From contig CAJXNM010000025.1 in assembly GCA_913057135.1 (NCBI GenBank), forward strand, positions 1-42,224: 42,224 nt of DNA, written 5' to 3'. The DNA is from an uncultured Halieaceae bacterium (lineage in GTDB: Bacteria > Pseudomonadota > Gammaproteobacteria > Pseudomonadales > Halieaceae). Shown one piece after another: positions 1 to 42,224 of this stretch. Positions within the stretch are counted from its first letter, which is position 1. Each line of letters begins with the position of its first letter. Below the pieces are notes generated by a model. The model was given only the letters and a program-made list of their open reading frames with translations, was not told the DNA's origin and ran no database searches. Both the position numbers and the translations under genes were made by a program.

Positions 1-2952
1 CTCACAGTAACAAGTGCACAAGCCCAAACCGTAGACCTAGCTACCCTCGAAACCGACCAGCTGTTGCTGGTTAGCGGGCAGACCTCAGCCCCCGAGGAAC
101 TCACGACCCAGGCCGCCAAAAGCTTTCTCAATGCACTTGCTTTTCATGAGTCACTGTTCAATTGGCACTCGGACGAAAAAATAGCGTTCCTGTTTAACGA
201 CTGGAGCGACCGGGGCAACGCCGCGGCCATTCCCATCCCAAGAAATCTCATCATCTCGGAAATGTCGCCCATCAATAAGACATTCGAGACGGCGCCGCCC
301 ATTGATCAAGTCTTCAACGTCATGAATCACGAAGTTGCTCACTTGGCGACATTGGATGCCCATGGGGAGCGTCAGCAATTTTGGCGTGACATATTTGGTG
401 GCAAAGTGAACTACAGCGCCAGTCATCCCGAGACCCTGCTATACGGCCAACTGACCGCGCCCCGAGTCATGGCGCCCACGTGGCTACTCGAGGGTATCGC
501 AACCTTTATGGATACATGGATGGCCGGGGGCATCGGTCGCGGACAAGGGGGCTACGATGAGATGGTGTTTCGGGCCATGGTCCGAGACGGCGAGCCGTTT
601 TATACACCCCTTGGCCTGGAGTCCAAAGGCACCAAAGTTGAAATCAACAGTGGTTCCAGTAGCTATTTGTATGGCACACGCTTTATGACGTATCTGGCTT
701 ACACCTATTCGCCAGAGATGCTTATCAAATGGTTTGCCCTGGGCGCGGGCGACAAGCCGCGCTACCTCGACCAATTCCAGCACATCTTTGGTATATCCAT
801 TGAACAGGCCTGGGCTGACTGGGTGCGCTTTGAGCACGACTTTCAACAAGCGAATCTAGCGCGCCTGCAGCAGTTCCCGCCGACCCGCGGTGTGCCGCTG
901 GCCGAGCGCGGACTTGGCTGGGTTTCGCGGCTTTTTCTCGATGAAACCAGCAACCGCTTTATCGGCGGTTTCTATGCCCAAGGCAAACTCGCAACATTGG
1001 GACGCCATACCTTTAGCCCCGCATCGAAACAGACCGAAGAAATCAACCAGGCTGCTACCGCCAGCTATCCCCATTTAGACGCCGTCTATGTTCTTAAAGG
1101 TCCGCGAAAATTCGATGTGACCTCTACGGCTTATGATCCTAGTGATCAAATTCTCTACTTCACCGAGGACAATGCGCGTTTTCGTGACATTAAAGCCTGG
1201 GACCTACAGACCGACACCATCCGAACCATCGGTGAGAATGTTCGAATTGGCGAGCTGGTTTTTAACAAGAGCGACCGCTCGCTTTGGGGGGTCAGACACA
1301 GTGGTAGCAAAGCCTCGTTAGTGCGCATGCCCTACCCGTACGAAACCATTATTACTGTCCACACCCTGCCCTACGCACACACCCTCTCGGATATGGACAT
1401 CTCCCCCGATGGGCGCTGGCTTTCAGCAACGGTTGGTAATCGACAGGGGCATCAAGCGCTTCGCATCTTCGACATCAACGATTTAATGGCGCGGCGAATG
1501 TCACCGGTGGCAGAGTTCGACTTTGGCATGGCGTTCCCCGAAGATTTTGTGTTCGATGAAACGGGGCAGTATCTCTATGGCACGTCGTACTACACCGGCG
1601 TTTCAAACGTTTTTAGATTTGAGCCCGCTACGGGAGACATGGAAGCCATTACCAATGCGGAGACCGGTTTCTTCCGACCTATGCCCATGCGAGACGGCTC
1701 ACTCATTGTGTTCGAGTACACGGGTGAAGGCTTTCTACCCAAACGCTTATCGAACCCAGTACCGCTAGCCGACGTCGGCGCTATTAGTTTTTTGGGCAGT
1801 GAGCTGGCCGCTAAGCACCCCGTTGTGACCACCTGGGGTGTGGGATCGCCCGATGACATTGATGTGGCGTCGCAGCTTATTGCTGACGATCCCTACAAAC
1901 CTTTACAACGAATGGAGTTTGAAACAGCCTACCCCATGATCGAGGGCTATAAAGACAGCGGTGCCATTGGCTATGCGGCGCGCTGGAGCGATCCGCTTAA
2001 TCTGAACTCTATTGAGCTTGATGTCAGTTATAGCGTCGATGACACCCTAGAGACTGACGAGCAGTTACACGCCGACCTGACCTATCGGCACATGGACTGG
2101 CAGATTCGCTACTGGCACAACGACGCCGACTTCTACGACCTGTTTGGACCTACCAAACGCAGCCGAAAAGGCGATGCCCTAATCGTCAGCTATAACACGC
2201 CGCTCACCTATGACCCACCCGAGCGCTTGGACTTCAGCGCGAATCTTGCTTACTACACGGGCCTAGACACACTGCCCATTAACCAAAACGTGGCAACTGG
2301 CATTAATAAATTGTGGTCCGGCGATATCGGCATCCAGTACTCCGATATGCGCACATCACCCGGCGCGGTCGATCATGAGCGGGGACTGGCATGGCGGGCC
2401 CTAACCCTTGCCGACTACGCCGACGACACTTTCTATCCAAAATTACGACTTGGCTTGGACATGGGCATTGAGTTACCCATGAAACATTCGTCGCTATGGC
2501 TCTACAACGCAGCGGGTATCGCCGATGGTAATCGGGCCGATGTTTTTAGTAACTTCTACTTCGGCGGCTTCGGTAACAACACCGTCGATGACGGTAGCGT
2601 GAAACGCTACCGGGGCTACAGCAGCTTACCCGGCTTCGACATTGGCGAAATTACTGCACGATACTTCGCTAAGTCCCTAGTTGAATTTAATGTGCCACCG
2701 CTGCGCTTCGATGAGGTGGGCAGTCCGTCGTTTTATTTGAGCCATCTGCGACCGGCATTTTTTGCAGGAGCACTTGTGGCTGACCCCGGCCATGAAACAG
2801 AAGAGACCTATACGACGGTGGGCGCTCAAATCGATTTATCGTTCACCATTTTGTATCGGCTGCCTATGACCCTCTCGGTGGGAGTTGCCCAGGGCATGGG
2901 ACCCAAGTCAAAGGGCGACACCGAGTGGATGCTGTCCCTAAAGCTGCTATGA
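1..2952 (+). CDS. Outer-membrane protein with HEXXH peptidase-like, beta-propeller-like and C-terminal barrel regions (5' end missing)
   Basis: The frame is open from base 1, so the true start lies outside the window. The first codons read like the end of a signal peptide, with a probable Ala-Gln-Ala cleavage site near base 25. A gluzincin-type zinc motif HEVAH lies at 328-342, and a downstream EGIATFMD segment (Glu codon at 490) could supply the third ligand. From about 1080 to 1800 the protein has TolB/WD40-like blades with repeated Asp-Gly and Trp-Asp segments. The last ~340 codons alternate polar and hydrophobic residues and contain Gly-Phe-Gly and RGY-type segments like BamA/surface-antigen barrels. 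This suggests a surface or periplasmic protease tethered to an outer-membrane barrel. Domain calls come from motifs by eye; peptidase activity is inferred. A PrsW-like protease gene follows 10 bp downstream. Confidence 0.7.
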   Translation, partial: LTVTSAQAQTVDLATLETDQLLLVSGQTSAPEELTTQAAKSFLNALAFHESLFNWHSDEKIAFLFNDWSDRGNAAAIPIPRNLIISEMSPINKTFETAPPIDQVFNVMNHEVAHLATLDAHGERQQFWRDIFGGKVNYSASHPETLLYGQLTAPRVMAPTWLLEGIATFMDTWMAGGIGRGQGGYDEMVFRAMVRDGEPFYTPLGLESKGTKVEINSGSSSYLYGTRFMTYLAYTYSPEMLIKWFALGAGDKPRYLDQFQHIFGISIEQAWADWVRFEHDFQQANLARLQQFPPTRGVPLAERGLGWVSRLFLDETSNRFIGGFYAQGKLATLGRHTFSPASKQTEEINQAATASYPHLDAVYVLKGPRKFDVTSTAYDPSDQILYFTEDNARFRDIKAWDLQTDTIRTIGENVRIGELVFNKSDRSLWGVRHSGSKASLVRMPYPYETIITVHTLPYAHTLSDMDISPDGRWLSATVGNRQGHQALRIFDINDLMARRMSPVAEFDFGMAFPEDFVFDETGQYLYGTSYYTGVSNVFRFEPATGDMEAITNAETGFFRPMPMRDGSLIVFEYTGEGFLPKRLSNPVPLADVGAISFLGSELAAKHPVVTTWGVGSPDDIDVASQLIADDPYKPLQRMEFETAYPMIEGYKDSGAIGYAARWSDPLNLNSIELDVSYSVDDTLETDEQLHADLTYRHMDWQIRYWHNDADFYDLFGPTKRSRKGDALIVSYNTPLTYDPPERLDFSANLAYYTGLDTLPINQNVATGINKLWSGDIGIQYSDMRTSPGAVDHERGLAWRALTLADYADDTFYPKLRLGLDMGIELPMKHSSLWLYNAAGIADGNRADVFSNFYFGGFGNNTVDDGSVKRYRGYSSLPGFDIGEITARYFAKSLVEFNVPPLRFDEVGSPSFYLSHLRPAFFAGALVADPGHETEETYTTVGAQIDLSFTILYRLPMTLSVGVAQGMGPKSKGDTEWMLSLKLL

Positions 2953-2962
2953 GTATCAGCCT

Positions 2963-4015
2963 GTGACGGCAGCTGTGAACTGGGCAATTAATGGCTTGGT
3001 TGCCATGGCCCCGGTGCTCACCATGCTGGTATCTTTGCGTGCTTTTGATAGCTTCAAGCTTGTGGCTTTTGGCCGCATCGCATGGATGCTTTTTTGGGGC
3101 GGTTGCAGCGCTGCCCTTGCCTATGGCTTGGGGGCATTGGTCCTAAGCCAGCTACCCATCGACTTCAGCGTTTATTCCCGTTACGTGGCACCACTTATCG
3201 AGGAAGCGCTCAAAGCCACCCCACTCATTTGGTTAATCCAACGTAATCGGGTTGGCTTTTTAGTAGACGCTGCCATCTTGGGCTTTGCACTGGGAGCGGG
3301 CTTTGCCTTAGTGGAAAATAGCTACTACTTGGCGAATAACGATCTGAGCCTGGGTGTGTGGCTAGTCCGGGGATTTGGCACCGCGGTCATGCATGGCGGT
3401 GTTACCGCTGTGGTGGGTATTACCGTGTTGGCCGCTATCGATAAACGCCAGCGACTGACCCCTATGGTGATACTCCCCGGTTTGCTTTTGGCGGCTGGGA
3501 TTCACTCTGGATTTAATCACTTCTTTTTTCAGCCACTGCTATCGGCGCTGGTGGTGTTCTGGCTAGTGCCCCTGTTCATGCTCTGGGTATTTCGACGCAG
3601 TGCTGATTCACTTAATCAATGGCTGGAGGAAGACTTTGAAGGCGATGCCGCCCTATTAGAGCAGCTGGATGCCGATGCCTTTGATGAGACCCATGTGGGT
3701 CAGTTCCTTCAAGATCTCAGTGGTCGTTATGAACCAATGACTATCGTTGATATACTTTGCTACGTGAGGCTATATACAGAGCTCTCGATTCGCGCCAAGT
3801 CGTTCATCGTTATACGCGAACAAGGTTTCGCCCCCCCCATGTCCCCTACACTGACGGCCCAGTTTGTAGAACTGCGTCATTTGGAACAGTCGTTGGGTAA
3901 AACTGTGCTGCTCTCCCTGAGCCCGTTGTTACAGATCAGCCGCCGGGATAAATGGCACCTGCAAGCGCTGGAGCAAGAGGCTCACAAGTACTCATCAGCC
4001 ATACAGCCCCCGTAA
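2963..4015 (+). CDS. PrsW-family glutamic intramembrane protease
   Basis: This is a 350-residue polytopic membrane protein. The PrsW signature is visible: EExxK at residues 80-84, FALVEN with Glu118, and membrane-embedded His144 and His181 in Gly-rich helices. PrsW-family proteins (related to CPBP/Abi proteases) cut membrane-bound substrates such as anti-sigma factors, but the substrate here is unknown. About 140 residues after the last membrane segment are acidic and probably cytosolic, making it longer than the minimal family core. The start is a GTG, the first usable start after the preceding stop, 10 bp away; this suggests co-transcription with the upstream barrel-peptidase gene and with the TonB-dependent receptor that starts 22 bp after its stop. 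Confidence 0.8.
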   Translation: MTAAVNWAINGLVAMAPVLTMLVSLRAFDSFKLVAFGRIAWMLFWGGCSAALAYGLGALVLSQLPIDFSVYSRYVAPLIEEALKATPLIWLIQRNRVGFLVDAAILGFALGAGFALVENSYYLANNDLSLGVWLVRGFGTAVMHGGVTAVVGITVLAAIDKRQRLTPMVILPGLLLAAGIHSGFNHFFFQPLLSALVVFWLVPLFMLWVFRRSADSLNQWLEEDFEGDAALLEQLDADAFDETHVGQFLQDLSGRYEPMTIVDILCYVRLYTELSIRAKSFIVIREQGFAPPMSPTLTAQFVELRHLEQSLGKTVLLSLSPLLQISRRDKWHLQALEQEAHKYSSAIQPP

Positions 4016-4037
4016 AATCACCTCAAGGTCAAGGCAA

Positions 4038-6761
4038 ATGTTACCCACCCAGCAGCTAGCGGCATCGATCAGCCATCGCACTTTCACTCCACGAGTTCTC
4101 TCGGCGGCTTTGGTTATCGCCAACGCCTTGGTGGCATCGCTGCATAGCGAAGCAAGCGATGGGATCGAGCTAGAAACATTGTCAGGCTCACTCGTTAAGG
4201 GCAGCTCAGAGCGCGATATCGGCCCCATTCAGATCATTGACAGGGAATTTATCGAGAGCTCTGGCGCGCTCACTGCGGGCGAATTGAGCCAAAAACTGCC
4301 CATTAGCTCGGGCACCGAGAATTATCCGGATCCCTTTACCGCGGCACAGACCCAGGGCACATCCAACATTAATTTACGCGGTTTAGGCTTGTCTTCGACG
4401 CTGGTGTTAATCAATGGCAAGCGTCAGACCCTGGCTGCTGCCGCAGCCACCGATGGCAGCACCTTTGTCGACACCAGTACCGTACCCATGATGGCGCTAG
4501 AGCGCGTCGAAATTGTCAAAGAGGGTGCTACTGCTACCTATGGTTCAGACGCCATAGCCGGTGTGGTCAACTTTGTGCTCCGGGAAAACTACGAAGGCTT
4601 TGAATTGTCCGGAAGCTATCAATCGACGGCCACCGACAATCAAGACACCAGCGACATTCAGTTCTTGAGCGGGCTTAATGTGGGTACCAATACAAACCTG
4701 TTATTGGCCGGTCGATTCATGTCCCAAAGCCCACTTGGCTCGCAAGACCGCAGCTATACGACCATCAACTCGGTAAGCACACTGGGGCGCAGTTTTCTGC
4801 TATTGGCCCCAGACTCGGTAGTCGACGGCCCCTATGCCGGTAACTTTGAGGCCCTTGAGACAGTGCCGGATGCTAACTGCGAAGCCAACGGTGGTCTCTT
4901 GGGCACGCCATTTGTCCCTAAGGATGCTAACGGCGCCGGGACAGGGGGTGGTAGTAAATGCGGTTTCTTCTACGGCCCCCGCTTTAATGTCATCAATGAT
5001 GAAGAACAAGTACAGCTCTATAGCAAGATCAGTCATAAGTTTAGTGGCGGTACATCAATGGGCATTGAGTTGGGCTGGACGCAGCACGAGGTGCTGGATA
5101 ATCCCCAATCCCCCTCTTACCCGGACCTAGCGTTTCCCACTATTTTGCCGGGTCAAGCGGGCAGTCCATTCAATGTCCCAGTACGCTGGTACGGCCGACC
5201 TCTTGGCGCAGAAGCACCTTCCCCCCTCGCCCCACGTAATAGTGATACCTATCGCGCATCGATTGACCTAAACGGTCGTTTCAATGAGAACTGGGACTGG
5301 TACGGTGCCATCACGTATTCAAAAAGTGCGCGCGAGGTTTATCAGCCCGATACCATCGCATCACGACTCGATGCTGCCATTGCCGGCCAAGGGGGTATTA
5401 ACGGTGACGAGACCTTTAACCTATTTGACCCCTCCGTTAATTCTCAGGCTCTCATCGATTACATAAGTACAGACACCTACACCAAACGTGAAACCGACCT
5501 ACTGGTGGGCGATTTGGTGCTGTCGGGCGATTTGTTCGCTACCACAGCTGGCAATGTCGGTTTGACCACAGGCGTCCAATGGAGAGAAGACAGCTACACG
5601 GTGACCCGCAACCCTATATTTACCCAGCAGATAGACCCAAATACAGGGTTCCCGCTGCCCGTTGACCTGATATTTCTGGGCGGTGGTATACCGGTAGATG
5701 CAAGCAAATCGACCTATGCTGCTTTCGCTGAGCTGACTATCCCCCTAGCCGATACCCTCGACATTGATGTGGCCGGTCGCTACGAGAAACTCGACAACGA
5801 CAGTAATGTCGACACGAAGGTTGCACTAAGCTGGCAGGCAGCAGACACGCTATTCTTTCGCGCTTCCGCCTCTTCCGCCTTTCGCGAACCGTCCTTGCAA
5901 CAATATTTCTCTCAGGAAACACGCCTTGAGGGCCTAACTGACCCATTGGATGCCAGTAACACCTTTGTGCGTGTCGATATTGTCGGTAACGCCGAGTTAA
6001 CTCCCGAGCAATCGAATAACTACAACATCGGTTTAACGTGGAAACCCAACGGTCAACTAACCGCGCGTCTTGATTACTGGCGCTTCGATTACCAAGATAT
6101 GATTGTTGCGGAAAGTGCTCAGGGTAAGCTCGATGCAGATCCAACCGGTATCGATGTCTTGCGCACCGCCGATGGTCAACTGGTTGGGGTAAGAACCGAC
6201 TATGTGAATACGGAATCGGTTGAAACCGATGGCGTCGACCTAACAATCGACTGGGTAATACCCACAGACATTGGCCAATTTGAAGTCAGCGTCTTAGCCA
6301 GCCACTTCTTTAGCTACACAATCCCCTGCACCAACGCCAATGCCCGGGGCTGCACCGGCGACAGTGGCACGCAGGATGTAGCGGGTTATTTCAATTATGA
6401 CAATTTCGTACGGTCGTTACCGGAGACCAAAATCAATACCACCGTGAATTGGTCAAAAGGCAATCATGCGGTGGCGGTAATGGGGTACTACGTGGGGGGT
6501 TATGAAACAACGCGCCCCTTGAATGCTCGTGCAGAAGCATTCAATTTTAACCAAGAGATTGAGTCTTGGCTTACCTTCGACGTGCAATACAGCTATACCT
6601 TAAATATGAACAACCGGGACGCTGTCTTCACCTTAGGCTCTAAGAATGTGACCGATCAAGCCGCGCCAAAGGCATGGGATGACACCAACTTGGGTTATGA
6701 CCCTAAGCAGCACGATCCCCGTGGCCAGCTTTGGTACGGTCGAGTGAAGATCGCGCTCTGA
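4038..6761 (+). CDS. TonB-dependent outer-membrane receptor
   Basis: The 907-residue product has a hydrophobic N-terminal export signal (roughly residues 15-38). A plug domain follows, with the typical NLRGLG segment, the LVLINGKR segment, the ERVEIVKEGATATYGSDAIAGVVNFVL block and then a long barrel rich in alternating aromatic residues. The C-terminus ends in a barrel strand (Tyr-Gly-Arg-Val-Lys-Ile-Ala-Leu) with Leu rather than the common Phe. Members import siderophores, cobalamin, oligosaccharides or hydrophobic compounds using TonB energy. The two upstream genes are protease-like, so no substrate is implied. An AAGG-type ribosome site precedes the ATG. It converges on the patatin gene, with a 67-bp gap in which I see no clear terminator. 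Confidence 0.9.
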   Translation: MLPTQQLAASISHRTFTPRVLSAALVIANALVASLHSEASDGIELETLSGSLVKGSSERDIGPIQIIDREFIESSGALTAGELSQKLPISSGTENYPDPFTAAQTQGTSNINLRGLGLSSTLVLINGKRQTLAAAAATDGSTFVDTSTVPMMALERVEIVKEGATATYGSDAIAGVVNFVLRENYEGFELSGSYQSTATDNQDTSDIQFLSGLNVGTNTNLLLAGRFMSQSPLGSQDRSYTTINSVSTLGRSFLLLAPDSVVDGPYAGNFEALETVPDANCEANGGLLGTPFVPKDANGAGTGGGSKCGFFYGPRFNVINDEEQVQLYSKISHKFSGGTSMGIELGWTQHEVLDNPQSPSYPDLAFPTILPGQAGSPFNVPVRWYGRPLGAEAPSPLAPRNSDTYRASIDLNGRFNENWDWYGAITYSKSAREVYQPDTIASRLDAAIAGQGGINGDETFNLFDPSVNSQALIDYISTDTYTKRETDLLVGDLVLSGDLFATTAGNVGLTTGVQWREDSYTVTRNPIFTQQIDPNTGFPLPVDLIFLGGGIPVDASKSTYAAFAELTIPLADTLDIDVAGRYEKLDNDSNVDTKVALSWQAADTLFFRASASSAFREPSLQQYFSQETRLEGLTDPLDASNTFVRVDIVGNAELTPEQSNNYNIGLTWKPNGQLTARLDYWRFDYQDMIVAESAQGKLDADPTGIDVLRTADGQLVGVRTDYVNTESVETDGVDLTIDWVIPTDIGQFEVSVLASHFFSYTIPCTNANARGCTGDSGTQDVAGYFNYDNFVRSLPETKINTTVNWSKGNHAVAVMGYYVGGYETTRPLNARAEAFNFNQEIESWLTFDVQYSYTLNMNNRDAVFTLGSKNVTDQAAPKAWDDTNLGYDPKQHDPRGQLWYGRVKIAL

Positions 6762-6828
6762 CGCCTATTGGTAACAATGGCCGATGTTGGTTTAGCGATA
6801 ACGATCAGGCTTGGCAATCACTCATTCT

Positions 6829-8076
6829 TCACACTCTTCCCAGAAGTTTTAGCCAACGGCGGGTCAAGCTATTGCTAGTGGCCATGGCTCGCTTCTCAGG
6901 AGTCGTTTGCTCTGCTGCTTCAGCAGCATTTAAGGGCGCAATATCAAAAAATTGCCGAACGTCATCAGCCTGATCCATGGCGTCGTCATAGCCAAGTTGC
7001 ATGAGTCTTTGGCAATAACCCTGCTCAAATAAAACGTAAGAGAGTGCTCCCCCCGACTCGGTGTCTTTAATAGAACCCGTGCGCTCCAAAAACCAGCGCA
7101 TCGTGCGAGGCAACTCATGAATATAGTCTCGGGCCAACTCGTCCAGTGAACGGGAAGGGGAAATAGTGAGCGTATTGATGAGCCGCAGATCAGACATACC
7201 CGCTGCGGTCAGTTGTTTGCTGTTCATTTGGGTAACGAGGGCATTGATTCGACGAAGGGTTTCCAGGTCGGTTTGCACAGAATCCAGAAAGACAGCATTG
7301 AGCATTTGACCCAGCACCTGTGGAATGCTGGGTGCAGATGTCACCTCGGGCATAGAAGTAAAATCGTCGTGCTTCTGACTGACGCCAATAATAAACAGGC
7401 GGTCTGCGCCTAAGTGTATGGCCGGGCTCAGGGGGCGAGATTGCCTCAGTGCGCCGTCACCAAAAAAATGGTCACCCACCTTCACCGCGGGGAACAGCGT
7501 GGGGAGAGCCGAAGAGGCCATTAGGTGATCAACATTTAGTTCACAGGCAACACTGCGCCGCTGCGCCCGAGTCCAGGGCTTTAGGTGTGCCTGTCCCTGA
7601 TAAAAGGTGGTTGAAATACCATTGCTGTAGTTCATGGCGGTGACGCCAATGCCTTCCAACTCACCCCGTGCGATGGCATCTTCAATACGGCTGAATTGCA
7701 CAATATCGCTCAACAACTCACCCAGCGGCGTGTTGTCGAGCAGAGCAATGGGATGCTTGGGTCGGGTGCGCGACCTTAGCATTGACCAAAGGATTCGAAG
7801 GGCGTTGGCCAAGACGCCACGAGCATCGGTACGGTAAACCGACTCACTATCCAACGATGCCCAAATAGCGGCTAGAGTGCGGGTGCGACTGCGAAACGAG
7901 CCAGCTCTTCCCGCAAGCCCCAAGGCATTGATCGCCCCCGCCGACGTGCCCACAATGATGGGAAACGGTTGGCGTGTGTCGCTGGGTAGAATCTGTGCAA
8001 CCGCCCGCAGGACGCCCACCTGGTATGCCGCCCTGGCGCCACCTCCCGCTAGAATTAAGCCCGTTTTTTGCGTCAT
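6829..8076 (-). CDS. Patatin-like phospholipase
   Basis: This 415-residue protein has the complete patatin catalytic set. A glycine-rich oxyanion loop GGGARAAY lies at residues 11-18, the nucleophile elbow GTSAG at 43-47 (Ser45), and the DGA motif with Asp207. These enzymes are Ser-Asp dyad acyl hydrolases acting on phospholipids or other acyl esters. No signal peptide is apparent, so it is probably cytoplasmic or membrane-associated. The C-terminal ~120 residues are not recognised beyond the family. The gene lies 26 bp downstream of the large lipoprotein gene on the same strand, so the two may be co-transcribed. No strong ribosome site precedes the ATG, but the glycine-rich loop begins ten residues in, as expected for the family. 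Confidence 0.88.
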   Translation of the reverse strand: MTQKTGLILAGGGARAAYQVGVLRAVAQILPSDTRQPFPIIVGTSAGAINALGLAGRAGSFRSRTRTLAAIWASLDSESVYRTDARGVLANALRILWSMLRSRTRPKHPIALLDNTPLGELLSDIVQFSRIEDAIARGELEGIGVTAMNYSNGISTTFYQGQAHLKPWTRAQRRSVACELNVDHLMASSALPTLFPAVKVGDHFFGDGALRQSRPLSPAIHLGADRLFIIGVSQKHDDFTSMPEVTSAPSIPQVLGQMLNAVFLDSVQTDLETLRRINALVTQMNSKQLTAAGMSDLRLINTLTISPSRSLDELARDYIHELPRTMRWFLERTGSIKDTESGGALSYVLFEQGYCQRLMQLGYDDAMDQADDVRQFFDIAPLNAAEAAEQTTPEKRAMATSNSLTRRWLKLLGRV

Positions 8077-8102
8077 TTAATCAGTCATCTGCTGACAGAA
8101 AA

Positions 8103-10331
8103 CTACTCGGGCCTAACGTTATCAATTTCCCAATTGAAATGAACGCCCGCCTGCAACTGGGTTAGCTGCCCAGCTGTCGTCGAGTCGTAGCTAAAGACTG
8201 AAAACGCGGCACCATCATCAGTGATATACACGCCCACGGAATCGTTATCGGTGATGGTAGATGTGTCGATAACAAAATCGCTGATGTAACCGCGCTGCTG
8301 GTCGTTGAGGGTGACAAAAAACCTAACCTCCAGCTGACCCGGATCAGGCTTTTCAATAGTGATCATGCGTGCACTTTGATGCGCTCTGAAGCTTTGAATG
8401 TGACCCGGCTCCAGTGGTGTGTCGGGTTGAAAGGCTAACTCATAGGCAATCGTGAATTCAGGTCTTAGAACAGAGCTCTGCACTAAATCGATCTGTTCAT
8501 GGGGTATGTCGCTATCGACCAGAGTGCGCCACTCGTAGCCCGTGCGCAGAAACTCTCTAATGGCATCAAAAGCACTTAGTGCAGAGGTATCAACACTGCT
8601 GAGCTCATAGAGTGTGGAGGACAACTGATAACCAAAAAAAGTTGCTTCACTATTGGGAATTTCCGCCACGTCAGTACGGCTTTCAAAGTCGTAGCCAGTC
8701 ACACGACCATCGCTGTCTATCACCTGAGCCTCAATGCCGAGATTGATAAAACGCGTACTACCTACAGGTAACACACCGACATCGGGATCGTCGTATAAGG
8801 AGAGTGGCTCGGGACACATAGGGTTATTAAGTTCAACACCGGAATAGAGTTGCTCTGCCTCGACGGCATTGATACTGGCCATGTACTGCCAAGACTCACT
8901 ACCCGGGGTAGTGTCAACTTCGATATAACGCCCCATGTCACCGGGTTCATTGCTGTCATACACGTAAATCCGTTTGATATTGGCACCCTCATCGCTGATC
9001 GCATAAGGGGTTACAGCATGAGCAGCGCCAGGTCGTTTGATACCCAGCGACGCGATCGGATCCTCTGTGCCGAAACCCGCTTCAATCATGTCAATGACAT
9101 CTGTTGGCCTTAGTGACTGGCACACGTCAATTTTATGGGCTACCAGCTGTTTCGAGTATTGTGCGATTTGCTTACTGACAATCAATTCACTGACATCGTT
9201 GTAGTTGAGCTGAATGGTAGATTGAGCCGAGGGATTGTAGTCAGAGGGGCTATTTTTACCCTTAAAGCTAGAGTATGCGCCCGGGGTAGCCAGCATGGTT
9301 GCCGCTACGGCCATGCCGTTACAAACACCGTTAGTCGAATCATGGGGTACCAACGTGGTGGATACAAAGCGTCCGTAAGGGTTGAGCCCCACACACTGGT
9401 TGTCACGAACGAAACAAACGGAATTCAGGCCAAACTCCTGGGCGATCAGCTCTTTCGGAAACAGGGACGCAATGGCGGGGTACCCCACATTTCGAAAGCC
9501 GAAGCCACTCACTGAGGGATTCAAGTTGCCACTGGCGTAAACATTGGACGGCAAGTCAGCCTCTTGGTTATCCGTGATCGTCAGGAAGATGGAAGCATAA
9601 GTGTCATCGTCTTCTTGGATAAATGTTTCGACGAAATCCGCCTCAGTGCCAGCCGAGAAGTAAAAACCAAGGTGGTACGCCCCGCTGGTTGAGAAGCGAC
9701 CGACATCAAAATCCAGATTCACCGCAACATTATTTTGAGAAAACTCCTGGATATCGAAATTGGCTAGGGAGCATTCCAAAGGACTCTCAAACAAGGGCTG
9801 CAGAGCTAATGCACCTCCCTCTTGCAAGACAAAACACAACTGCTCATCGTCGGACAAAAGAAAGGGCACGATGAAAGCCTGTCCCTCAGAGGGCAGTAGA
9901 TCAAAATTCGGGTAAAGCCGAATACGCACACGGACTGGAGCGTCAATGCTGGCATTACCCGATATATTGAGACTTGTGGGGCTAGTGCCCTCAACTCCAC
10001 CAAAAGGGAAAATCCATTGCTTATCGAGTTCAAAGCCGCTGTTGTCATATGAGCCTGAGTCATAGCGCCCAAAAAATGGCATGGTTTCAGTAAAAATTGA
10101 CCCCGATGGCTGGGCGCTGAACGTTAAAACCCCGTATTCGCCCCCCTCTAAAACAGATTTATTAGCGACCTCGGGGGGAGACGGTGGCTCTTCTGAAGCC
10201 CCCGGCTCAGTGGGGGCATTGGTATCAACGCTCTGCGATGTGCCGCTATCGCATCCGACTAAACAAAAGGTTGCAATCAGTGCCACCGCAGCCAGAGCGC
10301 GACGGCAAAATGTTTCGAAAGACTCGTTCAT
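8103..10331 (-). CDS. Large lipoprotein with papain-like Cys/His/Asp arrangement
   Basis: The start is set at the ATG at 10331, because a GTAAGG ribosome site lies six bases before it; an upstream in-frame start at 10364 lacks one. The 742-residue product begins with a lipoprotein signal peptide ending in LVGC, with lipidation at Cys27. A Ser/Pro/Glu-rich linker and a beta-rich N-terminal half follow. In the middle, a GVCNGMAVAA segment (Cys337), an AAHAVTPYAI segment (His438) and a YVYDSNEPG segment (Asp459, Asn461) are spaced and worded like papain-like cysteine peptidases or transglutaminase-like folds. The C-terminal ~270 residues look beta-rich. This suggests an outer-membrane-anchored peptidase or cross-linking enzyme, but I do not recognise a named family. 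It is probably transcribed separately from the pirin gene upstream, because a hairpin lies between them. Confidence 0.65.
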   Translation of the reverse strand: MNESFETFCRRALAAVALIATFCLVGCDSGTSQSVDTNAPTEPGASEEPPSPPEVANKSVLEGGEYGVLTFSAQPSGSIFTETMPFFGRYDSGSYDNSGFELDKQWIFPFGGVEGTSPTSLNISGNASIDAPVRVRIRLYPNFDLLPSEGQAFIVPFLLSDDEQLCFVLQEGGALALQPLFESPLECSLANFDIQEFSQNNVAVNLDFDVGRFSTSGAYHLGFYFSAGTEADFVETFIQEDDDTYASIFLTITDNQEADLPSNVYASGNLNPSVSGFGFRNVGYPAIASLFPKELIAQEFGLNSVCFVRDNQCVGLNPYGRFVSTTLVPHDSTNGVCNGMAVAATMLATPGAYSSFKGKNSPSDYNPSAQSTIQLNYNDVSELIVSKQIAQYSKQLVAHKIDVCQSLRPTDVIDMIEAGFGTEDPIASLGIKRPGAAHAVTPYAISDEGANIKRIYVYDSNEPGDMGRYIEVDTTPGSESWQYMASINAVEAEQLYSGVELNNPMCPEPLSLYDDPDVGVLPVGSTRFINLGIEAQVIDSDGRVTGYDFESRTDVAEIPNSEATFFGYQLSSTLYELSSVDTSALSAFDAIREFLRTGYEWRTLVDSDIPHEQIDLVQSSVLRPEFTIAYELAFQPDTPLEPGHIQSFRAHQSARMITIEKPDPGQLEVRFFVTLNDQQRGYISDFVIDTSTITDNDSVGVYITDDGAAFSVFSYDSTTAGQLTQLQAGVHFNWEIDNVRPE

Positions 10332-10450
10332 GTTTTTCCTTACAGCGAGGGGTGACTTACACATCCACTAGTGCAGTCTCAGCAACGCAGGACCACAACC
10401 AATAGCTGGAGTGAAATACTAGCTCAAACAAGGCTAAAAATATGGCTAAA

Positions 10451-10476
10451 TGTTGATAGGCGTATGCTATCTAACA
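10451..10476 (-). terminator. Possible hairpin terminator after the pirin gene
   Basis: An imperfect inverted repeat (arms TGTTGATAG and CTATCTAACA, one bulged base, seven-base loop) starts eight bases beyond the pirin stop on the minus strand. The RNA reading leftward is then T-rich with a run of five T about 10 bases later. It would end the catabolic operon before the lipoprotein gene. The stem is AT-rich and the T-run is displaced, so an operator for the lipoprotein gene is an alternative. Confidence 0.35.
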
Positions 10477-10484
10477 ACGCCACA

Positions 10485-11333
10485 CTAAGGTGTCTGCACC
10501 AACGTACCCGCCTGGTAATCCCTAATAGCCTGCTCAATTTGCTCTCGGGTATTCATCACAAAGGGACCGTAGCCAATAACAGGCTCACGAATAGGGCGGC
10601 CGGTCATTAACAGCAGGCGAGCACCCCCTGTCCCCGCCGTCAAAGTCCACTGATCGCCAGGGCTTGCAATAGCAAGGTGAGCAGCGTTCACAACACTATC
10701 GGCACAAGACACACTGCCATCATAGATGTATCCAAGTACGTTATCGCCGGGGTCGATATCCACTGACACCGTAGCACCCTGATCAATAGTGAGATCGATG
10801 AGCGATGCTTGAGGTACCAGTTCGAACAGCGGGCCGACCACTGACTGCCCGTTCAAAACCCATTCACCTGCAATAGCAAGAGCCCTGAAGTCTTCGCCGT
10901 CTAGGCACCCTAAGCCTGCCCGGGGAATATCCCGGTATCGTGGGGGCGCCATTTTTTGTGCCGCAGGCAAATTGAACCAAAGCTGGAAGCCGTGCAGACC
11001 TTGCGTATCTTGCGTCGGCATCTCTGAATGAATCACCCCACTCCCCGCCGACATCCACTGTGCACCGCCGCTGCGAATTTCTCCGCGATTACCCATGCTG
11101 TCTTCATGAATGATGCCGCCATCAATCATGTAGGTAAGGGTCTGCATGCCCCGATGAGGATGAGGCGGGAAGCCACCGGCAAAGTCTTCACGATACGGGG
11201 AACGCAGTTCATCAATCAGCAGAACCGGGTCGGTGCGTGGCTCATTCATGAGCACAACCCGTTTAATGGCAACACCGTCACCATCGCGGCTTGGTTGGCT
11301 GGGTGTACATTCAACAATCTGGCAGTTAATCAC
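10485..11333 (-). CDS. Pirin-family cupin protein
   Basis: The 282-residue product carries the pirin signature FPPHPHRGMQTLTYMI near residues 55-70, a GGAQWMSAGSGVIHSEM block typical of the N-terminal cupin barrel, and the usual C-terminal barrel ending in a conserved GPFVMNTREQI segment. Pirins are iron-binding cupins; some have quercetinase activity and others modulate regulators or metabolic enzymes. The start is a GTG preceded by AAGGGAG at good spacing. It is the last gene of the leftward catabolic series, 118 bp after the cupin gene, and that gap holds no recognisable signal. Its role in the pathway is unknown; stress response or ring oxidation are both possible. Confidence 0.88.
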   Translation of the reverse strand: MINCQIVECTPSQPSRDGDGVAIKRVVLMNEPRTDPVLLIDELRSPYREDFAGGFPPHPHRGMQTLTYMIDGGIIHEDSMGNRGEIRSGGAQWMSAGSGVIHSEMPTQDTQGLHGFQLWFNLPAAQKMAPPRYRDIPRAGLGCLDGEDFRALAIAGEWVLNGQSVVGPLFELVPQASLIDLTIDQGATVSVDIDPGDNVLGYIYDGSVSCADSVVNAAHLAIASPGDQWTLTAGTGGARLLLMTGRPIREPVIGYGPFVMNTREQIEQAIRDYQAGTLVQTP

Positions 11334-11451
11334 AATGACTCCCTTAGAACCTTTTGTGGTGAGTATGCTTCCAACACTCGTGGTATATCGCTAATGAGCA
11401 TCACCTGTTGGGCGAGAGAGCTCAAGTCAACTGCGCTATCACGTAATCGGG

Positions 11452-12018
11452 TCAGGCAAGCGCCGGGTCAAACTCGCCATCGATGAGCACAAAAACAATT
11501 CGGCAGTTTTCCCCTGATCGGTTAGCCCAGCCATGATTGGTACCCCGCTGAACGATGATATCGCCAGCGCGGCACACGACTTCACCCTCATCCATGATTA
11601 GTACGATCTCACCCTCTAAAACAATGCCGTAATCCATGGTTTCGGTTTTATGCATATGGGCATGGCGCTGACTATTACCCCCATCCGCAGCGGCATCCTC
11701 GGCACCGATTTGTGCGAAGACTGCAAGGCGCTCTTCAGCTGACATGGTCACTAAACTGGCATCTTCCGGAGGGAAATCAACCACACGAATACGAGTGCCG
11801 TTAGTGGGTGGCGCTAATGTAATGCCCTCCTCAAAGGGCTCATGGCTTGATGCATCAATAGGCGCTGGCGTGGCAGTGGTATGCCAAATCTCATGAAAGG
11901 TCAGACCTATCTCACCACCAATTTGCTGTACTCGCGCCGGTGGCCCATCTTCTTGAATAATCGCGCGACCTTCAGCATCGTGACCTGTAACAATTCGACG
12001 TACCGGTTTGTTATTCAT
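11452..12018 (-). CDS. Cupin-domain protein of the catabolic cluster
   Basis: The 188-residue protein has one C-terminal cupin barrel. Metal-ligand candidates are the HAHMH segment followed by an acidic residue, then a GDIIVQRGTNHGW block carrying the second cupin motif. The N-terminal ~80 residues contain a GRAIIQEDGPPAR stretch that I have seen in cupin proteins of aromatic- and steroid-degrading bacteria (from memory). A small-molecule dioxygenase, isomerase or ligand-binding role is possible. A GAGG ribosome site precedes the ATG. It is 68 bp downstream of the acyl-CoA ligase gene, which fits membership of the same operon. Confidence 0.75.
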   Translation of the reverse strand: MNNKPVRRIVTGHDAEGRAIIQEDGPPARVQQIGGEIGLTFHEIWHTTATPAPIDASSHEPFEEGITLAPPTNGTRIRVVDFPPEDASLVTMSAEERLAVFAQIGAEDAAADGGNSQRHAHMHKTETMDYGIVLEGEIVLIMDEGEVVCRAGDIIVQRGTNHGWANRSGENCRIVFVLIDGEFDPALA

Positions 12019-12086
12019 TTTCTTGCCTCAATGGTTACGTAGATATCAGTCGTGCGGGCTGCCGTATTCGGCTCAGAACCAGATGG

Positions 12087-13721
12087 TCATCCGACGGCCA
12101 AGTCCAACATCGCCCGCAACTTGGTCTTCAAAATCTTACCAATATGGCTTCGGGGTAATTCGTCCAGTTGCTTCAGTGCTGAGATACGCTGAGTTTTACC
12201 CAACCGTTCGTTCACTCGCTCGCAAAGGGCCTGCAAATCGAGCTCTTTACCATCGGACGCTACAACGAAGCCCACAGGTGTTTCACCCCACCGCTCGGAG
12301 GGCACACCAATGACAGCGGCATCGACAACCTCTGGCTGACTAAGCAGCGCATCTTCGAGATCCCGCGGATACACATTAAAGCCACCTGAAATAATCATGT
12401 CTTTGGCGCGACCAAGCAGGGTAACGAAACCCTCTTCGTCTACCCTGCCAATATCACCCATACGCTGCCAGCGATCACCGTTTTCATCGTACCAGCTGGC
12501 TTCTTCGGTTTTTTCCGGTTGATTTTGATACCCCGACATCATGGTGGTAGAGCGCCCTACCAATTCGCCGATCTCTCCAGGGGGTAGGCGGTTAAGCTGC
12601 TCATCAATGGTGATGACTTCACTGCCACCCCAGGGAATACCCACCGTGTGAAGCTTATCGGGATGACTATCGGCACGAAGGAGACACACTACGCCCCCTT
12701 CGGTCATGGAATAAATTTCAATGAGTGCACCGGGCATACGCCGCACGACTTCGGCTTTGAGTTGGGCAGAGAACGGCGCGCTTGTGCAGTATTTGAGGGC
12801 CAAGCTCGATAGGTCGTAATCGTCAAACTGGGGGAAGTCCATCAGCCGCTGATACTGAATGGGCACCAAAATAGTGTGGCTTACTTTATGTTGCTGAACC
12901 AACGCCAACCAGCCAGCGCAATCGAACTTTGGCATAAGCACCGCAGTACCGCCGTAAGCGACGGTGGCAACAAAGATGCCCAAAGTCGTATTGGAATACA
13001 TGGGGGTCGAGAGCAATGTCACTTGGCCGGGCAAACCCAATCCGCTCTCTTCACCCACCGCCATTTGGTTCCAGCGCATCTGCCGGCTGTGCACTATGCC
13101 CTTGGGGGTTCCCGTGGTACCGCTGGAGTAAATGATGTTGTAAGGGTCAGAGGGTGCGGTGGCGATATCCTTTGGAGTAGCGCCCTCTGTAGCCATCCAA
13201 GCGAATAGGGAAGGCGCGCCAGAGAGCTCGTCACCCTCATCGAGAAATACATGCTTCATTGGCGGCACGCTGATGCCACTCTCGGCTAGCTCAGCGTGTT
13301 TTTTACGATCGATGAATAGATGGCTTGCGTCGCTATCACTCATCATGGCCACCAGCTGGTTCGGGGCGGCCGACGTTGTCAGCGGCGCGGCGCAGCCACC
13401 CGCCACAATTGCGGCTAAATACACCAATGCGTAGCGGGCGCTGGTGGTTCCCAAAATCGACACAGCCTGCCCTTTCGCTAGACCCTCGGCTTGCAACTGC
13501 GCAGCGATACGATTGACGAGTGCTGCCGTCTCGGCCCACGTCAAGCGCTCTTCACCGTCGTCTAAAGCTATCCGACCGGGTTGGTTCACACCGTGGGCAT
13601 TGATGAGCCACGCGAGCTGGCCGAAGGGTTGCTTCAAGTAGGCGATGGTATCGAGCGGCGCTGCGGAAGAGGATGATGTCATGACAGACCCCAATGTCGG
13701 ATGGGTGTTAGCGTTTGTCAT
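12087..13721 (-). CDS. Acyl-CoA synthetase (AMP-forming), minus-strand operon
   Basis: This 544-residue member of the ANL superfamily has the ATP-binding P-loop YSSGTTGTPKG at residues 198-208, an ExYSMTEGG adenine-site motif, the GRAKDMIISGGFNVYP hinge region and a C-terminal Gly-Lys (in SHIGKILK) for adenylate formation. It makes an acyl-CoA from a carboxylic acid, ATP and CoA. A second ligase is encoded on the other arm of the cluster, so the pathway may activate two different acids or one acid at two stages. The start at 13721 is the first in frame; an ATG at 13682 is an alternative, and neither has a strong ribosome site. The enoyl-CoA hydratase-family gene lies 32 bp upstream in transcription order. 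Confidence 0.85.
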   Translation of the reverse strand: MTNANTHPTLGSVMTSSSSAAPLDTIAYLKQPFGQLAWLINAHGVNQPGRIALDDGEERLTWAETAALVNRIAAQLQAEGLAKGQAVSILGTTSARYALVYLAAIVAGGCAAPLTTSAAPNQLVAMMSDSDASHLFIDRKKHAELAESGISVPPMKHVFLDEGDELSGAPSLFAWMATEGATPKDIATAPSDPYNIIYSSGTTGTPKGIVHSRQMRWNQMAVGEESGLGLPGQVTLLSTPMYSNTTLGIFVATVAYGGTAVLMPKFDCAGWLALVQQHKVSHTILVPIQYQRLMDFPQFDDYDLSSLALKYCTSAPFSAQLKAEVVRRMPGALIEIYSMTEGGVVCLLRADSHPDKLHTVGIPWGGSEVITIDEQLNRLPPGEIGELVGRSTTMMSGYQNQPEKTEEASWYDENGDRWQRMGDIGRVDEEGFVTLLGRAKDMIISGGFNVYPRDLEDALLSQPEVVDAAVIGVPSERWGETPVGFVVASDGKELDLQALCERVNERLGKTQRISALKQLDELPRSHIGKILKTKLRAMLDLAVG

Positions 13722-13753
13722 GTTGTATCACGAGTTAGGGGCCAGAGTAGATA

Positions 13754-14545
13754 TCAGAGATCCCGCCACTGGGGTGGTCGTTTTTCCAAAAATGCATTAA
13801 TTGCTTCTCTGGCATCTTGCGTGCCGGCCACTAGAGTTTGTTGACGATCTTCAAGCGCCATTGCGGCATCTAGGGAAGGTGCGTCGATAGCAAAATTCAG
13901 TCCTTCTTTGGTAAGTCGCAAACCCATCGGGGAGGTCAAAGACATGTCGGTAATATAGGTTTCCGCCGCCGCGCTAAGTTGTTCTGGCGCTACCACCTCT
14001 GAAACCAAGTTCACTTGCAGCGCGCGCTGCGCGTCAATGAAGCGACCGGTCAACATCAGTTCGCTGGCTACCGACAAACCCACAAGGCGAGGCAGCAAAT
14101 AGCTACATCCCATATCGCAGGCTGTAAGGCCGGCCCGGATATAAGCGGCATTCATGCGTGCGTCCGTGGCCGCAATACGAATATCAGCAGCTAGCGCCAA
14201 ACTAAACCCACCACCACAGGCTGCGCCCTGAATAAGAGCAATAATGGGCTGAGGGCAGCGTCGCATGGCGCGGTAAATATCGGAAATACCCGTCTGCATC
14301 GCTAGAAGTGCTTGTGGTGAATCATCGCCACCCCATCCGCCACTTTGTAAATCAAGCCCTGCACAGAAGGCTCTGCCATTGGCGCGCAGAACAACCATAC
14401 GTACGTCAGATTGCGTCTTTAAACCTTCAAAGGTATCTCGCAACGCCTGCACTAACTCGGCGTTCATCGAATTCAGTGCGTCAGGGCGGTTTAGCGTCAG
14501 CCAAAGCGTATTGCCACGCATTTCCTGAAGTAGGGTGTCGGTCAT
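13754..14545 (-). CDS. Enoyl-CoA hydratase/isomerase (crotonase) family protein lacking both hydratase glutamates
   Basis: The 263-residue protein has the crotonase fold markers: FCAGLDL for the first oxyanion-hole amide (residues 60-66) and CGGGFSLALAAD for the second (110-121). Aligned by eye to rat enoyl-CoA hydratase, the two catalytic glutamates (Glu144 and Glu164) fall at Ser115 and Tyr135. Asp144, in a TACDMG segment, is the nearest acidic candidate. So the reaction may be isomerisation, hydrolysis or C-C cleavage rather than hydration. AGGAG lies ten bases before the ATG. It sits between the acyl-CoA dehydrogenase gene (89-bp gap) and the ligase gene. Confidence 0.85.
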   Translation of the reverse strand: MTDTLLQEMRGNTLWLTLNRPDALNSMNAELVQALRDTFEGLKTQSDVRMVVLRANGRAFCAGLDLQSGGWGGDDSPQALLAMQTGISDIYRAMRRCPQPIIALIQGAACGGGFSLALAADIRIAATDARMNAAYIRAGLTACDMGCSYLLPRLVGLSVASELMLTGRFIDAQRALQVNLVSEVVAPEQLSAAAETYITDMSLTSPMGLRLTKEGLNFAIDAPSLDAAMALEDRQQTLVAGTQDAREAINAFLEKRPPQWRDL

Positions 14546-14634
14546 TTAACAACGACTCCTTGACACAGCGCAGGCCTAGCGTGCGCCAATGATCTTTATG
14601 TATGTCGGCTCGAAACCCACGGCCAGTGCGGCAG

Positions 14635-15771
14635 CTACAGGGATCGTGCAATCAGCAACCGCATGATTTCAGACGTGCCCCCATGAATGGTATCGATGCG
14701 TGCGTCCTTGTAGAGCTGGGCAATGGGGTACTCATTCATCCAGCCATAGCCACCGAAAAACTGTAGACACTTGTTAATGCCGTCGACTTCACGCTCGGTG
14801 ATCCACAGCTTGGCCATGGAGGCTGTCGCAGCATCAAGTTGGCCCTTTAAGAGTAACGCTGTGCAGTGATCGAGGAACGCTTTACCAATCGTCACTTCGG
14901 TCTTGACATCGGCCAATGAAAACGCCGTGTTTTGAAAGTCAATAAGGGACTGCCCGAAAGCTTGACGCTCTTTGGTGTATTCCACCGTGAGTTTCAGCGC
15001 ACGCTCCAACATACCTAAACCCATAACAGCAATGCCCAATCGTTCTTGGGGCAGCAATTCCATGAGCTGCGCAAACCCACGACCCGGCTCACCACCCAAC
15101 ACATTGCTGTAGGGTAAACGCACATCCTCAAAAAACAGCTCAGAAGTGTCTTGGGCGTCCCGGCCCATCTTGTCTAAATTTTTACCGCGCTTGAATCCAG
15201 GTCGATCGCCCTCCACCAAGAAAATCGAGATTTTATCTTTGCCATCACCCATATCGGTTTTGGCACAGAGGAGAACCAAATCGGCCATTTGTCCGTTGGA
15301 GATGAATACTTTACTGCCATTGATGACCCACTCATCGCCATCTCTTACCGCTCGAGTGCGCATACCCTGTAAATCCGAGCCTGCGCCGGGCTCGGTCATA
15401 GCAATGGCAAGAATCGACTCGCCCGATACCACTTTGGGTAACCAGCGTGTTTTTTGCTCATCGGTACCATGTTCAATGAGATAAGGGGCCGCAATCATAT
15501 TGTGTACCGGCACACCCCATCCCTCGAGCCCGCGCTCAGCAAACGCCTCCATAATGACGCGCTCATACCTAAAGTCGACACCTAATCCGCCGTACGCCTC
15601 AGGCACCAGTACACCTAACATGCCAAATTCACCGGCAGCTAACCAAGCATCGCGATCAACCTGTTTGTTCTGATTCCATGCGGCTATGCGTTCCGGGGAG
15701 GCCGTTTTATCTAAAAAACCGGCCAGGCTATTTTCGAATAGTGTTAGCGCTTCGTCTTGTTGCTGAATCAT
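14635..15771 (-). CDS. Acyl-CoA dehydrogenase with isovaleryl/long-chain-type catalytic glutamate
   Basis: The ATG at 15771 is preferred over a GTG six codons upstream, which lacks a ribosome site. The 378-residue FAD enzyme shows the usual AMTEPGAGSD (residues 124-133) and KVFISNG substrate/FAD loops, the REVDGINKCLQFFGGYG region and the terminal GGTSEIMR. At the position of the MCAD catalytic base (Glu in a Tyr-Glu-Gly-Thr segment) this protein has Gly364, within IHGGT. Instead, Glu243 in LPQERL matches the base of long-chain and isovaleryl-CoA dehydrogenases. It would introduce a double bond alpha-beta to the CoA thioester, plausibly on a branched acyl chain. It follows the MeaB-type gene almost directly. 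Confidence 0.9.
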   Translation of the reverse strand: MIQQQDEALTLFENSLAGFLDKTASPERIAAWNQNKQVDRDAWLAAGEFGMLGVLVPEAYGGLGVDFRYERVIMEAFAERGLEGWGVPVHNMIAAPYLIEHGTDEQKTRWLPKVVSGESILAIAMTEPGAGSDLQGMRTRAVRDGDEWVINGSKVFISNGQMADLVLLCAKTDMGDGKDKISIFLVEGDRPGFKRGKNLDKMGRDAQDTSELFFEDVRLPYSNVLGGEPGRGFAQLMELLPQERLGIAVMGLGMLERALKLTVEYTKERQAFGQSLIDFQNTAFSLADVKTEVTIGKAFLDHCTALLLKGQLDAATASMAKLWITEREVDGINKCLQFFGGYGWMNEYPIAQLYKDARIDTIHGGTSEIMRLLIARSL

Positions 15772-15792
15772 CAATACACCGTCGTGCACTAG

Positions 15793-16749
15793 TTAATGTT
15801 TTTTGGCTTCGACACTACTGAGCATCTCGGCCTGTAATACTTCTAGGGGTATCTCACCCCGGAGTACCGCCGATAACCGATGGCTGCCATGTTCACTGTC
15901 GAGGTAGTCGTACATGCGTGACAGCAGGCCACGCTCCAGAATGCGCATGAGTAATCGTCGACGCCGCTTTTCTTGCTTTTTTGCTAACAAACCCTGTTCT
16001 CGGGCACTGCATAAGTAGCTCTCTACGCCATTCCACAGAGCATCCACGCCCTGCTGTTGCACCGCAACGGTGTCAAAAATCGAAATGGGCACAGGTGATT
16101 GCAACAGCGCTAAAGAATCCTGCAGATCTGCTCGGGTTTGCGCAGCACCCTCTTTATCTGCCTTGTTAATGACAAAGATGTCACCCGCTTCCGTTAGACC
16201 CGCCTTATTCGCCTGAAAGGTGTCGCCCCACCCCGGATTGAGCACCACCATGACAACGGTTGCGATGTCCATGACATCGAGCTCAACTTGACCGATTCCG
16301 AGTGTCTCTAAAATGATCAGCTGCCAACCACAGGCATCTAGCAGTTGAACGGCAGTTGCTGTCGTACGAGCCAAGCCGCCGTTTTCACCACGGGATGCCA
16401 TTGAACGAATGAACACACACTCACCAAGGCCGTGACTCTGCATGCGAACACGATCACCCAGTAACGCGCCCCCTGAAAATGGTGATGATGGATCGACCGC
16501 CAACACCGCTGTTTTGCCCATTGCCGCTGTCGCGGGACCCAACAGAGAGCTAATCAGCGTCGATTTTCCCGCACCAGGCGGGCCGGTGACACCAACGACC
16601 ACAGCGCGCGCCTCCGTACCCGCTAGAGCGAGACGCAGCTCTGACTCCACAACGGGAGAACGCTCTATTTGACTCAGTAATCGAGCCAGGCTGCCACGAT
16701 CGCCGTTACGTGCGGACTCAAGGAGCGTATGAATGTCAGACAGATCCAC
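15793..16749 (-). CDS. meaB: MeaB-type GTPase chaperone for the B12-dependent mutase
   Basis: The 318-residue P-loop G3E-family GTPase has Walker A GPPGAGKST at residues 56-64, a DPSSPFSGGALLGDR segment, an ETLGIGQVE switch region and the NKAD guanine-specificity motif, all characteristic of MeaB/ArgK. MeaB proteins gate loading of adenosylcobalamin into the partner mutase and protect or reset the inactivated enzyme. The start is a GTG six bases after the stop of the small mutase subunit, so it is translationally coupled to its likely partner. Paralogues serving other mutases (MeaH and MeaI types) look alike, so the symbol denotes the family rather than a methylmalonyl-CoA-specific role. Confidence 0.9.
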   Translation of the reverse strand: MDLSDIHTLLESARNGDRGSLARLLSQIERSPVVESELRLALAGTEARAVVVGVTGPPGAGKSTLISSLLGPATAAMGKTAVLAVDPSSPFSGGALLGDRVRMQSHGLGECVFIRSMASRGENGGLARTTATAVQLLDACGWQLIILETLGIGQVELDVMDIATVVMVVLNPGWGDTFQANKAGLTEAGDIFVINKADKEGAAQTRADLQDSLALLQSPVPISIFDTVAVQQQGVDALWNGVESYLCSAREQGLLAKKQEKRRRRLLMRILERGLLSRMYDYLDSEHGSHRLSAVLRGEIPLEVLQAEMLSSVEAKKH

Positions 16750-16755
16750 GGCGTG

Positions 16756-17142
16756 CTAGCGTGTGCCTGTTAAACGCTCGGCGGCATCGACAATATCAAC
16801 CAACTGGGAGCCGGGTGGATACACCTCCACCCCCAAAGCTTCGAGCTGCTTGGCCGCATGTGGCGGTATCGTGCCACCAGCGAAAATAGGCAATCCAGGA
16901 CGTGCCACCTGAACCTGCTCGATGGCGCGAATGGCAACATCAATGTGTCCACCCACATTGAGTCCGACCAAATCAACATCTTCGTCAACGGCTGCAGACA
17001 CGATATCGTCTGTGCTCGCCATACCAATCATAATCACTTCAAAACCGGCGTCGCGGAGGGCTCTCGCCACAATAGTGGGTCCACGCCAATGGCCATCGAG
17101 ACCGGTTTTTGCCATGAGAATACGTTTCTGCGAGTTATCCAT
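16756..17142 (-). CDS. Cobalamin-binding small subunit of acyl-CoA mutase
   Basis: This is a stand-alone 128-residue B12-binding Rossmann-like domain. The base-off/His-on motif DxHxxG is intact (Asp16, His18, Gly21), and the FAGGTIPP loop matches the dimethylbenzimidazole pocket of the family. The usual Ser-x-Leu segment near VGVSSLAAGH is replaced by a shorter VGLNVGGH. A TAGGAG ribosome site lies just upstream. Separate small subunits occur in isobutyryl-CoA, 2-hydroxyisobutyryl-CoA and archaeal methylmalonyl-CoA mutases. It lies 11 bp after the large-subunit stop and 6 bp before the chaperone GTPase gene. Confidence 0.92.
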   Translation of the reverse strand: MDNSQKRILMAKTGLDGHWRGPTIVARALRDAGFEVIMIGMASTDDIVSAAVDEDVDLVGLNVGGHIDVAIRAIEQVQVARPGLPIFAGGTIPPHAAKQLEALGVEVYPPGSQLVDIVDAAERLTGTR

Positions 17143-17153
17143 GTGCCGGTCTC

Positions 17154-18785
17154 CTAAGTTTGAATGGGCGTATTCCAGTTGCCAAAGACCTCTCGATACA
17201 CATCGCCAATCTCACCCAACGTGACTTCGGCAGCCAAGGCATCCATCATGGCGGGCATAATGTTTTTATCACTGCGGCAATCTGCCGCTAACTGTTTCAG
17301 TGCTGCGGCTGCACCAGCCTCATGGCGACTACGCAACACCTCATTCAAACGCTCTGTGGCAACATCAAAGGCGTCATCGGTACCCATAAAACCATCGACT
17401 TCAAAAGGCGATTCGTCGTCTCGGAAGCAATTGACCCCAATAATCTTCTGCTCACCTGACTCAGTGTGCATAAACTCCTGGTATTGGTTGTCTGCAGCTT
17501 GAGCATGTAACCAACCTGAATCGAGCGCCGCCAAATACCCGCCTTGCAGCTGAATAGCCTCGAAAAACGCCCACGCTTTTTCGACAAGCTGTGCAGTAAG
17601 TGTCTCCACATAGAACGAGCCACCCAAGGGATCTGTAACATCGGCTATGCCCGTTTCCTCCTGCAAAATCTGCTGGATACGCACCGACATCTGATGAGCA
17701 TGCTCAGAGGGGATAGAAAGCGCTTCGTCATATCCCGAAACCCCGAGGGATTGCACGCCTCCCAAAATGGCACCTAGTGCCATCACTGTACCCCGAACAA
17801 TATTATTTAGCGGCTGCTGGTAGGTCATTTTCGAACCCGCAGTCACACAATGAATGCGGAGATTTCTCACCTTTGGGTCTGAGATGTTGTAGCGCTCGAC
17901 CAGTAGCTGACTCCACATCAACCTAGCAGCGCGCATCTTGCAGGCCTCTTCAATGATATTAATGGAGGCTCTAAAACTGACGCCGCCACAACCACGTGCC
18001 GCCTGTACCAGTGGCATATTGCCCCGGCGTTGAATCTCATCGAGATACTCCACCGCGTTCGCAAACAACACACCTAACTCTTGGTCGGGGGTTAAACCGG
18101 TGTCGGCGGCGTTATAACCAGCGATGGAAACGGGGACCCACCTTGGCAAATACTGTTCGCAGAACTCGATGATATCGGCATTGAAACGCAAACCCGCCTC
18201 GGTAGGGATTTGCTCTTTGGTGACGCACCCTAGGTACGTCAGATTGAAATCACTTTGCCCAGTGCCGCTAATGGTGGCCAAATCAAATCCGCGCTGTTTG
18301 GCAACCGTCCAATAGGCTGCCAACGCAAAAGGGGCATGCTGTACAACCGCGCCACCTGCATGGCCAAAGGACGTATCTACAGGCAGGCCATCCATACAAA
18401 TAGCCGTGTCTCTGACGCTTTGCATGACCGCACCGGTTAGTCCCACATCTTCCCGTCGCGCTATCACATCAGGGTGCGTGACGTTGTAACAATGATCGGC
18501 GGTGTTTCGATCGTGCTCCATGATGAAACCTGTCTCGCCGTTTTTAAGCAAGAACTTGATGCGCTCGTTCTCATCCTCGGGTTTACCAAAGCCACTCAGC
18601 TGGAAGATTCGCCATGGTTTTGATCGATAACCACTCGCGTGAAATCCTCGGTGGAACTGTGCTTCACCAGGCGCAACATCAACGTTAGGACGATGATGCT
18701 CGGGTATATCGGCCGAGGTGTAGTAGGGCTTGAGTTCAATGCCCGACGTACAAGTTCGGGATTTATCGGTGGGCTTCTGGCTCAT
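17154..18785 (-). CDS. Divergent adenosylcobalamin-dependent acyl-CoA mutase, large subunit
   Basis: The ATG at 18785 is preferred; a start 14 codons upstream (18827) would overlap the palindromic control site. The ~543-residue protein is the TIM-barrel half of the methylmalonyl-CoA mutase family, with no fused B12 domain. Family landmarks are KPWRIFQLSGFG (residues 56-67), GTGQSD (174-179), VSIAGYNAADTG (219-230) and LGGSFYVE. Compared by eye with methylmalonyl-CoA mutase, Tyr89 is kept (Tyr53), Ala116-Phe117 become Glu90-His91, Arg207 becomes Cys187 and His244 becomes Asn225. Loss of the Arg argues against a dicarboxyl-CoA substrate. It should catalyse a carbon-skeleton rearrangement of an unidentified acyl-CoA. 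It is the first gene of the leftward operon. Confidence 0.9.
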   Translation of the reverse strand: MSQKPTDKSRTCTSGIELKPYYTSADIPEHHRPNVDVAPGEAQFHRGFHASGYRSKPWRIFQLSGFGKPEDENERIKFLLKNGETGFIMEHDRNTADHCYNVTHPDVIARREDVGLTGAVMQSVRDTAICMDGLPVDTSFGHAGGAVVQHAPFALAAYWTVAKQRGFDLATISGTGQSDFNLTYLGCVTKEQIPTEAGLRFNADIIEFCEQYLPRWVPVSIAGYNAADTGLTPDQELGVLFANAVEYLDEIQRRGNMPLVQAARGCGGVSFRASINIIEEACKMRAARLMWSQLLVERYNISDPKVRNLRIHCVTAGSKMTYQQPLNNIVRGTVMALGAILGGVQSLGVSGYDEALSIPSEHAHQMSVRIQQILQEETGIADVTDPLGGSFYVETLTAQLVEKAWAFFEAIQLQGGYLAALDSGWLHAQAADNQYQEFMHTESGEQKIIGVNCFRDDESPFEVDGFMGTDDAFDVATERLNEVLRSRHEAGAAAALKQLAADCRSDKNIMPAMMDALAAEVTLGEIGDVYREVFGNWNTPIQT

Positions 18786-18818
18786 AGAAAAGACTTTTTC
18801 GTGGTTATTGTGTGCTGA

Positions 18819-18834
18819 TATACCCATTGGTATA
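18819..18834. promoter_or_regulatory. Palindrome TATACC-N4-GGTATA in the divergent control region
   Basis: This is a perfect inverted repeat with six-base arms and a four-base centre. It lies between the mutase operon and the alcohol dehydrogenase/TetR operon. Its size and symmetry suit a dimeric regulator such as the TetR protein encoded 1.3 kb away. Binding is inferred. Confidence 0.45.
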
Positions 18835-18838
18835 ACAG

Positions 18839-18858
18839 TTTACTTAGCGGTAAGCAAT
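18839..18858. promoter_or_regulatory. Second imperfect palindrome in the divergent control region
   Basis: Arms TTTACTTA and TAAGCAAT match at six of eight positions around a GCGG centre. It starts five bases after the TATACC palindrome, so the two could form a tandem operator. No convincing -35/-10 pair could be assigned to either strand by eye. Confidence 0.35.
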
Positions 18859-18910
18859 TGATACGCTCAGTACCCAGTGGTCCCAAAACAACAAAAGTAA
18901 AGGGCAGACT

Positions 18911-20092
18911 ATGTTTTCAGCAGACAGCGCTACGCTAGGTTTGACGGCAACCGAAAGGGTTCATATCGGGCGACGTGCCGCGGATGCCCTGGCCGAAGAA
19001 GCCTCTACTCTCAATGCAAAACGCATTTTTTTGCTGGTCAGTTCGACCATGCGCTCAACCACCAACGAAATCGCACTGATCGAGGAAGCCTTGGGCAATC
19101 GGCTCGCCACCGTGTTTGACGGGATTGGCCCCCACGCCCCACGAACCGACGTGCTCAAAGCCATCGAAGCCGCACGCGATGCAGACGCCGACCTGATTAT
19201 TACCGTTGGTGGTGGTTCCGTTACTGACGCGGGCAAAGTCATTGCCCTGGGCTTGAAACACAACATTCGGAGCTTTGAGGATTTCGAGGGCTATTACGTC
19301 TACGTTAATGAAGCAGGCGAAACGGTTGTTCCGGACTTCGAAGCACCCGATATACGTGTCATCTGCTGCCCCACGACCCTGTCCGGAGGCGAATTCAACA
19401 CCATGGGGGGAGTGACTGATGATCGCGAAAATAAAAAACAGGGCTACACACACCGAATGATGGCACCCATCGCCATCGTGCTTGACCCTGCGCTCACCGT
19501 TTACACCCCGGAATGGCTGTGGACCTCTACCGGTGTACGCTCGGTTGATCACGCTTTGGAGGCACTTGGATCAAAGCATTCCAATCACTTTTGTGACGGG
19601 GTTGCCGCAAGTGCGCTACGCCTGCTCAGTAAAGCCCTCCCTGAAGTGCAAGCGGATCCCACGAACCTCGACGCACGATTGCGCTGTCAGGTGGGTGCTT
19701 GGCAATCCATGATTCCAATTATTGGCGGTGTACCGATGGGGGCAAGCCACGCTATCGGCCACGTGCTCGGTGGCACCGCCGATGTTCCACACGGTTATTG
19801 TTCCTGTGTCATGGCACCCGCTGTTTTGGCTTACAACAAATCCGTCAACGGTGACAAACAGCAGCAAATCAGCGAATGCTTTGGTCGCGCAGGTGAAGAC
19901 GCAAGCACAGTAGTCGACGAATTTATTCGAGGTCTTGGCATGCCTCGGTCTCTTCCGGAAGTGAATGTAACCGAAGACAAACTCCAGATTATTTCCGAAT
20001 ACACCATGCTTGATTTCTGGTCGCGTACTAACCCAAGGCCCATCAACGGACCTGAGGATGTCATGACCATATTGGAGATGGTTAAAGCCTAG
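18911..20092 (+). CDS. Iron-containing-type (group III) alcohol dehydrogenase
   Basis: The 393-residue protein has the NAD-binding GGGSVTDAGK motif (residues 100-109), LSGGEFN, and the metal-site region GASHAIGHVLGG (278-288) followed by VPHGY. Candidate metal ligands are His214, His280 and His294. The aspartate that is the first ligand in FucO-type enzymes corresponds here to Arg210 (TGVRSVDH), as in some maleylacetate-reductase-like members, so metal dependence is uncertain. It probably interconverts an alcohol and an aldehyde or ketone in the pathway, for example the P450 product. An AAGGGC ribosome site precedes the ATG. It is the first gene of the rightward arm; its stop overlaps the start of the TetR gene. 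Confidence 0.88.
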   Translation: MFSADSATLGLTATERVHIGRRAADALAEEASTLNAKRIFLLVSSTMRSTTNEIALIEEALGNRLATVFDGIGPHAPRTDVLKAIEAARDADADLIITVGGGSVTDAGKVIALGLKHNIRSFEDFEGYYVYVNEAGETVVPDFEAPDIRVICCPTTLSGGEFNTMGGVTDDRENKKQGYTHRMMAPIAIVLDPALTVYTPEWLWTSTGVRSVDHALEALGSKHSNHFCDGVAASALRLLSKALPEVQADPTNLDARLRCQVGAWQSMIPIIGGVPMGASHAIGHVLGGTADVPHGYCSCVMAPAVLAYNKSVNGDKQQQISECFGRAGEDASTVVDEFIRGLGMPRSLPEVNVTEDKLQIISEYTMLDFWSRTNPRPINGPEDVMTILEMVKA

Positions 20093-20811
20093 TGTCGACC
20101 CTGACTGCGCCTGAACCCCCCGCGACCTCTGGCAATCTCAAAACAGAGGTCTCGGACTTTAAGCGTCGACGTATACGCGAGGAGGCGTGTTCGCTGTTCT
20201 TTGAGCGTGGCTACGAGAGTACAACACTTGACGCTGTGGCTCAGGCCCTTGAAGTCACCAAGCCCTTTATTTACAGCTACTACTCAAACAAAAGTGAATT
20301 GCTTTACGACATCTGCCGTCTTGGTATCGCGCTCTCCCTAGAGGCCATGCAGAAAGCCGCCTCACTCGATCGACCTCCAAATGATCGCTTACAGATTGTC
20401 GTTGAATCAGTGCTGGCCATCATTTTTGAGTATCGCAAGTTCATTGTGGTTTATGAACGTGAAGAGAAAAATCTAGACTCGGCAAAAGCCCGTGAAATTC
20501 GAGATTTGCGCAAACTGTTTGATCACCAATTAGCGGACCTGCTGGCCGAGGGCGATCGCCTGGGAGAGTTTCAAATCGCCGATCCCGTTCTAACCGCCAC
20601 CACCATTGGAGGCATGATTACTTGGGTAGCCCAGTGGTATTCACCTGCGGGTAAACGGTCCCGACTGGACATCACCAATCACACCTTGCTCATGGTGAAT
20701 GCCGTGGTACGTATCCGTGGCATGGAGCAAATCGCTGACAACAGTGTTAAGCCAATGAATCTTTTACACACCAACAAGAAGCCACGCACCAAGCAAGTGA
20801 AAGGGGGCTAG
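20092..20811 (+). CDS. TetR/AcrR-family transcriptional regulator
   Basis: The 239-residue protein has an N-terminal TetR helix-turn-helix: FERGYESTTLDAVAQALEV, then TKPFIYSYYSNKSELL (residues 39-75). An all-helical ligand domain follows, of the kind seen in regulators of lipid and steroid catabolism such as KstR2. It probably represses the divergent cluster and is released by a pathway CoA-thioester or substrate; the palindromes at 18819-18858 are candidate operators. It starts with GTG, sharing one base with the alcohol dehydrogenase stop (TAGTG), and stops six bases before the next ligase gene, so it lies inside the operon it probably controls. Confidence 0.9.
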   Translation: MSTLTAPEPPATSGNLKTEVSDFKRRRIREEACSLFFERGYESTTLDAVAQALEVTKPFIYSYYSNKSELLYDICRLGIALSLEAMQKAASLDRPPNDRLQIVVESVLAIIFEYRKFIVVYEREEKNLDSAKAREIRDLRKLFDHQLADLLAEGDRLGEFQIADPVLTATTIGGMITWVAQWYSPAGKRSRLDITNHTLLMVNAVVRIRGMEQIADNSVKPMNLLHTNKKPRTKQVKGG

Positions 20812-20816
20812 CGACT

Positions 20817-22436
20817 ATGCAGTCATTATCTTCTACCTCAGACCCCAGAATTCCCAGCCGCGATAAATGCGTTACACGCTATCTGCTTGAGCGTTATGCG
20901 CAGGAAACCCCCGATAAAGTATTCGCTATTTTTGAGGATGGCGAAGAATGGACCTATAGTGAATTGGCCTCAAAGGTACGCTCGCTGGCCGGTGGTCTGG
21001 CCAGTGAAGGCATCAACCGTGGCGATCATGTGGTCGTATGGATGTTCGATAGCAAAGAGGCCATTCTGACCTTCATGGCCATCAACTACATAGGCGCCGT
21101 ATTCGTACCATTAAATACTGCGTTCAAAGGCGGCGTCCTTGAGCATGTGCTTAACGTCTCTGATGCCTGCCATATGGTTGTTCACGGGCAGTTAATTGAG
21201 CGGCTAGCGGATATTGATGTTGCTCGTATACAGCACCTCATTCACGTCGGTGCCAGCAGTGCTCCTCAGTTACTCCGTCAGACCAACTACGCCGACCTAG
21301 CAGACAGCCAACAAGTACCGCCCGAGTTGGAGGTGCCCATTGAGCCCTGGGATACCCAATCCATCATTTTCACATCGGGTACAACAGGTCCATCAAAAGG
21401 AGTGCTGTCCTCTTACCTCCATATTTTCACGAATGCAGGACCAGAGACTTGGCATTTCGTCACGGGTGAGGATCGCTTCCTTATCAACATGCCCATATTC
21501 CACATCGGCGGGATGGGCGTGATCTTTGTCATGCTATGCCGAGGTGGTTCCATTGCCATGATGAACGCCTTCAACACGGAGACGTTCTGGCCGTTCGTGC
21601 GCCAAAGCCAAACAACTGCGTTTTTCTTGCTTGGTGTCATGACCACATTCCTTTTGAAACAACCACCAACCGACAACGATAAAGAGCACAATGTTCGGGT
21701 GGCGTTTATGGTGCCGTTAACCGAGACCTGTACCGAGTTTCACGAGCGCTTTGGTATCGACGTCTACACCATATTCAACATGACTGAAATTTCATCGCCC
21801 ATCGTGTCGGAACCCAATCCGGTGAGACGCGGCACCTGTGGCAAAAAGCGCAACGGTGTTGATGTGCGTCTAGTCGACGCCAACGATTGTGAAGTGCCAC
21901 TGGGTGAAATCGGCGAAATGGTCGTGCGTACTGATCGCCCCTGGGGTATGAACAGCGGCTACTACAAAAACCCCGAGGCAACCGCCGAAGCGTGGCGTAA
22001 TGGTTGGTTCCACACCGGGGACTGCTTCCGTCAAGACGAAGAAGGCTATTTCTACTTTGTCGATCGTATGAAAGACGCCATGCGACGACGGGGTGAAAAC
22101 ATTTCCTCCTTTGAGGTAGAAGCCGAGGTCGTGGCATTTGCCGCTGTGCGGGAAGCTGCGGCTTTCGCCGTTCCCAGCGACCTAGGTGAAGACGATGTCA
22201 TGATTGCCGTTGCACCCGTGGAAGGGTATGACATTGATCATCGTGAGCTCATGATGTTCCTTGGGGAGCGCATGCCTTACTTCATGGTACCCCGTTACAT
22301 CCGTGTTCTAAGCGAGCTACCCAAAACCCCTTCCTCTAAGGTGATGAAACACATTCTTCGCAATGAGGGCGTCACTGTTGATACATGGGATAGAGAGGCT
22401 CACAACATCAGCTTTAAACGCGAAAAACTTAGCTAG
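20817..22436 (+). CDS. Acyl-CoA synthetase (AMP-forming), plus-strand operon
   Basis: The 539-residue ANL-superfamily ligase has the P-loop IFTSGTTGPSKG (residues 184-195), an FNMTEISSP adenine motif, the GWFHTGD segment, the hinge DRMKDAMRRRGENISSFEVE and a C-terminal SSKVMK lysine. The wording around the hinge resembles CaiC-like and medium-chain ligases, but the substrate cannot be deduced. It complements the ligase on the opposite strand; an acid produced by the oxygenases could be its target. It starts five bases after the TetR stop, with AAGGGGG upstream. Confidence 0.88.
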   Translation: MQSLSSTSDPRIPSRDKCVTRYLLERYAQETPDKVFAIFEDGEEWTYSELASKVRSLAGGLASEGINRGDHVVVWMFDSKEAILTFMAINYIGAVFVPLNTAFKGGVLEHVLNVSDACHMVVHGQLIERLADIDVARIQHLIHVGASSAPQLLRQTNYADLADSQQVPPELEVPIEPWDTQSIIFTSGTTGPSKGVLSSYLHIFTNAGPETWHFVTGEDRFLINMPIFHIGGMGVIFVMLCRGGSIAMMNAFNTETFWPFVRQSQTTAFFLLGVMTTFLLKQPPTDNDKEHNVRVAFMVPLTETCTEFHERFGIDVYTIFNMTEISSPIVSEPNPVRRGTCGKKRNGVDVRLVDANDCEVPLGEIGEMVVRTDRPWGMNSGYYKNPEATAEAWRNGWFHTGDCFRQDEEGYFYFVDRMKDAMRRRGENISSFEVEAEVVAFAAVREAAAFAVPSDLGEDDVMIAVAPVEGYDIDHRELMMFLGERMPYFMVPRYIRVLSELPKTPSSKVMKHILRNEGVTVDTWDREAHNISFKREKLS

Positions 22437-22476
22437 ATCACCACTCAACAACAGAATAAACACCCTGGAGAAACAC

Positions 22477-24681
22477 ATGGACCTACCAACAATAAATAGA
22501 AAAGTCAGCACCGGATTTGGCTTGAGCCTGATGACTCTCGCCGTGTCGGCTGTGGCGCAAGAAACGGCACTTGAAGAAGTTGTGGTTACCGCATCCAAGC
22601 GCTCAGTCGCCTTGGAGGATTTAGCCGGTTCTGCCAATGTTTTAGGCACAGATCAACTCGGGCCAGGTGGCATCCAAGAAGTGCGCGACATGCAAGTGGA
22701 CGTCCCCAACTTGTCCCTTGGGGATCAGTTCGGTTTCGCCCGGGTATTCATGCGTGGTGTGGGTATGACAAGTATCGATATTGGTGGAGAGGGCGCTGTA
22801 GCGTTCTTGCAAGATGGCGCCATCGTGCCCCGACCAGCGGCCCAGCTAATGGGCATGTTTGATTTAGCTCAGGTTGAGGTTTTACGAGGACCTCAGGGAA
22901 CCCTGTACGGCCGCGGCGCCACAGCTGGCGCTATCAACATGGTGACCGAAAAACCCGGTGATAGCTTTGGTGGTTATGTCAACTTGACCGCCGGCAACTA
23001 CGCACTGAAACAATTGAGGGCCGCGGTCGATGTCCCTTTAAGCGATAGCCTCGCAGTGAGGGTAGCCACAAGCATCGACAAACGCGACGGTTACGGAAAA
23101 AACCTGTTCAATGATCAGGATATTAATAACCGCGACGCCCAAGCCTTCAGAGCGAATTTCGTCTACGACGCGGGGGGTGCATTCTCTGCTCAGTTAATGG
23201 CACAAACCTATAAAGAAGACGATCAAAACTACGCGTTCAACTACCTAGGCCCCTCTGCAGGTACCAGCTTACCCGTACCGCTGGCAGTGCCAATCCTCGG
23301 CGGCCAGACCGTAGGCATGGTGGGCGGTGGTTTTCAGGACATCAATTCCGACCAACAAGCTATCAACGATCGTGACGGCACGCTTGTTAACCTAACTATG
23401 AATTATGAGTTAAGCGACTCTCTGAGCGTTAAATCCATTACCTCATCCCAAAGTCTCGACCGATTCCTACGTGATGATCTAGATTCAACCGATGCCAATC
23501 TTTTCGGTCGTAACGACTACACCGAAGAGAGCGACTCTCTCAGCCAAGAGTTCATCCTGAATTACAGCAGCGGCAAGCTCGATATTTTGGCCGGCGCTAT
23601 GTACTTCGAAGAAGATTTATACGGAGAAGTGCGTGTGCCGCTGACTAACGTGTGTTTCTTGTTGGCCCCCGATGCCTGTGGCACACCAATTGGTGACGCA
23701 CTCAATAGCGGTAACTACCTGCAAGATGGGGATGTCGATATTGAAGCCTACGGCGCCTATGCCGAGGCCACTTACACAGTCAATGATCAGTGGACTGTCA
23801 TCGCGGGCCTGCGCAACAACTATGAAGAACGTACCGGTACGGGTTCGTTCGTGTTCGATGCTATTGGACTCGACGTGCCCACCAATGCCACCGAAAATTG
23901 GGATGACGTGACACCTCGCTTCACGTTGCAGTATCGCCCCTCCGATAACATGATGATGTATGCCACCTACACTGAAGCATTCAAATCAGGCGTCATTAAT
24001 ACGGGCAGCGTCAGCCCGCCGCTAGACCCCGAAACCGTCGACGCCTTTGAAGTAGGCATTAAAGGCAATAATGCCGATAACAGCGTGCGATACTCGCTGG
24101 CCGGCTTCTTTTATGACTACCAAAATCTTCAGATTTCATTCGTCGATGAAACCTCAACGGTATCAACCGTTAATGCCGCCGAAGCGGAAAACTACGGACT
24201 TGAGTTCGAACTTGATGCGGAGCTTGGCAATGGCTTCGCAGTTGATCTGTATCTCACCTATCTCAGTGCTGAATACCAAGAGTTCTTTAATGGCGACTAT
24301 GCGAACGGGTTTGCCATTGCTGACCTCAGCGGCAACACACTTCCCAATGCACCAGAAACTACCGCAAAGTTAGGTGTGACATGGACAGGTGAAGCTGCAG
24401 GTGGCGTGGTACATGTCCGCGGTGAAGCCTATTATCAAGACGATGTTTACTTCACCGAATGGAACCGTCCGGATGCATTCCAAGAAGCCTACGAGCAGTA
24501 CAACGCTTCAATTGAGTATGTGTATCAGGATCGCTGGTCGTTCACCCTATGGGGCCGTAACTTAAGTGACGAGGATGTGATCTCCAATAACATCATTACA
24601 GCACCGCTATACGATTCACTACGAGTCGGCGCTTTGTTACCACCGCGTACCGTAGGTGCATCTGTCGGACTGCAGTTCTAA
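22477..24681 (+). CDS. TonB-dependent receptor of the catabolic cluster
   Basis: The ATG at 22477 is chosen because GGAG lies seven bases upstream and a clean signal peptide follows, with cleavage after Ala-Val-Ala-Gln near residue 28. The 734-residue product has an EEVVVTASKR TonB-box region, a plug with VFMRGVG and a block reading QVEVLRGPQGTLYGRGATAGAINMVT (split here as family landmarks), and a barrel ending in Gln-Phe. This group of receptors is common in sphingomonads and marine gammaproteobacteria next to genes for hydrophobic or aromatic compounds (family knowledge, from memory). Its position between a CoA ligase and a P450 makes it the likely uptake route for the pathway substrate. 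Confidence 0.92.
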   Translation: MDLPTINRKVSTGFGLSLMTLAVSAVAQETALEEVVVTASKRSVALEDLAGSANVLGTDQLGPGGIQEVRDMQVDVPNLSLGDQFGFARVFMRGVGMTSIDIGGEGAVAFLQDGAIVPRPAAQLMGMFDLAQVEVLRGPQGTLYGRGATAGAINMVTEKPGDSFGGYVNLTAGNYALKQLRAAVDVPLSDSLAVRVATSIDKRDGYGKNLFNDQDINNRDAQAFRANFVYDAGGAFSAQLMAQTYKEDDQNYAFNYLGPSAGTSLPVPLAVPILGGQTVGMVGGGFQDINSDQQAINDRDGTLVNLTMNYELSDSLSVKSITSSQSLDRFLRDDLDSTDANLFGRNDYTEESDSLSQEFILNYSSGKLDILAGAMYFEEDLYGEVRVPLTNVCFLLAPDACGTPIGDALNSGNYLQDGDVDIEAYGAYAEATYTVNDQWTVIAGLRNNYEERTGTGSFVFDAIGLDVPTNATENWDDVTPRFTLQYRPSDNMMMYATYTEAFKSGVINTGSVSPPLDPETVDAFEVGIKGNNADNSVRYSLAGFFYDYQNLQISFVDETSTVSTVNAAEAENYGLEFELDAELGNGFAVDLYLTYLSAEYQEFFNGDYANGFAIADLSGNTLPNAPETTAKLGVTWTGEAAGGVVHVRGEAYYQDDVYFTEWNRPDAFQEAYEQYNASIEYVYQDRWSFTLWGRNLSDEDVISNNIITAPLYDSLRVGALLPPRTVGASVGLQF

Positions 24682-24709
24682 CACCTGCTGCAGCGCTACA
24701 GGTCGAAGT

Positions 24710-25957
24710 ATGACCATTGGCATACCGGCAAATTACTCCTTCGACCCTATGGATCCCGCTCTTTTGCGGGATCCATACCCCTACTTTGAGTATCTGAGGA
24801 GTAACGACCCCGTACACCGAAGTCACTTGGGTTTTTGGGTGGTTACCCGTTACGAAGACAATCGCTCGGTACTGATCAACAAAGCCTTTGGACAGGGCGA
24901 CTTTGTAAAGAATATTCAGCTTTTTTACGGCCCTGATTTTGACGTCATGGCTCACCCAGCTTACGCATGGCTGTCGAGGGTGTTCGTCATGCAAGACCCT
25001 CCTGATCACACGCGCTTACGAAACCTTATTGCAGGGGCGTTATCGCTAAAACGTATTCGCGCCATGGAACCACGGATCCGAAGTTTAGCCCGAGAGCTTC
25101 TAAGCAAATTTGCACGGGGCGAGCAAGGCGATAACTTCATCCATGGGTTCGCGTACCTCTTCCCGACAATGGTTATGTGCGACATGCTCGGGGTTGAACA
25201 GGGTGAGTTTTCAGACGAACTGTTGCTGGATCTTAATAACGCCATTGCCGACACATTCCCAGTGTTTGAAACGCGAGCGCTAAGCGCCACCGAACTTGAT
25301 CAGGCAGATCGGCAGATGGCGTTCTTAACCAGCTTCTTCGACGACATGTTTGAAGATCGACGCAAACGACCACGTGATGATCTTACTACCGCACTGGTTA
25401 ATGCCCAAGATGGTGCCGACTCTCTGACCGCAGAAGAGTTGAGCACATCGGTCATTGGTTTATTTGGTGCAGGCTTCGAAACGACCGCCCACATGATAGG
25501 CAATGGCATTTATCTACTTGGTGCCAATCCGATAGAGCGGGCCCGTTTAATTGAAAACCCGGCTCTAGCCGAGAGCACAACCGAGGAAGTGCTGCGCTTC
25601 GAATCTTCACTGCAAGCCACTTACCGCACCGCCCTCACCGATGAGGTTATTGCTGATGTGCCCATTTCAGCCGGGGAGCGGGTATTAACCTTAGTGGCTG
25701 CTGCAAACCGCGATGCAACAGTATTTAGCAATCCCGAAACCTTTGACATTTCTCCCCGTGAACAAAAACCCCTCACGTTTGGCGGCGGTATTCACTACTG
25801 CATTGGCGCTGCGCTCGCTCGCTTGGAAGGGACTGTATTTTTCGAAGAATTGGTTTCCCAGTATCCAAAGTTTCAGGTCAACACTGAATCGGCTCAGCTG
25901 AGAAGAGCCTTTTTATTCAGAGGTTATCAGCATTTAGAGGTGGCGCTGTTGCCCTAG
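24710..25957 (+). CDS. Bacterial class I cytochrome P450
   Basis: The 415-residue soluble P450 is complete: I-helix oxygen-activation motif AGFETT (residues 254-259), ExxR pair Glu293/Arg296, and heme-ligand loop FGGGIHYCIG with Cys364. The N-terminal wording (FDPMDPALLRDPYPYFEYLR) resembles terpenoid- and steroid-hydroxylating bacterial P450s. No ferredoxin or ferredoxin reductase gene is nearby, so the electron donor must be encoded elsewhere. The ATG at 24710 is preferred over one 18 codons upstream, which would overlap the receptor gene. A very stable RNA hairpin lies early in the coding region (24748-24777). Confidence 0.94.
   Translation: MTIGIPANYSFDPMDPALLRDPYPYFEYLRSNDPVHRSHLGFWVVTRYEDNRSVLINKAFGQGDFVKNIQLFYGPDFDVMAHPAYAWLSRVFVMQDPPDHTRLRNLIAGALSLKRIRAMEPRIRSLARELLSKFARGEQGDNFIHGFAYLFPTMVMCDMLGVEQGEFSDELLLDLNNAIADTFPVFETRALSATELDQADRQMAFLTSFFDDMFEDRRKRPRDDLTTALVNAQDGADSLTAEELSTSVIGLFGAGFETTAHMIGNGIYLLGANPIERARLIENPALAESTTEEVLRFESSLQATYRTALTDEVIADVPISAGERVLTLVAAANRDATVFSNPETFDISPREQKPLTFGGGIHYCIGAALARLEGTVFFEELVSQYPKFQVNTESAQLRRAFLFRGYQHLEVALLP
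24748..24777 (+). repeat. 12-bp perfect inverted repeat inside the start of the P450 gene
   Basis: Arms TATGGATCCCGC and GCGGGATCCATA are perfect complements around the loop TCTTTT, 39-68 bases into the P450 coding sequence. In mRNA this would form a strong hairpin shortly after initiation. It has no following T-run, so it is not a classical terminator. An RNA-stability or translation-control element, or chance, are the options. Confidence 0.6.
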
Positions 25958-25962
25958 TCGTT

Positions 25963-27036
25963 GTGGAGATGCATCTTGTGTCTGATCGAAAACTAAGCCT
26001 TGGCTTGTTCATGCCTAACTGTTCAAACATGCCCTCTATCTCGACCGCTAACGTCGTAGCTGATCAGTGGACCTTTGAACACAACAAACAGTTAGCTCTG
26101 ATGGCGGAAGCCGCAGGCTTTAACTACTTGTTTCCTGTATCGCGCTGGCGAGGCTTTGGCGGTGAGACCAATTTCCTCGGAACATCCCTCGAAACCCTAA
26201 CTTGGGCCACGGGGATACTCGCAGCAACGCAGCGTATCAACGTATTCTCGACGGTCCACGTGCCCCTTTTTCACCCGTTCGTGGTGGCCAAAATGGGGGC
26301 GACACTGGCTCATATGAGTGGCAATCGCTGGGGTTTAAATGTTGTCAGTGGCTGGAGCGAACGTGAATTCGGCATGATGGGCGTGCCATTAGAGGAGCAT
26401 CAACGTCGCTATGAAAAAACCGGAGCGTTCATAGAAATACTTCAGAATCTTTGGCATGCAGAGCGCCAACCCTTCAACCACGACAGTGAGTGGTATCGAG
26501 TGAGAGACGGTGAGGCTTCACCCGTACCCGATAAGCCACCCGAGATTGCGAACGCAGGATCATCAGCAGATGGTCGTAACCTCACCGCACGATTGTGTGA
26601 TTGGGCCTTTGTGTCAACACCTAGCATTGAAGCTGTTGGCGACGTCGTTAGTGACATTCGAACGAGGGCAGCCCAATACGGTCGCAAGGTTAAGACGGCA
26701 ATTTTTCCGTTTGTGGTCATGGGTGAGTCGAAACAAGCTGCAGAGTCAACCCTCGAACAGATCATCGCCGCTAAAGACGACGTCGCCACCAAAAACTGGC
26801 TACATGATCTGACAGCGGGCAGCGGCTCATTTGATACATTCACAGAGAATATGCTTGCCTCATCAGGGGGTGGCGTCCATGTCTTGGGCACCGCCGACGC
26901 GATCGCTGACCAGTTAGAAGCAGCCTTCGCCGCTGGAGTCGATGCTGTTATGTTGACCTTTCCACGTTATATGGAGGGACTACAGACTTTCAATAACGAT
27001 GTTTTGCCCTTGCTAAAACAGCGAGGTGTGGTCTAG
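25963..27036 (+). CDS. LLM-class FMN-dependent monooxygenase, RutA/SfnG/DszA-like
   Basis: The ~357-residue protein belongs to the bacterial luciferase-like fold. The WRGFGGETNF segment (about residue 62), NVVSGWSEREF, and a C-terminal block with LTFPRYMEGLQTF match the RutA/SfnG/DszA branch, which uses reduced FMN from a partner reductase; several members form a flavin-N5-peroxide and cleave amide, sulfone or similar bonds. A Baeyer-Villiger-type oxidation, as by luciferase-like diketocamphane monooxygenases, is another option. No flavin reductase gene is close. The start is uncertain: GTG at 25963, ATG at 25969 and GTG at 25978 are all possible. It is the last gene of the rightward arm and converges on the DUF3240 gene. 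Confidence 0.88.
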   Translation: MEMHLVSDRKLSLGLFMPNCSNMPSISTANVVADQWTFEHNKQLALMAEAAGFNYLFPVSRWRGFGGETNFLGTSLETLTWATGILAATQRINVFSTVHVPLFHPFVVAKMGATLAHMSGNRWGLNVVSGWSEREFGMMGVPLEEHQRRYEKTGAFIEILQNLWHAERQPFNHDSEWYRVRDGEASPVPDKPPEIANAGSSADGRNLTARLCDWAFVSTPSIEAVGDVVSDIRTRAAQYGRKVKTAIFPFVVMGESKQAAESTLEQIIAAKDDVATKNWLHDLTAGSGSFDTFTENMLASSGGGVHVLGTADAIADQLEAAFAAGVDAVMLTFPRYMEGLQTFNNDVLPLLKQRGVV

Positions 27037-27055
27037 GGGCATAACCTTAGGTAGT

Positions 27056-27361
27056 TCAGGTAATGCGACCACTACTATATAGTGCCACCGTCCAAAATCG
27101 AATAGGCTCTGCACCTGCCACTGCCTTTAACTGAGACAGCACCTCGGGTAGCTGCTGCTCGCTGAGTAGAATCTCGAAGCGGTCCATATCCCGGTAACCG
27201 CGCACCTGCTCTGCCACATTAAAAGTCGCATGTTCCCGGCTGTATCCCAAGGCAGGTAACAGTGTGAATCCTGACAGATCCTCTTGTGCCATCAGGGCAT
27301 CGACCCATTCATCACGGCGGTGTGTGGGCGCCATAAGCGTCAGCAACAATTGGTCAGTCAT
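27056..27361 (-). CDS. DUF3240-family protein linked to RND metal efflux
   Basis: The 101-residue protein starts inside the 3' end of the RND pump gene (8-bp overlap) and matches the small DUF3240 family often found beside CzcA-type genes. It has an alpha/beta pattern resembling PII-like or ferredoxin-fold sensor proteins, with no membrane segment or Cys-rich motif. Its function is unknown; regulation of the pump or metal sensing has been suggested by context. It is the final gene of the efflux operon. Confidence 0.8.
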   Translation of the reverse strand: MTDQLLLTLMAPTHRRDEWVDALMAQEDLSGFTLLPALGYSREHATFNVAEQVRGYRDMDRFEILLSEQQLPEVLSQLKAVAGAEPIRFWTVALYSSGRIT

Positions 27362-30300
27362 GGTTAGCTGACTCCATTTTCTGGTAGAGCACGGGCATGA
27401 AATAAAGGGTAGTGATAGTCGAGGTCAACAGACCGCCGATGACAACAATAGCCAATGGCCTTTGAATTTCAGCGCCAGGGCCAGATGCAAACACCAGTGG
27501 CGCCAAACCAAACATGGCCGTTGTGGCAGTCATGAGTACCGGGCGTAGACGTTGATTGGCTCCCAATACAACACGCTCCTTCAGAGAAAGCGCGTCACTC
27601 TTGAGTTGCTCGAAAACATCAAGCATTACAACACCATTCAATACCGCTATACCTAACAAAGCGATGAGACCCACCGATGCGGGCACCGATAGATATTCAC
27701 CACTAACCGCAAGTGCAGCAATACCGCCCATTAGGGCGAACGGAATATTGCAGAGAATAAGTGCAGACTGGCGCAAGGAGCGAAAAGTGGCGAACAGCAC
27801 AATAACAATGAGTAACAGCGCAACTGGAATGACGGTTAGCAAGTTCCTAGTAGCTCGTTGCTGATTTTCGAACTCACCACCAAAATCGATGCGGTAACCA
27901 GGTGGCAGTGGCAAATTCGTGGCTAGCTCGTTTTTTAAGGTGGTTACCAAGCCCACAATATCCCGTCCCGATACATTGAGCGTGATTGCGCCAAAACGAT
28001 TGGCCTGCTCCCGCTCAATCAGAATTGGTCCCTCTCGATAGCTGATGTCGGCAACACTACTGAGGGGCGCCATGCTGCCATCGGGTAGCAACACAGTTTG
28101 ATTGGCCAATGCGGCCACGCTGCCCGGTCGTAATGGATGGCTGTCGTCCACTGCAAACATAACCGGCGTGCGCTGTTTCCCCTCTATAATTTCAGAGATC
28201 ACAACGCCCTCGAGCTGCATTTTCAATCGATCACCAAGGGCCGCATTGGTCAGTCCATGCCCAGCCGCCAGCGCAGGCTTTGGACGAATAGCGACAAACT
28301 TACCACCCTCGGTAATCTGTGCATTTACATCAACCGCGCCGGGGATATCCCGTGCAATGGCTGCCGCTCGATGAATCAGTAAAGCCAGTTCCGCCAAGTC
28401 GTCGCCAAAAATCTTGATTGAAACGTCGCCACTTGAGCCGGTGAGCATTTCGGAAACACGCATTTGGATGGGCTGGGTGAAGGTAATATTGATGCCCGGA
28501 AAGCCCTCAAGGACTTTGCGTATCTCATTTTCAAGTTCACGTTTATTGGCAACACGCCATTGATCCCGGGGTGCCAACTCCATAAATACATCGGTTTCAT
28601 TGAGACTCATAGGGTCAAGGCCCAGCTCGTCAGAGCCGGTTCTGGAGACCACCTGCTGTATCTCGGGTATGGCCTTTAACAGTGCCTGCTCCACCTGATG
28701 ATCCAGCGCTACCGAGGCGGCGAGTGAAATCGTGGGCGATTTTTCCAGCTGAACGATGATATCGCCCTCATCCATGACCGGCATAAAGGTTTTACCGACT
28801 TGGGTGAACAGCACACCACTGCCGAAAAGCAACCCCAGTAATAGAACAACAAACGGACCCGGACGTGCCAAAACCTGCTGTAAACTTCCCTGATAGTGGC
28901 CCTGTAATCGCAGGATAAACCCAGGCACCTTGGCAGCGTTGGTCGATAACAGTAATGACGCCAGGACCGGAATAACGGTTACCGAAATCACCAGGGCAGA
29001 TACCATGGCAAACACAATGGTCACCGCAACCGGCGTGAATAACTTGCCCTCCAAACCACTGAGGGTCAGGAGCGGAGAAAAGACAATAATGACGACCAAC
29101 GTGCCAGATATAACCGGAGTCGCCACCTCTTTAGCGGCGCGATAGATAATGTGAAGGCGGGGCAACCCACTATTTGAAGCCATACGGCTGACGACATTCT
29201 CAACCACTACAACCGATGAATCGACAATCATGCCGATGGCAATCACAAGGCCGCCCAAGCTCATCAGATTTGCCGACAACCCGGCGTTATCCATGAGTAA
29301 AAACGTCGCGAGCGCGGCCAGTGGCAACGACAGAGAGACGACTAACGCCGCTCGGAAATTGCCGAGAAATAAGGCTAGCAACACGATCACCAACAGGACG
29401 GCTTGAGCAAGGGCGGACGAGATGGTGTTAATGGCGGTATCAATAAGTCGTGATCTGTCATAGAACACGTTCAGCTCACTGCCCGGGGGCAAACTGCTCT
29501 CTAACTGTGCCATTTGTTGTTTGACAGCAGTTATAACAGCGCCGGTGTTACTGTCTTTGAGGGCAATAATCAGCGCCTCGGCGGTTTCTTCGCCGTTACG
29601 AGAAACCGCGCCGTATCGGGCGAGATGCCCGACATTAATGTCAGCGAGTTCATCAAGCCGATAAACAACACCTTGGGGATTGGGGACAGGAATCGCGGCC
29701 AAATCAGCGATGCCCGTCAATCGACCCTCGGCTCGCACTGTAAAAACATCGTTTCCCTGCTGCAGTCGGCCCAAGCCAGTATTCAAATTATTGGAAACAA
29801 TCGCAGCCCGCAGTGTCTCAATATCGAGTCCAAGAGCCTCAAGTCGCTCGATACGCGGCGTCACCTGATACGTGCGCGCATACCCACCCAGCACATTAAC
29901 GTCGGCCACGCCGGGAACCGCTCTCAGCGCAGGTCGCACTGTCCACTCTAACAGCTGACGTTTCTGTAGCGGCGTCAGGCGGGGGTTCTCAAGGGTAAAC
30001 ATGAACATCTCGGACAAAGGTGTGCTCATGGCAGCGACACCGCCCTCCGCCGTGGCGGGTAAATCTGTGCGAACGGCAGCCAAGCGTTCATTGACTTGCT
30101 GCCGCGCCCAATAGATATCAGTGCCCTCTTCAAAATCGAGCGTAATGCTGGTGATGGCGTACTTAGTGGTAGAGCGCAGCATCACTTGTCGGGGAATACC
30201 CAAAAGCTCAGTCTCTATGGGATAGGTAACCCTGCGCTCGATCTCCTCAGCAGTCATGCCCGGCGCTTTCATAATAATTTTGACTTGAGTGGGCGCTATA

Positions 30301-30422
30301 TCGGGGAAAGCATCGATAGGTAACTGCTGCCAAGCGTTAAATCCCGCAGCTGCCACCAACAATGTTGCAAGGAGAATAAACAGTCGCTGCGTGAGCGACA
30401 GTCGAATGAGGGCGGCCAGCAT
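27354..30422 (-). CDS. CzcA-like heavy-metal-efflux RND transporter
   Basis: The 1022-residue inner-membrane pump has 12 predicted membrane segments and two large periplasmic loops. The ERRVTYPIETELLGIP segment (residues 62-77) and WARQQVNERL are hallmarks of the heavy-metal-efflux RND group. In transmembrane helix 4 the motif reads AIGMIVDSSVVVVEN: Asp401 and Glu408 are present, but the first aspartate of the CzcA proton relay (Asp402) is Ala395, as in CusA-type pumps (AIGAMVD). The metal therefore cannot be assigned. A GGAGG ribosome site lies six bases before the ATG, immediately after the adaptor stop. Confidence 0.93.
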   Translation of the reverse strand: MLAALIRLSLTQRLFILLATLLVAAAGFNAWQQLPIDAFPDIAPTQVKIIMKAPGMTAEEIERRVTYPIETELLGIPRQVMLRSTTKYAITSITLDFEEGTDIYWARQQVNERLAAVRTDLPATAEGGVAAMSTPLSEMFMFTLENPRLTPLQKRQLLEWTVRPALRAVPGVADVNVLGGYARTYQVTPRIERLEALGLDIETLRAAIVSNNLNTGLGRLQQGNDVFTVRAEGRLTGIADLAAIPVPNPQGVVYRLDELADINVGHLARYGAVSRNGEETAEALIIALKDSNTGAVITAVKQQMAQLESSLPPGSELNVFYDRSRLIDTAINTISSALAQAVLLVIVLLALFLGNFRAALVVSLSLPLAALATFLLMDNAGLSANLMSLGGLVIAIGMIVDSSVVVVENVVSRMASNSGLPRLHIIYRAAKEVATPVISGTLVVIIVFSPLLTLSGLEGKLFTPVAVTIVFAMVSALVISVTVIPVLASLLLSTNAAKVPGFILRLQGHYQGSLQQVLARPGPFVVLLLGLLFGSGVLFTQVGKTFMPVMDEGDIIVQLEKSPTISLAASVALDHQVEQALLKAIPEIQQVVSRTGSDELGLDPMSLNETDVFMELAPRDQWRVANKRELENEIRKVLEGFPGINITFTQPIQMRVSEMLTGSSGDVSIKIFGDDLAELALLIHRAAAIARDIPGAVDVNAQITEGGKFVAIRPKPALAAGHGLTNAALGDRLKMQLEGVVISEIIEGKQRTPVMFAVDDSHPLRPGSVAALANQTVLLPDGSMAPLSSVADISYREGPILIEREQANRFGAITLNVSGRDIVGLVTTLKNELATNLPLPPGYRIDFGGEFENQQRATRNLLTVIPVALLLIVIVLFATFRSLRQSALILCNIPFALMGGIAALAVSGEYLSVPASVGLIALLGIAVLNGVVMLDVFEQLKSDALSLKERVVLGANQRLRPVLMTATTAMFGLAPLVFASGPGAEIQRPLAIVVIGGLLTSTITTLYFMPVLYQKMESANHD

Positions 30423-31439
30423 TTACTCGCCTCCCATGCCCATTAGCATGCCCTGAGCGGCACTGACCGATGCGCTCAATACCTGTTGGTCGGACAATGT
30501 GGCATCAATGACAACGGCGTATTGGTCAGGTAAATCTGCCAGTAACGCCACAGGATGTAGCTCGAGGCTATTCTGGCGCTTGATAAAGACATGGGGCTGC
30601 TGTTGCCATTGAAAAACAGCATTGCGGCTCAGCAACATGGCAGAACCTTGATACTGGGGCCGCACGCTGAGGGTAGATCCCAGGGGCCAGCGACAGCTTG
30701 CGGGCAGTGTTTCTGTCCATGCGTGACGTCGATAGCCAACAGCCACCTGCTCAACCTGCTCGATCGCCAGCGAGCAGTCGTCTGCAATCACAGCCAGCAG
30801 TGTGTCGGCCTTGTTTGAGGGTGCCGCCACCATCAGCCGGATAGCCGTTCGGGGAATAACCGCGAACAGCAGCTCACCCTCGTGTTGCGGTGGATTGTTT
30901 GGGTCAAACATGACAACCCCCGACTCAGGGGCAACCACCTGCAGCACCTCTGAGTCAGATTCAACCGTTACTAGAAGTTCGGCAAAGTGCGCCATGTGCT
31001 CTAGTTCCAGCGTGAGTGCTAAATAGCCGTCTTGAATACTCGACCACTGTTCTGCGGACAACGTGCCATTGCGATACAGCGGGGCATTCTTTTTGTAGCG
31101 CGCTTCGGCGACACCATGGCGCTCTTTTAACGCGTCATATTCCAGCAACCAGTGATGAATCTCTGCCCCTGCCACCCGTGCGATCACTTGGCCGGCATCT
31201 ACCTGCTCACCGGGGGTCACCTGATAAACCACACGCTGTGGGCTACTGGGCAGCAGCACGCGAAAGTCATCGCCGCCTCTCGCGCGCACGACCGCGGTGA
31301 GCGCTGGTCCCGGTAGTTGGTCGGTGGTGGTAACAGTGGAATAACCCAAGGTCAGATCACCCAATGCTGCTAGCGGTAACTCTTGCGCTGCCAGAGCTTG
31401 GGCGGAAATAAGTAACATGACACTGAGAAAAATCCGCAT
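30423..31439 (-). CDS. Periplasmic adaptor (membrane-fusion) protein of the RND pump
   Basis: The 338-residue protein begins with a signal peptide (cleavage around Ala-Leu-Ala-Ala, residue 18) and has a lipoyl-like half-motif with a QVDAGQVIARV segment. A short alpha-helical hairpin and a second half-motif (APESGVVMFDP) follow, then beta-barrel domains. It bridges the inner-membrane pump and the outer-membrane channel. No His- or Met-rich metal-binding N-terminus is visible. Its ATG shares a base with the stop of the TolC-like gene (TAATG), with GGAG upstream, and its stop abuts the pump start, so the three are translationally coupled. Confidence 0.85.
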   Translation of the reverse strand: MRIFLSVMLLISAQALAAQELPLAALGDLTLGYSTVTTTDQLPGPALTAVVRARGGDDFRVLLPSSPQRVVYQVTPGEQVDAGQVIARVAGAEIHHWLLEYDALKERHGVAEARYKKNAPLYRNGTLSAEQWSSIQDGYLALTLELEHMAHFAELLVTVESDSEVLQVVAPESGVVMFDPNNPPQHEGELLFAVIPRTAIRLMVAAPSNKADTLLAVIADDCSLAIEQVEQVAVGYRRHAWTETLPASCRWPLGSTLSVRPQYQGSAMLLSRNAVFQWQQQPHVFIKRQNSLELHPVALLADLPDQYAVVIDATLSDQQVLSASVSAAQGMLMGMGGE

Positions 31440-32623
31440 TAAAGGCTCCTCCCGGCGGCTTGTAGTCGTCGGGCGTGATTACGCCCCATCAATGCGCTAG
31501 TACGCTTGAGCTCGGTGCGCGTCTGTTGAATATCCACTAACCGCTTCAGATGGATCTCGCTATCAATTTCATTGCTCACGTTTAAGGCCTCAATTTGCGT
31601 CTGAATGTCATCACCCAAAGCAACCGCTTGCTGTAGCAGCTCCTGTCGATGCGCCAATCGTGTAGCTTCTTGATCGAGTGCTTGCCACTGATCATTTAAC
31701 TCAAGCCATACCTGATCCTTCTGCAGCAGATAATCACGGGCTGCACTGCGTCGCTCGCTTTGATTTGCGCGGGAGGGACGTTCAAACATTGTCAAAGGCG
31801 CTTGCACAGCAAGGCCATACTGAGCCTCGCTGAAACCGGGGCTTTCAAAATTGCGCGCAAGCAGCGATAGATTCCAGCTGGTTGTCGTCGGGGAAGACAG
31901 CGCAAGTAAGGCTTCCTGTTGCTCACGCGCCAGCTGCAGTTGTTTGAGCGCAGGGTGCGCCTGCCAATCAGGTTCGGTGGGCACAGGCTGTGACTCAGTT
32001 AAGTTCGAGGGCACAGACCCCATGCCGGTGAGTAAGGTAAACGCCTGCAATGCCGTGTTCTTTGCTTGTCGCGCTTCATCGAGGGTCAGCTCGGCCTTAA
32101 TCAGAGCGCGCTGGGTGATTAACGCCGTGTATAACGGCAGCACACCTGCATCGGCCAAGGATTGATGCTGTTGCTGTAGGGATGTTAACAAGGCCAATTC
32201 CGCCAAGGCACCTTGAACATCAATATCGGCGAGCTCAACGGCCCAAGCTGCCTCGCGCACTCGACCGGTATAGAGCCAGCGGCGATAGACCGCACTTGCC
32301 CGTGTTTGCTGGCTATCAAGGCGTGCCAAGGTGTCATCGAGACGACGCCACTGGGCGCCTTTAATCGGAAAATTCAGTATGACCTCGGTCTCGTCGGTGC
32401 CCAATACCTGATCTGACTCGACATGACTCAATGACAGGCTGGGGACCCCTGACAGCCAATCACTAGGGTCCATTTGTTCACTATTGTCGAGGGTTCCTGC
32501 TCGGCTCAGTGCTGCGTTAACGGCAGCTTCTAATGTACTTGCATGCGCCTGTTGGGGGGCTACGAGAAGTAGCATTGACACCACGACTCCCGCCAGGGCG
32601 CTTGCTGAAAAATGGGCCAACAT
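31439..32623 (-). CDS. TolC/CzcC-like outer-membrane efflux protein
   Basis: The 394-residue protein has a signal peptide ending near Gln-Ala-His-Ala-Ser (residue 29). Long amphipathic helices rich in Gln, Leu and Ala follow, with repeated LxxxR and ALxQ patterns typical of the outer-membrane-factor helical barrel, and it sits directly before the adaptor and RND pump genes. It is shorter than typical TolC, as CzcC-type channels often are. AAGGGAG precedes the ATG. It is the first gene of the leftward efflux operon; the 128-bp gap to the divergent LuxR-type gene should contain the promoter, but no clear -35/-10 was identified. Confidence 0.85.
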   Translation of the reverse strand: MLAHFSASALAGVVVSMLLLVAPQQAHASTLEAAVNAALSRAGTLDNSEQMDPSDWLSGVPSLSLSHVESDQVLGTDETEVILNFPIKGAQWRRLDDTLARLDSQQTRASAVYRRWLYTGRVREAAWAVELADIDVQGALAELALLTSLQQQHQSLADAGVLPLYTALITQRALIKAELTLDEARQAKNTALQAFTLLTGMGSVPSNLTESQPVPTEPDWQAHPALKQLQLAREQQEALLALSSPTTTSWNLSLLARNFESPGFSEAQYGLAVQAPLTMFERPSRANQSERRSAARDYLLQKDQVWLELNDQWQALDQEATRLAHRQELLQQAVALGDDIQTQIEALNVSNEIDSEIHLKRLVDIQQTRTELKRTSALMGRNHARRLQAAGRSL

Positions 32624-32751
32624 GGCATCACTCCCTTAAAGTCGCGGGTAAACTACCGCCGTTGCGGGCGCAGATCATCGTACAGATGTTCCACACAGCG
32701 CCATTCGACATATGTCCAATGACCTCTAAGGCACTGTTTTGTGGTGAAAAA

Positions 32752-33252
32752 ATGAAAGACTCCCTAATCGCGGCACTACTCGCTGCCATTGTGCTACTCA
32801 AGCTGGTGGACGTGGTGGCCGACACTGGTCTGAATTTACCCTTCTGGCACTTGGCACAGGAATGGACACTGCTTGTGCTGTCGTTCCTGGGTTGTATCTA
32901 CTTGGTTTTCGATATTCGTCGGCGCACTCGAGCGAACCGAGAATTACGAGCATCTTTATCACTCTCTGAAGACAAGCTAGCTTCTCTCGGCTCGGAGTTG
33001 CGACGAGCACGACACATACACGGTGAAGCCATCCGCCGGCAATTCGACGCGTGGCAGCTAACTGCCAGTGAACAGGAGGTGGCTATGTTACTCCTAAAAG
33101 GGCTCAGCCTTCGAGAAATAGCTGCGCTTAGAGAGACCCGCGAAAAGACCGTACGCCAGCAGGCATCGAATATTTACTCGAAATCGAGTCTTGAAGGTCG
33201 TCACGCCTTGGCGGCATGGTTCTTAGAGGATTTGCTGTTACCAAACGCTTAA
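32752..33252 (+). CDS. Membrane-anchored LuxR-type DNA-binding regulator
   Basis: The ATG at 32752 is preferred (GGTGA just upstream); the frame extends further upstream but without a ribosome site or conserved character. The 166-residue product has two membrane segments (about residues 5-23 and 37-53), a charged helical or coiled-coil stretch (55-95) and a C-terminal LuxR helix-turn-helix: LTASEQEVAMLLLKGLSLREIAALRETREKTVRQQ split across residues 103-137. It has no receiver or ligand-binding domain. It diverges from the efflux operon and may control it from the membrane; this is inferred from position only. Confidence 0.75.
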   Translation: MKDSLIAALLAAIVLLKLVDVVADTGLNLPFWHLAQEWTLLVLSFLGCIYLVFDIRRRTRANRELRASLSLSEDKLASLGSELRRARHIHGEAIRRQFDAWQLTASEQEVAMLLLKGLSLREIAALRETREKTVRQQASNIYSKSSLEGRHALAAWFLEDLLLPNA

Positions 33253-33289
33253 TCGAGAGCCACTAACCGCCTTTAAGCGATCGAGCACC

Positions 33290-34129
33290 CTAAGCCAATT
33301 CGGTCAGATCTCTCTCCAACCTCTCAAACAGAGAAACCACCGATGAACTGCCCCGCTCATGGCCATGCGCATCGAACTGGCAAACCATGCCATCGAGATC
33401 TGGGTTGGCGAAATACACAATGCCGTGGCGAATAGGATCGCAGTCACGCTGACTAAGTACCCGGTGCCGAACCGCAGTCGCTTGGCGTTCGCCGTAAGCG
33501 GTTATGTAGCTTAAGGCCTCACCAAAGTGAATCGCCAAGTACCCCGGACGAACCGGCACATCAACGAAAACGCCATCGATATCGACTTGAAGGCCCGGTG
33601 CAGTGGCATCAAGAATGGTGACAAAGCCGTAATCGGTGTGTGGACGCAGGCCCCAATAACTGTGTCGCGTATCGTAGTGCACAAAATTCAAGAACGCGGT
33701 TCCACCGCCGCTGCTATAACCACCCGACGCCCGCTGCCACATCGGCTTGGGAATACCGGACTCCGACAACACATGCTGCATAACGCTGACACCAATAGCA
33801 TCTAGCTGACGGCCAAATTCAGCTACCTGTGGAGGATAGTATTGATCCCAACGGTGCCGACGAAGTGCCAACTTGGTTTGCTGGTTGTTATCAAGCGCGA
33901 TAAACCCTTCAAGCTCACCAAAGTGAGGCACATCTCTGTAGGGATTGGTAGGATCTAGGAGTGCTGTGCCAAAGGCTCGGGCTGTTTCCAGGTTCAGGGC
34001 TTCGGGTACCTCAAGGTAAAAAATCCCCAGTTGCCAAGCGCGGTCTACATCGCCAGTAGCGGAAAAAGTCAAAGCCTGATCCTCGGCTATGACAGCGGTG
34101 GGAATCTCAACACCTTCAACTGCCTGCAT
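33290..34129 (-). CDS. Isopenicillin N synthase-family Fe(II)/2-oxoglutarate-type oxygenase
   Basis: The start at 34129 is preferred, two bases after the stop of the TauD-like gene; an upstream in-frame start (34180) only translates sequence that encodes the end of that gene. The ~279-residue double-stranded-beta-helix protein has the facial triad His164-x-Asp166 (in RPHTDYG) and His222 (in VRHRVLS), with Arg234 near the 2-oxoglutarate carboxylate position. Family members hydroxylate, desaturate or cyclise small molecules, or form ethylene. It is the last gene of the symporter/oxidoreductase operon and converges on the LuxR-type gene. Confidence 0.82.
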   Translation of the reverse strand: MQAVEGVEIPTAVIAEDQALTFSATGDVDRAWQLGIFYLEVPEALNLETARAFGTALLDPTNPYRDVPHFGELEGFIALDNNQQTKLALRRHRWDQYYPPQVAEFGRQLDAIGVSVMQHVLSESGIPKPMWQRASGGYSSGGGTAFLNFVHYDTRHSYWGLRPHTDYGFVTILDATAPGLQVDIDGVFVDVPVRPGYLAIHFGEALSYITAYGERQATAVRHRVLSQRDCDPIRHGIVYFANPDLDGMVCQFDAHGHERGSSSVVSLFERLERDLTELA

Positions 34130-34130
34130 A

Positions 34131-35156
34131 TTAGGCGGGACCACTTTCTGTACCATTCGCCACACCACTCGCCATACCACCCGTTTTTGTAACCGCGACG
34201 AAAGGCGTTCGCGTTACCGGTGCACACAGTGACGCCAGTACCGATCGTCGCCCCTTAAAAGGTCGTCGCCCATGCATCACTTTGTAATTATCGAGTAGTG
34301 CAACATCATTATCTTGCCAATCGATATCGACGGTATGTCGATAACAAATATCGATGGCAGCAGCTAGGTGATGCTCCTCAATGGGAGAACCGTCACCGTA
34401 ACTAAGTCGTGGCTGTTCATCATCAGCGCGTTTACGCCAACCGGCCCCGGCAGCAACAATCTGGTTAAAGAACACTGCCACACCATCCGGTGCTTGCGTC
34501 AAAGCAGGTAAAGGCGGTGTTTGCACCGAGAGCAGTTGGTTATCTAGCCACCTGTAGCGGTAACCCAAGGCCTTGAGTCTTTGTTCGGCTGCCTGTGCGG
34601 TTGCCACACCTAAAGTATCGCGCCAGCTACGGCCTTGGCCAGATGCTTTGTCGGCCTCAAATGGCATAGCAGATCGATAGCAAACCCCAAGAGCTGCCAG
34701 GCGCTCAATAAACGCTGGCTGTTCACGTTTCAGGCTTGCAAGCGCCCGGTCAGACCGACAAATCGGTGTTGCGCCACCCTCATCGGCGGCGCGTTCGCAG
34801 TAGAAGAATAATCGAGTGGGGAAGGTTAATGTCTGCGCCATTTCGTGATGAAGAAAAATCTCAATCTCTGATGGCGCCTCATTGGCAGTAAAAACCCGTT
34901 CCGTGCGGTTGGTTCGAACAGCATTTGAAAAAGAGTCCGCATAGGGAAAATTCGGTAAGTCAAACATGGCTACGAAATCATCGAAGTCTCTGTCACTGCC
35001 AATATCGAAACCACGAAAAACAACAAAGCCATGCTCCGTTAACCAGCTGTCTACTAAGTTGTGCTGACCAGCAGCAAGCAGGCCATTATTGGGTAGCGCA
35101 AAATCCGCAGGCGTAACAATGGTCACGGCAGGGAGTGATGGGTTTGAGCGCGTCAT
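34131..35156 (-). CDS. TauD/TfdA-family Fe(II)/2-oxoglutarate dioxygenase (SyrP-like)
   Basis: The 341-residue protein carries a His-x-Glu iron motif (His103, Glu105 in LHHEM), followed by TFPTRLFFYC as in SyrP-like members. The distal ligand His295 lies in the MHGRRPFKGRRSVLASL block, whose Arg303/Arg304 would bind 2-oxoglutarate. SyrP-type enzymes hydroxylate amino-acid-like substrates; others act on betaines or sulfonates. About 28 residues after the core are low-complexity (Gly/Ser/Ala-rich). It lies 15 bp after the aldo/keto reductase stop and abuts the second dioxygenase gene. Confidence 0.87.
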   Translation of the reverse strand: MTRSNPSLPAVTIVTPADFALPNNGLLAAGQHNLVDSWLTEHGFVVFRGFDIGSDRDFDDFVAMFDLPNFPYADSFSNAVRTNRTERVFTANEAPSEIEIFLHHEMAQTLTFPTRLFFYCERAADEGGATPICRSDRALASLKREQPAFIERLAALGVCYRSAMPFEADKASGQGRSWRDTLGVATAQAAEQRLKALGYRYRWLDNQLLSVQTPPLPALTQAPDGVAVFFNQIVAAGAGWRKRADDEQPRLSYGDGSPIEEHHLAAAIDICYRHTVDIDWQDNDVALLDNYKVMHGRRPFKGRRSVLASLCAPVTRTPFVAVTKTGGMASGVANGTESGPA

Positions 35157-35171
35157 AACAAGCTGCCAATA

Positions 35172-36149
35172 CTATTCATAAATCGCGTGAAAGCGATGAA
35201 ATGCCAGTTGGCAGAAATCCGCTGGGTTATTGAAGCGGCGGCCTCGTTCAAGGGTATTGATGGATGCCATATCGTCATCGCTAAGGCTGAAATCATCTAA
35301 CGCTAAGTTTTCAGCGCGTCTATCGCTGCAACTGGATTTCGGAATAATCGCAGTGCCGCGCTGTAAACCCCAGCGCAACACCACTTGTGCGGGGGTACGG
35401 CCAAGCCGCTGTGCAATATCGGTGATAAGTGGCTCTGCTAACACTGAGTCGCTCTGACCCGCCATACCGAGCTCAACGTACGACGCCGAGCCAAGGGGCG
35501 AGAACGCGGTAACGGGTATACCGTACTGATTGGCAGTTTTCAGTAACGCCTGCTGCTGTAAATAAGGATGCAGTTCCACCTGCAGCATACTGGGCTTAAT
35601 ACGCGCATAAGCCATCAAGTCATGCAGCAAGGCGGTGTTGTAATTACACACACCGATGTGTTTTACCAAACCTTTATCGACCAATGCTTCCATAGCGCCC
35701 CATGTCTCATGCAGAGGAATAGCTGCGGTTTCCATGCGTGGTTGCGCTGCTGCCGGATCAAATAACCACTCCGGCGGATAGCGCTCGTCAAAGTCGACAT
35801 AGCGCAAAGCAATGGGGAAATGAATGAGATACAAGTCGAGATAATCGAGCCTAAGATCAGTCAGGGTGCGTCGACAAGCCGCTTCAACGTGTTCGGGTGC
35901 GTGATAGGTATTCCACAATTTCGACGTTACCCAAAGGGATTCTCGTGTACACAGACCGTCGACAATTGCGGCGCGAATACCCTCACCTACTGCTGTTTCA
36001 TTACCGTAATCACAGGCGCTGTCGAGATGGCGGTAACCTTGAGATATTGCCCCGTATACGACATCTTTAGCTTGGTCCGGCGCTATTTTCCACAGTCCCA
36101 AGCCCACCATCGGCATTTGGTCAGCGCCCACCTTAAGAAACTGATTCAT
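35172..36149 (-). CDS. Aldo/keto reductase, xylose-reductase-like
   Basis: The 325-residue TIM-barrel protein has the full catalytic tetrad Asp43, Tyr48, Lys77, His110, the last in LYLIHFPIA. The region after His110 (ALRYVDFDERYPPEW) closely follows yeast-type xylose reductases, and the C-terminal IPKSS (NADP phosphate site) is present. It would reduce an aldose or aldehyde with NAD(P)H, or run in reverse. Its start overlaps the stop of the Gfo/Idh/MocA gene by four bases (ATGA arrangement), indicating translational coupling. Confidence 0.9.
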   Translation of the reverse strand: MNQFLKVGADQMPMVGLGLWKIAPDQAKDVVYGAISQGYRHLDSACDYGNETAVGEGIRAAIVDGLCTRESLWVTSKLWNTYHAPEHVEAACRRTLTDLRLDYLDLYLIHFPIALRYVDFDERYPPEWLFDPAAAQPRMETAAIPLHETWGAMEALVDKGLVKHIGVCNYNTALLHDLMAYARIKPSMLQVELHPYLQQQALLKTANQYGIPVTAFSPLGSASYVELGMAGQSDSVLAEPLITDIAQRLGRTPAQVVLRWGLQRGTAIIPKSSCSDRRAENLALDDFSLSDDDMASINTLERGRRFNNPADFCQLAFHRFHAIYE

Positions 36150-37381
36150 GGCTTCTCCCGTAACTCATCCCACAACCCATTTACTGGTACCAACGAATAG
36201 GGATCCACTCCCTGATCAGAGAGCGCTTGTCGCACGTCGACGACCTTGCCTGATTGCAAGGACAGCTGCGCCATGGCCGCTAACACAATAGCCCAAAGCC
36301 CCTGCTGACAGGTAGCGGCTTCCGTACGCTCTCCCCTAATACACCGGTAAAAACGATCGTGTTCAAAGAGAGTCGACCCGTAGTGTCCACCGGCCTCAAT
36401 ATGTGAAGGGAAGGTGCAGTCAAATCCATCGTAGGCATCGTGCTCCGGCACTTCAATCTGGATGCTGGCACTCGACGGTCGGCTCGGATTAAAACTAGCG
36501 CGCTCCGAGGTACGCAATAGCCCGCGGGCACCACCAACAATAAGCTCTTCATACAACTCACAACTGAACATATTCAGAGTGAACTGTCCGCAAACACCAT
36601 TTTCATACTCGATAACAACCATGGCGTGATCGTCTATATCTGATGGCAGGCCATGGTGTTCAAAAGATAGAAAATTTACGGCACGACCACCCGATGCAAA
36701 TACCCTTGCGGGCAAACTCAAAGCAATGCGATTGAGCAAATCAAAGTAGTGGCAGCATTTCTCGACGAGTGTGCCGCCAGAGAAGCGGTTAAATTTGTTC
36801 CACTCGTCGACCTTCGATAAAAACGGCGGTCGATATTCACATAGCGCCACCGTATGTACGGTACCCAGATCACCCCTATCTAAGGCAGCCAGCGCCAGTT
36901 GATACTGGGATTTGAACCGATACTGCATACCCACCTGTACTGGCGACGTGTAATGCTGGGTTCGCTCAACCAAGTACAGTGCATCAGCCACCGTGGTGGC
37001 CATCGGCTTTTCTAAAAAGATGGGTTTTCCGGATCTGGCTATGCGATCGAAGACAGCCCGATGGGTGAAATTAGGTGTGCAAATAAGGAAGGCATCGATG
37101 GCTTCAGAATCCACCATCGCATCAAGACTATCAAAGCATGGGGGCACTAACAGCTTGCGCTCTTCAAAGATTGCCTTCGCGCAAACCAAGCTCTGGGGAT
37201 TTGGATCGTACATACCCGCAATGTCGGCCTGCTTCAGCATGAGTACGGCAGCAATGTGTTCACGCCCCATCATGCCTGTTCCTACGACGCCATAACGCAG
37301 CCGATGTCCAGCGGTTAACGTACGACTTTCTAGGTCCGACACAACAGCATCGTATTGAGCACGAATAGTGGGTTTACTCAT
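36146..37381 (-). CDS. Gfo/Idh/MocA-family oxidoreductase
   Basis: The ATG at 37381 is used; a GTG two codons earlier is possible. The ~411-residue protein has an N-terminal Rossmann fold with GVVGTGMMGREH (about residues 31-42), the family EKPMA motif carrying the catalytic-site Lys, and a C-terminal domain with GGTLVEKCCHYFDL containing the conserved His. Family members oxidise or reduce sugars, inositols and related polyols with NAD(P). The start overlaps the symporter stop by 8 bp. The Cys-Cys-His cluster and about 30 extra N-terminal residues are mild departures from short family members. Confidence 0.9.
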   Translation of the reverse strand: MSKPTIRAQYDAVVSDLESRTLTAGHRLRYGVVGTGMMGREHIAAVLMLKQADIAGMYDPNPQSLVCAKAIFEERKLLVPPCFDSLDAMVDSEAIDAFLICTPNFTHRAVFDRIARSGKPIFLEKPMATTVADALYLVERTQHYTSPVQVGMQYRFKSQYQLALAALDRGDLGTVHTVALCEYRPPFLSKVDEWNKFNRFSGGTLVEKCCHYFDLLNRIALSLPARVFASGGRAVNFLSFEHHGLPSDIDDHAMVVIEYENGVCGQFTLNMFSCELYEELIVGGARGLLRTSERASFNPSRPSSASIQIEVPEHDAYDGFDCTFPSHIEAGGHYGSTLFEHDRFYRCIRGERTEAATCQQGLWAIVLAAMAQLSLQSGKVVDVRQALSDQGVDPYSLVPVNGLWDELREKP

Positions 37382-39119
37382 AAGCACGGCGCACCGACCA
37401 AGACCACACCGCTATATTAATCGCCACCAACATGCCAATCGAGATAGTAAATAGCGTCGATAGGCCGCCCACCAGGCCCACCGGTGAAAAGAGCAGATAC
37501 AGTGCCAACACACAGGAGATCAGACTCACAGCACAGGCTTTGGCATGGCTCCAGGGGGTCATATCCACCGGCGCAGCTGCTATGGTTTCTACCGGCAAGT
37601 CAGGGTTTTGGGCTGCCGGCCAGCGATATCCCACCGCCAGCATCAGGGCCACCTCTGCGAAAAATAACAGCGCATACAAATGCAAGAAATGCAGTTGAAT
37701 GTGGTCCTTGAACAGGAACTGTAAAGCGCCATACGCCACCAAGTGAAAACCGATGGCAAGCTTGACCGCACGAGCGGGTACTCGCGTCGTCAGCATACCA
37801 ACCAGCACGATGGCGATAATCGGAATGTTGTAAAAACCCGTGAAAATCCGGATCACTTGCCAGAGCCCGTGGGGCGCGTACTGCAGTAAAGGCGCGATAG
37901 CCATAGAGCACAAGGCAATAACGACGCTACCCCATTGGGCGCTGCGCACCCACACTTTGTCCGTCAATCCAGACGCCACACCGCCCAAGCGCTCCGAGCG
38001 TCGCATGCGCAGCCACCAGGGCTTGAGGATATCAAGGGTAAACATTGTGGCGGCACTATTGATGAGCGAGTTATACGAGCTAAATACCGCCCCGAGCAGT
38101 ACCGCTAGAAAGAAACCCATGGCCCATGTGGGAAGCGTATCGCGAACAAGTTGAGGATAGGCAAGGTCGATTGTCGCGAGACCGGGACCATACAAATGAA
38201 AGGCTACAACCCCCGGCACCATCATTAACAAGGGCACCAGCACCTTAAAAAATCCCGAAAATAAAACACCTTTCTGCCCTTCGGCGAAGCTTCGGGCCGA
38301 CAAGGTACGCTGGATAACATATTGGTTCGAACACCAATAGAACAGATTGGCGAACACCATCCCCGTGAATAAGGTGGCAAAGGGTATGGGATCACTGGGG
38401 GCACCAATCGCATTCAGCTTTTCCCTATGCTCGGTCGTGAGGGTGACAAAGCCCACGGCAACATCACCGCCGCCCAAATGTTGTAACGCCAGGAAGGGAA
38501 CGGCTACGCCAATAATCAGCAGACCAATGCCATTGACAGTGTCAGATACCGCAACGGCCTTCATGCCCCCTAAAATTGCATACAAAGCACCAACAATGCC
38601 TGTGACCATGACAGTCGCCAGCAGTGAGGTACCGTAGTCAAGCCCCGTTAGTGCGGGCACATCGAATAACTTCAGGACGGCTACTGAGCCTGCATACAAC
38701 ACACTGGGAATAGTGACCAAGCCATAGCCCAGTAAAAACAGCACCACGCTGATACGACGCACATCTTCGTCATAACGGTCCGCTAGAAACTGAGGCAAGG
38801 TCGTAAAGCCACCACGCAAATATCGGGGCAGAAAGAAGAAAGCCATCGCCACGGTAGCCACCGCTGCGGTGACTTCCCAGCCCATGGCACTCATGTTGAA
38901 ACCGTACGCAGAACCATTGAGCCCAATAAGCTGCTCTGCCGATAAATTGGTTAACAACAGTGAACCAGCAATGAAAGAGGCGTCCAAGCCCCGGCCCGCC
39001 AGAAAGTAACTGTCGACATCGTCGGTGGCATGGCGAGACCGGCCGTAGGCAATAACAGCCACTAGGGCCATAAAACCGATGCAGCTGACGACCACCACGA
39101 GCAAATCGAGTGACGACAC
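37374..39119 (-). CDS. Sodium:solute symporter, SGLT-type
   Basis: The 581-residue protein has about 14 membrane segments. The NLSAEQLIGLNGSAYG segment, the YWCSNQYVIQRTLSARS segment and a SSYNSLINSAATMFTLDI block match the bacterial sodium/galactose transporter vSGLT closely, so a sugar or polyol is the likely cargo. It starts with GTG, with GGAG nine bases upstream, and is the first gene of a five-gene operon in which each gene overlaps or nearly touches the next. The 85-bp gap to recQ shows no clear terminator. Confidence 0.9.
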   Translation of the reverse strand: MSSLDLLVVVVSCIGFMALVAVIAYGRSRHATDDVDSYFLAGRGLDASFIAGSLLLTNLSAEQLIGLNGSAYGFNMSAMGWEVTAAVATVAMAFFFLPRYLRGGFTTLPQFLADRYDEDVRRISVVLFLLGYGLVTIPSVLYAGSVAVLKLFDVPALTGLDYGTSLLATVMVTGIVGALYAILGGMKAVAVSDTVNGIGLLIIGVAVPFLALQHLGGGDVAVGFVTLTTEHREKLNAIGAPSDPIPFATLFTGMVFANLFYWCSNQYVIQRTLSARSFAEGQKGVLFSGFFKVLVPLLMMVPGVVAFHLYGPGLATIDLAYPQLVRDTLPTWAMGFFLAVLLGAVFSSYNSLINSAATMFTLDILKPWWLRMRRSERLGGVASGLTDKVWVRSAQWGSVVIALCSMAIAPLLQYAPHGLWQVIRIFTGFYNIPIIAIVLVGMLTTRVPARAVKLAIGFHLVAYGALQFLFKDHIQLHFLHLYALLFFAEVALMLAVGYRWPAAQNPDLPVETIAAAPVDMTPWSHAKACAVSLISCVLALYLLFSPVGLVGGLSTLFTISIGMLVAINIAVWSWSVRRAYE

Positions 39120-39204
39120 GTTTTAGCGCTCCGCGCCTTGAGTCATGCTTGGCTCCGCTTATTCGTTATGGCTTATGCTGCGGTACTAGTAGTGCTTATA
39201 GGTT

Positions 39205-41022
39205 CTAACCTTGGCTATGGCGGCCAATCTCGTCAATAAAAACGGCCGAATACTCATCGCATTTCTTCGGACCAACACCGTCAATGGCCATAAACTGCGC
39301 CACGGTAACAGGCCGCTCTCGACACATGGCCAGCAGCGCCCGATCGTTGAACACCACAAATGCCGGTACTTTCTTGGCATCGGCAAGGGATTTTCTGAGC
39401 GCTTTTAGCGCATCCCATAGGGTCTTATCCTGGGGCGATACGGCAGCGGGGGTCTCAACAAGGCGAGAACTGGGCTTACGTGCGCGAGAACCCTCTGCCA
39501 ATTCGCGATCTCTACGCAAGGCAACGGTTACTTCCCCCCGCAATACGGCCCGGGAGTCTTCGGTGAGCTTTAGCGCGCCGTGAGCGTTCATATCGACTCG
39601 CAGCACCCCTTTCGCCACTAACTGCCGCAATACCGAGCGCCAGTCCAACACAGACAATTCAACACCGACACCAAAGGTAGGCAAGAGGTGATGGTCGTAT
39701 TGAACGACTCGATCGGTCACCTTGCCTATCAGTACATCAATCACATAGTTGGCGCCAAAACTCTGGCCAGTGCGGTATACCGCCGATAGCGCCATTTGTG
39801 CGGCCTGGGTGCCATCCCAGGTCTCTGGGGGTGACAAACAGTTATCGCAGCGCCCACAGGGCTCGGTAACGACCTCACCGAAATAATCGAGAATCACATT
39901 GCGCCGGCATGAGCTCACCTCACACAAACCCAACATGGCATTCAGACGTCGCCATTCGACCCGCTTGAACGCGTCATTTGCCTCCGACTCCATGAGACGC
40001 TGACGAATCCAGGCCACGTCCTGAAAGCCATATACCATCCAGGCCTCACTGGGCAGCCCATCGCGGCCCGCCCGCCCAGTCTCCTGATAGTAGGATTCGA
40101 TGCTTTTCGGCATATCGAGATGAGCCACAAACCGGACATCTGGCTTGTCGATACCCATTCCAAAAGCAATTGTGGCCACCATGACCAAACCATCTTCTTC
40201 TAGAAATCGGCGCTGGTTTTTCTGGCGCTCGTCGGTGGACATGCCAGCGTGATAAGGCAGTGCATTAATACCGTGATCAGAAAGCCAGGCAGCGGTCTCA
40301 TCAACACGCTTGCGGCTAGCGCAATAAACAATGCCGGAACTGCCCAGATAAGAGCGACGAATGAAGCCGTGCAGCTGCTTGCGCGCATCTTTCTTCTCGA
40401 TGATGTTGTAAACGATATTCGGTCTGTCAAAGCTACTGACAAATTGATGGCCATCGCCAAGGTGTAGCCGATCGATAATTTCTTGACGGGTGCTGGGATC
40501 AGCCGTTGCCGTCAGAGCAATGCGTGGCACATGAGGAAATAAAGTGGCCAGCACCTCTAGTCGTAAGTAATCTGCGCGGAAGTCGTGCCCCCATTGGGAC
40601 ACACAGTGGGCCTCATCGATGGCAAATAGCGCAACGGGCACCTGTTGTAACAGCTCAAGGGTACGGGACTGCAGCAATCGCTCTGGGGCTATGTATAACA
40701 AATCGAGCTCGCCACGCTGCAAGGCCTGCTCAGTTTCCATGACGGCAGCGTACTCTATAGTGGAATTGAGAAAGGCAGCCCGCACCCCCAGCCCTTTGAG
40801 GGTTTCCACTTGATCCTGCATCAACGCTATGAGGGGTGATACAACCACACCACAACCTGAGCGAATAAGTGCTGGCACCTGATAACACAGGCTTTTACCA
40901 CCCCCGGTTGGCATCAGCGCCAACACGTGCTCACCGGCGATCACCGCATCCACAATGTCATTTTGCAACGGCCGAAAGTGCTGGTAGCCGAAAACCTGGT
41001 TAAGTACTTGGTGTGGAGTCAT
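39205..41022 (-). CDS. recQ: ATP-dependent DNA helicase RecQ
   Basis: The ~605-residue protein has the complete RecQ layout: motif 0 FGYQHFRPLQ, Walker A MPTGGGKS, DEAHCVSQWGHDFRADY (motif II and aromatic loop) and helicase motifs through GRAGRDG. The zinc-binding cysteines follow (SSCRRN, PCGRCDNC), then a winged helix and a C-terminal HRDC domain. RecQ unwinds recombination and replication intermediates and acts with RecF-pathway proteins and topoisomerase III. The ATG at 41022 has GGAT six bases upstream; the in-frame ATG at 41028 lacks a site. It is divergent from an unrecognised gene, with an inverted repeat between them. Confidence 0.96.
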   Translation of the reverse strand: MTPHQVLNQVFGYQHFRPLQNDIVDAVIAGEHVLALMPTGGGKSLCYQVPALIRSGCGVVVSPLIALMQDQVETLKGLGVRAAFLNSTIEYAAVMETEQALQRGELDLLYIAPERLLQSRTLELLQQVPVALFAIDEAHCVSQWGHDFRADYLRLEVLATLFPHVPRIALTATADPSTRQEIIDRLHLGDGHQFVSSFDRPNIVYNIIEKKDARKQLHGFIRRSYLGSSGIVYCASRKRVDETAAWLSDHGINALPYHAGMSTDERQKNQRRFLEEDGLVMVATIAFGMGIDKPDVRFVAHLDMPKSIESYYQETGRAGRDGLPSEAWMVYGFQDVAWIRQRLMESEANDAFKRVEWRRLNAMLGLCEVSSCRRNVILDYFGEVVTEPCGRCDNCLSPPETWDGTQAAQMALSAVYRTGQSFGANYVIDVLIGKVTDRVVQYDHHLLPTFGVGVELSVLDWRSVLRQLVAKGVLRVDMNAHGALKLTEDSRAVLRGEVTVALRRDRELAEGSRARKPSSRLVETPAAVSPQDKTLWDALKALRKSLADAKKVPAFVVFNDRALLAMCRERPVTVAQFMAIDGVGPKKCDEYSAVFIDEIGRHSQG

Positions 41023-41055
41023 TATCATCCAAACATAAAATAAAGCATTGCAGCT

Positions 41056-41077
41056 GGGACAAGAAGTGGCTTGTCCC
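41056..41077. promoter_or_regulatory. Inverted repeat GGGACAAG-N6-CTTGTCCC between recQ and the divergent gene
   Basis: Eight-base perfect arms surround AAGTGG in the ~100-bp divergent spacer. There is no T-run on either side, so an operator or an RNA hairpin in the leader of the rightward gene is more likely than a terminator. Confidence 0.45.
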
Positions 41078-41124
41078 TAGTACCATGGAGGCGCTAACAG
41101 TCACGTCAGTTGAAGCCTTGACCC

Positions 41125-42224
41125 ATGAGTGAGCGGAAAAAGCGTCGAGAAATCGACAATGCCATCAAACATCTCCTGCAGTACACCGGTCCCAACGGCG
41201 AATGGGAAGGTTTATTTCAGCCATTTTATGACGAGATGCTTTCCAGGCCGGCAAAGGTGTTGGGATACAGCATCGACGACGTCTATGAAAGGGTGTGCGA
41301 CGGCCTCTATGAACCCATGCTATTCGGCACCGTATTCGAGGAATTTGCCACCGCCTACTGGGATAGCATGCCCCATAGCTTGGTTGACGCTTATCTTAAA
41401 CATCGCGGCTGGCGCGAAGGTCCGGCAGGTCGAGAGTACCTGCGCGAACTCGCCGCATCCAACCTTCAATTACTGGAAGTCACCGATGTCGAACCCGGTA
41501 TTTGGATAGAACTTAAGCCCTATTGCAGCCAGAAAAAGTCAGTCCGAGTATTCGAGAAATCCGGTAGCGAAACGATTAAACCTTGGGACGCTATTCTCGG
41601 GCGCATTATTAAAGTTGGCGGTAAACGCGGTGTGACTGGCGGTATCTTGCACTTCAAACCCGAGGTGGCTGCACGAGTCCATGAGCTGATGGAGGAAATT
41701 CCAGGGGACATAATGGAGTCATTTGATGAGCTCATCGCGGAAGGTGAGCTGTCGGCTTACCCTGATGACATAGAGCAGCAAATCTATCAGTTCCAACGGG
41801 AGCAACTGGTTGATATTGCCATTGATGTATGGATCACACAGATCATCATTCATAGCGATCGACCACAGCCCAGCATCCACAACCATGATGGCGACGACCT
41901 AGAACTGATTGAACTCAAATTTCAGCTTGAGACATCGAAAGATAAGATCGCCGAACAACTCGATCACGCCCCGATCTTTGAACGGGATGATCAGGCGTCG
42001 TTAGCCTGGGTATGGCTTTGCACTAACGGACAAGACAGGTCCGACCTGTCGGTAGCCATTCAAGGTCTCGTACAACTTGACGATAACTACTTGACCATCG
42101 AGACCAACTCTCGAGAACGTGCCGAAACCTGCAAGACAATGATTGGGGAACTCCTCGGTAGCCATGTAGGCAGAGCAATAGCGGTATACAAAAACCTTGA
42201 TGCCATAGACAGCACCCCAAGCGA
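41125..42224 (+). CDS. Unrecognised protein, 3' end beyond window
   Basis: The frame is open from the ATG at 41125 to the window edge (366 codons plus two bases), and a stop codon at 41119 fixes this as the first possible ATG. The protein begins with a basic stretch (MSERKKRREID). It continues with Trp/Tyr/Phe-rich helical segments, including an EFATAYWDSMPHSLVDAYLKHRGWREGPAG region (residues ~74-104), and then an acidic second half. No signal peptide, membrane segment or catalytic motif is apparent. I do not recognise a family. It is divergent from recQ and may share its control region. Confidence 0.75.
   Translation, partial: MSERKKRREIDNAIKHLLQYTGPNGEWEGLFQPFYDEMLSRPAKVLGYSIDDVYERVCDGLYEPMLFGTVFEEFATAYWDSMPHSLVDAYLKHRGWREGPAGREYLRELAASNLQLLEVTDVEPGIWIELKPYCSQKKSVRVFEKSGSETIKPWDAILGRIIKVGGKRGVTGGILHFKPEVAARVHELMEEIPGDIMESFDELIAEGELSAYPDDIEQQIYQFQREQLVDIAIDVWITQIIIHSDRPQPSIHNHDGDDLELIELKFQLETSKDKIAEQLDHAPIFERDDQASLAWVWLCTNGQDRSDLSVAIQGLVQLDDNYLTIETNSRERAETCKTMIGELLGSHVGRAIAVYKNLDAIDSTPS

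Follow-up and report, generated by a model that had tools for sequence, protein, structure and literature searches.

The window analysed here, a stretch of 42,224 nucleotides from an uncultured Halieaceae bacterium (contig CAJXNM010000025.1), carries on its minus strand the gene of a B12-dependent acyl-CoA mutase, and this locus raises the question of whether the enzyme belongs to one of the described mutase classes and on what type of acyl-CoA it would act. Few acyl-CoA mutase reactions have been described, and the discovery of new mutase classes has in the past revealed whole catabolic or biosynthetic routes. The first-pass annotation had proposed a separate class, acting on an undescribed, probably uncharged and branched acyl-CoA. 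The open reading frame, which it had placed correctly at 17154..18785 (minus strand), is intact, running over 543 codons from ATG to stop with no internal stops, and encodes the large, substrate-binding TIM-barrel subunit (543 aa). The deduced protein covers positions 3-512 of the 512 positions of PF01642 (MM_CoA_mutase; 449 bits) and exceeds the cut-off of TIGR00641 (371.8 against 303.8), and its score with NF006944, the equivalog of methylmalonyl-CoA mutase (MCM), is far under the cut-off (333 against 876 bits). The AlphaFold2 model, obtained from 39 aligned sequences (without L052 and L071, and including three rows from outside the group, L125, L132 and L095), has a mean pLDDT of 85.8 and a pTM of 0.88. 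In a Foldseek search of the PDB, the best match of this predicted model was 2-hydroxyisobutyryl-CoA mutase (HCM; 4r3u_A, TM 0.93 by query, 31% identity), followed by human and bacterial MCM (0.85-0.91) and then by IcmF. The family framework that had been read from the letters is borne out, and the predicted structure has an HCM-like fold.

Directly after the mutase gene, on the same strand, lie the genes of a small B12-binding subunit (16756..17142, 128 aa; PF02310, TIGR00640) and of a MeaB-type G-protein chaperone (15793..16749, 318 aa; PF03308; TIGR00750 245.0, above the cut-off of 240.75). In all 64 small subunits compared, that of the window included, K12 and the motif D16-G-H18-W-R-G21 are invariant. 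Both marks of acyl-CoA mutases, the MM_CoA_mutase barrel and a B12-binding domain with DxHxxG and the lysine, are consequently present, and by its family the window enzyme would catalyse a 1,2-shift of the CoA-carbonyl group.

Relatives were collected by scanning named genome contigs with short exact peptide patterns, which gave 74 loci. The pocket was compared in a MAFFT L-INS-i alignment of 32 reference rows with 70 group sequences longer than 480 aa, namely the window's large subunit and its counterparts from 69 loci, which are 53-90% identical to it. The other five, L052 (full-length, but with its gene inside an over-long ORF) and the incomplete L075, L086, L088 and L091, were read separately and agree at all covered sites among nine positions. 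Residue positions rest on the sequence alignments (MAFFT, phmmer and hhalign). The literature numbers of MCM are taken to be the SEQRES count +1, an offset fitted to Tyr89, Arg207 and His244, and those of HCM the 4r3u SEQRES count -11, fitted to Ile90 and Asp117; the roles of all these residues are assumed here.

Compared with MCM (1req, 2xij and the copy in the same genome), with which it is 29-34% identical, the large subunit shares the fold and the AdoCbl motif, the latter on a separate protein, and retains the family residues Thr175, Gln177, Tyr224, Gln345 and Glu354 in 70/70 sequences, among them the equivalents of MCM Thr195, Gln197 and Tyr243. In contrast, Tyr89, Arg207 and His244 are all replaced. 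Leu63 occupies the position of MCM Tyr89 and HCM Ile90, His91 stands opposite MCM Phe117, Arg93 opposite Leu119, Asn225 opposite His244, Arg272 opposite Gly289 and Gly348 opposite His364, each in all 70 group sequences; Glu90, at the position of MCM Ala116 and HCM Asp117, and His142, opposite MCM Ser162, occur in 69, and Val314, opposite Gln330, in 67. Cys187, likewise present in 70/70, stands opposite Arg207 according to MAFFT and to both phmmer and hhalign against MCM. None of the 32 reference mutases has an equivalent of Glu90, His91, His142, Cys187, Asn225 or Arg272, and Leu at the Leu63 position is found in one of them, the PCM anchor. At the four classical positions the references carry Tyr (22), Ile (5), Val (3), Leu (1) or Phe (1) for Tyr89; Ala (23), Asp (8) or Leu (1) for Ala116; Arg (22), Gln (9) or Asn (1) for Arg207; and invariably His (32/32) for His244. 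At such divergence the conservation of the pocket residues (70/70 or 69/70), as read from the alignment, exceeds chance.

Most of the pocket first proposed for this enzyme survived this comparison. Glu90-His91 opposite Ala116-Phe117 and Asn225 opposite His244 were recovered by both MAFFT and hhalign profile comparisons, and His142, expected near MCM Ser164/Thr166, falls on Ser162 in the MAFFT alignment. An Arg at the Arg207 position or a His at the His244 position, named at the outset as findings that would speak against the proposal, was restored by none of the sequence alignments (MAFFT, phmmer, hhalign). The replacement of Arg207 by Cys187 stands with respect to MCM, whereas the register against HCM is ambiguous: in phmmer and hhalign alignments Cys187-Val188 form a two-residue insertion relative to HCM, so that the position of HCM Gln208 may be held by Cys187 or by Thr189. 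Alignment ambiguity is limited to this Arg207 loop. The one assignment that failed was that of Tyr53 to MCM Tyr89, since Tyr53 lies opposite Tyr79, and phmmer, MAFFT and hhalign all set Leu63 opposite Tyr89.

The separation of the group was seen in two trees, the first with 58 rows (26 group sequences and the 32 references, 44 of the 70 group rows being left out for speed) and the second with 43 rows (57 group rows left out for speed, and PCM and IcmF omitted as long branches). In the first, the group forms one clade with 100/100 support, its stem measuring 2.19 changes per site; without PCM and IcmF it was again recovered with 100/100 support and a stem of 2.15, and midpoint rooting placed it apart from every other row. 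The 11 MCM rows form a separate 100/100 clade, the HCM rows their own clade (100/98 with 5 rows in tree 1, 100/99 with 8 rows in tree 2), and six rows of about 670-740 aa, which we assume to be ECM-like from their length and from being the second mutase in their genomes, a further one. Placement inside the MCM, HCM or ECM-like clade is accordingly rejected. For MCM the residues agree with this, Leu63, Cys187 and Asn225 standing in place of Tyr89, Arg207 and His244. The group also has no Arg at the 207 position, where ECM would be expected to carry one; the rows compared are ECM-like by assumption. Of the pattern expected for PCM and ICM (position 89 Phe or Leu, position 207 Gln or Asn, 116-117 non-polar), the group has the Leu and departs from it in Glu90-His91 and Cys187; the anchors for this comparison were one IcmF row and Xaut_5043, which we take to be PCM. 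IcmF itself (4xc6) shares the barrel fold but is 26% identical (for the row used), is a single polypeptide and has Phe, Ala and Gln at positions 89, 116 and 207.

The 100/100 clade, its long stem, its own pocket residues and the failure of any alignment to restore the Arg or the His together make a separate acyl-CoA mutase class well supported among the types compared, namely MCM, HCM, PCM and IcmF; the original proposal of a separate class is supported in this sense, and in the phylogeny the group lies outside these anchors. The comparison does not extend to RcmA, ActD/MatB, a stand-alone ICM such as that of Streptomyces or a verified ECM, the enzymes most able to alter the class verdict. ActD/MatB mutases are named in PMC5719088, and RcmAB of Kyrpidia tusciae is reported to be a distant relative of HcmAB, in an operon with ligase and G-protein genes (PMC7176365). 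In word searches of the open-access literature, not every one directed at the clade and most subscription papers lying outside their scope, no title or abstract returned describes the clade.

The genes surrounding the mutase suggest a catabolic setting. All counts given here are lower bounds, as many of the 74 loci are cut by contig ends, and the clusters at the end of the list were named from one scanned member each or by reading the sequence. The small subunit was seen in 63/74 loci and the MeaB gene in 49/74. Further along the minus strand of the window follow an acyl-CoA dehydrogenase (14635..15789; PF00441/PF02770/PF02771), probably the beta-oxidation step after the mutase, a crotonase-fold enzyme of the enoyl-CoA hydratase family (13754..14545; PF00378; 33/74 loci) and an AMP-forming acyl-CoA ligase (12087..13721; PF00501), which is not conserved with the mutase, its matches in relative loci being at most 29% identical. 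The acyl-CoA dehydrogenase cluster occurs in 8/74 loci, one of which is the actinobacterial L076, or in 10 with the truncated copies of L020 and L023, whose contigs end within an 85-86% identical copy of this gene. Divergently, on the plus strand, lie an iron-containing alcohol dehydrogenase (18911..20092; PF00465; 48/74 loci), a TetR-family regulator (20092..20811; PF00440, PF17932; 43/74) and a second acyl-CoA ligase (20817..22436; PF00501; 51/74), of the FadD type, which is conserved with the mutase and is likely the enzyme activating its substrate. Either this ligase type or a second one was found in 62/74 loci, and neither in 12, in some cases owing to a contig end. The cluster continues on the same strand with a TonB-dependent receptor (22477..24681, start set by eye; TIGR01783 139 bits, under the cut-off of 223.5; 40/74 loci), likely serving uptake of the precursor, a cytochrome P450 (24710..25957, start set by eye; best E value against PDB P450s 2.7e-53; 22/74) and an SfnG-like, luciferase-like flavin monooxygenase (25963..27036; TIGR04021 204.8 bits, under the cut-off of 382.95; 18/74). 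Further clusters are those of an SDR (15 of the 74 loci), an MBL hydrolase (15), a thiolase (8) and a FadB-like protein (5).

The surroundings vary with lineage. Actinomycetota loci have the second ligase type after the mutase genes, and some of them also have, in the vicinity, an ABC permease of the sugar type (scoring below the family cut-offs), a nitroreductase-like gene or a deacylase-like gene. In three alphaproteobacterial loci the small subunit is followed by a gene of one aldehyde dehydrogenase cluster (domain scanned in L067). The neighbours differ among Halieaceae, alphaproteobacteria and Actinomycetota, so that a single substrate common to all would be an assumption. Two pathway assignments were considered and dropped: a camphor-type pathway is unsupported, the flavin monooxygenase being nearest to SfnG/RutA, and a steroid ring pathway would rest on a weak indication from one locus, L087, where flavoprotein and CoA-transferase-like genes adjoin the mutase. 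No cobalamin riboswitch was found in the window at Rfam gathering scores, and the one motif tried as an operator shared by mutase and dehydrogenase occurred in 1 of the 47 loci listed, some of the stretches having been crudely cut. Inverted repeats are present in the window's own mutase-dehydrogenase intergenic stretch.

From pocket and neighbourhood the following working is proposed. The precursor would enter through the TonB receptor and be oxidised to a carboxylic acid by the P450 or the flavin monooxygenase together with the Fe-type dehydrogenase, and the conserved ligase would form the CoA thioester of this acid. In the mutase, with its cofactor loaded and guarded by MeaB, a 5'-deoxyadenosyl radical would abstract a hydrogen and the CoA-carbonyl group would shift to the neighbouring carbon. 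The starting compound would be the CoA ester of an alpha-branched monocarboxylic acid with an oxygen or other polar substituent, and the product an isomer fit for beta-oxidation, to be processed by the acyl-CoA dehydrogenase, crotonase, SDR and thiolase. The predicted fold, the B12 motif, the separate clade and the conserved pocket residues and gene neighbourhood are observations; the mutase activity, the order of these steps and the polar, alpha-branched substrate are inferred from them. The missing Arg/Gln anchor speaks against a dicarboxylic acid as substrate and, by analogy with HCM, the Glu and the two His that stand where MCM has Ala, Phe and Ser speak for a polar substituent on the acyl moiety; branching would follow from the chemistry of the family. 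The earlier term "uncharged" holds only in the sense of non-dicarboxylic (Cys or Thr at the Arg/Gln position), but Arg272, new and present in 70/70, may or may not lie at the pocket. The acyl-CoA dehydrogenase and crotonase of the window operon suggest a saturated product as the point of entry into beta-oxidation, an argument weakened by the small number of loci with the dehydrogenase. Because the pocket differs from those of the classes compared, the substrate is probably an acid not yet tied to such chemistry. The replacement of His244 by Asn, with the Gln330 and His364 positions also changed, leaves the catalytic competence uncertain. Taken together, a two-subunit AdoCbl-dependent acyl-CoA mutase, of a class apart from MCM, HCM, PCM and IcmF and with the catabolic working proposed, is a reading that we hold with moderate confidence. 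Substrates such as gem-dimethyl terpenoid or apocarotenoid acids are a guess prompted by the genes of the TonB receptor, the P450 and the monooxygenase. A far broader picture, in which the new class provides a radical bypass of the beta-oxidation block that oxygenated natural products, such acids among them, present at quaternary or tertiary carbons, in marine and freshwater bacteria, through a cluster for uptake, P450 oxidation, ligation, mutation and beta-oxidation with a core common to Halieaceae, other Pseudomonadota and Acidimicrobiia, is speculative and, in this full form, unlikely.

Among the alternatives, the one that survives best is a strongly diverged enzyme of the HCM/RCM type, making a 3-hydroxyacyl-CoA from 2-hydroxyisobutyryl-CoA or from one of its close 2-hydroxy-2-methyl homologues, with Glu90 binding the hydroxyl as Asp117 does. 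HcmAB of Aquincola tertiaricarbonis (4r3u) is the top PDB match by sequence and by fold and shares the separate small B12 subunit, the MeaB-type partner, a ligase nearby, and aliphatic and acidic residues, respectively, at the MCM positions Tyr89 and Ala116, and the union of the group with HCM in one clade was not rejected (p-AU 0.186, tree 2). The contrast with HCM is therefore weaker than the first-pass annotation held, which had missed the match of Glu90 with Asp117; Leu63 and Glu90 are similar to the HCM markers Ile90 and Asp117, not identical, so that assignment to HCM by these markers fails, yet a hydroxylated substrate is a live option because both positions carry such similar residues. 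On the other hand, identity with HcmAB is 31-33%, the HCM His is replaced by Asn, its Gln by Cys or Thr and the Phe after the Asp by His, and the group is a separate long-stemmed clade. HCM is also nearer to MCM than to the group, as HCM scores 444.7 bits against the MCM of the window genome and the window large subunit 304 bits against HCM. The association of ligase, mutase and MeaB genes is as in HCM operons, where these genes are reported to be adjacent, usually with a GntR regulator in place of the TetR regulator of the window (PMC7176365). The ligase family differs, however: the ligase conserved with the mutase is FadD-like, whereas the neighbour of the HCM-like Xaut_5021 is annotated as a phenylacetate-CoA ligase. 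A 3-hydroxyacyl-CoA product, moreover, requires no acyl-CoA dehydrogenase. An HCM operon would be expected to hold the 2-HIBA-CoA ligase HCL; among the best 60 of the 147 PDB matches of the FadD-like ligase, no chain carries that name. This alternative is considered improbable.

Still less probable is a mutase for plain alpha-quaternary alkanoyl-CoAs, of the type pivalyl-CoA to isovaleryl-CoA. The presumed PCM, Xaut_5043/5044 of Xanthobacter autotrophicus, likewise has two subunits and an adjoining MeaB-type gene, is the only one of the 32 references with Leu at the Tyr89 position and joins the group in tree 1 (97/89), and the acyl-CoA dehydrogenase and crotonase that follow in the window operon would suit such a substrate. 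That join, however, was flagged by the program as long branches meeting; at 32% identity, PCM has Leu-Pro in place of Glu-His at 116-117 and Asn in place of Cys and keeps His244, and a polar pocket of Glu, His, His and Asn is a poor fit for an alkyl group.

Equally low is the probability given to a substrate with a group that is positively charged or contains nitrogen and to which Glu90 and His91 or His142 would bind. The acidic pocket residue in 69/70 sequences accords with it, as do the nitroreductase-like, amidase, amidohydrolase or deacylase-like neighbours of some loci, but these occur in few loci each and differ by lineage, and the acid of HCM binds a neutral hydroxyl. A further point in favour comes from L078, an Ilumatobacteraceae MAG and the sole exception to the pocket, where Lys replaces both Glu90 and His142 and Ser replaces His150, as if the charge of the substrate were reversed, with Leu63, His91, Cys187 and Asn225 still present. 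By this co-change, positions 90, 142 and 150 may contact the same part of the substrate; being a single event, it is a hint at most. The remaining alternative, an AdoCbl binder without carbon-skeleton mutation (another isomerase, an eliminase or a regulatory relic), is very improbable in spite of the loss of His244, kept in all references, and of the Gln330 and His364 positions, as the barrel protein, the B12 motif (64/64) and the nearby CoA ligase and MeaB are strongly conserved, an H244A mutant structure of MCM exists in the PDB (1e1c) and mutants of this type retain residual activity. As a mutase, the natural variant without His244 would be useful for probing radical handling.

The gene is accessory, being patchy inside the family and present in two phyla. 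Counting the window genome, it was found in 7/293 genomes of the order (E <= 1e-100) and in 29/140 genomes of the family (E <= 1e-150), whereas in the phylum-wide sample, scored with up to three candidates per genome and a listing threshold of E <= 1e-84, it occurred in 1/398 genomes, the window's own, eleven other genomes giving matches of at most 37% identity. The 427 matching records in the plasmid collection are all less than 60% identical. The window genome itself has two mutases, the group enzyme and an ordinary MCM (contig 4), 34% identical to each other. Judged by deposited titles, some apparently mislabelled, 25 of the 74 loci belong to Halieaceae or to genera that we assign to it, and the others to other or unplaced Pseudomonadota, to Actinomycetota and to two MAGs titled 'bacterium'; no title names a member of the Bacillota among these 74 loci, as collected with short exact peptide patterns. 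The clade includes, besides marine Halieaceae MAGs, named strains such as Pseudohaliea rubra, Haliea alexandrii, Kineobactrum sediminis and Acidithrix ferrooxidans, so that the missing substrate can be sought directly.

In the B12-dependent acyl-CoA mutase of an Ilumatobacteraceae MAG (L078:8983-10605), Glu90, His142 and His150 (numbering of P0001, the large subunit encoded on the minus strand of the window at 17154-18785) are replaced by Lys, Lys and Ser, respectively, the sole such case among the 70 counted sequences (P0001 and 69 relatives). Genes nearby encode, among others, an amidase, a deacylase-like protein and a pair of luciferase-like monooxygenases. In another relative locus, L087, the mutase genes are immediately followed (L087:9604-11535) by genes for a protein of the nitronate monooxygenase family and for one resembling CoA-transferases, the latter having glutaconate CoA-transferase 1poi as its top PDB match, with 6co6 matching more weakly. 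The mutase was also detected on MAG contigs deposited as Klebsiella pneumoniae (L048) and Janthinobacterium lividum (L058); both names may be mislabelled, and the gene order in L048 is of the Halieaceae type.

The Xanthobacter autotrophicus plasmid pXAUT01 harbours two mutases, namely Xaut_5043 and a second, HCM-like Xaut_5021 (L155:9451-11139), which is accompanied by ligase, GTPase and adenosyltransferase genes of its own. As for the small B12-binding subunit of the window (16756-17142), comparison by eye indicated a seemingly shorter loop at the place of the S-x-L motif of methylmalonyl-CoA mutase.

Elsewhere on the minus strand, the window contains a run of genes (33290-39119) encoding TauD-type and 2OG-Fe(II) oxygenases, an aldo-keto reductase, a GFO/IDH/MocA oxidoreductase and a sodium:solute symporter; none of these belongs to the window genes that gave a match to the relative loci. 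Three further minus-strand genes (27354-32623), their translations judged by eye, look like a putative tripartite RND efflux system.
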